From Plicaturopsis crispa FD-325 SS-3 (lineage: Eukaryota > Basidiomycota > Agaricomycetes > Amylocorticiales > Amylocorticiaceae), in contig KN832554.1 in NCBI GenBank assembly GCA_000827205.1, positions 3,431,815 to 3,495,814 of the forward strand: a stretch of 64,000 bases of DNA. The letters are read 5' to 3'. The number at the start of each line of letters is the position of its first letter. The stretch's first letter is position 1. Positions 1 to 64,000 of the stretch are shown here, piece after piece. The notes beneath the pieces are model-generated. The model was given only the letters and a program-made list of their open reading frames with translations, had not been told where the DNA came from and searched no databases. The position numbers and the translations under genes are program-made.

Positions 1-11
1 TTCATAGCGAA

Positions 12-532
12 ATGGCAGGTCCAAAAGGCAGCACAAAAGCTCCAGCTTCAGCTGCGACGCCAGCACCGGTCGCCCCAAAGCCCTCGGCGTCGGGAAGCGC
101 GGTCGCCACCCTGTGGAAAGCATACCTCGACCACACGTCCGACCGGCTTAAATTCATCGACGCTTTCCTGGCGTTTATCGTCCTTTCTGGCGTGCTGCAG
201 TTCCTGTACTGCGTACTCATCACAAATTTCCCTTTCAACGCGTTTCTGGCTGGGTGAGTGCTTCTGGACACGGGACTGCAGCCTGAACTCCATGCTAAAT
301 TAAACGGACAGCTTCTCCAGCTCTGTCGGCCAGTTCGTGCTGACGGCGTCGTTGCGGTCGCAAGTAAACCCGGAGAACAGAAAGGAGTTCAAGGAGGTAT
401 CGCCTGAGCGGTAAGTGCAAATGTGCTGAACCTGCATGACAGCATTTATTGACGTGGACACGCAGAGCATTTGCAGATTTCGCGCTGGGCTCGATTGTAC
501 TGCATTTCTTCGTCTTCAATTTCCTTGGATGA
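12..532 (+). CDS. OST2: DAD1/Ost2, oligosaccharyltransferase subunit
   Basis: Small integral ER membrane subunit of the oligosaccharyltransferase that N-glycosylates proteins. Three exons (12-253, 312-410, 466-532) with GT-AG introns give 135 residues, close to the usual 110-130 for the family. The Ala/Pro-rich N-terminus is followed by the family-typical LWKAYLDHTSDRLKFIDAF stretch, a hydrophobic segment ending in FPFNAFLAG, then GQFVLTASLRSQ, the conserved NPENRKEFKEVSPERAFADF region and the C-terminal FVFNFLG. Everything expected of DAD1 is present in order, so the gene looks intact. The ATG at 12 is the only in-frame start before the conserved region. The gene begins almost at the window edge, so its promoter is not visible. 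Confidence 0.96.
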
Positions 533-674
533 GGGACGGGAAAGCGACGCAGTGCCCAATGTACCCTTTCTACGCGCGCTATGATGACCAGTGGCCTAAT
601 TTATATCGACAAAGCCGTAGCAGCGCGCGGTGCACTACAGTGAGGGAAAATGATACACATGTATTTTTGCGCAC

Positions 675-800
675 GCTCGTCACTATGTAAACTGACAGCG
701 CTGCGCGACATCGTATTCCCGTCATCGCTCCTCTCGACACTCCTCGTTAACACCAACACGCCCGAAACCGTAACGCCGTCAGCCTATGCGCGGTGCCGGC
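675..800 (+). pseudogene. AP-3 mu-like gene fragment
   Basis: Read forward, this stretch encodes TALRDIVFPSSLLSTLL followed by VNTNTPETVTPSAYARC. That parallels NALRDIVLPPSRLASLL and ANANINLP...TVAPYASA in the intact AP-3 mu gene near 7.1-7.2 kb, and the similarity continues at nucleotide level over about 60 bases. Neither flank continues the adaptin sequence, there is no start and the surroundings are non-coding, so this is a short relic. It lies on the opposite strand to the functional copy, downstream of the broken F-box gene. A weaker echo may lie near 2.89-2.96 kb. The assignment rests on a short match. Confidence 0.5.
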
Positions 801-977
801 CGCGGTGCACTAAGAGGAGTATTCTTGCTCACGCCCCTACCTTGTCAGTTTCCTGAAACCTTCTCCACAGGCTGCGACGACGCAGCCGCTGGCGCTGTTG
901 CGCGTGCTTTTGCCCCCCTGTCCCCGTCCATTAGCACAAGACATCGTGAAGAATATAATGCAACCTACATCCTCGCC
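690..977. repeat. Diverged segmental duplicate, copy 1
   Basis: This sequence just beyond the 3' end of the broken F-box gene is repeated, with gaps and substitutions, at about 2880-3190 beyond the 3' end of the F-box fragment. Shared landmarks include CTGCGACGAC, GCGCTGTTGCGCGTGC versus GCGCTATTGCGCGTGC, CCGTCCATTAGCACAAG versus CCGTCCGTTAGCACAAG, and GAATATAATGCAAC. The duplication unit was therefore larger than the F-box gene alone. Confidence 0.65.
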
Positions 978-2510
978 TCATAGGATGCTCTTCCCTGCAG
1001 CTCGGACTTTGATGTTGAAGCCTTCGCGCTTGAGCTCCCGTAGGGGTTCTAGGTCATCTACCCCCTTACGTTCATGCTCATCGTACCATTTCACTCTCGC
1101 GAGTTGTACGGGCGCCGGTCTTGCGGGCGAATTTTGTGACAAGGACGCGTCCGAGGGCCGCCATCGCGAACGAATCATACTCGCCAACTCCTTGACCTCT
1201 ATGTCAACGTCGCGGAGGGTGAGGACACGCAATGATGGAAGGCATTGGTTGTCGGAAGAGCGTCGCAGACCGGAGGTAAACACGTCCGAAAAAGACCACC
1301 ATCTAAATTCGAGCTCCCGAAGGGAGGGGAGGCAGATAAAGCACTGACAAAGCTCGTCCTCGGAAATTTCAATGGCGTCCACGACGAGTCAAGTCAAGTT
1401 GCAGCGGCTGCGCTGCAGGAAGGACAGAACGGAGTTGTCGGGAACAGCGTCTGTCCCCACCGACGAAACTATCAATTCTTCCAGAAGTGGCATCGTCGTA
1501 AATTCGAACAGCCGGATGCTGGAGTGCGCGTACTCGCAAGACGCCTGCAGACGTCGCATGCATGGAAGCAGCACTGGACCAGCAAGTTGTCGGTTCCAAA
1601 TCTCTTCACGGTCGAATATGTGGAGGAAATTGCACTCCACCAAATTCGGGGCCGCGGCCAGAATATCAAGACACGTAGGTTGTGCCTGGTTTTCTAGCGT
1701 CAAGTGCGTTAATTGGCCCCACGGTAGACCCATTGATTGCATAGCATCACTGTAGCTGGAGTACAATACTTCGTGCAGTTTGGGTGAGGTGGTAAGATCC
1801 CACATAGGCATGTCGCCGTCAAAGTTGGACAATTTGTCGTCGATGTCAAGTGATAGCGAGCGAAGTGACGGGAACCCTTCGGTGACTCCTTCTCTGAGAT
1901 CTGCGGGGATATTAGGCATCTTCAGTTCAAGACGTCCCCAACGCGATGCATAAAATACGATCAAGGGTACGATCTCTGGCGAATACTTGTGCCTGTATAC
2001 CAGTGACAATGGAAGACTGCCGGAGCGTTGAATCCAGACGTTGGCTGAAGCAAACCGTGCGGACCGATTTCCTGGATATACTGAGGTCCACAGCTGTGGA
2101 GTCGATAGCGCGACTGCCCACCATCTGCGGCAAACGCTCCCTAGGCGCAAAACCGCAGCGTGTATGTCGGAAACGTCGTCCGGGAGACACTCGATAAGTA
2201 TGTGGGATAGCAACTCGCTCGGAAAGCGGCGGAGTGCAGATACGGAGCCGCGGTTCGAGTCGAGGCGCTTTCGGAGAGTACGTCGAACGCGCTTGCATCG
2301 CGCTATGATTTCTCGTAGCCGAGCAATTTCTGCATCGACCGCGTATGCACGCGCTTCGATTTGGCGAGTGTCCTCTTGGATGAGGGGGATATCCGCTGGT
2401 GAGGGTACGTCGTTGGTCTCAAGAAGATTAGGAAACGGATGATCTGGCGCTCGTAGCAGCGATTGGTACTGCTCGACAACCGGGGCACCGCAGCTGTTGC
2501 ACGTCCACAT
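978..2510 (-). pseudogene. F-box protein gene with one in-frame stop
   Basis: The minus-strand frame from the ATG at 2510 encodes an N-terminal coiled segment, an F-box (FPSELLSHILIECLPDD, then SVCRRWWAVALSTPQLWTS) and a leucine-rich C-terminal half ending REGFNIKVRAAGKSIL. F-box proteins recruit substrates to SCF ubiquitin ligases. The frame is open except for one TGA at 1386-1388. The reading frame and alignment to the intact neighbour continue straight across it: this copy reads CNLT-stop-LVVDAI where the neighbour reads ARLRRLGLDSV, so the stop sits at an arginine position and is one C-to-T change from CGA. Either a young pseudogene or a shorter product of about 370 residues lacking the last third. 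It belongs to a minus-strand tandem with the next two loci. Confidence 0.8.
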
Positions 2511-3124
2511 GTCTTGTCTCGAGTCAATATCCGCAAGACGCACAGTAGATCTAAGACACCCACTTGAATCCAAAGCCTATGACTATCGTTGGTGAGAGCT
2601 GGGTGAAAGACTCGAGCGCAAGCCATGAGGTTGAATGTCCCAGCCTCGAGAGTGCCGCGTGTCTCGCGAACGCCGACACGTGCCACGGGTGGCTGAGCAG
2701 AGCTTTGACAACTTGAAGGACTCCCTAGTAGTGGCTCCTATGCAAGCAACGCAAATTCGCAAATATGCCCTGTGTCGGACTACATAGAATGATGGGGATT
2801 CACGATGGCCTTCTCACCCGCATCATCCCGAGTCTCGCTGCTCAGCGACGCCCTCGCTTCTGCCATCGCCGCGCGGCGTCCGAATCGGTGGAGGCTCGCC
2901 GTCGCTCCTCTTCAAGCTCCCTTCATGCGACCATCGACACGCCTGAGGCCGTGATAGCGTCAGCGCACCAAAGTGATACACAGGGGTATCATTGCGCAGG
3001 CCCCTACAGTGCCAATGTCCTTGGTCCTTTTCCACAGACTGCGACGACCAAGCACGTCAGGACTGCCTTGACTCTGGCACCGCAGCTGCTAGCGCTATTG
3101 CGCGTGCGTTTACGATTTACCCCC
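2511..3124. other. Spacer between F-box copies, with duplicate copy 2
   Basis: No supported gene. The right half, continuing into the F-box fragment to about 3190, is the second copy of the 690-977 block. It carries an extra insert of roughly 36 bases after CTGCGACGAC. The left half, upstream of the broken F-box ATG, shows no clear core promoter. Confidence 0.6.
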
Positions 3125-3640
3125 CTATCGCCGTCCGTTAGCACAAGGCACCTTGGAGAATATAATGCAACATGAGCACTCACCTCGCATGGCCCCCACG
3201 CTCGTTCCTCTGAAATCGATGTTAAACCCTTCGCGCTCGAGCTTCCGTAGGAACTCCATGTCAATGTCATTCGCACGAAGGCACGTAGTGTGCCATGTCA
3301 CGCTCGTAAGCTGTGCAAGCGCCGGCCTTGTGGGCTGGGCTGGTGGTAGCGACGCATCGCAGGGCCGCCACCGCGAACGAATCATCTTCGCCAAGTCCTC
3401 GGTCTGTACATCGACATTGTAGAGGGTGAGGGCACTTAATGAGGGAAGGTACTGGCTGTTGGTAGTTGAGCCTTCCGCGCCGCGTCGCAAAGCGGAAACG
3501 AGCCTGCCGGTCAGCATAAAGTATCTGAGCTCGAACTCCCGGAGGGAGGGGAGGCAGAGCAGGCAATGCAGGAATTCGTGTTCAGGAATGTGGACGCCGT
3601 CGAGGCTGAGGCGAGTCAGGCTGCAGACCTCACGAGCACC
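3125..3640 (-). pseudogene. C-terminal fragment of an F-box/LRR gene
   Basis: An open minus-strand stretch encodes SLTRLSLDGVHIPEHEF, then CLPSLREFELRYF, then LPSLSALTLYNVDVQTEDLA, MIRSRWRPCDASL and LEREGFNIDF. This matches the C-terminal quarter of the two neighbouring F-box proteins (compare MIRSRWRPSDASL and LKREGFNIKV in the broken copy). No F-box, no N-terminal half and no start codon are present. The fragment begins only about 60 bases beyond the stop of the intact gene, leaving no room for the rest. It is best explained as the remnant of a tandem duplication or unequal crossover. Read-through or alternative splicing from the upstream gene cannot be excluded. Confidence 0.75.
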
Positions 3641-3700
3641 ACCATATCCGCGGCTGTAAAACCCTCGGCAGCCTTCGCGCGTCCCAGTTCGCCCTAGCTA

Positions 3701-5299
3701 CTAGTACGCAAGCCCTCTCGGGAGATCGATGTTGAACCCCTCACGCTTCAGCGCGCGGAGAAGCCCCAGCTGGCTCTTTGTATACCTGACCATAAACTCC
3801 GGGCGCCACTTCACGAACACAAGCGGCTGCACCGACTCCACGAGCGCAAGGGGCTGCACCGACTCCACGCGCGGCTGCGCCGACTCCACGCGCGGCTGCA
3901 CCGACTGGACGTGCGACTGCCGCCACCGCGAGCGCAGCATCCGCACAAAGTCCGCAAGGTCGACGTCGAACTCGTCGAGCCTCAGCACGCGCAGCGCCGG
4001 TAGAGCACACTGGCCCTCGGTGCATTCCAGCGCGCGGACGTCCAGCAAAGTAACGCCGCCGCTGATATCCAGCTCCTGCAGCGCGGACAGGTACGCGAGG
4101 CACGGCGTCAGCTCCCCCTCCACCGTGCCCACGCTGTCCAGCCCGAGCCTCCTCAGCCGCGCGCCGCCGCTGCGCTGGAGGAGGCGCAGCAAGGAGTCTT
4201 CGCGGAGGACGTTCGTGGGTGGTGCGGAGAGGTCTAGGTCCAACAGGGCGGGTGTGGCGAGGGAGTCGAGGAGCCAGATGTCCGGGCGCGTGCCCGGGTC
4301 GCGCTCGTCGACGGAGAGGTACGATATGCGCAGATGGCGTAGGTGCGGGAGGTGCACCGGCGGCGAAGGAGCGTTGGGGTGATGCTCGAAGCCGAGCCTG
4401 ATCGTGCGCAGATCGCATTCCACGAGATTAGGAGACAAAGATAAGATATCGACGCATGTGCCTTGCGTTTGATTCTGCAGACACAAGTGCGTTAGTTGGG
4501 TCCACGGTAGAGTTACGACCCGCGTAGGTGCGTCGTCGGTGCCTGCGCCGGCGTAGGATACGGATACCGCGCGCAGGCGGGGCGATGCTGTGAAGTCCCA
4601 CAGCGTGACGTCCTCGTTGCCCGCGCCCATATCGATCGACAACGAGACCAGCGACGCGAAACCGCCAGAGACGGGCTCCGATCTGGTCTGCTCGTAGTCG
4701 TCGCGGGTGTCCAGGCCCAGATGCGTCCAGCGCTCAGCGTAGGCGACGACCAGCGGCGCGAGGTCCAAGCTCGCCCTGCCCTCGCATTCCAGTGTCAGCG
4801 GGAGACCCCCGGAGCGCCGGAGCCAGGTGACAGCCGCGTCGAGCGGCGGTCCCCGCCTTCCCAGGTACATAGACGTCCATAGCCGCGGCGTCGACTGGGC
4901 GACCGCCCACCACCGGCTACACACGCTGCCTAGGCGCAAGACCGTCGCGGGCCTGCGGGACGCGTCGTCCGGGAGGCAATCGAGGAATATGTGCGCGAGG
5001 AGCTCGGAAGGGAGGCGGAGGAGCGCGGAGAGGGCGCCGTGGTTCCTGTCGAGGCGGTTCTGGAGCGCCGTGCGCGTTGAGGCGAGCTGGGTCGCGATGT
5101 CGTGCAGCTGCGCGATCTCGAAATCGACCGCGGCAGCCTCTGCGTCGAGTGCGGACATGCGCGCCTCGGTGAGATGGGTGTCTTGGTGAATGAGGGGGAT
5201 ATCCGCTGGCGAGGGCGCGTCGTTGGCCACGAGAAGATTGGGGAATGGATGGGGTGGGAGGTGGAGTAGGGCGTGTACGGCGGGGTCATCGCTTTTCAT
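3701..5299 (-). CDS. F-box protein, intact single-exon copy
   Basis: An uninterrupted 532-residue frame from the ATG at 5299. Residues 1-60 carry HPFPNLLVANDAPSPADIPL, shared with the broken copy. Residues 40-95 are a predicted coiled coil (SALDAEAAAVDFEIAQLHDI). The F-box lies at about 95-150 (LPSELLAHIFLDCLPDD ... VCSRWWAVAQSTPRLWTSM). A leucine-rich C-terminal half follows, with the family tail RALKREGFNIDL. The likely role is an SCF ubiquitin-ligase substrate adaptor of the large mushroom-type F-box families; the substrate is unknown. Near residues 470-500 a 21-24-bp tandem repeat encodes variations on VESVQPR. This is the only member of the cluster that looks functional. Confidence 0.85.
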   Translation of the reverse strand: MKSDDPAVHALLHLPPHPFPNLLVANDAPSPADIPLIHQDTHLTEARMSALDAEAAAVDFEIAQLHDIATQLASTRTALQNRLDRNHGALSALLRLPSELLAHIFLDCLPDDASRRPATVLRLGSVCSRWWAVAQSTPRLWTSMYLGRRGPPLDAAVTWLRRSGGLPLTLECEGRASLDLAPLVVAYAERWTHLGLDTRDDYEQTRSEPVSGGFASLVSLSIDMGAGNEDVTLWDFTASPRLRAVSVSYAGAGTDDAPTRVVTLPWTQLTHLCLQNQTQGTCVDILSLSPNLVECDLRTIRLGFEHHPNAPSPPVHLPHLRHLRISYLSVDERDPGTRPDIWLLDSLATPALLDLDLSAPPTNVLREDSLLRLLQRSGGARLRRLGLDSVGTVEGELTPCLAYLSALQELDISGGVTLLDVRALECTEGQCALPALRVLRLDEFDVDLADFVRMLRSRWRQSHVQSVQPRVESAQPRVESVQPLALVESVQPLVFVKWRPEFMVRYTKSQLGLLRALKREGFNIDLPRGLAY

Positions 5300-5803
5300 G
5301 TCTGTTTAGTTCGAATGAAGTGAATACTGTATATGTATCCGCAAAACGCGTGGTAAACAGGGCGCTCACTGGAAAGGATAGCTGCGTTTCTAGTATGTCG
5401 TCGGTATGGATGATGAGTCTGATAGGTGACTATAAACGTGGATGAAAGTTGTGAGCCTCGTGTACTCGTGTACTTACTCGCGTGGCTGAGTCTCGTGAAC
5501 GCGACGCGTGCCACTTCCGCGGCCGCTGCAGCCTCCACACCAACTCAGACTGCACATCGCCTGAGTATTCTCTCCACTTGCGCGCCAATAGAGATCCACA
5601 CCAAACAAATGCCAGTACAAACATGATTTCACACCGCCGTATGCGCGCCCTCACCTCATCGCTCGACGCGCCCCATCTCTTCGCCGCGTCTACCAGTACC
5701 CCGAGCATTTTAGCATCACGAGCATTTGAGCATCATAAACCAATACCAAACGTATTCCCGCCCACTCACCCCGCCCCACCCCTCCCTTTCCACGCATACC
5801 GCT
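5300..5803. other. Intergenic, no gene seen
   Basis: Lies between the F-box start and the AP-3 mu 3' end, so it should hold the F-box promoter and the AP-3 mu 3' region. Short frames here are C/T-rich with no recognisable motif. Confidence 0.5.
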
Positions 5804-7831
5804 AAGTCAAATCCGCCACTCCACCCTCCCCCCCGCATGCCCCCGCACGCCCTTATACAGCTTGTACCCCGTGCCCTCCCCGCCGACGAGCTGCAGCTTC
5901 TCCACGCGCAGCGCCGAGAAGGCCGTCGCGGCGGGGGAGAGGGTGAATGTGGTTTGCAGGGCGCGGGCGGGGCGGGGGTTCGTGCTGCGTGGTGAACGGT
6001 GATTGGTGGAGCAGAGCAGACGGGAGGGTGTAGTGGTCAGTGACACAGAGTAAACGAAAATAAGACGAGCAATCAGCGAAAAACATGAAACGCGTAGAGG
6101 GAACGAATACGCACGAAACCCAACTCCCCCGCACAGCCCACTTCGCGCCGAGCCCCGCCACGTCCACGGCGGACCACGATAGCGTGCCCGTGCGCGCGTC
6201 CCATGACCATGATACGCCCAGCCCTCCTCCGCCGCTATTGCCCCCACCGTGTCCCCCGCTACTTCCTATTCCTCCATTACTACTGAAGTTCCCCCCACCC
6301 CCACCGCCGAAATTCGAGGACGCCGAGCCGAGGACATTAGCTACAGTAGAACACTGCACCCCACCCGCCTCGCGCCCTATGCACCACGCGAGCGAGAGCG
6401 CCTCGAGCGGGTGCGTGCGCGAGGTCTGTGCGATGGTTATCTCGAATGTGTGCGTGTTGGAGGAGGAGGAGGGGGAGAGGGAGAGGGCGGTGCGGAGGGA
6501 GAAGGGGACGGGGACTGTGTCTTTCGCCGCGGCCGCATTCGTTTTCGTATTCGTGTTCGTTTGTGTCAGGGTATTGGAGGTAGAGTTAGTGGTGTTAGAG
6601 AGGGAAGAGGGTGCAGAGGCAGAAGCAGTCGGATCAAACCGATACTCCATCAGCGTAAACCTCCCATCCGGCGGGACGAACGACAGCGCGCGGTCTCTCT
6701 TCCAGCGCGGGAGGCGCACGCACGCGTGGAAGGCGGGCGCCGCGATCGCGTGGGCGTTGCTTAGTTGGAGGAGGAGGTCTGGGGTGCCTGCCAGTCGAGT
6801 TCACATTGAGCACACCATGTAAGTATCCGAGCACACAACGCGAGGAAGGGGGAGGAAAGGAGTAGGGAGTAGGGAGAGGGAAGAGGGGAGAGGAAGGGGC
6901 AGGGAGGAAGAAACGCACCAGACAACTTAACATTCGCATCCACCCTCCCCCACACCGTCCCACTCAGCACCGCCCCCTGCCTCCCCACCACCGCGCGCAG
7001 ATCCTCCACCACGTCGAAGTACACCTCGTTGTTCGTGTACCGCACGCCCGCTTTGCGCCACGGGATCGCGCTCGCGTATGGCGCCACCGTCGTATTACCT
7101 ATACCCCCATTGATCGCGCTGGTGGGGAGGTTAATGTTGGCGTTTGCGAGGAGGCTAGCGAGACGCGACGGCGGGAGGACGATATCGCGCAAAGCGTTCG
7201 GCGCGGTCGTGCGCGCCTCGAGGGTCTCCTCCAGCAGCTGGTACACGGTGTCGAAGTGCTCCCGCAGCGTCGCAGGGGAGGGCAGGCGCTGTAGGGTTGC
7301 AGGCAGGTGCGAGGACGAGGGGAAGGGGGAGGAGGGGGAGGGGGAGGGGAAGTATGAGGAGAGGACGGAGGCGAAGGAGGCGATGAAGGAGAATGCGATT
7401 AGCGGGTCGGCTGTGTGCGTCGTTAGTGATTAGTTCATTCAGTTACCATTGTGTGAGAGAGTGAGAGAGGGTGGGTGAAGGGGAAGGGGAGGGGGACTCA
7501 CTATCGCCCGAAACAGGCGCTACGAAACGCAGGGAGCCCGCCGCGACGTGGCAGCACGCGCTCGGCGGTTCGAGCGGGAGGTACAGCACTGGGTCGACGC
7601 CTCCATTACCTCGCGCGGCATTCCCGAGGGCAGAGGCATTCTCGAGGGCAGAGGCGAGGGCGGCGACGTGCAGCAGCGGGTACGCGGGCGGGGAGGAGCG
7701 GAAGGCGGACTGGATTATTGGGTTTCTGCAGGCGTGTGTGTTAATACGGGGAGCAGGAGGGGATGGTGTAGAGGAGGGAGGAGGGAGACTGACGCGGAGG
7801 AGTCGAGGATGATGAGGCCGTCGATTCCCAT
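5804..7831 (-). CDS. APM3: AP-3 complex subunit mu (medium adaptin)
   Basis: Medium subunit of the AP-3 adaptor, which sorts cargo from Golgi/endosomes to the vacuole. The ATG at 7831 opens MGIDGLIILDSS; an intron at about 7738-7795 joins this to NPIIQSAFRSSPPAYPLLH, a longin-like start. Next come YQLLEETLEARTTAPNALRD, then the mu-homology domain: IPWRKAGVRYTNNEVYFDVV, DLRAVVGRQG, DANVKLSG, CVRLPRWKRDRALSFVPPDG and RFTLMEYRF. The end is EKLQLVGGEGTGYKLYKGVR...GGRVEWRI. VPWRxxGVKYTNNExYFDVVE and the RxxRxxSFxPPDG pattern are typical of AP-3 mu. A low-complexity Gly/Ser/Asn insert (about 6.2-6.4 kb) interrupts the mu-homology domain. At least four introns; exact borders in the GC-rich middle are uncertain. 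Confidence 0.9.
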
Positions 7832-7978
7832 CGTCCGGGTCGGAATCTGCCACTGGCACGGGCGGGCGGGTTATAGTTGGGATGGATGGTACAGGTAGGG
7901 AATTAGAGTTAGTAGCTGAGCGTACAGTGCAAATGAGGCTCATGAGCACTCTGCAAATCGGATAGGTTGCGCACCGCG

Positions 7979-8062
7979 GGCCGTGTAACTGTATACGGTT
8001 TTTCTAATAAATGTGTTCACGACCTAACACTGAAAATCGTTCACGGCCGGTCGTATAGTTTT
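7979..8062 (+). repeat. Left terminal inverted repeat
   Basis: Pairs with 8775-8858 in inverse orientation over about 84 bases, with several mismatches and one small length difference in the middle. Confidence 0.75.
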
Positions 8063-8342
8063 GAGGTACCATTTACGACACAAGAAATAACATGATTATG
8101 GTCTGTGCAAACCAAATTGAGGGTGAGAGGCGTGAATGGTCTCCAGGAATCATATCGATTTCAGAATAGTTGTCTGGCACCAAAAAAAATGCGAATGGTT
8201 TTCTGGTACCATAGCTGGTGTCGGTCATAACGGTGTAGAGAAACCGTATTGCGTTCGGTATCCGTGAACCATCTCGAGAACAGTGCGCCTAAACCAAGAT
8301 TAAAATGGTTGTGCCGCACAATAAAAAATCATACCCTTCCGA

Positions 8343-8386
8343 GGATCGAACGCGCGATACCTGTAAGAAATTGGCGCGCTGGACCA
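8343..8386 (-). other. Degenerate tRNA-like pol III promoter module
   Basis: On the minus strand TGGTCCAGCGC resembles an A box and GTTCGATCC is a perfect B-box core. The spacing of about 44 bases matches a tRNA. The acceptor ends do not pair and the anticodon stem is poor, so it is not a functional tRNA; it may be a tRNA-derived module inside the inverted-repeat element. Confidence 0.35.
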
Positions 8387-8569
8387 CTGTGCCAAACGGT
8401 CATACTACTCTTCTGGTGTAGTATATATACACTGTGTTAGAAATTTAGTATTTACAAACCAAATTGTCATTTTGGTTTACCACGACTATTCCTGGTTGAT
8501 TTGCGTCATGTAAACCATTTCTTTGGCTGCAATATGGTCAACAGAATCTATTATGAAGAATAGACCTGA

Positions 8570-8652
8570 TAGTCTAATGGTTAAATGGTCAACAAGCAAT
8601 TTTGTATGGTTTCTGTGAACCATTTCATTTATGGGCGCTTGGGTTCAACTCC
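8570..8652 (+). other. Second tRNA-like promoter module
   Basis: TAGTCTAATGG fits the A-box consensus and GGTTCAACTCC fits the B box, as in Glu/Asp-type tRNAs. About 70 bases separate them, including an ATGGTTTCTGTGAACCAT hairpin that looks inserted. The ends do not form an acceptor stem. It is opposite in orientation to the module at 8343-8386. Confidence 0.35.
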
Positions 8653-8774
8653 CCAGAATGGTAATAAAAAATTCAATTTTACCGGTTTCAAGGTTAAAAA
8701 TGGTTTGTGGAAACCATTTTGGGACGAATGGTGGGTGAAAACTATTCTATTGTGGTTGTCTGGAATGGTTCATG

Positions 8775-8858
8775 AAAACTATACGGCCGGCCGTATACAA
8801 GCTTTGGTGGTAGGTCGTGAACACGTTTATTAGTAAAACCGTATACACTTATACGGCC
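8775..8858 (-). repeat. Right terminal inverted repeat
   Basis: Inverse partner of 7979-8062. It includes the 18-bp palindrome TATACGGCCGGCCGTATA just inside the repeat. Confidence 0.75.
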
Positions 8859-10054
8859 GGTCAAGCGCAGCCTGCCCCCCTGCAAATGAGCCGTGCACTC
8901 TCAGCCACGTGCGCACGAATACACGAGGCTCGCATGCGCAACCTCTCTCCGATAATCATTCTCAGCGTACTCAGAGAAATCGCCCTCGGTTCACCTATAG
9001 GAACGATTATCTTCTTATTCGTGTGGCTGCCTACGGGAGACTACGGTTCACCAGTCTAGAATCTAGATGCTGCCATCCCACTGAACTTCTGTCGATGATA
9101 TTCCACCTTACAACTTCCGTCATCCCTATCCTATCGATATTTCCAGCATACAACCGTGTATTCGCATATCACCACCAATAAGTACCAACTATGTACGAGC
9201 ATATACAATACGAAAGGAAAAGAGAAGCGAGTCCCAGTACAGTAGTAGCCAAAAACGGTGGCCAACTTCGCGAAAGAGCGCGAAAGAGCACGAAGCCAAC
9301 GGACAGTACGCAGCCGACGAAAGAAAGAGACAAAAAGAGGAGCAGAGCGCGCCGTACACTGTAAACGGCCGATAGACAGAGACTAGATGAGACGGAGAGT
9401 AAACGCAGACTATAGATGAGACGATATGGAGACGGAAGCGAGCATACGAGCATATGAGAGTACAACAACAGCAGGGGTCCATAGCAAACTTTTAGTTTCG
9501 GTTTTAGATTCGAAGGTAAGTGAGTGGGGTGAGGATGGGGGGAGGGCATCGTATGGCCGCTGGGGACGGCGACAGATAACAGGGTAGAGGGAGGGCTGTC
9601 GTGTATAACCCCTCTAGTTGCGGACGCTAGACGCCTCGTCGAGCGCGTAGTGTGCGGTGGTGTACGCGCCAGGTGCAGTGCGAATACACCTCAGTGGTGC
9701 ACGGTCTTAGTGGACCGCGGACAACGAGCGTGGAGGGCGGTAGGGTGGGGGATGCGGAGGACCGTGTATACCTCCTGTAGCGGCGCGCAAACGTCCTGCG
9801 TTCCTCGCGGTGGGCAACGCTCTCCTCGCGGCGGGCAGCGATCTCCTCCTCGCGATGCACGAACAGCCGCGGCGTTCCTTGCGACTCGCCCGGGTGGCGT
9901 GCTCATCTATCTCCCTGTAGCCGGCTCCACATCGAGCGCAACACTCCTCATATCGTGCGCAGCCCTCTCCTCGTAGGGTGCACAACACTCTCCTCATCGT
10001 CACCCGCACGACGCCGGGCAGTAGAGCCTCCTAGAGCGCCCTCCGCATCGTGTC
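8859..10054. other. Intergenic, no gene seen
   Basis: About 1.2 kb with no recognisable protein or RNA gene. The 9.2-9.5 kb part is purine-rich on the plus strand. Around 9.8-10.0 kb there are imperfect repeats built on CTCCTCGCG and CAACACTCTCCTCAT. It should contain the bZIP gene's 3' untranslated region. Confidence 0.5.
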
Positions 10055-12096
10055 CGCTCAATACCCATACCCAACCCCACCCGCCCCTCCCCCCGCCCCC
10101 GCACCTGCTGCACCTCCTGCACCCCCACCTCCTGCCCCTCCCGCCGCCGCCGCCGCACCATGCCCCGGCAAGCTCACATTCATGCTCACCGCCTTCCCAT
10201 TCGCCGCTTGTGCGCCATTCGCCCCACGTGAAGAAGAATTCGGCGCGTTCGATGCCGCATGCGTAACGTGTGTAGCAGCGTGGGTAGCATTAGACCCACC
10301 GCCCCCAACCCCGCCGACAGCAGCAGCCCCCACAAGCGCACTGAGCCTCGAAATCTCCTCCCTCGAAGCGACGAGCGCGCTCTTCAGCCGCTCGTTCTCG
10401 CCTTTTAGGTACTCGGTCTGAGCCTGCAGTTGCGCGAGCCAGGCTTTTTTGCGTTGGCGGCATTTTAGGGCGGCTTTGTGTACGCAATTTTACGCGTTGG
10501 GTGTAGGGAGGGGAAGGAGGGGGAGGGGAAGAGGAGGGAGAGAGGGTTAGCAAAGGAAGGATGAGAGGGAAGGGAAAGAGGGAGAGACGCACCCTGCCGA
10601 TTCCGCTCCAAGAAATTCTTCCGCTTCTCCTCCTCCGTCTCAGGCTTCTTGCTCCTCCCCCCATTTCCCCCACCCCCATTCCCTCCCCCTCCATTACCCC
10701 CACCACCCCCGCCTCCATTACCACCGCCTCCTCCACCACCGTTACGCCCATGCGAGACCGACCCACCCCTCCCACTCCCATCCGCGCTCCCCTCCCCATA
10801 CTCATCGTACTCCCCCTCCCCCTCCTCCCCATCCTCACCCTCTTCCTCTTCTTCGTACTCGTATTCCCGCTGTTGGGGTTGTTGTTGTTGGCGGCCGCGT
10901 TTGGGTGCAGGTGCGGAGGTGGTGGTGGTGGTGCGCGTACGCTTTCGCGTGTTGTTGTTATTGGTGGTGTTATTGGAGGGGGGATTGTGGTTGGTGGTGG
11001 TAGAAGGGGCGGCGGCGTTGGTGGAGAGGGAGGTGGAGAGCGCAGGGTCGTAGGCTTTACGCTTCGTGCCGCGTTTCTGCGGGGCGCTGTGGCTGTGGTC
11101 GGAGGTGTCGTCGTGGTTGCTCCCACCGCCGCCGCCATTCCCCCCGTTACTACCATTGTGATTCCCGTTGGTATTGTGGCCCTCAACGGCACCAGCCCGA
11201 CTAGCAGCCCTCGCCTGCGCCTCCTCACGCTTCGTCAGCTCCTGATGCGCCTGCGACAGCAAAAACAAGCCATTCGCAGCGCCACCCGGCGTATACCCCG
11301 ACGCCCCCGCCCCCGCAGGTGCGTTCTCCTGCCCGCGCGGTGCGTACCCTCCTCCCCCTCCCCCTCCATTACCACCACCACCACCTGTCCCTCCTCCGGC
11401 ACCCCCACCGTTGAGCACCCCGGTAATAGCGTTGAGGGTGTTGGGCGTGATAGTGGGCGCGGCGGGGTTTTGTGCGGGGGTGGAGGTGGAGACGGCTGCA
11501 GAGGAGGAGTTGTTGTTCATTAGAGCGAGGAATGCTGCTGTGTTCGGTGAGGGCGGGGGGAAGGATACGGGTCCGCCTACGAGGGGCGTCAGTCCCGTGC
11601 GCGGTGTCAGTCCCGTTCGAGGTGTAAGGCCGGTGCGGGGGGTGAGGCCCGTGCGCGGTGTGAGCCCTGTGCGCGGTGTGAGGCCCGTGCGGAATGCCGC
11701 GGGGTCGAAGGCGGGCTGTGGCTGGTCGGTACCTGCTGCTGTCGTAGACGGCCTGGGGCCTGCAAGCATAGCAGGGGACAGTGGCCCCGCGCGCAGAGAG
11801 TTGTTGATGGAGTTGGATGAGAATGACCAGGCGTACGCGGGGTCTGAGGGGGAGGAGATGGACGCGAGTGGCGGCAGCACCGGGCGCGGGGACTCTGCGT
11901 CACCACCGTCTCCTTGCTGCTGCTGTCCCTGCTGTTGGGACTGAGGAGGAGACTTGCGGACGTTGGAAGGAGCGGGGACGGAGAAGGACTGCTCGAACGG
12001 GTTTGGCTCGAGGTCAAAGTCCGAGCGCGTGGGCCGCACGGCCGGGCGTTGACTCTGCTGTTGTTGGTCGGGGTCGGGTTTAGGGGAAGGGCTCAT
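10055..12096 (-). CDS. Atf1-type bZIP transcription factor
   Basis: Nuclear bZIP factor resembling S. pombe Atf1 and Aspergillus AtfA, targets of the stress MAP kinase. The ATG at 12096 opens a proline/glutamine-rich N-terminus with NPFEQSF, as in the family's N-terminal activation region. A (RTGLTP)6 run follows, then long Asn/Gly/Ser runs. The basic region EEEKRKNFLERNRQ is split by an intron (about 10474-10594) and resumes AALKCRQRKKAWLAQLQAQT; the joined signature NRQAALKCR is the Atf/CREB type. The zipper follows (YLKGENERLKSALVASREE, then ISRL). The tail is Ala/Gly-rich, ending GGVGYGY. About 640 residues. The hexapeptide expansion and the long low-complexity runs are unusual, but the DNA-binding region is intact. 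Confidence 0.9.
11587..11694 (-). repeat. 18-bp coding minisatellite (RTGLTP x 6)
   Basis: Six imperfect 18-bp units inside the bZIP gene each encode RTGLTP without breaking the frame. Units differ at synonymous positions, so the array is not freshly duplicated. It lies in the region corresponding to the Atf1 activation (HRA) domain. Confidence 0.85.
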
Positions 12097-13149
12097 GACG
12101 ATCGATGGACTGCGATGACGATCAGCCCCCGCTCATCGCCAAAAAGACTATTCACTCACTCTACTCTACTTTCTCCAAGGCGGCGCCGTCGCTGTGTCGC
12201 TTGCACTGATCACTGACTGGCTTTTTGGCAGGGGACAGTGCGTCAGAGGATGGGGGGAGAAAGATGACGACGTCTGACGTAGCCTGGCCAATATCTATAC
12301 GGCGGAGTTCCATTTTCAAGTCCTTAATAAGGCAGTTCCCAGTCTGGGCCCTGTTTTGCGCCCATCCGCTAAACCGGGTCGAGGCACGTCGTGAGTGACG
12401 CTCACGGTGAGCGCCTGCAAGTCGCCTCGAGACACGGTGGGTATCGACTACCGTCCGCATCGTCTCTGAACACAGCGGTTCCGTCTGCTACGGCCATCGG
12501 GCGGTGTTGAAATTTTCGGTGCCGCCTCGCATTCGCCCTGGTCTACTTGCTAGAAATGCAGAGGCGGCCAACCTCCTCTGCATGTCTGATCAACGTACAT
12601 GCTCTGCCAGTGTGTACGCGGCGGTAACCTGTACACGCTACTTGTCGAGAGCGGCCAACCTTCTTGTCAATGTCATGTTGACTGTCCTCGTACTGTCGAA
12701 GAAATCCCCTTATTTTGGAGGATGTACCCAGTCCAATTCTGTCCTTCAGTTCCCAAGTGTCCTTCCTCAGAGGCATTCGAAGAAGTACTAGTATCTTGAG
12801 ATGTATCCAACGTACGCCTGCTATTTACAACGGATAGCCCACAGACCGTGCCCGGTACAGTGAACGCGTCGAAGGACGTGAACGTCACCACGCCTGGAGC
12901 CGTTGTTGACACCCTCGGCCTGTACGCGACCAAGCCGTTGCTGCAGCCACCATCACGGTTCAATGCAACTCGTCGTCCGATTATGGTGCCTATCCGTCCT
13001 TCCGTATACTCCAGTAAACAGAAAGCCGAACACGATGGCTGCCTTTTAGAGAGCGTCGAGTTCGTTACAGTCGCCGCCGTGTCCCCGGACGCAACTTCGC
13101 GGACGCGGGGGGCAACGCGAACGCGAGACGCGCCATTTCCCGAACGCGA
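12097..13149. other. Intergenic, no gene seen
   Basis: Should contain the bZIP promoter immediately upstream of 12096. Several medium-length frames exist on both strands but none shows a recognisable motif. Confidence 0.45.
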
Positions 13150-13569
13150 GGGGCACCTTTTCGCTGGCGCGAGGAGCGCCATTCCACAGCTAGGCTTGTC
13201 AAGTCCTCGAGGTCGAAATTCAAGGCGCCGAGTCCGAGGCAGGGAACTCTGGCCGTTGCGTGCGCGTTCCAGAGTCCAGGGCACCGATGGTGAACATGCC
13301 GGTGGCATCGCGATGGGACGGGAGTCACTAGGAGAGGAGCGCCCCCGCAGGACTAGGAGGTCAAAGCGCTAGACTTCCCGGCTCGAGCAGACGCTGCACT
13401 GGGAAAACGCCTTGCCCATCGTCCTGATCATCGACCTCGACCTCGTCTTGCCCGTCATCTTTGTCTTTCCCTTCGTACGCATCCCCGCGGCATCGGGCCC
13501 GAGGACAGTATGATATCGACACATGCACGTAGCTTGTCTTTGATTCTGCGCCACCAGTGAACCCCAGTG

Positions 13570-13650
13570 CGCCAATTAGCCTGGTCAGTGCGTCCGCTAG
13601 CCCGGTCAGTGCGTCCTCTGGCCTGGTCAGTGCGTCCGCTGGCCTGGTCA
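13570..13650. repeat. 21-bp minisatellite
   Basis: Three to four units of the type GTCAGTGCGTCCGCTGGCCTG. The unit resembles the codons for the QLTHL segment of the F-box proteins (compare TCAAGTGCGTTAATTGGCCC in the broken copy). Confidence 0.75.
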
Positions 13651-13671
13651 ACTTGGTCGGAGCAGGATGTA

Positions 13672-13735
13672 GCCGACACCGCCGGTGGGGTGTACGCCGA
13701 CACCGCCGGTAGGGCGAGCGCCGACATTGTGGAGT
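13672..13735. repeat. Short tandem array, about 21-23-bp units
   Basis: Two to three imperfect units built on GCCGACACCGCCGGT, directly beside the 21-bp minisatellite. Confidence 0.6.
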
Positions 13736-13927
13736 GAGCGCTGATACTTCCCGCAGGCGGAGGATCCTACAGCGCAGCGGCGCGCACGACAAAGAGGCAA
13801 GCAATGCAGGCGCACGCCATCTGGCGTCCATAGGTCCACAGTGATGTCCGACCGTCCACCGCAGGTACTCAGCTTACTGGCGACACACATTCGGCGGGGC
13901 CTTCCCGTCCGGCAGGCATTCGAGCAA

Positions 13928-14055
13928 TCCGTGGGCTGGCGGCCGAGGAAAATGTGGGTTGGTAGCCGAGGAAGATGATATGTGGGCTCGCAGTCGAGGA
14001 ATATGTGGGCTCGCAGTCGAGGGAAATGCGTGGGCCCAGTCGACGAATACGTGGG
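13928..14055. repeat. 21-28-bp minisatellite derived from an F-box motif
   Basis: About five units beginning GTGGGC, with the core GCAGTCGAGGAATAT. On the minus strand they read HIFLDC or THIFLG, the same as the F-box core HIFLDC in the intact gene, where the DNA is CAATCGAGGAATATGTG. Confidence 0.7.
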
Positions 14056-14110
14056 CCGGGTGACTTGTCGAGTGGCTGCCATCTGGGGATTGTTCGTCGA
14101 GAGACAGGAG

Positions 14111-14892
14111 ATCAAGAGGGCATCTAGTTTGCAGTGAAGCCGTGTATGAGGTGGAAAGCTGGATAGGACGGACGGTGGCCATCTGGGTAGACGGTCGCTC
14201 ACTAGGCAGCGTGGGCCGGGACAAGAGCGCGTCATGGATAGGCACGGCACGGCGGGGCACTAGACATGTAGGAAGTATCGTGGACGCGTAGAACGCGGTG
14301 CTGGACATGCAAGATGCGACTCGACGCAGGACGGGCTACGTGGGGGTAAACGGCAGGCCTGCACCGAGGCTTGAGCTCGTCACGTCGATGCGTGCGGAAT
14401 CAGCCGTCGTCGGTGCGCGCAGGATCTTCCGTCGTCGGTGCCAGCGGCGCTCAGGCAGGTGTTCGTTTGCATTCGAGTTCGGGTAGGCGCGTTGGTGAAC
14501 ACGTACTTACCTGGAAGGGAATGGTACGCACGTAGAGCTGCGGCAAACGCGTAGAACGGTAGTAGAGCTCGCCATCGTCGATGATATAGCACGCCTTCGA
14601 ATTGGGACTGTCCCGAGCTGAAACGGAGGACAAAGGCCGGTCCATGAAAGACAGCGGTCGGTCAGGGTCACACGCAATCGCAAGGGGATAACCTTGCACG
14701 AACGGGCAGAACGGGTGACAGCTACCTGATGCTCCACGTGCCTGCCGCCCAGAAATGCGCCTTGCTGAGGCCCGAGTCGGAGGAGTCACCGTTGGGCTTG
14801 TCTACAACAACGTACTTTCTTTCAACAACGTCAACGTATCAAACGATATACGACTCACCAGCAGTTCAAGCACACCGAGACAGTTACAGACG
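14111..14892. other. Intergenic, upstream of the NLR
   Basis: No supported gene. The last 100 bases before 14893, with ACAACGTACTTTC and CAACAACGTCAACG, are probably the NLR leader. No clear TATA box was seen. Confidence 0.45.
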
Positions 14893-17800
14893 ATGTCGAC
14901 AAAACCGAAGCGCGAGTCGTTCCTCCACCGGCTCCGGCGGAGTTCGAAGCAGCCTCCTCCTGCACAGGACGCTCAGTCGTCCTCATCTAGCCACGAGCGC
15001 AAGGATTCTGCGAGCGTCCTCACGCAGACCGCATCCACCGTCGGCGATGGCGCAACGACAACGGCACAAGATGGCACAACGACCCCCAATTTGAAGGGCC
15101 CAAGCGGCGTCGACGGCAACAAGCTGGGCGTACGCGCCGTACGCACGAGCCCCGTGTTCCGCACCGCGCGCACGATCATGGGCGTAGCGCGGGACGCGCT
15201 CGACGGCGTCCCCGTCCCCGGCCTCAAGGGCGCCCTCGGCGCGCTGCTCGCGCTCATTGACACAATTGAGGTGCGCCCCTCGTGTGTAGTAATCAGCATG
15301 TATTGATGTGTGGCTGACTGCGGCTACTGCAGCGCGCGGACCAGAACCTGGAGGACCTGGAGGAGCTCGCGCACGCGGTGCTGAAGCTCGCGAACGTGCT
15401 CGCGCGGTACCAGCACCAGCCGAACTTGCCTGAGCCACTGTGGACGCGCGTGGACGAGCTCTCGAGGTGCGTTGTGCCACTTGTTTTGCGGTTACTTTTG
15501 CGGTTACTTGGGTGTTGACGCGATGGGCTGGGGTGCAGGGAGATCAGCGCGATCAGCACGTCGATCAAGAACAAGTTCGACCGTGGGTCGTTCCGCCGCG
15601 TCGTCGACGGCGCGGGCGACATGGACGACATCGCGCGCATGTTCCGCGATATATCTGCCGCTATTCGGAGGTTCATGGTGTGTATCCGTCTTGCACATAT
15701 GGTGTTGTGTTGATGTGCTCGTGCTAACATCCATACTATTATTGCAGCTTGGCGGTCTCATCCAGATCGAGAAAGATGCAGGACAGGCAGCAGCGGTATT
15801 TACACTATCTCTGTTTTCAAGGCTCAACTACTGACAATATCTGAAGGATGCCAAAACTCTCGTCAACAACAGTTTGTATCTCTTCTACATCACCACACAT
15901 CCTCGCTAACTTCGCTCTAGGTCTACTGGAGAAGCTTCCTAGGGCGCTCGACGCCAGTTTCGAATCCAGCGACAGAGACAGCTGCCTCGCCGGCACCCGC
16001 CAGGAGCTCCTCGTGCAGATCTTCGAGTGGGCAGAGAACCCGCACGGCCACAGCATCTACTGGCTCAACGGCATGGCCGGCGTCGGCAAAACCGCCATCG
16101 CGCAGACCGTAGCGCAGCAGCTCAAATCCCTCTCCCGCCTCGGCGCGAGCTTCTTCTGCGCCCGCGGGAACGAGGACCGCAGCAACGTGCGCAACATATT
16201 CCCTACGATCGCGTACGGCCTCGCGCAGGCGTACCCCTCGTTCTGCGCGAGCCTGCTGAAGGCGGTCGCGCAGGACCCGGATGTTGGGCGCTTTTCGGCG
16301 TTTCAGCAGTTCACGAAGCTCATTGCGGAGCCGTCGCATGGGCTGCCCGCGGGCCCGCATCCCATCATTGTGGTCATTGATGCGCTAGATGAGTGTACAG
16401 ATCTTGCTGCTACCAGGAATGCAATCAAGATCCTATGTGATCATGCACCCTCCCTGCCTATGCTGCACTTCTTCATCACCAGCAGGCCAGAGTCACAAAT
16501 CTGGCTGGACTCTGATATCAGCACTATCCAGTATCTGCATGATGTAGAGGAGGACATAGTGGTGTCTGATATCAGGCACTATCTCACTGTCAAGCTAGGT
16601 GACATCCCTGCTAGTAGGAATCTTTTACAGGACTTTCCAGAGAACTGGCCAGCAGCTTCTGATATAGAGGTGCTTGTGGCTAGAGCTGGCAGGCTGTTCA
16701 TCTATGCTTTCACAGTGTATCAGTTTATAGCCTCATTGGATGCCAATCCCCAGGAGCGGCTTATACAGCTGCTGAAAGCTCCCACCAGCCAGTCAGACAT
16801 CTGGGATGAACCCATTGATGATCTGTATACACAGATCTTGTCTCTGGCATTTGAGACCCGCAGGCTTACTGCTGCAGAATCTAAGATCAACCATGATGTG
16901 TTGAATACTGTTCTTCTGGCATTTGATCCACAGACTGCCAAATGCCTAGCAGAGCTCTTGGGGCTTGAGCAGCATCAGATATCCACATCTATCCAGAGAT
17001 TCCACTCAGTCATTCACATCCCCAAAGTGAAGGACAATCCTATCACAATATTCCATGCCTCATTTTTTGATTATATGGTGGATGCCAAGAGGTCAAAGCA
17101 CTTCCACCTGGATGCTCCTGCGCACCATACTTTCCTTGCATCTACATGTCTAAATTATATGAACAAGCATTTACACCAGAATCTGTGTAACCTGGATGGA
17201 AGGCCCCTTCTGCATGATATCACCAATAGAATGGATGTACCAGATGCTCTCCAATATGCATGTGTCTACTGGACAAGGCACCTAGTTGCAGGTGCAATAA
17301 CACCTGAAAATGTGGATTATGTGCAAGCAGCTATAGAATCTTTCTTCAAAACACATTTATTGCACTGGATTGAATGCCTCAGCCTTATTGGCCAGCTAGA
17401 TACTGCTGTTGCATCTATAGCAAATATGTTTACCTTCATGAAGGCCCATGAAGACATTGACTCAAAGCTTGATTTGTCTGTGGTGCAGTTGATGCTTGAT
17501 GCAGAGAGGTTCCTGTGGCAGTTCATGGATGTCATTGAAACTGCACCTATGGATATATACCACTCTGCTCTGCTGTGGACCCCAACCAGAACAGAGCTAT
17601 ACAAGCACTACACAACAAACATTCCTGACGGCCCTCTGAAGATAATATGTGGTGTCACAGCCTACTGGGGCCCATGCCTGCGGACATTTGTAGAGCATTC
17701 ACAGTGGGTCAGTGCTGTTGCCTTTTCAGATGATGGCACAAGGGTGGTTTCTGGGTCATGGGACAGGTGGATAGTGATGTGGGATGCCAATACTGGGATG

Positions 17801-19237
17801 CTTCAGGGCATGTTTGGTGGCCATAGAGACCGTATAAACTCTGTGGCCTTTTCACATGATGGATCTCGTGTTGTATCTGGGTCTTGGGATAAGACGGTCA
17901 GGATTTGGAATCTCTCAAGTGGAATGCATACCCAGGTACTTGCTGGACATGATGATCAAGTCACCTCTGTCCTGTTTTCTCAAGATGATACAAAGATTGT
18001 GTCAGGATCTTGGGATAAGACTATTAGGATCTGGGATGTGGCTACAGGCAATGTCATTAATGTCTTGGAGAGACATTCAGACATGGTGCATTCTATTTCA
18101 CTTTCCAGTGATGGTACCAAAGTGGTATCTGGATCTGATGACAATATAATCAGAATCTGGAATATCATCACAGGCCACCTTGAGGGCATTCTGGAGGGCC
18201 ATACAGATATTGTTCACTCAGTGGCATTCTCACCTGATGGTACTAAAATCGTCTCTGGCTCTTATGACAAAACTGTGCGCATTTGGAATGCCAAGACAGG
18301 AGAATATGAGAAAATGCTTGTGGGTCATCATGACTGGGTGAATGCTGTTGCATTCTCAGCAGATAGCAGGAAAGTGGTTTCTGCATCTGATGACAATACC
18401 ATCCGCACGTGGGAGGTCAGCACAGGAAGAGCAGAGAGCATTTTAGTGGGGCATTCAGACAGGGTGTACTCTGTGGCATTTTCTAGTGATGGAACAAGAA
18501 TTGTATCAGGCTCCTGGGACAAAACAGTCAGAATATGGGATGCCCATGGCGGATCTGCAGGATATCCTGTCATTAATCAGACCATGCCTGCAGAAGGCCA
18601 CCCACGCTGGGTGAGGTCAATGGCATTTTCACAGGATGGCAAAAGAGTTGTGTCAGGAACAAGTGAGAACACAATTCTTGTGTGGGACACTGACACAGGC
18701 ACTGTTGTCAGTGTTCTGAAGGGACACACAAGGAGTGTTAATTCTGTGGCTTTGTCACCAGATGGCCACAGAGTTGTCTCTGGCTCTCTAGATCACAGCA
18801 TTTGCATCTGGGACACAAACACAGGGAAAGTGTTGAAAAGACTTGAAGGAAATTGGCCCAAAGTGATATCATTGATAGTGGCATTTTCTGATGATGGCAA
18901 AAAGATTTTACTTCAAACTGAGAAAGGGAAGACCTTTCAGGTTTGGGATCCAGTTGCAGACACAGTTCAGAACACAGAGAGCCATGTCAGAGTCCAAACA
19001 GTCCCATTGTTTTTCCTCACAGAAGATGATTATTTACCATCCACACAAATTCAGCCTAAATATTCCCTCAGAGAGGATTGGCTTGTAGAAAGCTCAAACA
19101 ACACTAGGCTACTTTGGATTCCTTTTGCCAATTGTGGAGACTTGATGGAGACACATATCTCTGAGGGAGGACATCTTGTCAGAATATGTCTTGTCAATCC
19201 CTCTGGCCTTATTACTATCATAAAACTGGATTTGTGA
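14893..19237 (+). CDS. NACHT-WD40 NLR-like protein
   Basis: Intracellular STAND NTPase of the fungal NLR group, thought to act in non-self recognition and regulated cell death. Six exons (14893-15270, 15333-15466, 15539-15677, 15748-15795, 15847-15871, 15921-19237) give 1346 residues. Residues 1-240 form a helical N-terminal region (PVPGLKGALGALLALIDTIE, then NLEDLEELAHAVLKLANVLA) resembling the four-helix HeLo/MLKL-type domains seen in mushroom NLRs. The NACHT domain has Walker A GMAGVGKT at 292-299 and Walker B VVIDALDE ending at 399, then FFITSRPES. From about 830 come nine clear WD40 repeats (pattern SVAFSxDGTxxVSGSWDKTVRIW) and a degenerate tenth. Composition changes sharply near 16383. 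The gene appears intact. Confidence 0.92.
17690..18960 (+). repeat. WD40 coding repeats (nine plus one degenerate)
   Basis: Units of about 126 bp encode 42-residue WD40 blades. The string VSGSWDKT recurs nearly unchanged in several units. A seven-bladed propeller needs seven, so the extra units suggest a larger or second propeller, or copy-number change by recombination, as known for fungal NLR repeats. Confidence 0.85.
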
Positions 19238-19650
19238 TGCATGTAGCTTGACTAAGGACTATCTTGAATACATTCAGAATTTCTTTATGCAGGGATGTTA
19301 TATGGTCTTGGCTGGTGGTATAGTAGCACTCATGTAAATAGAATTTGTGTAAGAATAGTCACAATGTATCTCTATGCCTGAAAGTGGAAGCGCAAGTCAA
19401 GATGGCTAACATGGTTAAGTATTAGCACTTTCACCTCGTTCACTGACATCATGCCAATACTTACTGAAGTGATCACTGGCAGGAGGATGAGGAGGAGAAT
19501 TACAGACTAGCAATTGAATGGTATTCATACATATTGTTGTTTCTTCACCTAAGTACTAGATATGCATGCAGCGGACAACCAACCACAGATATTTCCCATA
19601 ATGAAATTTGAAAATGTCTACCATATCCCGGGCCCACCGTGCGCACACAC
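19238..19650. other. Intergenic between convergent genes
   Basis: Shared 3' region of the NLR and Sti1 genes. It is AT-rich and CpG-poor, like the end of the NLR. Nothing else seen. Confidence 0.5.
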
Positions 19651-21947
19651 TCATCGCGTCTTGATGATACCCGCGTTCATCAATTTCTGGATCTTCGTGC
19701 GCACGATCGGGTTCTTCATGTGGTCTTGCAGCGCGCCGGGATCGCTTTGGCCCTGTTGCAGGATCTGCTGCATTATCGGGTCGTTCATGATGCCCTGCGA
19801 GTTAAGAAAACAGTGAGCATTTGCGTGAAGGAAGGTAGAGAAGAAGGTGCAAGGAAAGGAGGAAGAGATACGCACAGCAATTTCCGGGTCGCGCATCGCA
19901 CGCTGCAGGGTCTCCTCGTCGGACTCGCCCGTGCGCTGGTTGAATAAGGCTTGCTGGCATTTGTACACCTGGCTTTGGATCTCAGCCTTGTTCTTGTGGT
20001 CGGTGTCGTGCTCCTCCGCCTCCTGGATCGCCTCGAGCGCCTTCGTGTAGTCGCGCATTGCGAAGAGGACGTGCGACTTGCGGATGTAGCTCTTGACTAG
20101 ATACGCAGGAGATACGTCAGCAAAGGATAAATATGAAGGGGAACACATGGGAACACATACCGAATGTGGGGTCAATTTTAATCGCCTCGTTCGCATCCTT
20201 CAGCGCCTCGGGCAACGCGACGAGCTTCGTCAGCGCAGCCGCGCGGTTGTTGTATCCCCTCGGGTCCTTCGGGTCACGCTTGATCGCCTCCGCATACAGC
20301 TTCACCGAGCCCGCAAAGTCGCCCGCCTTGAAGAGCACGTTCCCCTCCTCGCGCGCGGCCGCGCTCTTCTCCGGGTCGATGTACGCGAGGCGGTCCGCCT
20401 CCGCCTTCGCGCGCTCGCTCTCGCGCAGCTTGTTCAGGATGTCGGGCGTGCGGTGCTCCGTGAGCGACTTCTCGAAGAACTTGATCGCGGAGGCGAGGTC
20501 GCCTTTCTTCGTGTACGCGGACCCGATGCGCCCGTATGCCTTGGCGATCACTTTGTAGTCTGCGCGGATCTTGGAGGGAGTGGGCGTCAGTGGCATGTTA
20601 CTGAGGAGACTAAGTGGATGCAACACACCTCCCGGCCTTCGTCAACTGCCTTCTGGCACGTCTCGATGCACTTGTCGTAGTCACCCTGCTCGAAGTACAC
20701 AGCTTCAGGCGATAAACGGGGTCAGCAATGGAGGTGCAAACGAGAGAGAAGCGCACATACCTGCCAAGTTGGTGAGGAACGTAACGTCCTTTGGCCACAG
20801 CTCCCACGCCTTGGTATAGTGCACCACCGCCTCGTCGAACGCACGCTTCTTGTACGCGTCGTTCCCGAGCTTCTTCGCCGCCTCAGCCTCCTTCTTCTCG
20901 GGCTCCTCCTCCTCGGGCGGGGCCATCTCAACGTCTTCTTGTTTCGGAGGTGTCGGTGTCGGTTTGGGTTTGGGAGGCGGGGATGAGGGGGTGGGCGCGG
21001 AGGTGGATGGGGATGTGGGCGAGACGCCGGGAGGGAGCTCGTCGGAGCCTTCTGGCCGCGAGAAGCCCTGCATGTCGACACCCATTAGTGCGCCGAGTAC
21101 GTCGATCATTCGCGGGTCCTGGAGAGCGCTGTATCGACCAAATGGGTCAGTTTTTGCATGCGTCATACGCCACGGCCATATACGCACCCATCTGCTAATC
21201 TAGGGTTTTTCTGAATCGCTTGGAGCTAAAGGAGGGACATTGAGAACATGCTAGTTAGTAATGAAAAAAGCGAAACAGGCGCACTTTTTGCACGAAGGCG
21301 GGATCCGCGAGGTGCTTTTGTGTGCGCGGGTTGGTAGCAAGTTTGCCGAGCAAGTTCGGGTCCGCGAACATTTTCCCTAGGCCCATGCCATCCGCTTCGC
21401 CCTCGGAAGCTGCGCGCGCCACAGCAGTCAGCACCTACACGGAATGCGCGGGATACAAGCGGACGCACCCTTAGCCTCCTGGACCTCTTTCAGCCCCTTG
21501 CGTATCGGCGCGCTGTCCTCGATCTTCAGGCCCTCCTCGTACGCCGCGATCGCATCGTCGTACCGCCGCGCGCCGTGCAGCGCCGCGCCCTTCCGTGCGT
21601 ACCCCTTCGCCCACGCCGGGTTCACTTTGATACACTAAGCAAGTAAGCAAGTCGGGGTCAGCGCATGCACCCCACTTGCAGCTGCATCCAGGACACGCGT
21701 ACCTCCTCTGCGTCGGCTAATGCGGCGTCATACTCGCGCTTCCCTGCGTGTGCGGCGCTGCGATTCGAGTAGAGGACGTGGTTGGTGGGATCGAGCGCGA
21801 TGCCCTGCGAGAAGAGGGCGATCGCCTTGTCGTAGTCTTTTGCGGCAAATGCTTTGTTGCCCTGGTCCTTGAATGCGTTTGCCTAGACGCGCACGGGGTC
21901 AGATTTAGCGGATTTAGACATGCAAGCGGGGCACGCACGTCGGACAT
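19651..21947 (-). CDS. STI1: Sti1/Hop, Hsp70-Hsp90 organising co-chaperone
   Basis: Cytosolic co-chaperone that bridges Hsp70 and Hsp90. Several small exons; the first is only MSD (ATG at 21947), joined by GT-AG splicing to ANAFKDQGNKAFAAKDYDKA. In order: TPR1 (SNRSAAHAGKREYDAALADA; VNPAWAKGYARKGAALHGAR); the first DP/STI1 domain (FADPNLLGKLATNPRTQKHL; LQDPRMIDVLGALMG); a Pro/Lys/Glu linker; TPR2A (AAKKLGNDAYKKRAFDEAVV; VIAKAYGRIGSAYTKKGD); TPR2B (AAREEGNVLFKAGDFAGSVK; GYNNRAAALTKL); and the second DP domain (MNDPIMQQILQQGQSDPGAL) ending IQKLMNAGIIKTR. All expected domains are present, so the gene is complete. Its 5' end faces that of the Zn2Cys6 gene across about 1.3 kb. Confidence 0.96.
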
Positions 21948-23268
21948 TAGTTGATAGGGCTCGGTCAATGCGTGTTCGTTAGTTTCGTGTAGCGTTAGAC
22001 GGACGGTGTACGGTAGCAGCAAGTAGATGAGAGAGAGCTGTGGGTGCTGGAGGTATTTTAGACAGTGGCTTGGACTCCGACGAGGAGACGAAAGTTCGAG
22101 AAAGTTCGCGTTCTTCGACAGAAATTTCCGAGGACCGATCTCGACTTGCTCGACGCCGACTTTTGTCTTTTTCATTTTCCACTTCATTTTGACTTCATTT
22201 TCGTCGACGTCCTCCATGTCTGTTGCTCGTTGTGTTGCCCCTAGTGCATCTCTCTAGAAAATCACAAGCTCTTACAAGTGCAAATGCAGTGCTGTATAAC
22301 GGTATAGAGCCTTGAACGAGCTGAACTTGTCGACACTCAAGACCTTTCCCGACCCTCCGCTCTGAATCCACTGTCCTCGCACAGCCCTCGGCAGCATGCC
22401 TCAGCCTGACTCCTGCTTCGCGTCGGGCAACGCCACTGTCGATGCCCCGACCAATCTTGCACTTTTTCGTACGATTCTCACCGCTTCGTAGGACTCGCCA
22501 TCGCGATTTAGTGCCGCCGGGTGCGATCTTTTGACTCAACCTCCATCGGTGCGCCACTAAGTGTGTGCCGTGCCCGCGTCGTGCCTCCTTATGTACCCTG
22601 TCCTCGTCGTTCGGCGCGCTCTGCTCTGCTCCCAGCTGCTCTTTCCCCGTGCTGATACCGGGGAGACCGGGCTTCTATCTGCGGCGTACGTAAGTGGCCC
22701 ACGGTCTGATGGCGTTATTTTCCATGGTCCTCGGAGAAACCAAATGCCTTGTTGATGAAAATGGGTATAGCGTGGCTGCCCCTCAATCGACACGGCAACG
22801 ACCTCGACGATGGAGACCTTGTATTTGCAGGCAGGTTTGGGGCAGACAAAGAGTCATGCAGAAGATTGCGGATATGGTCCAGGGAAGATATACCTACGAC
22901 GGATCGAAAAGGATCGCCGGCTATGTACTTACAGGGAATTAATAGTTTGATAGAAAGAAGTGCGCTGTCGTTGTTAAAATCTGTGCCCATCACCCAATGG
23001 GTTTTGCTTTTCCTTTCACCTCCGACTCGTCGCTCGTGTCCTGTTGCGCATCGTCCTCGACAAGTGCACCGTCCCCGACAAGTGTACACCATCCCCCGAC
23101 GCTCGCAGTGTCGACTTGCTTAGATTGCGAAACTGGGTGCTGACGTATTCGGCAAGTTCGAGAAGGAAGGCCGTCGGGATCAAGTAAACAAGTTTGTGGC
23201 GCGAGCGTACATACTTTTGCAGAGGACGCCTTGACTCGACGTCGTTTGAAGGACTACACTACTGCGAA
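21948..23268. other. Divergent promoter region, no gene seen
   Basis: About 1.3 kb between the Sti1 start (minus) and the Zn2Cys6 start (plus). It contains GAAAGTTCGAGAAAGTTCGCG-type sequence at about 22091-22110, with GTTCGAGAAAGTTC resembling a heat-shock element of GAA/TTC blocks, about 150 bases upstream of Sti1. Sti1 is heat-induced in yeast, so the element is plausible but unproven. Confidence 0.45.
22090..22112. promoter_or_regulatory. Possible heat-shock element upstream of Sti1
   Basis: GAAAGTTCGAGAAAGTTCGC contains TTC and GAA blocks at near-5-base spacing, the pattern bound by heat-shock factor. It lies about 145-165 bases upstream of the Sti1 ATG. Sequence pattern only. Confidence 0.4.
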
Positions 23269-26166
23269 ATGGAGCGCGAAGCGTCGTCGTCGACACCGTC
23301 TCGTGGAGCGGGAAAAGGGCGATCGAGGGGGTCTCCACCACCATCCAGTACCGATCATCCATCCGGAGAGTCGCGGCCACCTACTAAGCGCGCGCGCAAA
23401 GGTACTGAAGCATACGCTGCTGTCCGTCCTGTACCTTCCTTAACATTGCACCCCCAGCCGTGAATTGCGAGCCTTGCCGAGCATCAAAATTGAAATGCGA
23501 TAGGTATGTTAGCAAAGTTGCAGTGAAGATGGGCCTGCCGCTGACTGTAAATTGGGGATGTAACCAGGAGCCGACCGTGCTCCTCGTGTGTTTTGCGGGG
23601 TAAAAAACCAGAAACCGACATTGTAGGATTGCTTTATGCTGAGCGCGTTGTGTTTTTTATAGGCACGACGGCGCACTGCTATCAGGACGGCCGCGGACAC
23701 GAAGGGGGGACGTCCGTGCAAGTCCGCGGAGATCCCATTTCGCCGTGAGTGGCAGCGTTTCCTTTCTTTTTTCTCGGATGTTCTGAGACAAAACGTGTGT
23801 CAACATGACCCTGTCTTTTCCCCAGCTCTGGCTATGTCGACCCAGCACAAGAAATCGCGAGAATTAGACACTCCGTCAACCTCCTCGAGTCCCACCTGCT
23901 GGCATCCAGAAACCAATATCCGCCACCTGTCGCCCGTTCCTTTACGGCTGACCTGTCCAATCCTCTCCAACCGAAAGTAGAGGGCGAGGCTGATGGCTCG
24001 TCGAAGGAGGCAACTGCCCCGGGCATGCTCGGCGGCAAGAGCCGTGGCCTGTACGCCGGTCCTACAAGTGCTGCCACTCATCTGATCGTGAGTCTGTGTC
24101 GCTCTTGTGCTCTTCCCCACTCTCTGACCACTCGTTCACCATGAAGAGCGACTCCCGCGACTCTGAAGAGTCTGACCGCCAGCCCCAGGAGGATCCGTTC
24201 ATAACACACGACTACGACCGCGACCTCCTCGCACTCCTGCCAACACTTGAGACCATAGACGAGCTCATCACCTTCTACTTCGACTACTGCAACTGGATAT
24301 ATCGCCACGTCAACCAGAAATCGTTTACAGAAGCATGGTCCAGATACAAGGCTGGTCAGACGCCAGACCGCATCATACTGGCCACCTTCTGCGTCATCAT
24401 GGCCATCGCAGTCCACTATCTCCCCATCGACCATGCGCTCTTCGAAAGCTCGACGGACAACCACGAGGAGATGGGCGAGAAGTTTTATGATGTGATGCGT
24501 ACGGCGCTGCAAAGACATCAGGCAGAGAGCAGGGCATATACACTGGAGCTCGTCGAACTGCTGTTGGTTCGTTGCCATTTCCTGACCCTTTCCAAGAAGG
24601 ACAGCGAAGAGATATGGACGGTGCGCGGAGAGCTCATCACTATTGGTGTCGCCATGGGGTTGCATCGCGATCCCGGACGGTGGAAAATGCCCCTAGCTGT
24701 GGCCGAACGACGCAGATGGGCATGGTGGCACATTATCTTGCTGGAGCGGTGCGTCTGATTCTGTGTCACACGACATCGAATATCTTACTGAAATTCCGCT
24801 GTTACATCTTAGCTGGCAAGCCTTCATGTTCGGACGACCTATATCCATCGCATCAGATCATTTCGATACGGAGCTTCCTGCCTACTGCGACCCCGCGCTG
24901 GACCCTACTGGGCGCTTGTATCTACCCAACATCGCGCTCTTCCGCCTTGCATACATCCTAGGCGACATCATGACTGACGCCGTCTCTCTGCGGCCAGTGC
25001 CCTACGACAGCGTGCTTGCGAACGACCGCGCTCTCACGCAGTGGCTCGATGAGCTCCCGCGCGAGCTAGACCTCGACGACTACCGCGTCGCGCGCAGCCT
25101 TGCATCGCCCACTCCCTCGGTGCGTCGCCTGGGCGTGCAGAGTGTCATCATCCGTACGTCGTACTACCACATCCGCTTCACGCTGCACCGCCCGTACGCC
25201 AGCGCCATCGGCTCGCGCGCCACGGGCAAGTCCGCCACTCCGTCTGCGAGAATGGCACAGAGCATGGAGATTGCCGTGGCGGCCGCGGACACGCTGATCA
25301 CGCTTGTCGGGCAGGCGCAGCCGGACTTTTTCAACAACACCGCGCTGGCGGTGCCCGGGCACATGAACTGGGGCCCGTTCCACGTGTTCTCCGCGTCCAT
25401 GTTCTTCTCCTTCCAGCTCATCGCGAATCCGGACCAGCCCGGCGCCAGCCTCTTCCGCAAAAACATCCGCAAGGCGATCGCAACACTTGAGCAGTCGCAG
25501 GGCCTGCCGCTGGCGAACAAGGCGTGGAAGATCCTCAACGTGCTGTCGCCGCTGTACTCGCATGACTTTGCGCAGCAGAGTCAGCGCGACCGGGACAGGA
25601 AGAAGGCGAGCATCATGGCGGAGGTGAAGAGCCTCGCGTTCCCATACCACGACTCGCCGACGTCCCCGCGCGCGCCCAGCGACTCGCACAGCTCCCCAGC
25701 CAACTCTCACTCGCTTTCGCCCCCGGGGAGCGGCGTGCGCGCGCAAGAGCACTCGCCATCAATGATGCAGGCCGTCGAGGGGCAGGGCAGCGCGAACCTC
25801 CCGCCCATGTCCGCGCTGCGCTCGATGTCCGACCAGGACCTCCCCTCGCTCGCGCCGTACACGCACCCCCCGCCTGCGCCGCCGCCGCACATGATGCAGG
25901 CGCTCTCGAGCCCCTCGGGCGCGCACACGCAGCACCAGCAGTCGCCGTCGATGGTCGCCGGCCAGTCGTTTGGGGCGCAGCAGAACTACTCGGCGACGCA
26001 ACAGCAGCAGCAGATGTACGGCGGCGACCCGCGGTACCAGTCGTTCATGAATCCCGCAGAGGAGGGGCTGCTGTTTGGCGCGTCTGCCGGGATCGCGATG
26101 GGAGAGTGGCAGTGGTTCAGGGACTACAGTCAGCGTGGGGATTCTAGTCGTGGACACGGGCAGTGA
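23269..26166 (+). CDS. Zn2Cys6 transcription factor with fungal_trans domain
   Basis: Nuclear zinc-cluster regulator. The ATG at 23269 opens an acidic/basic N-terminus (PPTKRARK). The zinc cluster is spread over four exons: AVNCEPCRASKLKCD, then RSRPCSSCVLRG from a short exon at about 23565-23600, then TTAHCYQDGRG. The six cysteines follow the C-x2-C-x6-C-x5-C-x2-C-x8-C pattern. A short coiled segment (IARIRHSVNLLESHLL) follows. The middle homology domain runs DELITFYFDYCNWIYRHVNQ, VRGELITIGVAMGLHRDPGR, RRRWAWWHIILLERWQAFMF and IRTSYYHIRFTLHRPYAS. The Pro/Gln/Ser-rich tail has QQQQQMYGG. About 780 residues. Target genes cannot be inferred from neighbours. The splice donor after GRP (GTGCAAG) is weak and the least certain border. 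Confidence 0.9.
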
Positions 26167-26435
26167 ACGCGTCGACTCGGCGCGTGGACGTCTTGTTGGT
26201 CGACATTTGAAGTTATTGTAGGTATCCTTTTTTTCTGCTCTCTTTTTTCGTTGTTTTTTCCCGCACATATGTCAAACACCGCTGTCATCTCTATGCTATC
26301 ATCAATGTGTTGTCAGAGAATATCATATTATCTATCGTCTTGGATCCCAGAGCGAAATTACACGCAGCAAAGCACCGGTGATAAAAATACAGCAAGGTGT
26401 GGGTACTAGTAACGGTGTGTGTCTGAACCAATTGA

Positions 26436-29400
26436 TCAGTGCGAGAACTGACTTAGTTTTTGCATCCTCTTGACGCGGTTTGCGAGAGTTGTCTGCAGCT
26501 CCTGCCGCAGTGCTTGACTACGGGGCGACAAGTCGCTCTGTGATGCAGCTGCAACGAGCACTTGGTCAATCAGGGTGTATGGAAGCCACGTAGCGGATGC
26601 GTTCTTCGGAGGCTCCCGTGCTAGGCGGGCATCCGACTATTGATTTGCATGGCGTCAGTTTGAAGGAGGACGACTTTGCTATGGGAGACACACCTCTCGG
26701 ATAAGAGACACAACATGCTCCAAGGCGTTTTCTAGCACCTCGTAGCGCAGGCTGATGCGCACGAGGTACTCGTGGTGGTGTTTCTGTGGGGTGTCAATCA
26801 GCATTGCATCGCAATATACATGTGCAGAGCGCCTGACCTCCAGTATATGTATCAACCATGGCGGAGGCGGAGAGGAACGATCAAAGCCCAATATTGTTTC
26901 CAGAGTTATCTTGCTATATTTAAAGTCTGTAGCGACATTGTCGTGTCGCTCCAAGGACTGTCGCAGGTAACGCCAGCCCCGATCAGCAGGGGTGCCGGGC
27001 CAGGATGATACGTTATCAGTGAGAAGCCAATCGGAGGTATCCTGCTGGCTGAGATACGACATCGTCAGGAGATGAAACTCAGCGTGAACAACTGTCTAAG
27101 AGGCCTACATGACGGCATCGGGGTTGCGTGAGAGGCGCAAGCATTGGCCGGTAAGATGCGCAAATAAATCGGTCATGTCTACCTGCAAGCTGCGAGCTGT
27201 TGCAATAGCAGTGTTGAAACGGTTCGCCTGTGCCATCCGCAGCACGATCGAGGACGGCGAAAGCTGGAACTCTGTATGAAAGGTAAGGAGGTCAGGACAG
27301 GGAATACAAGCATGATGTCTGACTCAGGACCGACCTCCAGCAGACAACGTGAGAGGATCTTTCTGGACCAAATCTAGCCGCGCCGCCAAGAGTGCATAGT
27401 CGAATTGCATGTCTGCAAGTTCGACAATCTCTGCGTCGTATTTCCCAGGAGCGAATTTGTTCTCAGGTATGTGTTTTGACAACTTTCGTCTTTTGCGAGG
27501 CTGAGTTTCGATCAGCGTATGATGGTGAAGGAGTCGGTCACAAACGTGCGTACCTCGTGGCCGTCATCTGCAGAAGTAGGCATGACAATCCAGGCGTTCT
27601 TCCGCTCGAGCAGCGATATAGCGTTCATGGCAATCATATACGACTCGAGTTGCTCCTCTGCCAATTCCAAGAATGTCCTCGGATCTCCGACCAGACGGTG
27701 CAATTTCCGGGCCCGTTGATACATCGTTAGCGCAGCTTTTCGTCTTCCGTTAATAACCGAGAAATGGAGTGAGGAAGAGAAAGGAACCGACCATTGCGGT
27801 AGTCTCCGCGGAGAACATACCAAGTGTAAAGGATCTTCGAGTAAAAGGGCCGGATGCGCGGGTCAACATTGCGCACTTTGAATGCGAGGGCGTCTTCAAC
27901 TTCGTCTGCGAAGCTTGCAAAGTTGTATGTCATGAGCTTCTCGACGGCGTTCTCCTCGCACATGCGGTACACCAAATGGTTTACGCATTCGCGTTTCCTA
28001 TATGAGATGTTATTGGCCCGGGTCAGTACCGACAAACTGAGAGACGATGAGTAATGCTTACAGTTTGTCCGACGGGGTAGTGATCAAAGTAGCGTAGGCA
28101 TCATCAAACAGTCCTAAATTGGTGTAGCCGTTTATGATGTTGAACCGCAATGCATACTCGTCTGTGCCTGGAGGGGCGACCGACAACGCCATTTGCGAGA
28201 ACCGGACGTCGTTAAACGCGAGTCCGGCAGATTTGAATAACGTTGCAGCGTGTATGTAGAAATTGTAGTCAGAGTCAAATAACTGAGCGCCGGGAAGGAC
28301 AGCAGCGAGCGCTTCTTGATCATCGGCGGTCATACTGTTTTCAGTCGCTAAGTCGAAACGCATGAGTTAAGTGGATACAAATAGAGGTAGGCAGTACTCA
28401 CCGAAGACGCCAGCAAGTTTGTCCATCAGATGGGCCGCATCGTCTGCACGTCCTACATTCAACCACAAACGCGCCATAACGTAGCTGACACCGGCAGTAC
28501 GTGGCAGCCAAGCAAGAAGCTCTCGTGTTACCTGGTGATAACCAAGCAATCGCAGTTGCTCACAGAACAGCACCTCTGACTTGGTCACCAACGCAGGTGA
28601 CGTCGATTGGAGCAATCCTGTCGTGTCGAGGAAATAGTGGGCAGCACTGGGGAGCGCCTCGCTGTCTCCAGGCTGTGCAAGCAGCCCGTAAATAAGAGAG
28701 TGCGCAGGAGACGAGCGTGATCTTGTTTGCGAGACCTGCATGTCGCGCATGTATGCCACAACATCGTCCGCAGCGTCGTTGGATGTACCCACGGCAGCAG
28801 GGACATCTGCAGCCGGCTGCCGTGCTACGTAGCGAAGCATGGCGATTCCACGGAAGACTGAGAATACTTCCGCCAGCAAAGACGGGTCCCAGAGTTGTAA
28901 GTCGTCGGCAACGAAGAAGAGGAAAGTCATGAGGGAGAGACAGAGCTCATACCGCGCGTTGATCGAGGTCGAGACATAATTCGCAGTGAGGGCTCTTGTC
29001 CAGTGCGAACTGTTCGGCGGAAGGAGTAACTCGATTTCGTCTTCTTCCCGTTTTACTTCTGGAACGACGTTGGCGACGATGTCGAGGATGATACGGGTGG
29101 CTGGGTCGAGTTCGTCTATACTCGCTAGGCGCCCGCCTATCCAGCTTTCTAAACCCTCCTCCAGTCCTTCCCGAAAGTGTGAGCGTTGCGCCTGGTCCTG
29201 CACAATGTCCGCAAAGGAAAAGGCAATCTCCTGATGCATAATATCGACCAGGCGGTTTTCGATGTTAAGCACAAGCGGGTTGCCCAGCTTCGTGTGCAAA
29301 GTCCACACAATGTCAAGCAGTGTAAATGGAGGATCTAACGCAGTTCCGGCCGCCAGTAGTCGATGAAGCCGGAGTGGTAAATCCTCTATTTCCAGTGATC

Positions 29401-31081
29401 CTACTCGTTCTCGCTCCACGACAAGTATCTTGCCTTTGGGATCGAACTCATCGACACCCAGGGCTAAAGGCCATCTCGCGCTCCGTTCGACCTCCCGACA
29501 CCGGGCAATGAAGCCTTCCCAGTCCCTTTTCAGCGCATTCCAGTAGTTGGAATGCTGAGGCACCCCGGTGTGCGGATCGCGCACGAGATTGACGGTGCAG
29601 CCCACCACTGCGGCTATGTTTTCGCCCAACGTAGTGTAGGGAGTCGTTAGTTGAGGAGGGGGCGGGCCGGGCAGCGATAGGCAGGCCTGTGTGTACTGAT
29701 CAATGGCCGTGCGGAGCGTCAACGAGGAGAACGTCCCGGGCCTCATGATGGCTTCGAGGAATTTATCGGTCAACGAGCCAGGCGAAAGCAGGAGCTCGTC
29801 GAGATACGCCGGGGTTAGTTCCGACTCCTGTGCATAAGTCGCCGTCCTCCACGCTTCGTGGCCAGATTCGCGGCCTACCAAGTCGTTCGGGTCAAACACC
29901 GTGTATTCCACAGCAGATTGGCCTTGCCTGTCCCATAGGGTGTAGAGGGTAGTACCGTGCACCATGAAGTCTTGCAGGTGGCAATGTGCACTCGTCCGAG
30001 AACATTCTATCATTCCCAGTTCCTCGAGTTGGTCGTTCATTGTGCTGAACAACTGGAAGAAACCGCCAGAGGATGACGATGAAGCAGGAACAAATGCGAG
30101 GACGAAGGGGTGTTCGCCTTCGGACTCCATAGAGAATATCCGCAATAATAGTTGATGTTCCGCATCGAGTAGAGTCTGAGGTTTGGGGGCGTTCGTGGAT
30201 GTGCTGGGAACGGGAGTCGATGCGCGGCCGGAAAACGTCGAGGACAACTGCTTTGCGGCAATGCAGCCACTTCTAGCTGTCCAAAGCCGAAGCATGCGAT
30301 CTCTCGACAGTGTCCATACGTGACCGATATCTGTGGGTTGAGGGTGGGTGGCCATCGAGATGATTTCGGTACCGTCTGACGGCCCCGAATGCAAGAAGGC
30401 CGTTAACGACGTCAAGAAAGACGTGTGCTGGAATGGAAATTCTGACCATTGGTCTGCGAGAAGTAGAAAAGGCTCTAAGTCGCGAGTATATGGACGCGAA
30501 GATGCGCTCTTACCATTGTGGCTATCGTCCCCCAAAGATTCGGTTTCCAAACGCAGTAAAGATCCATTGGGCAGGCCTATGATTACGCAGTGCGTTCCCT
30601 GTATTTGAACGAGGCCACTGACTTCCTCTGGTATGCCTTTGATGAGGTATTCACGACACCAGTTGCTACCGACGTGGTCCTGCCCAAACTGGCCACCCGA
30701 CCCCAGTGGCAGCACCAAACGATACAGTGAGCCGGCGCGTGTCACCGCAAGCACATGCAGCTCGTTTGTGTTCCATAGGAAGATTGCGGGATATGAGAGC
30801 AAAGCCGACGGGAAGACAAAGCGGATTGGCGCGGTCTCGGTCGACGAGAGAGAAACTAGTTCGAGGATGAGACCTCCGTGAATGACGCGTAGCAGAATGG
30901 TCCCCGTTATCTGAGTGTTAAGCACAGACGAGTAAATGGCATGTTCAGCTGGCGGATCAGATTGTTTTGGAGGTGGTGCGAGAGGTGTATTGCGACGCGA
31001 CGTCTGGATCGGTATGGACGCTATTTGTGACGAGGGAAAGAGGGACGAAAGCTGTGACGCGACCAGGAGACCTTCATCCAT
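26436..31081 (-). CDS. NUP120: Nucleoporin Nup120/Nup160
   Basis: Scaffold nucleoporin of the Y (Nup84/Nup107) complex of the nuclear pore. A large first exon (31081 to about 28391) encodes a beta-propeller half with GHVWTLSRDRMLRLWTARSG, the region best conserved in Nup160. The alpha-helical half follows through several short exons: ATENSMTADDQEALAAVLPG, YALRFNIINGYTNLGLFDDA, VNHLVYRMCEENAVEKLMTY, ILYTWYVLRGDYRN, AALTMYQRARKLHRLVGD, MQFDYALLAARLDLVQKDPL and finally WLPYTLIDQVLVAAA, ending KRMQKLSQFSH. About 1,300 residues, normal for the family. The 3' end converges on the Zn2Cys6 gene across only about 270 bases. Borders of the last four introns are approximate. Confidence 0.88.
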
Positions 31082-33533
31082 CGTAAGGCCTGCAAATCAA
31101 CGTTCAATGAAGATAGATAGTCTTGAAATAACATAGCAGGACTCACGTCAACTTTTGAAGAGACAGTTCAATAAACTTGTTCGAGGACGCGGACGCGCCA
31201 CAATTCGACAAAAAGTCACAATTTTTACTATACTTACTGTTTAGTTTATCTTTTTGGTGAGGATTCTGTGCGAAACTCACGCGATTAGATCCAAACTTGG
31301 ACTGATTTAGGATCACGATCTCCGCAAGTTTCATCGTGACAACATACAGAACGCTTGGTACTCTGCTTGCCACTCTATACCGGCTGCCTGTCGCAGACTG
31401 CTTACGGGCAATCTACAATCTTTATGACCGCTCCCATCTTTACTTAACCTGCTCAAAAGTTGTAGCCTGACTACCATAAACCACTGGCACTCGTAACCCC
31501 CGGAACCACTGAGCGAAGCCAGTCGCAGGCGGTCAAGGCGACAACTAGCCTGCGTGTGTGTGTGGTCAATGAACTGAACCCGCATTAGTATATGTTGCTC
31601 CATGGATGTGCGACATGTCGACGATCGTTTTCCATGATGCAGCTGCGATTCTGAAGTTTTGGAGGCGCGTAAATCACGAACAATTGGGCCATACACAACT
31701 GCATGTGCACCCTTGCCATGTCCCACTTGAGTTTACAGTCTTTTTGGTAAGCTTGCTTGTTGCAGTCCCTGATGGAGCTTTGATAATCCCTGTAGGCAGG
31801 AAACAGAATCGGGCCATCTGGCGTTGTGCCCGAGCCTTGAACCCCAACCACATATCCCGTATCCTCCCCCCGTCCTTAAGGCGCCATACGAAAACGCGTT
31901 CCCGCATAAATCCACGTTTGGAAGAGCAATGGGCTCAGAGCAAATAGTGGTGGCCCCGTCGTGCCCAGTGAAAGTGCGTAAGCTTGTCGTTCTACCTCAC
32001 GGCAGCGCCTCGTTTTGTGCGTCGCGGAGCAGCGGGTGTGCGCTTCCGGAAATGGAAGCGTAGTAAAAGTGTGGACGTTCCTCGATATTCTGGGGCGTAT
32101 GACCTAGTCGACGAACAACTTTGCCTGTGAATGCATTTACGGACAGTCTCGCTGGATGGTGAGCCATTTCTCTGCAGTCGTCGCCGGTTTACTATTGATC
32201 TGGCAATTAGTACGAGACTCTGTAAAGCACCGCGTCGCATGACATCTGTGCGAAGTGCTGTTCGAGGTTACCGCTCTTACAAAGTGCAACGCCTTTTAGT
32301 GTCACCTTGTAGGCTCTTAGCCTCCCAGAGTCCTCTCGGGCCCTTCCAAAAACCCTGTCGTGCTCAATCTTTTCGCCGAAGGCGAACTCCGTGCACTGAC
32401 AGGCATTGTACCGCCTCGTCGCCGACGTTCAATGCAGTGACCGTGCTTCCTGTGATGTCAAACGTGTCTCTGCATGCCCGTTCCCTCCGGCACGTAGTTC
32501 GTACTGATCCATATCCCTCTTACAACGTTACATGGGGACCAACAAGTACGAGGACGCCCAAAGTGAATCGTCCCTGACTCGCATGATTAGATCTAGAACT
32601 TCACGGCACAGCATTCTTGATCGCAAATCACATACTCGACGCTTTCCTCGACGCCGCGGACCCTGCTCACCACGAATTCATCGCCACCTCCTACACTTGC
32701 TCTGTGCCTGCTCCGCTGCGATCATCTGAATCTCAATTTTTGTTCTACACGACCTACTTAAGCCTTCTTGCAGGTGTCCTCGCTGTATCTCGCTGCCATT
32801 GCCAGGCCTTGGCAGTAGTTTTGATCAGCAATTCAAGACACATGATAATGATATGATCAGCGAGTGCATCTGTCATTGCTGTCGATGTGTAGTAAGGTGC
32901 GTAACTTGTCTGACGACGATATTCCAAGGCAGACTCAAACCGATGTGTGGCAACTGGCAAGGTCACATTCTACGTCTCATCTGTGATGAAGCAAAAGACT
33001 GACACCCGATTCCGATAGTGAAAGGCTTTTTCCCGCACCTCTACGTGCTTTTCTGCAGCCTGGGCCCTGGGCCCTGCGACTCGTGAGCATCTTCGCGAGC
33101 GTTGCACTGTGCAGCAATCATTCCAGTCTCCACCGCCACGGTATACACGGCATACGCGTCATCGTGATCCATCATTAGACACATGAAAGATGATCTGGAA
33201 GCCGTCCTATCGGTTGTCTAGATTATGATTGATTATACCATGGGCAGCCACTCTATTCAGTAGCACACCGCTTTATCCGGATCGCGGACCAGTGAACACT
33301 ATAAAAGACAACATATCTCAGGCATGTTTCTCTAACCTCCCATCGTCAAGTTTTTGGGTGTTCACTTTCGCTTTCTTTTATAGGACAGGTACCGGTTGGT
33401 GAGTCGCCCGTGTACTTTGTCCGTGCAATGTATGCAAGTACTTACGACAATTCATGCAGCCTTCCTCAGTTTACATTCATTCAACACAATCACAACATCC
33501 ACGAACCCACTTCCAATCTTTCTAACGATAACC
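31082..33533. other. 2.4 kb intergenic desert
   Basis: No recognisable gene on either strand. Frames up to about 150 codons exist but show no known motif and no plausible gene structure. The right end holds the promoter and 5' leader of the secreted repeat precursor. Confidence 0.5.
33300..33306 (+). promoter_or_regulatory. TATA box of the repeat-precursor gene
   Basis: TATAAAA about 230 bases upstream of the ATG at 33534, followed by a C/T-rich start-site region. A GT...CATGCAG intron in the leader (about 33380-33460) would explain the distance. Confidence 0.55.
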
Positions 33534-34860
33534 ATGTTCTCTAAATCCCTCCTCGTTTTCGCCCTTGTCGCGACCTCTGCGTGCGCCGCGCCTACTCCTG
33601 CCATGTGAGCCTTCTTGCACACTATTTACTTTCGGTGGATTGCTTACGCTAGCTATCTCAGCAACGAGTACCAGGCGCGTAACGTCGCTGTTACTGGGAT
33701 CACCACCGACGGTGGAAGTCCCTTCGGCAGCATCCCCAGCAAAATCGCGGAGTTCATCGGCGGTTTGCTGAAGCGCGAATTCGACGACCTCGAGGCGCGT
33801 GCCCTCATTGCAGGCCCCGCGGAGCAAACGGGCAGCCCTTTCGGCAGTATCCCGAGCAAAGTCGAGCAGATCATCGGTGGGCTTCTCAAGCGCGAGTTCG
33901 ACGAGCTTGAGGCGCGCAACGTTGCTGTCACTGGTATCACTACCGACGGCGGCAGCCCCTTCGGCAGTATCCCCAGCAAGATCGCAGAGTTCATCGGCGG
34001 TATCCTCAAGCGCGAGTTTGACGAGCTCGAGGCCCGCGCCCTCATTGCAGGCCCCGCTGAGCAGACCGGCAGCCCCTTTGGCAGCATCGGTAGCAAAATC
34101 TCGCAGATCATCGGGGGGCTCCTCAAGCGCGAGCTCGACGAGCTCGAGGCGCGTACCCTCATCGCAGGCCCCGCGGAGCAAACGGGCAGCCCTTTCGGTA
34201 GTATCCCGAGCAAAGTCGAGCAGATCATCGGCGGGCTTCTCAAGCGCGAGTTCGACGAGCTTGAGGCGCGCAACGTTGCTGTCACTGGGATCACCACCGA
34301 CGGTGGCAGCCCCTTCGGCAGTATCCCCAGCAAGATCGCAGAGTTTATCGGCGGTATCCTCAAGCGCGAGTTCGATGAGCTCGAGGCGCGCAACGTTGCT
34401 GTCACTGGTATCACTACCGACGGCGGCAGCCCCTTCGGCAGTATTCCCAGCAAGATCGCCGAGTTCATCGGCGGTATCCTCAAGCGCGAATTCGACGAGC
34501 TCGAGGCGCGCGCCCTCATCGCAGGCCCTGCTGAGCAAACTGGAAGCCCCTTCGGCAGCATCCCGAGCAAAGTCGAGCAGATCATCGGCGGGCTCCTGAA
34601 GCGCGAGCTCGACGAGTTCGAGGCACGCGACCTTGCCGTCACTGGGATCACTTCCGAAGGTGGCAGTCCCTTCGGCAGCATCCCCAGCAAGGTCGGCCAG
34701 ATTATTTCTGGGTTGTTCGGACGTGAACTGAACGAAGTGTACGTGATTCGATCATAACTATACGAGCTATGAACTTGCCTGACTGCTTTCTTTCAGTGAG
34801 ACCCGGGAGCTCGTCGCGTCTTTGACGATGGCACGCCGTGCGATTGACGAACTTGATTGA
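33534..34860 (+). CDS. Secreted Kex2-type tandem repeat precursor
   Basis: Three exons (33534-33604, 33662-34738, 34797-34860) give 403 residues. The first 19 residues (MFSKSLLVFALVATSACAA) are a signal peptide. Nine tandem repeats of 37-40 residues follow, each with the invariant core GSPFGSIPSK, a hydrophobic IIGGLL or FIGGIL, then Lys-Arg, then EFDELEAR. Two unit types occur, one starting ALIAGPAEQT and one starting NVAVTGITTDG, in the order B A B A A B B A B. Lys-Arg is the cleavage signal of the Golgi protease Kex2, so eight sites would release about nine related peptides, as in U. maydis Rep1. The last unit has Gly-Arg instead and is followed by ELVASLTMARRAIDELD. Function unknown: repellent or surface peptide, signal, or ribosomal peptide. 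No modifying enzymes lie nearby. Confidence 0.88.
33681..34730 (+). repeat. Nine 111-120-bp coding repeats
   Basis: Units are nearly identical at DNA level (for example GGCAGCCCCTTCGGCAGTAT recurs), pointing to recent unequal crossover or gene conversion. First and last units are the most divergent, as expected if homogenisation acts on the interior. Confidence 0.9.
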
Positions 34861-35391
34861 AGGGTCTTGGTTCTTGGGTTTTTGGGTTTTTTGTCACGAA
34901 TTGGATGTATTTGGTTTTTGTTTTATGACTTTGTGAAACGCACACGATCTTTTGTGATTTGGACTCGCGTCACGAAAACACGCGTCCTTAAGTGCGGGAC
35001 AGAAAGTTTAACGAGCTCGGTATACCGTCTGCTTGTGTCAGCCCAAAGAGATTGCTGTAACACGGGCAACATACAGGGCGGCTTTCGGGGTGTCTGGACG
35101 CGTGTCAAAACCTGGACGCCCCCTACATACTACTGATTTCGCGGCGGATTTAACCTTGAAGCAGAACAAGTGCACGTTTGAACGCGAACGTGAGCTCAAG
35201 GCGTATGTAAACACATAACTTCGTTAACATGCGGGCGTGACTAGATGGGACATACAGGTTAGATACGTAGTGGTAAGTGATGATATGTAGAATATAGTGA
35301 GGTGATGCACGGGTATGGTCGAGATAGCGATAACTACGAAGCATTCCAGAGAGAAAACGGAGAAAAAGGTGTCGAGAAATACGACCATAAA
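34861..35391. other. Intergenic between convergent genes
   Basis: Shared 3' region of the repeat precursor and kinesin-3. It is T-rich just after the precursor stop. No gene seen. Confidence 0.5.
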
Positions 35392-38300
35392 TCACGAAAG
35401 CAGTCGAGTGGGATCCAGTTTAGATGTCCATGATTGTAGTTCCTTGACGCTCGGTGCCGCAAGAGCGTACGAGTTGGACGAGGTGAATAATGTGAAAGAG
35501 TGTGGTTTCTGGTGGGCGTTTGAATTGCATTAGCGTCGAAAAACAAAGCGATGCACCGGAGCTTACCCCGAGAAGAGATGATTTGAGCGGGTCGCTTTCT
35601 ACGTTGACGCCGTTCAGACTAACGACGCCAATCTCCTCGACCTCATTGGAATGGCTATACATGTGAAGATAGGGCCTGTTGTTCCAGAATGAGCGTTGCA
35701 ACCAAAATAACCATAGCAAACGACCGAAATACCTTCTAAGAACAAACCACCGCTTTTCCCAGATGTTTTGACTTGCATCTGTCATAACAGTGAGGTAGCC
35801 CTTCTTCGAGGGAGCATCGCTAGAAAGATGTATTCCATAAGACTGTATACGACTGTAGTCCAAATGTGCACACCTTCTCGGAACTAGCTTGGTATTGGAG
35901 ACGAGTTTGATGCCGTCAAGAGTTTCAAGGTCGACGGTAGTACGAGTTGAAGACGAGGCCGAGTCCTCGGTTTCGGATGGCTCTTGACTGAGGACGATCT
36001 GAAGGTAAGGCCAGTTAAATCGTTGATCGCACATTCAAGGTTGAAAGAAATGTACCTCTCCGCGATGCCCAAATCGTTTTTGCCATAACTCCAAAGCCTT
36101 CTGCAATAGCTCCTCGGTACGCCAGGCGACGGATGCCGAGTCCGACGGCGCAGGGGGAAGAGTGGCAAGGATGACGCGGATGGCCTGGACGTCCGCCGCA
36201 CGTCGCTCTGTCAAAACAAGTCTGGAATAGTCCTGCACTACCGATATGCCCCGTGCCTTCCAAACGCCCAGAGATTCTTCTCCCCGAACGTACTTCTCCG
36301 AAGTGTCGAGCCGCCACAGGTCTTTGGGCGAACGTGTAAGCGGTGGCGACAGACGGACGTCGAAGACGCCACTTGTCTTAGTTAGAATTCGCGTGGACCC
36401 AAGGAAGCTGATGAACTTCGAGGGCGGTCGTGCATCTCGAGTTTGCATGGTCACCGCGGCATCCATGTTGAATTGTATTGGCTCCCTGCAAGTCTCGACA
36501 GCGACAAACCAATTTAGTTGGAGGAGGATGCGTTGATTTGATGGCGTCACTTTGTTCAAGAGGAGCGAATCGTGGATGCTGGAGTCCCAAAGGGCTTCAG
36601 CTGATAATGTTCCCGTACCGTCGGGTTTGAATTCTAGAGTCTGGTCCTTGAGCAGCGGCAATGTCACCAACGCTTTGGACGTCGAGTCGTGAACTCTCCC
36701 TTTAGGGTCTAGAAGGCGCACATTGCCCATGCGCACCTTCGTGAACTCTATCCACGGTAGTTGTCGCCCAGAGCTAGACGCGAGGGACAGTATTATGCGG
36801 CGCTGTAATCCCTGATGCAACGAGAAAGAGCCAGGATCAAGCGAGCCTTGGGAGACCACCGGGACAGGCTTGTACTGGCCATCAGGACTGAGTTCGCATA
36901 TTTGTAACCAAGCTGCGACATCGTGCGCCTGTTCCACGACAAAGTCTGTCTCGGAACGCCGCATAGGAGGTGCGGGGATAGCCTGCATCTCGGAAAAGGG
37001 TGTAGGGCTTTTTTGTTCGCGCAACTCGTCCCATCGCTCCATCCGCTCAACATACGTAGGCCGTACCGTGGCAAAAAATTCGATCGGCGCATAACCCTCC
37101 CGTAGATGGTTGAGGACCTTTGACGTGACGACGATCGAAAAGCTGCGACGGAACTTCATGTCCGACAATGAAGACACGTCCATATCCAGGGTGGACGAGG
37201 GGAATACTTCTTCTGTGACAAGCGAGGGTCCGACAAAGGACGACAATCGCACCTGCATGTGAATGGCGGAATAGTCATGCGACGACAACCCCTTCACAGA
37301 GTCGACTGTAAGGAAGAAACTAAGCTTGCTCCCGGGCGGAACAGTTCCTGGTACTGGCGACGATGAACGCGTGGATGCGGTAGATTTGCTGGTATGCTTC
37401 TCTGAGACGACGACATTGACGATTTTGATCTCGACGCGACACGAGCCGATGGCCTCCGCCGTATATCGGCAAAAAATCGGCACCACGGATGTAGAAGAAA
37501 GTCTTCGCGAAAGGGGGGCAAGGGATATTAGGCCGTTACCGATAAACGAGTACTCGGGTGGAGGGGAGTCGTAGAAAGGTTCGTCGGAAGAGAAGTGCTG
37601 CGTGTAGGAGGGCCGATCTATGTACGTCGTCAAATTGCGCATCCGTTGTAACTGTTGCTGTAGGCGATCTAGAGACCACACATATATGGCGTTGTGGCGT
37701 TTGTCGAGTACTTTGACAGCCACAGACGGCTGCGTAGCGGATGCGAGGACGGGGTCCGCAACATCACCAAATTCATCCAGACCGGCGATGGTATCGACTG
37801 CTGACGCTGGCGTAGCCAATGATCCCCCTGAAGCGATGGTGAAATTGTACGACACATCCTTCCGCAGCTCCTTGCTGGAATACTTGTGAGCAAAGAGATC
37901 GAAAGATGATATTCACCAGCGTACCTGATGATGTTGGCCTCCTTGATAATAACAGCACTTGACAGGACGACCTCGGCCATTGAAAATGCTCGGTGCGCCC
38001 TCCATCTATCCAATACTTTGCGGATCAGCCGTAGCTGCCGAGCACTGTAGATTACCGGCTCAAAATCGACCATGTCAACGTCTGTCTCCCCTCGGGCCCT
38101 CGCGTCAATGAGGCGCCGCATCTGCGCTTGCACCATCTTCAGCTGGTGCTGCATATGGTCCTTCTCAACCTTGAGATCCTCCGCCTCAGTCGATTCTGTG
38201 ATAGCCTGTAATCGCGACTCGAGTTGGTGCTGGACATCCTTTAGTGTGCCGTCTATAGCAGGGCTCCCGTTCGCATCCAAGCTTGTGTCGTCTGTCGTAG

Positions 38301-41236
38301 CGTCACTCGATATGGGCCGACCCGACTCGCTCCAGACGTCGTCCGCTTGACTCAGGCTGCTCTCAGGCCGCGGGCCCAATCTGTGGTCCCGCATCGTCTT
38401 GACCTTCGTGATTTTCTCGAACAGCTTGTTTAGGTCATCGTCGGGTAGATTGTCGAGGGTGGGGTCCAAGCCAAGGCGGGCGAAGGCGGCTTCACGTTTC
38501 GCAAATGTCCAATCTACGTCGACCTGGTCCGTAGACGATGCGGGAGAATCGGGGCGAGTCGCTGGCGAGGAGATACCCTCGGCCTCTAGATCAGGAGCAG
38601 TGAGGCTTAGCTGTAGGCTAGACTTCGCCGTAGCCCTATCCCGTTGTTTCCGGACCTCCTCGGGGTTATTGAAACGGAAGACATGGTTTTCACCTATCAT
38701 AAGATCAGTCCCACGCATTGGGATTTTGAGCGTCGTACATACCGAGAATTATTCGGAAGCCCGACCGTAGTTTGTAGGACTGTATTGTAGGCCGTAGTTA
38801 GATAAATAGTTGGCTATGACGCACATAAGGCACTAGATTTACCTGATCTGGTTGAATCTGCTTTCCGTTCAGGAACTGCAATGCGAGGAGAGATGATCAG
38901 CCGCTTGTCCATCCAGAATATAGAAGAACATACTGTGACGCTGTCTGGCATTGAATGTAGCGTAACTTTGCCATCGTTGTTTTCGAAATAGCAGTGCTCC
39001 TCCATAATGTTGTCACCGCTAAGACGGATGGCTGCGCCCTTCGTGCTGTCGAGTCGTCCGATCTGGGCAGGGGGAGAGGCCGTTTGCTCGATGTTCGTCG
39101 TAGTATCATGATCACCACCTACCATTGTCTTACCGGGCTTGATCTGGTATATCAAGCATTCACTCATAAGAGGGTCTGCAGGACATCGGTCAGTTATACA
39201 GCAACACAAGGGGTGAAGCAGTATACTCGCCTTCGTTCAAGTTGACTAGATGGGGCGTCTTCTTGGGTGTGTGAACTCCGACAAGATTCTTCTCCACTGT
39301 AATGCCCAGTTCTTCCAGCGCCTTTTCTCGCTCCTTTTGTACTTCTTGCGTCCTCGCCATCTTCTGCTCCCAGGTTTCGTTGAGTCCCTGCATGAGCTTC
39401 TCGCTGGTCTCCATCTGTTCCTGCAGCTCGGCCTTCGTGACAGTCTTGAGCTTGCCATCCTTCGTCTGGTACGTGACTTTCTGCTTTTCGGGCGGGACTT
39501 TGGGATCGTACACGTCTTCGGCCATCGATCCAGTAACGCGAGCTGTTCATAGCATGAGAATAACATATTAACGGACACGACCGGTGAGACCATACCTCGA
39601 AGCATCTCAAGTTCCTCCTTCAATTCACGCACGAGTTTCGCGTTGGGGTCCTCGTTAACCACGGCCTTATTCTTGATTTTCTTAGCCTGGTCTGCATACC
39701 GCAGTGTACTCAGCGTCTCTTCGTAATCTGCAGGGGCAATAGCCGCAATCATGGCGGTTTTCGAGTTTCCTCCCAAACTGTCTTTGAGTAGCCATGTCAA
39801 GACCTAGGAGGGCGTAAGAAGAGAGCTACGGAATGAGGAAATAGACATACAGAGTCACGGTAAGGAATGAAGTCCTCCGCTTTAGGTTTCCCCTTCTTCT
39901 TAGGTCCACTGTCTCCGGCGCTTGCGAGGGCCAAAGCTGAGATGACTTTACCCAAAGTCGTGAGGGACTTGTTGATTTGGGCACCTTCTTTCAGACGCTG
40001 CCCAGTAGCGCCAGTAGAGTTGGCTCGTTCGGACCCTGCCAAATCGACCAAGCTAATGAACTGTTAATATTGCACGCGTAGCACCCGTGGGGATATAATC
40101 ACCTGATTCTAGACACTTTCTCGGTATCCAGGTTCGTGTCGGCATCATGCTTTTTCATCGTAAGAAGGAGCGTGAAGACAGCATGCGAACGAGATGAGCT
40201 ACAGAAAGGTTAGACGACTGCGGATATTAGAATTGGGCATTTCACGCACGTCTCGTTCATGTTGGTAGCAGCGACTGTCCTCGCCTTGTTTCCTTCGTCC
40301 ATAAGCGTCATCATTTCATCATAGCTGTTCACCACAAGTTTCGAGAGATCCTCCACATAGGGTCCCAGACTTGGGTGTTCGCGGACTCGCAGATTGCCCG
40401 TGTTTTTCGGGTTGAGCAAGTCGCGGACTTTCTCATTGTAAATCTATGTATGAAGTGAGGAAATCGCACATTGACGTGTACACGGGTTAGCGCACCTCGA
40501 TATACGATACTTCGACGGTAAAACTAGTGTTGGGATCCATCGACCGCTTCGTCTCTACCCGCGTGAAGAGCTCCGAGCATGTTAAGGGAATAATTCCCTT
40601 GTCCGCGCCATCTATGGAGAATGTCAGAAGATATTTTCTCTGTCTGCTTGGACAACGTACACCCCATCATACTATTTGAGGGAAATTAGTCAGAGGAAAC
40701 GGCAGAGAAACGAAGGCTCTCACCTATATGACTTTCCCGATCCTGCAAAAATTTCAGCACATGAATTACGGGCAAAATTGTAGGCGTACCAGTTTGCCCA
40801 TCTTTCCAAGCGTTGTCAGTCTCGTCTTCAATGATAACAACGCGGTGTCACTCACAAGCTAAGATACACGCATTAAACCCATTAAACCCATGGTCTAACA
40901 ACTCTTTCCCCAGATCGTCGTACAGGGTTTGCTGAGAACAATACTGTGGTTCGTCGCGAGGCCCTGCCGACCAATAGCTCTTGTCAAAACTGAAAGCCAT
41001 TGGCCTCCGCTCTGTGGCGCGCTTAGAATCCTGCGCAGACCCCGCTTCCGGCGGGTCGAGGAACGTCTGATTCCCTTGCATACGAATAAGCGGCTTTGCG
41101 CCGCGCGCAAGCTCTGTAGCATCGGCGCGTGAGTGCGTGCGCATAGGCACGAGGATGAGGACCGAGACGTACCGCGCGAGTTGAGAGGCCGGCATCGCAC
41201 GACGACTTTGATATTCCCGTCGCCTGCCTCCGCCAT
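35392..41236 (-). CDS. Kinesin-3 motor (Unc104/KIF1 type)
   Basis: Microtubule plus-end motor carrying vesicles and endosomes in hyphae. The ATG at 41236 opens [19 protein letters not shown]. Motor motifs: P-loop [30 protein letters not shown] (switch I), [14 protein letters not shown] (switch II), [20 protein letters not shown] and [18 protein letters not shown] neck coiled coil follows, then an FHA domain ([46 protein letters not shown]), the kinesin-associated and DUF3694 regions, and a C-terminal PH domain ([48 protein letters not shown]) ending [10 protein letters not shown]. This is the full Unc104 domain order, about 1,600 residues. The P-loop is split over a 12-base exon (40790-40801) and a 19-base exon; one border just after it (40.66 kb) could not be resolved. 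Confidence 0.94.
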
Positions 41237-41505
41237 AGTGGACACCTAGTCTATCCGTACGCGGATATCCACGAAAACGAGGAGAGTCACCCAGAAAAGT
41301 TACAGCGAGAATTGGAAACAACAAGCAAGTAGGTAGCAGAAAGTGAACAGTCTGAGTGAGGACGTCGCGGCTGCAGGCGGCTGCTTGACAACTGAAAACC
41401 ACGTGGTTCTGAATTAACGCGCCTCAAATTTTACCGGTTAACTACCTAAATTGCTATTATTTGTCCGATTTCACCAGAATTCACCTCTATCTCTTACCGT
41501 TTACA
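41237..41505. promoter_or_regulatory. Bidirectional promoter, kinesin-3 / IMP3
   Basis: A 269-base gap between divergent ATGs must serve both genes. No TATA box was seen; a housekeeping type of promoter is likely. Confidence 0.5.
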
Positions 41506-42311
41506 ATGGTTAGACAGCTCAAGTACCATGAGCAAAAGCTCCTCAAGAAAGTCGACTTTCTCAATGTAAGTGCCTTTTCATCGTCGTAGAACTAGTGCTC
41601 AAAAGACCCAGTGGAAACAAGATGCGAATCTCCGGGAAATAAAAGTTATGCGCAGGTACCACATACAGGATCGAGAAGACTACCACAAGTGCGTGCCCTA
41701 CTACTGTGCGCCCGCCCGACATCGCTGACTTGGAGGCAGATACAACAAGCTGTGCGGTTCATTGCGATCCTATGCGCACCGAGTTTCCCTCCTTCCCGCT
41801 CAAGATCCTTTTCGCGCACGTATGGAGGCACAACTCCTGTCCAAACTCTACGACATGGGCGTTTTAAATTCGTCCGCAAAATTGAGCGATGTTGACAACA
41901 AGCTAACGGTGTCTGCGTTCTGTCGCAGACGCCTAGCCGTGTTCATGTGCATGTCCAAGATGGCGGAGACCGTCAGCGCAGTGAGTAATCTGTTCCATGA
42001 CATCGCGTCGCGACTGAGCTTGCACAGGCTGTGAAATTTATCGAACAAGGCCACGTCCGCGTCGGTCCCGATACTATGACGGATCCCGCGTTTCTTGTCA
42101 CTCGGTGCGTCCATCCCTTTTGCTCGCTCAGTGACTCGGCGCTCACGCGTGTTACTTGTAGGCACATGGAGGATTTCGTGACCTGGGTGGATACCTCGAA
42201 ACTAAAGAGGACGATCATGAAATACAACGACGAAGTGAGTGGATCGTGTTTGACTCGTGTCCGCGACCTTATACGCTTGTCTATCAGCTCGACGATTTCG
42301 ACCTGTTATGA
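41506..42311 (+). CDS. IMP3: Imp3, U3 snoRNP protein
   Basis: Nucleolar component of the small-subunit processome that aids U3 pairing with pre-18S rRNA. The ATG at 41506 starts [20 protein letters not shown]. Spliced exons continue [40 protein letters not shown], then the S4-type RNA-binding domain ([39 protein letters not shown]), then [20 protein letters not shown] and the C-terminal LDDFDLL. All are Imp3 hallmarks and the length of about 185 residues is normal. Five introns are visible, the last leaving only eight codons in the final exon. Confidence 0.95.
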
Positions 42312-42657
42312 GCGGCACCATAGCGGACGGCTTCACCATCTAGAGGTTATATTGACTCTGTGTCTCCGCTGCTGTACCTACCCCTACATATCATGTACTT
42401 ACTTTAATATCAATCGGCTGTGCTCCATTAGAGAGAACGCACGCGAGAGTTGAAATAAACAATTCGACAGGCGAAATAGTCGTGAGAATTGACCGAGAAG
42501 TGGTTCCGTTAGACCTTCATCCTCGAAGCCTCGTTTCACCGTCGTTTTGCTTGCCTTGCCGCTCATTTTATCGCTGTATCGCTGCTGTAATCCTGGACTG
42601 GTCGTGTACGGCGTACGCTCGCAGCTTGGACCTCGGTAGTCGCCACAACATCCGCAG
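42312..42657. other. Intergenic between Imp3 and the LIM-binding gene
   Basis: Promoter and leader space of the following gene; no gene or core element recognised. Confidence 0.5.
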
Positions 42658-45600
42658 ATGAACGTTCGTCCCGATGCTATGCTTCGACACCAGGGCATGC
42701 CTCCGCTCTCTCAGAACATGCTGACCATGAACTCCCAGCAATTTATGCAATCCCAGCAGAACCACCCTCAGACTCAGCAGTTTTCACCCAGCCACATGAA
42801 CGGCCTTGTGCCCATTCCGAGTGCCAATCCACCGATGGCACTCATTGCCGGTCAGCCCCAAGCCATCACCCCCGCACAACGATATCAGCTCCAGCTCAAC
42901 CAGGCCACCGACCGAAAACGCCAGCAAGTGCTCTTGCAACAGGCTCAGGCCGCCCAGGGTCTAAATCCTTCAGGCGGCGGCGGCGGCGCGCCAGGGCAGG
43001 GGCCGATGCAGAATATGGCATTCCCCAGCACCATGATGCCACAGCAGCCAGGAAACCCGCAGCTTCGACGCGTTGCGTCGCAGCCTACGCCGCTAAATCA
43101 GTCGGGCGCCATTCATCCGGGACAGGGCGGAGGCATGAGCATGGGCATGAATCCTCAGACAAGTATGCCCGCACATCTACGGCAAGCGCACCAGCAACAG
43201 CAGCACTTACAGCAACAGCAGCAACAGCAGCAGCATCAGCAACAGCAACTCCGCATGCAGCAGCAGCAGCAGCAGCAGATGCAGGGTCACATGCCTCCCG
43301 ACATGGCCATCGCGCTTGGCCACAGACAGCCGATGCCTCTGAACATGAATCGTTCGGCCTCCGCACAAGCGCACCTTGTCGCGACGATGCCGCAGAACAA
43401 CTTTCAAAACCCCATGTCGCTCGTGCAGCAGCAAGCGCCATCCTCTTCCCCGCGCCCCGGCGGGTCCCATTCGCAGCCGCATACGCCTTCGAACATAATG
43501 ACTACGCCCGTTCCCGGTCATGGATCTGCCGGCCGACCACAGATGACCCCCGACAATCCGATGTTCATGAACTTTCAAAATCAGCAGAATCAGCTCCAAA
43601 ACTATAACGCTAATCGAATGCCTTCGGGCAATAATCCACAATTTTTCGTCCCATCGTCTGTTTCCCCAAACAATCCTATAGACGGCTTATCATCGCTGCC
43701 GGACGGAATGGGAAACGGTGGGCGGCAAAATTTTCTCTCGACACCCGCCCAGCAAATGGAACAGATGCGACAAGGGAACGAAGGTTTCGCGCCGCACTAT
43801 GGCATGCCACCGCCACATTCGAACGCACCACCGCGTCCTCCGTCGCACAATACACAGCATCCACCGGCGCCTCTCGGGAGTCAACCGCAACAACCCCACC
43901 AGCACCACTCTCCTCATTCATCTGAACACGGCATCGGTCACCACAGACCACCGTCTCAGCCCCAAGGTCAACCTGTTCGACCGTCGTCGCAAGCAGGCCT
44001 CTCGCTTACGCCGCGCGGGATGCATGCTCAACTGCCTGGTAATGGAAGCCTTCTTCCCGCAGCACGGATACCTGGGCCAGCTTCATCTCAGCACCCTGGA
44101 TCGCATATCATTCCACCGTCCGCGCCGAACCACAGTGTTCCCGTTGCACCGCGTCCGCCGACGCAACCGCAACCAGTCGCAGGGCCGTCAACAGCGCCTG
44201 CGCACTCAATGCCAACGCCACAGTCTGAAATTGCTGCCAATCACGCTGCATTATTAGCTCAGCAGCGGCCAGGCGTGTAAGTTGAAGATTTTCTCCGAAC
44301 AAATAAAATAGACTGAACGATTAGTCCCAGCTCGACGTTCCCCGTTGGGCTTGGACAAGGTCTCGTTCGATTGTTGCAGTTCAGCGGGATACTTGCAAGC
44401 AAGCACAAAGCGGTTTGTCGTTACTTCTATTCCGTGGCCCACTCGACTTATTCGAACCGTAAACGTCAGAAACTTCAACTATCATATTGGGATCAGTTGG
44501 TGAAGGAGTATTTCACGCCCAAGGCGATGATGAAGTTCACGCTATGGAAGGACAATCAGCGCAACGAAGCGAAACCCTTCGGTAGGCTATCACACTCATC
44601 CATACTGGATGAGACGATGCTAAAATACGAGAAACTGTAGAAATTGGCGTCCCAATACTCCCCCGGTTTTTTCTGGTAACCAGCCAGGCTGGCGTTGATT
44701 CCATGACGCTCTCCCTGGATGGTGCCCGTGAACGATTATTAAATCCAGGGCATGCAGTCGTGGAGTGCGTTACGGCTGTATGGACATACAAGTATACCAA
44801 CGGCTACACCGTCACCTTACGAGGACCCCTCACCGCCCACGTTTTACTTGTTCCCCATGCTGCGCCGTCCGCTCAGCAGGCAGCACAAAACCTCTCGTAT
44901 TCGCTCAAATTCGAGAACCTCCAGTTCGATGCTAATTTTCACGACAAGTACATCGCGCTGGAGTCGGTTATGGGGCAGCGGGTGATGGAGTCGCCGCGGA
45001 TGCGGAATGCTCCGACACCGACTGCAAGTGGGACCGCGGCACAACAACGGGCTGAAGATAAGAAATGGGAGGAACCACGGGTTACGATCGAACGCGCGTC
45101 GATACCTGGGGAACCTGTCAATGCGTTCGGTATCCCACAGGCGACAATGCGATGCTTAGAGGTTTGCATTTTTTTTCTTCCTTACACCTTCAACTATTCA
45201 CGTCTCATATGATACAGCTTGCTGAGAGTGTTGGGCAAATGACGGATCTAATCTCATTCTCGAATGAGCATCAATTGGGGCCTCTCGGTGCGTCGAATGG
45301 TCACGGTATATACGGCCATTTTGTTGAGATTAGTATTCACCGTCCACAGAAGCCTTGAACAAATTTGCGGGAGAGATTCGGAAAAAGACAGGCCAACCAA
45401 TCCCAACTCAAACAGCTCCGCCTTTCGTCGTCCCCGGCCCCAGCAACCCTGGTGCGCTCGGGTCGTATTCGAATTTCTCGAGTGCCAATGGCGCACCAAC
45501 GACACCGGCAAACTCACTTTACCCTAACACGCCGGCATCTGCAAATCCACCGACGAGCTCGAATCCCCAAGCCGCGCCGGCAACGGCTTCTCCAAAAACT

Positions 45601-45864
45601 GAACCCACGACATCCGCCGACCATTCTCCGCGGAAACAGAACAAAACTATTCCCCAGCCGGCGCAGTCTACAGCGCCTACTACCGCACCACCCGCAGGCG
45701 CCGGCCCATCTCCTGCGACAACCACACCTTCTGCCGTCACCACTTCGCTGAAACGAAAGCAAGCCGGCGACACTACTGCTTCGCCCACCACGGCTAACTC
45801 CGATCAGCCTCCACCGGCGAAACGCGTTACCCGTAAACGTGGGCGAACTACAGGAGGTGGGTAG
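42658..45864 (+). CDS. LIM-binding-domain cofactor (PtaB/Adn1/LDB1 type)
   Basis: Transcription cofactor related to animal LDB1, plant SEUSS, Aspergillus PtaB and S. pombe Adn1, which in fungi work with LisH factors in adhesion and development. The long first exon encodes a Gln/Pro/Met-rich disordered region with QQQQQQQQ runs. Spliced exons then give FPVGLGQGLVRLLQFSGILA, HSTYSNRKRQKLQLSYWDQL, VKEYFTPKAMMKFTLW, PRFFLVTSQAGVDSMTLSL, YSLKFENLQFDANFHDKYIA and LAESVGQMTDLISFSNEHQL, which form the LIM-binding dimerisation domain. The C-terminus is Pro/Thr/Ser-rich and ends in a basic cluster PPAKRVTRKRGRTTGGG, a probable nuclear localisation signal. About 950 residues. GT-AG introns are placed near 44.28, 44.58, 45.16 and 45.29 kb. 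Confidence 0.9.
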
Positions 45865-46319
45865 TGGTGCATCGTATCGTTCTTTGCTTTGCTGTGTGTT
45901 CTCTTTCTTATCTTGCTCCTTGATATCCATCCGCACCGTGATTCCATAATGTTTTTGCGCATAGAATGTATTTTACAGCAGTTATCCTTGCACTTCTTCA
46001 TCTTTCTAGCGGGGGACTTATGTATGCATGTTATTTATCATGAATGTACTTGTACGAACGACATCACCTTGGATAAACGACCTGCTTTCGAGTGCTCTCA
46101 TGCAACGTCAATGATCGTAAGATTTCGTGTGCAAAGATACTAGGGCAATAACATTATATGGATGATGCAGTAGGGTGAGTAGCTAGTAGTAGTAGATGAT
46201 GGAAGGTGGCATGTCGAGGCGTCTAGCTTCGATAGATTGTATGGGTCATGTCATCTGGATTTCATGACTGAAGTCACAGTTATCCCCGTATTTGCATCTG
46301 TGGTCATGGATGTATCAGC
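45865..46319. other. Intergenic between convergent genes
   Basis: Shared 3' region; AT-rich, no gene seen. Confidence 0.5.
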
Positions 46320-49300
46320 CTAGTTCTCTTTTCGTAGTTGCGGTTCAGATGCTCGCCTTCCTGCTTGAAAAAAACTGCATGGTTTTCGTTTACTATTTCT
46401 ATAGTCGTCGCCCCGCCCTCTGCCCCGCCCGCGCCCGCGGCCACGGCCACCCCTCTCTAGGTTCCACCGTCGGTCATGACCGGCGTTCTCGTCAAATCCT
46501 TGCCCTCCATATTCCGTATACTGACCGTTCCACGCGTTTGGGTCAACGCCACCGTAAGGGGGCTGTACAGGCTGTCCCTGGGGTGCAAACAAGCCGGACT
46601 GCTGGGAAAGTGCTTGAGCTTGCTGTATGATCTGCTGGATCTGTTCGGCGGGAAGACTTTGCATCGCGTCTGCGGCAGGGAGCATGTTAGGATCAAGCCC
46701 GAATGTTTTCAACCCGCTTAACGGTCCGCCCATCATCGACTGGTCCATACCCGCCGTATTCAGCTGCAGTTGACCTACGAGGTCAGCGACGGAAGCGGTC
46801 GGCGGCATTACTGCCGCCGGTGCACCGACCGCCCAGAAAATAGAGTCGGCATCATCACCGCAAGTCATTTGCCGGACCTCTCTGTCGACTTCCTCCTCAG
46901 ATATCACAACCGACGGTTCGGCGGGACTGTCAGGGATATGCGCCGCCGACATATAGAGTGCTCCCAAGGCGGTCTGTTCCCGCTCCTCCTGCGTTGATTT
47001 TTCTTGGCTATCTTCGCCTCGAGGCCGTATGTCCAAATCGATCGGTATGTCAATTGCTAAAATATGCCACGTGTTAATAGGAATGCACCAGAGTTTTAAA
47101 GTTTCAAGCCTGCGCACCAATAGGCTCGGACCAATCGATGGATTCTTCGAACAGCTGGGCGTGAAGGGCGGCTCCTTCTCCCCTGTCCAAGTCGCGGAAA
47201 CTATGCGCGGTTTGCGTCCCCTGTAGCATATAAGGCGCCATATTAATGTATGATACAGTTATAATAACTAGGATTGAATAGCTGACATCGGTTGGCTCAT
47301 CATCATATACTGCCCGTTCAATAATGCGAACCATTCGGATCTTGTCATCGGGAGGCCAAGTGACTGTCTTCTTTTTCTTTCCAGATTTCGAAAGACCAGT
47401 CGAGGTGGGGGGCGTGGAGGTGACTGGCGGGGGAGGCGTTGCCATCGCGGGTGAATCCCTGCGTGCCTTCGCCATGGCTTTGAGGGCCTCTTGGAAGGGG
47501 TCGGTCGAAGATGGCTGTGCGATATTGGGATCAGGCTCAGTCTTAACGGGAGGAGGAGCCTTCTTGAAACTGGGGAGTTTCGGTTTCGGTTTCGGCGCGG
47601 AGAAAAACGACGAGTCGGACTTGGCGTCCTTCACCGCGGTGACGACCGGCTTCGCCTCTCTCTTCACCACGGGCGTTCTCGACGAAGACGAGGCGGGTGG
47701 TGGTACTGCGACCCTCTTCGCCGGCGGTGCCGCCTTTCCAGAGGAAGGAGCGTCGCTTGATTTCCGTTTCTTCGTTTTGATATCTGTTGAACACCATTGT
47801 AAGAAGACTCCCAAGCGTCGCGAAACAGACTGGCATGACTCACCCTCTGCCGTATTGGTCTCGGGCTGTTTTCCCTCTGAGAGCATTGAACGCCATCGGC
47901 GCTCGACATTCGATGCCATATCCTTGATGGCTGAATTTGGCACGCGACGAATATGAAAGAAATAGCAGGAGGTTTGTTAGATACGACGTGTATTTAAAGG
48001 ACTTCATCCACGACTGGAGAATAGAGTCCGTAAACCGTAAGGGTATTACAGACGCATGACCGGCAAGTCCATGGCATGCCCTACAGCAGCACATCACCCA
48101 CCCATATGCAAGGTAGATCGGTAGTGCCAAGCGTGGCGTCGAAAGTGGTCGCGATATGGAAAGACACTCACCAGGCGTCGGTGGATCTTTGACGAGCTTC
48201 ACCACTATTTTACCAAACTTCGATGTCCTGAGGGTCTCCAGCGTCAAGGGTAATCGATCCATGATCTGAATGAATAGACGTGAGAACGACGACTTCACGA
48301 TCAGGATGCACAGTAGTCCCTCACATGCAATAGCGGCATTATGGTTTCTACTAGCGGATTGTCGCCTTTAGCCGTGAATGCGGCTTTTAACCATTCCCGC
48401 GTGATATCGATAGCTACAGCATTTTCCGCCCAAGCACGGAAATAGTGGTTACCAGCATTATCTCGGATCTTCGTAAGGATCTCCTGACGCATAGACGGTT
48501 CAACATCCGTTACGCCATAACCATCTATTATTGAAACGAGTGAGTTGACGGCGCCTGCACCCGTGAATGACGTCGGCTGTATTAAGGGCCGGATGCTGGT
48601 CTGAAATTGCTCCTTGCGCGCTTGAGGAGAAGGGCCTTGTTGGGTGGGTGCGGCAGACGTAGTCGCAGTGCCGTAGAAGCTGGGTGGGAGAACGGCATTC
48701 ATGATGGAGGATGAAGGAGAATGAAGGGCGTGCGGGGAAAGAGTGCCTTGCTGTGGTTGGGGCTGCTGTCGCTGTGGTTGATAATATTGCGCTTGGGAAT
48801 ACGCAGGGTTGATGGCTAATGACGGCGGCATGTGCTGGGAATATGGCTGGAACTGGGTACGTTGTGGTTGCGGTGGTTGAGAGGTATAATTAGGTGGCGA
48901 TTGTGAGTACTGGTGCGACATGCCGTTGGTGCCGTTCATGGTGGTCAACGCAGGGCTAGCCACGATGTCAGGCTTGTGTTAAATTGGTCAGAGAAAACGA
49001 ATAGACATACTCAATCATCATCTGTGATGGTTGGGCCTGCTGTTGTGGCCGCGATGGTCCCGCTGCGTTTGACGTCGCTCCATTCAAGGAAGAATAACTC
49101 GACACTGGGACCGGCGATGGCTGGGGCGCGGTCGACCATGAGTTTTGACCATAGGGCATTCCATGAGGGTAGAAGAACTGTTGTTGAAAGTACGACTGAG
49201 GGGGCGATGCTATTGGTGCCGGGGCTGTCGCTGTCAAAAGACGTGCATTAGTCTTGCGCGATGCCCACACAGCAGCAGCAATAGCGAAACCGCGCAATTT

Positions 49301-49553
49301 GGTGCCGCCCGTGTGCTCAAAAACGATGCTCACCATGATCGCCCAATCCGAATTCGCTCGCCAAATCAAACCCAGGCTGCCCCGTCGCGGTAGATTCTGA
49401 ACTTCCCGGTTGGCCGGCTGACGACGCAGATGTGTTCCAATCGCCTGCGGACGTGGGCCTCCCATCCTGGTGAACATTATGGTGGTCGGTATTATGCTGT
49501 TGTGGCTGCGGATTGTGCTGCATCCACGATGCCCCCGCATTGAACATGTCCAT
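46320..49553 (-). CDS. PNUTS-like PP1 regulatory subunit with TFIIS-N domain
   Basis: Resembles PNUTS (PPP1R10), which targets protein phosphatase 1 to chromatin and RNA polymerase II. The ATG at 49553 opens a Gln/Pro/Ser-rich N-terminus. The TFIIS-N/LW-like helical domain follows: VNSLVSIIDGYGVTDVEPSM, LTKIRDNAGNHYFRAWAENA, TLETLRTSKFGKIVVKLVKD and RRWRSMLSE. A basic Pro/Lys linker leads to the PP1-docking motif KKTVTWPPDDKIR near 47.35 kb, the RVxF form used by PNUTS. The C-terminal half has PAEQIQQIIQQAQALSQQSG and an RG-rich box (GRGRGRGRGRG), ending CSFFQAGRRASEPQLRKEN. PNUTS normally ends in a CCCH zinc finger; only its first cysteine is recognisable here. About 800 residues. Confidence 0.8.
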
Positions 49554-49953
49554 CCGCTTTTGTGATTCTTTTTAGCCGCTCAAAAGGCGTCTGTGCCCTT
49601 TCTACGGCGGCTTATTTCTGGAGAAAACAAGGCGGAAATAGCAAGCTGTTATCGACACGTCGATGTACCACCTTTTGGCTGTGAGTTTTACGGAAGATTG
49701 AGCTCAACGTTCGTTTGAATGACCAGAGGTATCGCGCAAAGGCTCGGTTGCATAGGTGTCGGGAGTTATAAATTTGCATCTCCGATTGATTCCACATTTC
49801 CCACGGTCACAAAAATCGTAAACAATAGGAAACGTTGAAAGAACATCAACAAAAAGTCAACCCGAGTTGCAGAGTTCCTTCTTCCCAACTTCATCTCTCA
49901 ACTTTTACTTCGAATCTTGAAAACTCAGCTCGTCGCGTCCTCCGGCACTCAAT
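49554..49953. promoter_or_regulatory. Bidirectional promoter, PNUTS-like / HMG-box genes
   Basis: A 400-base gap between divergent ATGs. It is AT-richer than the flanking genes; no TATA box identified. Confidence 0.5.
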
Positions 49954-50928
49954 ATGGCGGACATCACGGCTCAATACGAGTACCATCGAATGCAGGTATT
50001 CGCGTTTCTCTCTTATCATCGTGTTCCCTTCGTTAAACCATCGAGTTCTTAGTTTATGGGCAATCTCAACGACGTCGCTGCGCTCTTGCGCAGAACCGCA
50101 GAATCTGCCGAGCAGCTCAACAAAGTAATGGCCCAAGCAGGGCCTGGGTTCGTTATCAATGGTGGCACCAACAACGTCAATAACGGCCACCAGGCTGCCG
50201 CCGCCGCCGGCAGGTCAAAACGAAAGGCAGAAGTCCTCGAGGATGAAGCCGATGGAAAGAAAAAGACGCGGAAGAAGAGGGAGCCCAGAGACCCTGATGC
50301 CCCCAAACGCCCGGCGTCCTCGTACATTCTATACCAAAACGAAGTTCGCAAAGACATCAAGGAGAAAAACCCTGGATTGTCGAACTCGGAAATTCTGGCT
50401 ATCATTGGCAAGAAATGGGCTTCCCTTTCGGATGCCGACAAAGCTGTACGTACGGTCTAGTGCTTAACTTACCTCGCGCCTTATTCACGTTCTCCCCTAG
50501 AGATATAATGTCGCAAATTCGGAGGCCAAGGCGAAATACCTCACGGACAAGGCGGCATATGATGCGAAACAAAGCACTGACGCGGAGAGTCCTGTTCAAT
50601 CTGAACCTCCACCCCCTCCGGTGCGTATCGTGTAACGACTGCCTGCGCACCTGTAGTTGATCGTCGGCCGCAGCCCCCTGCAAAGAAGGCGAAGGCAGCT
50701 CCAGCACCGGCTCCAGCACCGGCACCTCCCAAATCTGCACCTGTAGTCGCTGAGACGTCCAGCTCGGAGTCGAGTGATGAATCCGAGACCGGAGAGGAAG
50801 AGTCTTCGGCTGACGAGGATGAGGAGGAGGAAGAGGAGCAGACTCCAGTGCCAGCGCCCGTGGTAGCGAAGACGAAGAAGGCGGCTGCGCCTACACCGGC
50901 AAAGTCCAGTAAGAGGGTGAAGGGTTAA
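49954..50928 (+). CDS. HMG-box chromatin protein
   Basis: Nuclear DNA-bending protein with one HMG box. The ATG at 49954 starts MADITAQYEYHRMQ; after an intron come FMGNLNDVAALLRRTAESAE and a basic stretch KKKTRKKREPRDPDAPKRPA. The HMG box is ASSYILYQNEVRKDIKEKNP, SNSEILAIIGKKWASLSDAD, KARYNVANSEAKAKYLTDKA, with the expected aromatic and basic positions and an intron inside it at about 50447-50500. The tail is Ala/Pro/Lys-rich, then acidic (ESSADEDEEEEEEQ), then basic (SSKRVKG). An acidic tail plus one box resembles HMGB/Nhp6-Hmo1 proteins; the N-terminal helical segment is more like Hmo1. About 280 residues. Exact orthology is not clear. Confidence 0.9.
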
Positions 50929-51300
50929 TCGTTGCCTCCCATCCCCTTCCTACGACTCGTCCCCGTATCATATCGGCTCCCCTGCGATTTCATGTGTCTA
51001 ATACTTATCGACTCTATCTTACAGTTCCCCCGCACTACTTTGTAATCTCTGTCGGCAATTTGTTGGAGATGTTTTCTTGCTATCAAGTGCGTGCCCTGCG
51101 GCGACGAATATACGACGTATTTACTCGCGCGACTTGCGTGCGATTATACATGCTGTTCAGCTGCTGTACTGAGGGACATTATTTTTGGCCGGCCCGTGTC
51201 AAACACAGCCGAAGGCGAGCTGTCCTTATATAACCTGCAGCTGGGGACCAGCGCTTTCATATCTCACCTTGACTTGTTACCTCGATCATCCTTGAACACG
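50929..51300. other. Intergenic, promoter of the WW-domain gene
   Basis: No gene seen between the HMG-box stop and the WW-domain ATG. Confidence 0.5.
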
Positions 51301-52269
51301 ATGTCTCAGCCTCCTCCTTATGGTCAACCTGTGAATCCTGATTCAAGACCGCTTCCTCCAGGTTGGATCCAGCAATACGATAGCAAGTGTGTATCCGTCC
51401 AACGCCGCTTGCCGACGTAGATCCTGATTCATCTTGTGACAATCACCTAGCTATAAGGCATGGTAAGAGCTCAACGGGACTTGCGATCTAGTACGGGCTT
51501 CAACTATCTTCGCAGGTTCTACGTCAACACAGCGGAAAACCCTCCGCGTAGTATATGGGTGCATCCCGCAGGCCCTGCGCCCTCTCCGCCACCGCCACAG
51601 AACCAATACGCACCGCCCCCCGGAGGCCCTCCTCCTCCTAGAGAATTCAATCAATCGCCCTATCCACCGCAGGGTGGCTACCAGCAAGGTCCGCCCCAGC
51701 CCTACGGTGGACCTAGCCGTAGCCCTGGCTATGACGGCGGCTACGGAGGTGGATATGGCGGCCCGCCTAGCGGAGGATACGGGGGTCCAGGCTACGGAGG
51801 TCCTCCCGGCGGTGGGTATGGTGGTGGGTATCAGCAAGGGCCCCCGCCCCAGAGCCGAGGTACGATTACTTTACTACCAGTTATAACGCAACGGACCCGA
51901 AAACTCTGCTTGATATAGGATGGTTTGGTGGTGGTCAATCAAACAACCCGCCTCCTCAGGTCGTCTACCAGCAAGCCCCACAGAAATCGGGTATGGGCAT
52001 GGGGACAATGCTTGCGGCCGGTGCGTAATGATCTGGCAGGCGTCGTCGGTCTCGATTAACTTTCGTCTATGCATAGGTGGCGCTGGTTTGGTTGGAGGTG
52101 CTCTACTCACGGAGGCGTTTGAAGACCACGACGACCACGAGCGTGAGGAGGGCTACGACCAAGGTTAGTAAATTCATCATGTGCTCGTGATAGCAGCTAG
52201 CTCAAAATCATTTCTGCAGGGTATCAAGATGGGCAAGACAACGACTTTGACGGTGGAGGCGATTGGTAA
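51301..52269 (+). CDS. WW-domain protein (Wwm1-like)
   Basis: The ATG at 51301 encodes MSQPPPYGQPVNPDSRPLPP, then a single WW domain: PPGWIQQYDSN, YKAWFYVNT, PPRSIWVHP, with both tryptophans and the final proline. The domain is assembled from three exons, the middle one only 12 bases (51451-51462). A Pro/Gln/Gly/Tyr-rich region with GGYGGPP repeats follows, then a glycine-rich hydrophobic stretch GMGMGTMLAAGGAGLVGGAL and an acidic end DHDDHEREEGYDQ...NDFDGGDW. The layout (N-terminal WW, Pro/Gly middle, small glycine-rich hydrophobic tail) resembles yeast Wwm1, a metacaspase interactor. That parallel is architectural only. About 230 residues. Confidence 0.85.
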
Positions 52270-52879
52270 ACTGCTGCAGGATCGGTGCAGAGATGCTTCC
52301 AGATTGCAGACTATGTAACGGATTTGAATCACGTACGCGGTCCAAGGCACTAGGTCTTGTCTTTTTGTAGTACTTACCATGGTAGACTCTATCACCCAGC
52401 TCTGTCATATACATACGTTTCGGATCTTTCTCGCGTCAAATATAGGTTGTCCCTCTTTCGCTTTGTGCCGCCCAACCTCCATTGTATATATACGCGTCAA
52501 ACACCGCCCAGCTGACCATCCGGTGACCGTCTTCAGGTAGCAGTCTCTGAGTCCAGTTGGTTCCGAGATTGACGATAGGCACGATGATCAGGCACCCGGA
52601 CGCCCCATTTGACCGTCCGCAAACCCTCTACAGACTGACATCAATGCCTTTAGCGCTTGCCAACATGCTGGCAGATGCCTGATGGCGATGACCCAGAGGC
52701 TATTTGACAAGCTACCCTTGTTATCTGTTCCGCCTCTAGTTCCGGAAGACAGCTACACAATGAGGGGACTTTAAAGGTGAGCTTGCACTGTCTAAACCAT
52801 TTGCTTGAGTTCTCGAATTTTGCACAGTGCTGGTTGTAGTATATCGCGGCGAATAGGCCTAGGGACTACGCTATAAAGC
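52270..52879. other. Intergenic, no gene seen
   Basis: Between the WW-domain stop and the next start. TATAAA at 52873-52878 lies directly beside the proposed ATG and is probably not a working TATA box. Confidence 0.5.
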
Positions 52880-55242
52880 ATGGACGGCCGGTATCGAAAC
52901 GATAGTCAAAGCCGGTGGGTATCGGTTTTCCTCTTCCTTCTTGTATGCGAAGTTCTATGGTTTCGCTATTATTGACAATCAAATTTCGGCCCAGTACTTC
53001 TGCACACAGGATCGAGCGCCAAAGCGTGTCGAGCGTGAGCGCTCGACCCGAGTCCGTGTCTAGTATGTCTGGCGCTCGGGCGAGGGTATCGACGGAGCCA
53101 ATTCGGACTACAGGCAATTCCTTTGCACAAGCACTGTATGCTAGTTCCTTGCGGAAGGATGTATCATCTGAAGCAGAGACCAATGTCCAGCCTCCACCGA
53201 CTTCAGGCGACGGCGATGGTCATGCTCCGACCGACACTTCTGCACGACGTCGATCTGTCGTGAGCCCAACATCTTCTAAGCCGCTAACTGCGCCCGCTAC
53301 GCCTCGTGCATTGAGCACAAGGGCAGCTCCGCCTGCCAGCCTTGCTCTTGATGGCATATCGAGGTCATCTGCTACTGCTACTTTCTATAAGAGCAGTGTT
53401 GTCCCCCAGAACCCCCGGTCTCCTCCTGCGCAAGGCGCACGCACGAGCGTTGACTATTCCGCGCGGCCTTCTTCATTACACGAATCGACAGCTCCAGCCC
53501 GAATCCGAGCGCCGTCTGCGCCGTCTGCGACTAATGAGCGACCGGCCAACAACCGTCTAGCATATCATGGATCGCAATCTTATCAGATTCCACCTGCCCC
53601 GCCTCACGAGGCGACTCCTCGGCGGTCAACGACATCTGCTGGAACAGCTCCCCCTCGAAATATATCGACTGTAGCGTCGCCCTCTTCAGGCTACGGAAGC
53701 CCTTCCTCAGGCTCACGGATGGGCGCAGAAAACGTGGGCAGGCAGGTGCCCTCTCATTCTCACGCGTCGCAATATCCCTCGGCGAGATATCAGGATTCAC
53801 ATTCCTCAGCTTATGCACAGTCTCTGGCGTCTTCTCCCACATCTCCTGTAGCCCCGCACCCATCGCCTCCGATGTCGACCCCCATGGCAAGTCAATCTCC
53901 AAATTACAGCGTCGCGCCTCTAGCACCCGCACGACCTAGACAAAGTACATCGATAGATACTGTCCTGACAGGTCTGGCGACTGGAGCGTCCGCTGCGATG
54001 CTTGGAGGGGTAGCATTGAACGGTATGCTCGCGGGCGGGAACGGGATAGGGAATCTCGTCGACGGGGTGTCGAGTCTCATGAGCGGCGTTGCTTCGAGTA
54101 TCAACCCCGGTAACGGCAGCGGCCTCCTTGACCAGTTTACAAGCGCGTTCAATGTCCCAAGTCAGTTTTCCGACGCTGGAGGGGGTACTGGAGTAGCAGA
54201 CTATATTGGTCAGAGCAGTGATGCGATGTGCGGTGCAACAGGATATGCTAATCTTGTTTACACAGGGCCTCCTCTCTTTGCAGATGCCAGCGATCCGAAT
54301 TTCTGGCAGGACGAAGAGCAGACGGTGCAGCAACAGGAGTATCAAAACACCATCGACCAGGAATCGAATCCCTATCTGAATCAGTTGCAGCAGGCACAAG
54401 CGCAGGCGCAGGGGAATGATCATATGCTGCATCTCTTGCAAGAAGCAGCCAAGTTGGAGCATCACCTGTCCGCGCAGCACCAGCATAGTATCCAAAACAA
54501 TGCCGTTCAGCACACACAGACAGCCGAACAGCACCACGCACATGCCCTTCATCTGCAAGAGCAGCAGCTCCGTTTGGACCGCCTGAGAATGGAGGCAGCA
54601 TATTTGCAGTCGCAGCAGCAACAGCATGTGTCGGGCAACTTCCATGGGACGAATCATGGCAGACCATCGGCACATCCCGGTCCCCAGCCTGCAGGTCCTC
54701 GGCCCGTCAATACAGTCCATCAGCAAGGCGAAGCTGGCGTCCATGGCGTCCATGGTGGTGTGGTGGGAAATACGGCTCCCAGCCACGTCGCTGTGGGTGG
54801 TTCGTCTAACGGGCAGCACCATGGGAGTCAGATGTCGTTTTCGAGCCAACAGCTCGCTGGCGGCCCTGCGCAACCGTCCCATCAGCCTCAGTCATATGCT
54901 CACTCACCTCCGACGACTCCAGCGCAATATACGTCCGCAACCTATCCCCACAGCCCCCCTCCTGGCGGGCAATACAGCCCTACTGCTGTAAACGTTTCCT
55001 CAGGACCGCACTACATCTCGTCTTCCTTCGACCCCCTCTCGACGGCGCCCCCAGCTCTCCAGTACTCGCAGTACGGTCCGACGCAGGTTACTCTCCAGTC
55101 TGCACCTTCGCACCAGAGACACAGTAGTGTTGCCCAGGCCGGACAATTTTTGCAGGAGGCAATCGCTGTCGGGACTATGGGGTTGCGCATAGCGAATTTG
55201 GCGTCGGGTACCGTTGATTTGTTCCAGAGTTCGGACTCATAA
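52880..55242 (+). CDS. Disordered Ser/Pro- and Gln/His-rich protein
   Basis: Not recognised. Exon 1 (52880-52914) encodes MDGRYRNDSQS and joins, across a GT-AG intron to 53009, a long exon beginning RIERQSVSSVSARPESVSSM; total 755 residues. Residues 1-320 are Ser/Pro/Thr-rich and probably disordered. Residues 330-420 are Gly/Ala-rich and partly hydrophobic (VLTGLATGASAAMLGGVALN, NGIGNLVDGVSSLMSGVASS). Residues 470-590 are Gln/His-rich with likely coiled coil (MLHLLQEAAKLEHHLSAQHQ; LQEQQLRLDRLRMEAAYLQS). The end is QFLQEAIAVGTMGLRIANLA. The small-residue glycine segments resemble those of other fungal prion-like or scaffold proteins. The open frame and conserved-looking islands argue for a real gene; function is unknown. 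Confidence 0.7.
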
Positions 55243-57348
55243 GTGGGTACCACGGTAAATACTTACATGTATTCCGGCATTTTGATATCTGTAGCCGTTC
55301 GTTTTTGACCGACCATAAACAGGCCGACGAGCATGGCGCCGGGGATCGCTACCGATGTCTTGAAATTTCGCACGTCGCCGCTCGCGCTTACAGTGAGCGA
55401 CGTACAGGCACACACAACACCACCGTGGACTTGGGGAGTGAATCAAACATGCACGGAGAGGTCCCCAAAATTTTCCGCTGTGAATTTCGAGCGTTGGCGA
55501 CCATCGGTAGCCCGCTTCACATTAAGCACTTAGCCTCTAATACCATCCGAGCCTTGGCGTATCGGTTCTGCAATTCAATCGTCAAAAGAAACAGCCTCCA
55601 TACAGGCCCAGACGGCGTTGTTTAATGTGCTTACGACTCTTAAGCAATTACGAGGGCCCCAGCCGACTTCGTTCGGCTACAGCATAGACATGCTGGACGA
55701 TTAAAAGCGTGTGCATGGCATCAGACTTGTCTGTAAACCATCCGGCTTCGACGTGTTCGCAAGCTACATACAAACAGCGAGATGGTTATAGACTTGTGAT
55801 CTTTGACCCTATTTGACCCACTGCACGTTTTGCGTTAGTACGCAGTATGGGGAAAGTCAAAACATGAGAGCGCGGACTCAGCCCCCACATTCTTCGATAT
55901 GCAGCCGTAGCAGCAAAGGGTAGTAGGCGTAGATTCGCGTGAGATCCCACACGCCACCAGATATCATAAGCGGGCATATCTCTGCAACCTGTGCAGAGGC
56001 TATTAACGTTCTCGGCTCGTTCATAATCAGACAGATGAAGTTCTCGGGTGAAAGTCAAGCGAGGGCCTACAGAACGGAAATTCCGGGGAGGATTTCGAGG
56101 GCACGATTTTGGCGCGAGGGCTCAGAGACTTCGGAGAGGCCTGCAAGATCGAAGCTCCCAGGTTCGCGGAGTCATGAGGCAAGGCACGTATTGATGGCAC
56201 ATGCGAATGCCTGAAGCCTGAAGGTAGCGCTGGTGCAACTTGTGCTCCTTCGTGATACAAATGGGATCGGGCCACCGATGATCTAGAACAGACAGTGCGT
56301 TCGCGTTGTTTACGGGGTGCAATGGGCCGGCACATAGATTCCAGACAGATAGATGAGGGTGACGGCGTGTACGGACTGCCATCCCGGGTCCGTTCCTCGA
56401 CTTCTGCGCTGGTGTCTGAGTATCAACAACTGGCACCGCATTAGCCAAAACCCCAGTCACATATGTAACTGTAGACTTGCCATGCTGTAGAAGCCTTTCT
56501 GACCGGGTGATCCAACTGCGCCGACAGCAGGAGTCCGACACCGTTATTTAGTTCCGTAACGGTCACAATCGAATGCACCGAATAAGACTTGGAGCCATCT
56601 GAAGAAAGACAGGGCAATATACGAAGCTTTCAGCCGCCAGCGAGTACGTTGCATGCCAAGACACTAGCGGGGACTTGTGCACCTAGAAATAAGGCGGCAT
56701 CGCTAGCGAGAAAGCGCATCGCCGGCGCGCTGTTGAGGACGTCGCGACCGAAATCCCGAACGTAGTGACCTGCTTATTCCGTCACGGTCCGGTCCTTCCA
56801 TTTCGCGATATACCTCCGAAGTCCAGAGTTTTGCAACGGACGCAAAACGGACGTTCATAATTCCACTGTTTCACGGACCACCGACGGCGCTTATGCTTTC
56901 CTACATGATAGACATGGAGCGCTTAGGAGTTAGGTTACAGTATTATCCTTCCCATTCACTGTGCACCCCAATGATGTCTCACTTATGTCTAGTGTACGTT
57001 CAAAGGGTATGGACATTTGTAGATTGATCCGTTGCCGCACACCCTACCTCATGTCGTTTCTGCGTTGCCACTACCTTGCAGCATCTATGAGCACAAACGA
57101 TCGAAGTTCAAAGCACCCCCTCCTCGTTTCCTACCCCAGCTGGACCCATAAGAAGAGGTCGCAAGCAGCAAATGGTCTCTCTCACCCCCATCGTCTCCTC
57201 TGAAGCTCTCAAGTCGGGCTTGACGCACTGCAGTCAGCGTATTCAAATACTACTTTTACTTCTCTTTAATCCCTAATTTTTCTGGTTGGTCCCATCTCAT
57301 ACACATACTGACATTCGTTCACTCACTTTATCTCTTAGCATTTCAACC
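55243..57348. other. 2.1 kb intergenic stretch, no gene seen
   Basis: Short frames only, none with recognisable motifs. The last 120 bases before 57349 are C/T-rich (TTTTACTTCTCTTT, CACTTTATCTCTTAG), typical of a fungal promoter start-site region. Confidence 0.5.
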
Positions 57349-58042
57349 ATGGACCAGCTTGCTGCATGCGAAGCTATCCTTGTACGGCCTCCTTCCTCTC
57401 GCGGAAAGCTCATATCACTCATTACACTCTAATTACCTTCGTTTGCTTGCACAGTTCCCTTCTGACGGTCGCCCACCGCACCTGATCAGCTTGATGTCGA
57501 GCCCCATGCCTCCCCCACACCAATCCTCCCGGATGCCGCACCCTGAGGTCTACATGGACTACGTTGCCGAGGGCCTCGGGCTGCGCGCCTGGAACTACCA
57601 GGTATGCATACATGCATTTCCCCAGTATAATATTCTCTAAAACCACGCTCAGCTCGTCGAAGCGCTCGACGGAATGAACAAGAAATTCGCCAATCGTACG
57701 TGATATATGATGGAACGATATTAACGCTACGGCTAACCGTGCCAATCAATCAGCATACTGCATTTTCTATCCGATAATTTCCAGGGACGGCATGCCATTC
57801 CCCGTGAACAAATGCATCCGCGAGATCCAGGGAAGGGCGTTCAGGGAGGACGCGGCCTGGCGAGGAAACATTATCATCGCCAAGTACCGCGACAGCCCCT
57901 TCACCTCGATGGTCGACGCCTCCATGGCCGATTTCCCCATCCTTAAGAACTATCTCCTCACGCACCCCGCGCCACAGGTGAGTTTCCATGGTCTTCTCGG
58001 CCCCGAGAATAGATTAACTCAACGCATATGTGTTTGCAGTGA
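57349..58042 (+). CDS. Small protein of unknown function, multi-exon
   Basis: Not recognised. The ATG at 57349 gives MDQLAACEAIL; splicing (donor 57382, acceptor 57454) continues FPSDGRPPHLISLMSSPMPP and YMDYVAEGLGLRAWNYQ, then LVEALDGMNKKFAN, then PYCIFYPIISRDGMPFPVNK, CIREIQGRAFREDAAWRGNI, IIAKYRDSPFTSMVDASMAD and FPILKNYLLTHPAPQ. The stop codon TGA comes directly after the last intron (58040-58042). About 150 residues, no signal peptide or membrane segment. The dense, compositionally normal second half looks like a folded domain under selection. Exon 1 is the least certain part. Confidence 0.7.
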
Positions 58043-58234
58043 TTACCACCGACAGAGCAGCAGCAGGCAGGATCTCTGCTGTGTACGCAGTCGTACTTAG
58101 AATCACGGGAAACGTTACCCACATGCCATCTCTAACAGGTTTTCTCGGTTTTCTCGGTGGTCTCGTAGGCAAAATTAGGTTTCTACTTGTGTCATTAATA
58201 TCAGCGTCGTACATACATCGAACATTGGACAATC

Positions 58235-59410
58235 TCATAGCTCATCATTTCCGCGTCCTGTATGTGTTTTCTCCGTAGCCTCCGTATGCACAGCTTCCGG
58301 TTTTACTTTCTCTTTCTCTTTCGCGGCATCGCGTTTCTTCGGGTCGCAGTGCTCCGGGATTGGACTTGACGGATCGATGGGTGGGTGTACTACTCTACCC
58401 ACTTTGTGGTAAGACTTGTGGTCCTCGAAGAATTTCTTCCAATGGTCGATGCTCTGTAAGATCAACAATTGAGCAACACTCCGAGACGGACTATGGATAT
58501 AGCCATACCTTTAGTTCTTTCTCGCTGAGGCCTCGGAGGTCATGCGTGCGATGAGTGGCGAAGCACCCCGTCGCGAAAGACCTTGCCGCATCAACACCGG
58601 CCCTATCGATACTTTGCGGTCAGATACGCCTTGCCAATAGATGAACAGACGTGTGATGCGCACATGGTGTGGTAGGAGCCTCCTGGTCCGTACGTAGCCC
58701 GATTGCTCGAGACATCATATACGTCGCCGTCAATCTAGCAAATGGCCGATATAAATGCGGTCGCAGTATGGCATCGGGAGGACCTAGCTTACGGCTAGAT
58801 ATAGAGGTTTCGCTTCCGCGGAGCCGTCGTATTGAGCCAGGAGACTTTCGGTGAATAACCGCTGGTCTGTCTAGAAGGCGGCGATGCGAATGTGAGCAAT
58901 GATATGCAGGAACGACCCCACGACGTTACTCACCGGCCAGAATGTTTTCAGCTGCGTCCACTTCCCCTCATACTCCCACGTGAAGCTCCCAGTGAAGAAT
59001 TTCCCAGCGAGGGCGGCGAACAGAACAAGATACAGGATAAACTTGAGGAGCCCGAGCACGCCGACCTCCTCCTCGGCGGTGGGATCCTTCTCCGGCGGGC
59101 CCACCTTTTCGCCCTTCGCCAATTTCGCGTCGCGCTCCTGCTTGCGTTGCAGCCACGCATCATGCGCCGCCGCCTGCTCGTCGCGGTACGCCTTGTACCT
59201 GTGCTCGCGCACGCGTCAGACGCAGCACGGTGAGAGAGAGAGAGACGGGACTCACGAGAGGAAGGGCTTGTTGGCGGACTTCTGCGCTACCATGCGCCCT
59301 GGGATAACGGGGTCCGCGACTTTGGGCGGGCCATCCGTCGCGGTAGGTGCTGCCTGCGCAGCGGGAGGCGCCGTCGGTGCGGCGCCGGTCAGGTCCCTGA
59401 GCCAGGACAT
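58235..59410 (-). CDS. Cytochrome b5-like heme/steroid-binding (MAPR) protein
   Basis: Membrane-associated progesterone-receptor-type protein, related to Dap1, which binds heme and supports sterol-pathway P450s. The ATG at 59410 opens MSWLRDLTGAAPTAPP; splicing joins S to YKAYRDEQAAAHDAWLQRKQ. A single transmembrane helix follows (LLKFILYLVLFAALAGKFF). The b5-like domain reads RLFTESLLAQYDGSAEAKPL, LAIDGDVYDVSSNRATYGPG, GSYHTMAGVDAARSFATGCF, THDLRGLSEKELK and SIDHWKKFFEDHKSYHKVGR, then VVHPPIDPSSPIPEHCDPKK. The tyrosines after DGDV and in GGSYH fit the MAPR heme pocket. The last residues are GNDEL, resembling an ER-retrieval signal. About 285 residues, six exons. Confidence 0.92.
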
Positions 59411-60236
59411 ATCGCGCGAGCTGGGGATTCAGTAGGTGCAGAGAGTACTGCTAGGGTGTGCAGAGCGTTAGGGGGCCTGCGATAGTACACTTTATAGATT
59501 GTCGTTTGACTCTGAGAGACAACGTGGAACGTCGATGATGTGGCGAGCGGGACATTGTGCGTGTGCGACTCTTGTCGGTACCTGGCCCTGCCCATTGGCC
59601 GGCACGCGATTCCTTCACGCGTCTAAGTCCTCGCCGTGGCACCCCACAATCACGCATGTGTACAGGAAAAAGAGAGACAGATGAACATTATTTCGAATCC
59701 ATACGTGCGCCGAAATACTCGACAAAAATGACAAGGAGGAAAGAGTTCAATTAGAGTACCCCCCATTGTACCGTTAGAGCTGGGGAATAATGTATGGTAC
59801 GGTGGTAGAAATTACAGCTGAGAGGGAGAAGAGTTTAGACGGGAGCAGCAATGAAATAGAAAGGGCGGGAATAATGATGTATGCGGCACGGAGAGGAGAG
59901 GATCCGGGGGAGGTGGGGTGGACCGGATGGGGGCGGGGGTAAGTATGGCACGAAAAAAAATAGAATAAAAGCAGCAGAAATGAAAAGACCCCCCGGGAGT
60001 GAACGTGCCAAGCCGTGCTGTAGGAGAAACATAAATGAACAGCGAGCGCGCGGGAGCATGAGATTTGTGAGGGAACGGAACGATGTAGAGGAATATGCGA
60101 AGAAGGGTGCGGCATGTAAAAAAAGTCGGTGGTGTGCGTGTCGAGCAGATGTAAGTCATAGAAGCGGAACAACCAGAATGATATGCGAAGGAGCCCATGT
60201 CCATTGAAAACCATGCAGAGAATCAGGTGTGGGTGT
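59411..60236. other. Intergenic, no gene seen
   Basis: Holds the promoter of the MAPR gene (left) and the 3' region of the RGS gene (right). The 59.8-60.2 kb part is purine-rich on the plus strand with no meaningful frame. Confidence 0.5.
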
Positions 60237-62340
60237 TCATTGCCCAGGAGGCGTCATCGTCTTTTGCAGCTGCGGTTGCTGCCACTCGCGGTGTTGCGAG
60301 ACGGTGAGGTACGCACGGCCGATCTCCTCGCCAGGATTGAGACCAGGCGGGACAGTCAAATCCTGGATGCCGTCCCAGTCGTCGTCGGCGCCCTGCCGCA
60401 TTTGGAGGAAGCGCGGGGTCTTGATGAACTGGCAGCGACGAAGGGTTCAGCAACAGTCGAGGGAAAGACTAAGCAAAACGTTTACCTTGGGCACCGAGTC
60501 GGTCGCCATCAAGCGGAATACATGGTGTTGAATCCGTTCATAAAGCGTAATCGTCGTCTGGAGTTGCGTCGCGTTGAACGTATTCGCCTGCTCCGGCTCC
60601 ATGCGACCAAGGTACGCCTTGTTGGGCTGGTTGAGGAGGACCAACCCAAGATACTCCGACAACTCGTTCCGCAGCGCATGGTCGATATTGAGCTCGTTAG
60701 GGCTCGACCGTGCGAGGTACGTGTTGTAGATGTCGCACGCCGTCTGTATTAACGACTCGTGGTGCTTCTCCATCGCGAGCTGCCCCGGGGTGTTCTTGTC
60801 CGTTCTCCTGCTCGCAGGCACGACCGCCACCGCGCTCGACGTGATGTTGAACTTCCGCTTGAAGTCCAGCACGTCCATATAGTACGCGAGGTTCTCCTCG
60901 CAGAAGTTCGAGCGCAGAAACTCGCGGAAGAGGTTCCGGAGCGACGGGTCCTCGAGGATGAAGCGCAGGCGGTCGGTGTTGCTCTCCTTCGCCCGCCTGT
61001 CGTCAGCGCCGCTGAGATTTTGGACGGACGTCCGCCGGTGGAGCTTCGAGTCTTTGCTGCTGGCATCCGTGCTGTTCGTGTCCGACGTAGAGATGTCCTG
61101 AGACGACCGCGTCATCGGCAAATTTGCAGAGGACGTGCTGGGCGACTCGTGATGGGGCCTCGCGGTATCCCACGAAAGGCGACGACCTTCGTCGGTGACA
61201 CGATATATCGCTTTGGCGGTACAACGGAATTCACCGTGTTGCTGTTCCAGCGAGCGTCAGCGATACAATTGATATTGGAGAGAAAAAATTGACACGCACG
61301 CTAACAGGCGAGTTGCCGCCAGGAGCAGAGCCCCGTACGGTGAATATGATCGCGGAGTCGTTGTTCTTGCGCTTATCGCTGACCAGGGTGATGAGCCCAA
61401 ACCGAACGAATTGGGCGGCCATTTCCGCAGCCTCCTCTCTGCCCACGACCGATGTAAAATCACAAAGCCACTCCAGCGCGGTGACAGCAGCAAAGCAGTA
61501 CTTGTGCGTGACGGGCTGGCCCTTCCCTATGAGCTGCGATCGATCTGTAACATCCGATAACGAAACACCCTTCGAGCGCTCCTTGTACACCTCAAAGACA
61601 TCCGTGACGGGCGTCGTCGGAGGGTAGTTGGGCGACTTGCCGACAAAGCGGCGGAAGAGCGCTGAGATGACCGACTGCGTGACGATGATCTCGTCATCCA
61701 GTGACCGCCGCTCGAGATGCAGCAGCTTGATGCAAATGGGCTGGGAGGTGAAGACTTGGTGGAGGTGATCGGAGCTGATGCCGTTCTTGCTGATGAAGCG
61801 CTCGAGGACGTGCAGGCCTTTTGGCGTGAGCACGTACACGCCCCGATCCTTGAACAGATTGGACGAAGGGTCGGCGGCATTTTCGATCAGACGAGCGTCC
61901 ATAAAGTGTTGGCTCATGGCTTTTGCCATCTCGCGGGTCATGGAGAATGTAGTCGTCGTGGTTGTCGTCACTACTCGTGAAGGCTCTCTCGGATCCGGCC
62001 CGCGGTTCGACTGAGAGAACTTGAGCGAGGCCAAGTTCTGTGCAGCATCATCGCTGTTACGGTGGAATCAGTGGGGGAGCCCTTAAAAACAGTCAAAAGA
62101 GCGGCAACGAACGTGGTGAAAGAATTGGGGAAAGTTTTGAAGAATTGTTTATGGGTTGTCAATCGCAGGGATACAATTAAGGTCGCGAAGAGGTCGAGGG
62201 TGTCCTATGCGATAAGGGTCAAAATGAGGGCGGTCGACGCGATATGGGACGAGAAAGCGTACCTTAAGGAAAGGCCTGCCTCTTTTCGTTGTTTTCATCA
62301 TATGCGACGAAGTAGCCTGGGGAGTGTCAGTGACAGGCAT
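60237..62340 (-). CDS. RGS protein of Thn1/FlbA/Sst2 type (DEP + RGS)
   Basis: GTPase-activating regulator of heterotrimeric G-alpha; orthologous types control sporulation and growth (FlbA), hyphal form (Schizophyllum Thn1) and pheromone response (Sst2). The ATG at 62340 gives MPVTDTPQATSSHMMKTTKR; splicing continues GRPFLK, then DTLDLFATLIVSLRLTTHKQ, FFKTFPNSFTTDDAAQNLAS and LKFSQSNRGPDPREPSRVVT, a strongly FlbA-like start. Next is a DEP region (MAKAMSQHFMDARLIENAAD; LTPKGLHVLERFISKNGI) with a second DEP-like segment (CFAAVTALEWLCDFTSVVGR). The RGS box runs LRFILEDPSLRNLFREFLRS, FCEENLAYYMDVLDFKRKF, IYNTYLARSSPNELNIDHAL and LYERIQHHVFRLMATDSVPK. The end is KTMTPPGQ. All domains are present; about 600 residues. 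Confidence 0.93.
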
Positions 62341-63850
62341 GGCTACTACGGTCTTGTGTGTGACGATGGGACTGGGTGTGTATCTCTGGAGTGATTACAA
62401 GGAATAAAACAGAAAAAAGAACAGGGCAGTCGGACGAGAGAGAAGACGGGGGAGGAGGAGGAGGACAAGGCGGGATATGGAGGAGGAGAGCAGACGGAAA
62501 GACGATGGCAGAGAAAGAGCGGCAAAGAAGAACAGGCCGTGGTAATCTCGTTGGCAACGATGCGGGCGCCCTTTTTGGGTAATCCCCCCTCGCTTCCCTC
62601 CTCCTTCGATCACTTCAAACAGGGGCCTCTTTCATTTGTAACCACTTTCGTCAATCTCACCCCTCCGCCGTCTCCGCTCCCTCGACCTACCAGCCCTCCG
62701 ACATGTCTCGCTCCCTCACAGCTCCTGCATGTCGTCTCGCTTTCCGGCCTCGCTTTCACCAAAAATCCAGACTCTCCCAAACAAAATCTACCCCAAGTTT
62801 CGCTTCTTACATCTCAGGACACGAGGCCCAATGCCACGAGGATCTATCGGCTGCGACGGCTGCAGAAAAAAATTCGATTTCTTTTTTTCCGGACCACCTC
62901 GGCTACACGTCCGCGAGGCGCGGAGGACAACCGCGGTCTTATTTCTCTGCGCGTCGCAGCCGTCGCTGTGCAGGGAGTACAACAAACATCGCCGCACCCT
63001 CTGCTCCCTTTTGGCGCGCCTTGTATAATTTTATTGCCAGAACGCGCTCAATAAACCGAATAAAACATACGCATAGGTAGCCAAGGCACGATCTTTCAAA
63101 GTCTATCAAAACATGGCCTCGTAGAAGCTTCGGGTACTCGTACCCGTTACGTACGCTTTGCTCAGATGTCAACACAACGCACCCAAATCACCGGTCCGAT
63201 CCTTCTCCCAGCATCTTTACTTACCTCTTCCTTACCATCCTCGTCCTCGACCGCTCTCACCCCCCGCGACACGTACTTTGTCTCCCACAACGATCTACAC
63301 GCATCGCGTTCTCGCTACCCTCACGACATCTTATGTCTTCCGACCCCCTCCTCGCAGGCCTGCACACGTCTAAGTAGGTCTCCGCGTACACGCCCTCTCA
63401 CACGACGTCTCGCACGAAACGATCTCGCTTTGGCTGCCTCGGGTGTCGGTGCGCATGCGTCTATTTCACTATGAACCTCACACCCCGTCCATCCATGCAT
63501 CTCCCGCAGATGCTCCAGAGCGCCTACCGCACCTCGGGCGTGGGGCCTCCGTACGTAGCCTGCACCCAGGTCCCACACCGGGCGTTCCGGGCTCCCAGGC
63601 GCACGCCCACCCCAGGCTGCAGTGTTGGTTTCCCAGGCGCGCGTGCGAGCCACGGAACGAGGCTCGTCGCGGGCGTGCTTCCCTCCTCTTCTTCGCTCGC
63701 ATGCATCTGGAGATCGCCCCGGCTATCAGGGCCGGGGTCCTGGACACCTTTAGAGCAGCTTCCTGGCCCCCGCCATCTGTGTGCCTCCGTGTGCCTCTCG
63801 CGAGATGCTACTTATCGTATCGTGATTGCGGTCTTTCAATCCCGTGGCAG
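62341..63850. other. Promoter region and C/T-rich intergenic DNA
   Basis: Upstream of the RGS gene; 62.4-62.6 kb is purine-rich and 62.6-63.5 kb pyrimidine-rich on the plus strand. A frame at 63166-63474 (MSTQRTQITGPILLPASLLT) could be the first exon of the gene running off the right edge, but this is not proven. Confidence 0.35.
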
Positions 63851-64000
63851 CCGTCTTGGAACTTGAAGTTGGACTCGACGAGGGTGTGGGGCGTCACTGG
63901 AAGCTGTCTACACCTGCACCAAGGGGACGCCATTGACGTCAACGTCGCCCGCCACCCCCCATTCCTCGCGCTGATCGGGGCGTACAGCGTGCATGTGCGC
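63851..64000 (+). CDS. Likely exon of an unidentified gene, cut by the window end
   Basis: From an acceptor-like CGTGGCAG ending at 63850, one frame stays open to the last base with strong G/C preference at third positions: PSWNLKLDSTRVWGVTGSCL, then HLHQGDAIDVNVARHPPFLA, then LIGAYSVHVR. This codon pattern suggests real coding sequence, probably a beta-rich domain. No family recognised. Upstream exons could not be placed with confidence. Confidence 0.35.

Follow-up and report, generated by a model that had tools for sequence, protein, structure and literature searches.

KEX2-processed repeat proteins (KEPs) form an established class of fungal precursors, with 1193 reported from 226 species in one survey (PMC6339444) and 7878, of which 2560 were without a homologue, in a second (PMC7329392). 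They are common in fungi, and the task of most of their products is not known. A protein is counted as a KEP when it has an N-terminal secretion signal and no transmembrane segment, when three or more similar fragments lie between its KR, RR or KK sites, and when its repeats are no longer than 100 amino acids and account for 15% or more of its length. More than one motif type (two or three) was recorded for 79 of the 1193 (PMC6339444), and KEP-derived peptides have been detected by mass spectrometry in Agaricomycetes (PMC9769878). Rep1 and Hum3 of U. maydis have 12 and 17 repeats, respectively, of 31–55 residues, which are amphipathic and have Kex2 sites between them (PMC4617103), and the Rep1 peptides are described as linear and as undergoing no more than a single additional processing step (PMC9769878).

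The gene described here (the focal gene) lies in a window of 64,000 nucleotides, which is the whole stretch of DNA that was analyzed, and its product has eight KR sites and nine similar units, with 37–38 amino acids between KR sites and the units making up most of the 406 amino acids. In common with the KEPs of Agaricomycetes it has a putative signal peptide, near-identical units between dibasic sites, an acidic stretch after each site and no further domain that could be accepted, and linear products would be expected from it. It differs from them in that its units are longer than the commonest Dikarya class of 9–24 amino acids (PMC6339444), its spacer is flanked by a second, single-Arg site, and a paralogue of the whole gene exists from which dibasic sites are absent. 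Since the class is established, and both multi-type precursors and orphans are known in it, the focal gene is a further orphan KEP of a known class, and its two unit types in one precursor are not unusual. A full-text search for the core motif returned no paper; the supplementary tables of the KEP surveys, which lie outside such a search, may list an orthologue. What goes beyond the print that we found, and is the most interesting point, is the paralogue that is free of dibasic sites.

The other systems resemble the focal gene in part. Rep1 gives amphipathic peptides of ~35–53 amino acids, compared with the 37–38 between KR sites here (~30 if the LEAR site is also cut), and Hum3 has a hydrophobin domain, which the focal protein lacks; the comparison with Rep1 and Hum3 is one of descriptions. 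The LxxR motif of the effectors with a Kex2-processed pro-domain (K2PP) fits the LLGR, LEAR and LVQR sites of this family (PMC8528282), but in those effectors one pro-domain is removed, whereas in this family the motif is repeated along the chain, between the cores.

Dikaritin cyclisation needs a Tyr or Trp in the core. If the focal protein were the precursor of a dikaritin-type RiPP, Kex2 would cut out the cores and UstYa enzymes would cyclise them. The layout of repeats and Kex2 sites in the dikaritin precursors (ustiloxin, asperipin) is indeed like that of the focal protein, and the asperipin-2a precursor also has more than one repeat type (PMC7329392). However, the cores here are ~30 residues long and have no Tyr or Trp, and UstYa was not found in the 64-kb window or on contig C14, where the paralogue lies, by an intron-blind search that gives a lower bound. 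We consider this origin very improbable because there is no UstYa match nearby.

Gene Structure

The earlier note had placed the gene at 33534..34860, and these limits held, with the ATG at 33534 and the TGA ending at 34860. The following features were assigned.

33534..34860, plus strand: focal gene, ATG to end of TGA, three exons, 406 amino acids after splicing
33300..33307, plus strand: TATA box, within the 5' region homologous to the paralogue
33399..33459, plus strand: probable 5'UTR intron (GTGAGT..ATGCAG), the preceding GGTACyGGTTG/GT being common to the paralogue (slash, splice point)
33534..33604, plus strand: exon 1, encoding the putative signal peptide (~18 residues, ending in SACA) and the beginning of the pro-region
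33605..33652, plus strand: intron 1, with an alternative acceptor at 33661 that would give three residues fewer
33653..34738, plus strand: exon 2, end of the pro-region (..YQAR), nine units and start of the tail
34739..34796, plus strand: intron 2, with a paralogue intron at the equal position and reading phase
34797..34860, plus strand: exon 3, tail ETRELVASLTMARRAIDELD (first E codon begins here) and stop

The spliced protein thus reads as a signal peptide, a pro-region ending in YQAR, nine units and the tail ETRELVASLTMARRAIDELD. The signal peptide was judged by eye from a lysine at position 4, a hydrophobic stretch and the cut SACA/AP, and its cut region (A.A/APTPA) is common to the paralogue. 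Support for the last intron comes from the paralogue, where intron position, phase and tail agree; at the place of intron 1 the paralogue frame is uninterrupted. Upstream of the ATG, 33300–33533 aligned with the 5' region of the paralogue at a score of 105, compared with a maximum of 34 in 200 shuffles, the left boundary at 33300 having been set by hand.

Opposite the repeat gene, an antisense frame of 409 codons is open (33522–34751, minus strand), as is a second antisense frame of 379 codons (33653–34792). These frames are most likely by-products of a repeated G+C-rich unit.

Repeat Units and Their Constraint

Nine units were identified, as in the earlier note, five of 40 and four of 39 residues when the ninth is counted with its spacer.

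33681..33800, plus strand: unit 1, type N, KR at 33771–33776
33801..33917, plus strand: unit 2, type A, KR at 33888–33893
33918..34037, plus strand: unit 3, type N, KR at 34008–34013
34038..34154, plus strand: unit 4, type A, variant GSPFGSIGSK, KR at 34125–34130
34155..34271, plus strand: unit 5, type A, KR at 34242–34247
34272..34391, plus strand: unit 6, type N, KR at 34362–34367
34392..34511, plus strand: unit 7, type N, KR at 34482–34487
34512..34628, plus strand: unit 8, type A, KR at 34599–34604
34629..34724, plus strand: core of unit 9, diverged type N, with an LFGR end in place of LKR

Each unit joins one of two first halves, NVAVTGITTDG (N; units 1, 3, 6, 7 and the diverged 9) or [AT]LIAGPAEQT (A; units 2, 4, 5 and 8), to a common half, GSPFGSIPSK...IGG[IL]L. 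Two peptide types had been described as alternating in the earlier note, with an invariant GSPFGSIPSK; the two types are there, but they follow one another as N A N A A N N A N rather than in strict alternation, and the motif is exact in eight of the nine units, unit 4 having GSPFGSIGSK.

The proportions of synonymous and nonsynonymous differences (pS and pN) were computed over 29 codons, comprising the common half and the spacer, for the 28 pairs among units 1–8. Pairs of the same type (n = 12) gave a pS of 0.361 and a pN of 0.038, and pairs of different type (n = 16) gave 0.508 and 0.094; the pairs with unit 9 (n = 8), counted apart, ranged over 0.71–0.83 and 0.18–0.22. As the density of synonymous differences is several-fold greater than that of amino-acid differences, the units cannot be very young duplicates and must have evolved under selection. 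The KR codons, AAGCGC, are identical in all eight units, as are three others among the 29, an identity to which we attach no weight.

The units contain no C, H, M, W or Y, and typical N and A cores have one Lys, two acidic residues and a hydrophobic end. Hydrophobins are defined by an eight-cysteine pattern, and there is no cysteine in any focal unit. With respect to the amphipathic character described for Rep1, the helical moment of the focal cores is modest, 0.45–0.49, and is at the upper end of the shuffles (reached by 1.4–5.2% of 2000); in the paralogue core the moment is 0.28, a value reached by 7.5% of shuffles. The conserved glycines would speak against a simple membrane helix.

Whether the open frame might be a chance repeat or a low-complexity artefact was also considered. 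That the antisense strand is open as well is what would be expected of a repeated G+C-rich unit, and Pfam returned matches to the protein that we take as spurious: eleven families appeared at E-values up to 1 (betacoronavirus lipid-binding, Latarcin and others), ten of them without a single passing stretch, and the HIRAN match (E = 4.6e-10, above its cut-off) covers one ordinary unit. An artefact should not, however, combine synonymous drift with conservation of the protein, nor have a whole-gene paralogue with a common intron, tail and 5'UTR, and this explanation is scarcely credible.

A Paralogue without Dibasic Sites

When a 79-residue query was run against the genome of the same organism (33.2 Mb in 49 contigs), six matches fell within the focal gene and one further place was found, on contig C14 (E = 4.1e-4, 43% identity). 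The gene at that place (L007) encodes a precursor of 342 residues with a plan equal to that of the focal gene: a signal peptide, MFPSTSLLVLALAAAPAFA, cut before APTPAP and followed by DSR; eight units of the form [D]LKATNIQAGGGLP[IV]GSLS[TL]LGQFGLGLLGR; and a tail, ETRELVDSLALVQRMIDELD, after an intron equal in place and phase to focal intron 2. The reverse search with L007 recovered the focal gene at E = 3.1e-10. In the tails 14 of 20 residues (70%) are identical, with an E-value of 0.08 for the short piece alone. As in the focal gene, the L007 protein is kept while synonymous sites drift (pS 0.377, pN 0.018; 28 pairs). We read the two genes as products of a whole-gene duplication, and not as a chance likeness of repeats, because the tail, last intron, TATA box and 5'UTR are common to both. 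The 499 bases upstream of the aligned 5' stretch, scored separately, were without similarity to L007 (score 20, compared with a maximum of 27 in 100 shuffles), and ~500 bases on the downstream side likewise gave no alignment above 100 shuffles.

No third paralogue was found with four protein queries in an intron-blind search in which only the best first-look candidates were scored. Searches for relatives gave 72 pattern matches among viral contigs and 44 among prokaryote genomes, of which none was confirmed, and these two collections say nothing about fungi.

The spacers distinguish the two genes. In the focal protein they are EFDELEAR or a close variant, eight residues long, acidic and with Arg at both bounds, and the one after the last core is ELNEVETR. 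In L007 they are DDAPH (four), EPEPDAPH (two) and ELEELEAR (one), with DINEIETR after the last core, so that a length of eight is kept at the end of both paralogues. The suggestion in the earlier note that EFDELEAR is a spacer gains support from these comparisons: the octapeptide is bounded by Arg, DDAPH or EPEPDAPH occupies six of the L007 places, and the two paralogues differ freely in their spacers but retain one core plan. On the other hand, spacer and core are conserved to about the same degree among the focal units, and an inert linker would not require this.

Arginine Sites and a Possible Cutting Code

The focal protein has nine dibasic pairs, comprising one KR in each of units 1–8, as had been noted, in register, and one RR in the tail. 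In 20,000 shuffles of the mature sequence the mean number of KR was 0.92 and the maximum 6, compared with the eight observed. An aliphatic residue occupies P4 at every one of these sites (LLKR at five, ILKR at three), and P1'–P2' is EF or EL at all eight. L007, in contrast, has no dibasic pair in its 342 residues. All eight of its units end in LLGR where focal units 1–8 have [LI]LKR, and focal unit 9, with its ending GL[FL]GR, has the form used by all eight L007 units, so that GR is shared by the two proteins; in the tail, LVQR of L007 stands against MARR of the focal protein. Between the paralogues, then, the Arg is constant and the residue before it differs. Every Arg of the mature proteins (21 focal, 12 in L007) lies at the boundary of a unit or of a spacer or in the tail, and none lies within a core. 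LxxR accounts for 13 of the 21 and 10 of the 12; in 5000 shuffles of each protein it occurred 1.8 and 2.3 times on average and never more than 8 times in either, a test that overstates significance given that repeats are not independent observations.

Kex2 has been described as taking Arg at P1, preferring Lys at a variable P2 and favoring Leu or another aliphatic residue at P4, with LxxR as its expanded motif and Arg, Thr, Pro, Glu and Ile as five alternative P2 residues (PMC8528282). By this rule LLKR and ILKR should be strong sites, and weaker cutting is conceivable at LEAR, VETR, LLGR and LVQR; of these four only VETR, with Thr, has one of the five listed alternatives at P2, the others having Ala (LEAR), Gly (LLGR) or Gln (LVQR) there. 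Some products of Coprinopsis KEPs expressed in Pichia were apparently cut after a single Arg (PMC9769878). A kexin P-domain was matched once in the genome, on contig C7, and a dipeptidyl aminopeptidase domain (DPPIV_N) at one place, on C13, both numbers being lower bounds from an intron-blind search; three kex2 genes have been reported for Coprinopsis and other agaricomycetes (PMC9769878).

Taken from sequence features, these observations favor, at a probability of roughly 0.7, the reading that the focal gene encodes a secreted KEP-type precursor with Kex2-type cuts on both sides of the spacers, and proteolytic release of the focal peptides as such appears quite likely. The Kex2-processed precursor proposed in the earlier note is thus retained in its KEP-type form, on the grounds of the architecture, the in-register KR, the aliphatic P4, the acidic P1' and the kexin P-domain match. 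The octapeptide form of the spacer, which is met again outside the focal repeats as ELNEVETR after the last focal core and as ELEELEAR and DINEIETR in L007, also speaks for the processing model, as do the confinement of Arg to boundaries and tail and the conservation of the units despite synonymous drift in both genes. Against a KEP model stands L007, with no dibasic site at all: it follows that the classical Kex2 site is not needed to keep the repeat plan in this family, and at a [KG]R position the KR could be the variant of a single lineage.

The same absence of dibasic sites from a protein with eight conserved units, together with focal spacers as conserved as the cores, would suit a repetitive wall or surface protein that coats the hypha uncut or partly cut, the boundary Arg being a leftover or serving later shedding. 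Such a protein is quite unlikely here. It leaves the eight focal KR in register with an aliphatic P4 and the confinement of Arg to boundaries or tail in both proteins unexplained, the units have no Cys for cross-linking, and a PDB sequence search returned only one chain, at E = 0.16, which is not a match.

With the KEP-type precursor as the favored reading of the focal gene, the pair offers a natural comparison, in which the core plan and gene structure are alike and dibasic sites are set against single-Arg LxxR sites. We tentatively suggest a paralogue-specific cutting code, in which the focal protein would use [LI]LKR and LEAR, and L007 mainly LLGR (LxxR), so that peptides of the same plan might differ in the efficiency of their release or in the kexin that releases them. 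If this were true, a whole class of repeat-peptide precursors of fungi, free of dibasic sites, would escape KEP surveys that require such sites. By their stated criteria both large surveys (PMC6339444, PMC7329392) require dibasic sites, and a precursor of the L007 type is therefore uncounted there; a third study sought repeats without this demand, but only in proteins of fewer than 300 residues (PMC9769878). With this pair it can be tested whether the kexins of mushrooms share out their substrates according to P2, and whether a group without dibasic sites is missing from the present KEP counts.

Proposed Release and Function of the Peptides

We propose that in the late Golgi a kexin would cut the secreted chain after [LI]LKR, and would also cut, probably less completely, at the far end of the spacer, where LEAR forms a weaker LxxR site, after which a Kex1-type carboxypeptidase would trim the basic KR ends. 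Nine linear cores of ~29–32 residues, of types N and A, would then be secreted, and the acidic octapeptides would be discarded as linkers. Where LEAR stayed uncut, the products would be of 37–38 residues and would retain the acidic head.

As to function, our guess is an extracellular action of the peptides, most likely on the surface of the hyphae in the manner of the U. maydis repellents, given that the core is mildly acidic, has a hydrophobic IGG[IL]L end and occurs in many near-identical copies, as a bulk product would. This bulk surface role is drawn by analogy with the Rep1 peptides and is itself doubtful. Expectations for function should be modest, since six Coprinopsis KEP knock-outs gave no phenotype and synthetic Coprinopsis KEP peptides had no antibacterial action (PMC9769878).

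The same cuts could instead release pheromone-like signal peptides that a receptor perceives, or agents directed at other organisms, a proposal that rivals the guess at function and not the processing. Most of the characterized KEP products take part in biotic interactions (PMC9769878), and the EPEPDA that follows LLGR in two of the eight L007 spacers resembles the Ste13 dipeptide runs of alpha-type precursors. In the focal protein, however, the XA/XP signature of Ste13 is absent after KR, and cores of ~30 residues exceed the 9–24 amino acid class of the alpha pheromones (PMC6339444). The mating pheromones of basidiomycetes are, moreover, of the a-type. On balance a signaling or biotic role is unlikely, and the hyphal surface remains our preferred, if doubtful, site of action.

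Genomic Surroundings

After removal of overlaps the window has 68 open frames of at least 120 codons, of which 20 were scanned with Pfam and 13 matched. Among the neighbors are the following.

15845–19234, plus strand: frame of 1130 codons with NPHP3_N (NACHT-like) followed by WD40 repeats, fungal NLR-like, left of the focal gene
28370–31096, minus strand: Nup120 nucleoporin, left of the focal gene
36038–37912 and 39249–39803, minus strand: frames of a kinesin-3-like gene, right of the focal gene
44613–45209, plus strand: LIM-binding protein, right of the focal gene
50053–50457, plus strand: HMG-box protein fragment
60450–62067, minus strand: RGS and DEP domains in adjoining frames, probably one regulator of G-protein signaling

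No biosynthetic enzyme was among the 20 frames scanned with Pfam, and scans of the window with Rfam (at the gathering threshold) and for tRNAs were empty. Genome-wide, UstYa (DUF3328) gave six exon matches, a lower bound from the intron-blind search, the nearest being on contig C1 at ~0.9 Mb. The UstYa-domain matches at C1:2554546-2555217, C10:439447-443881 and C4:1216395-1216547 mark possible dikaritin loci elsewhere in this genome.

Two further gene families were seen in the genome. Hydrophobins were found at two places, C16:105905-106081 and C16:265294-265455, with the Pfam model and again with one of them as the query, which is a lower bound. Two would be few for an agaricomycete, and an argument from few hydrophobins to a Rep1-like role of the peptides was set aside because the count is only a lower bound. 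Class II peroxidases gave nine exon matches, one of which was compared with solved structures and was closest to the versatile peroxidase VPL2, a likeness that suggests a white-rot agaricomycete.
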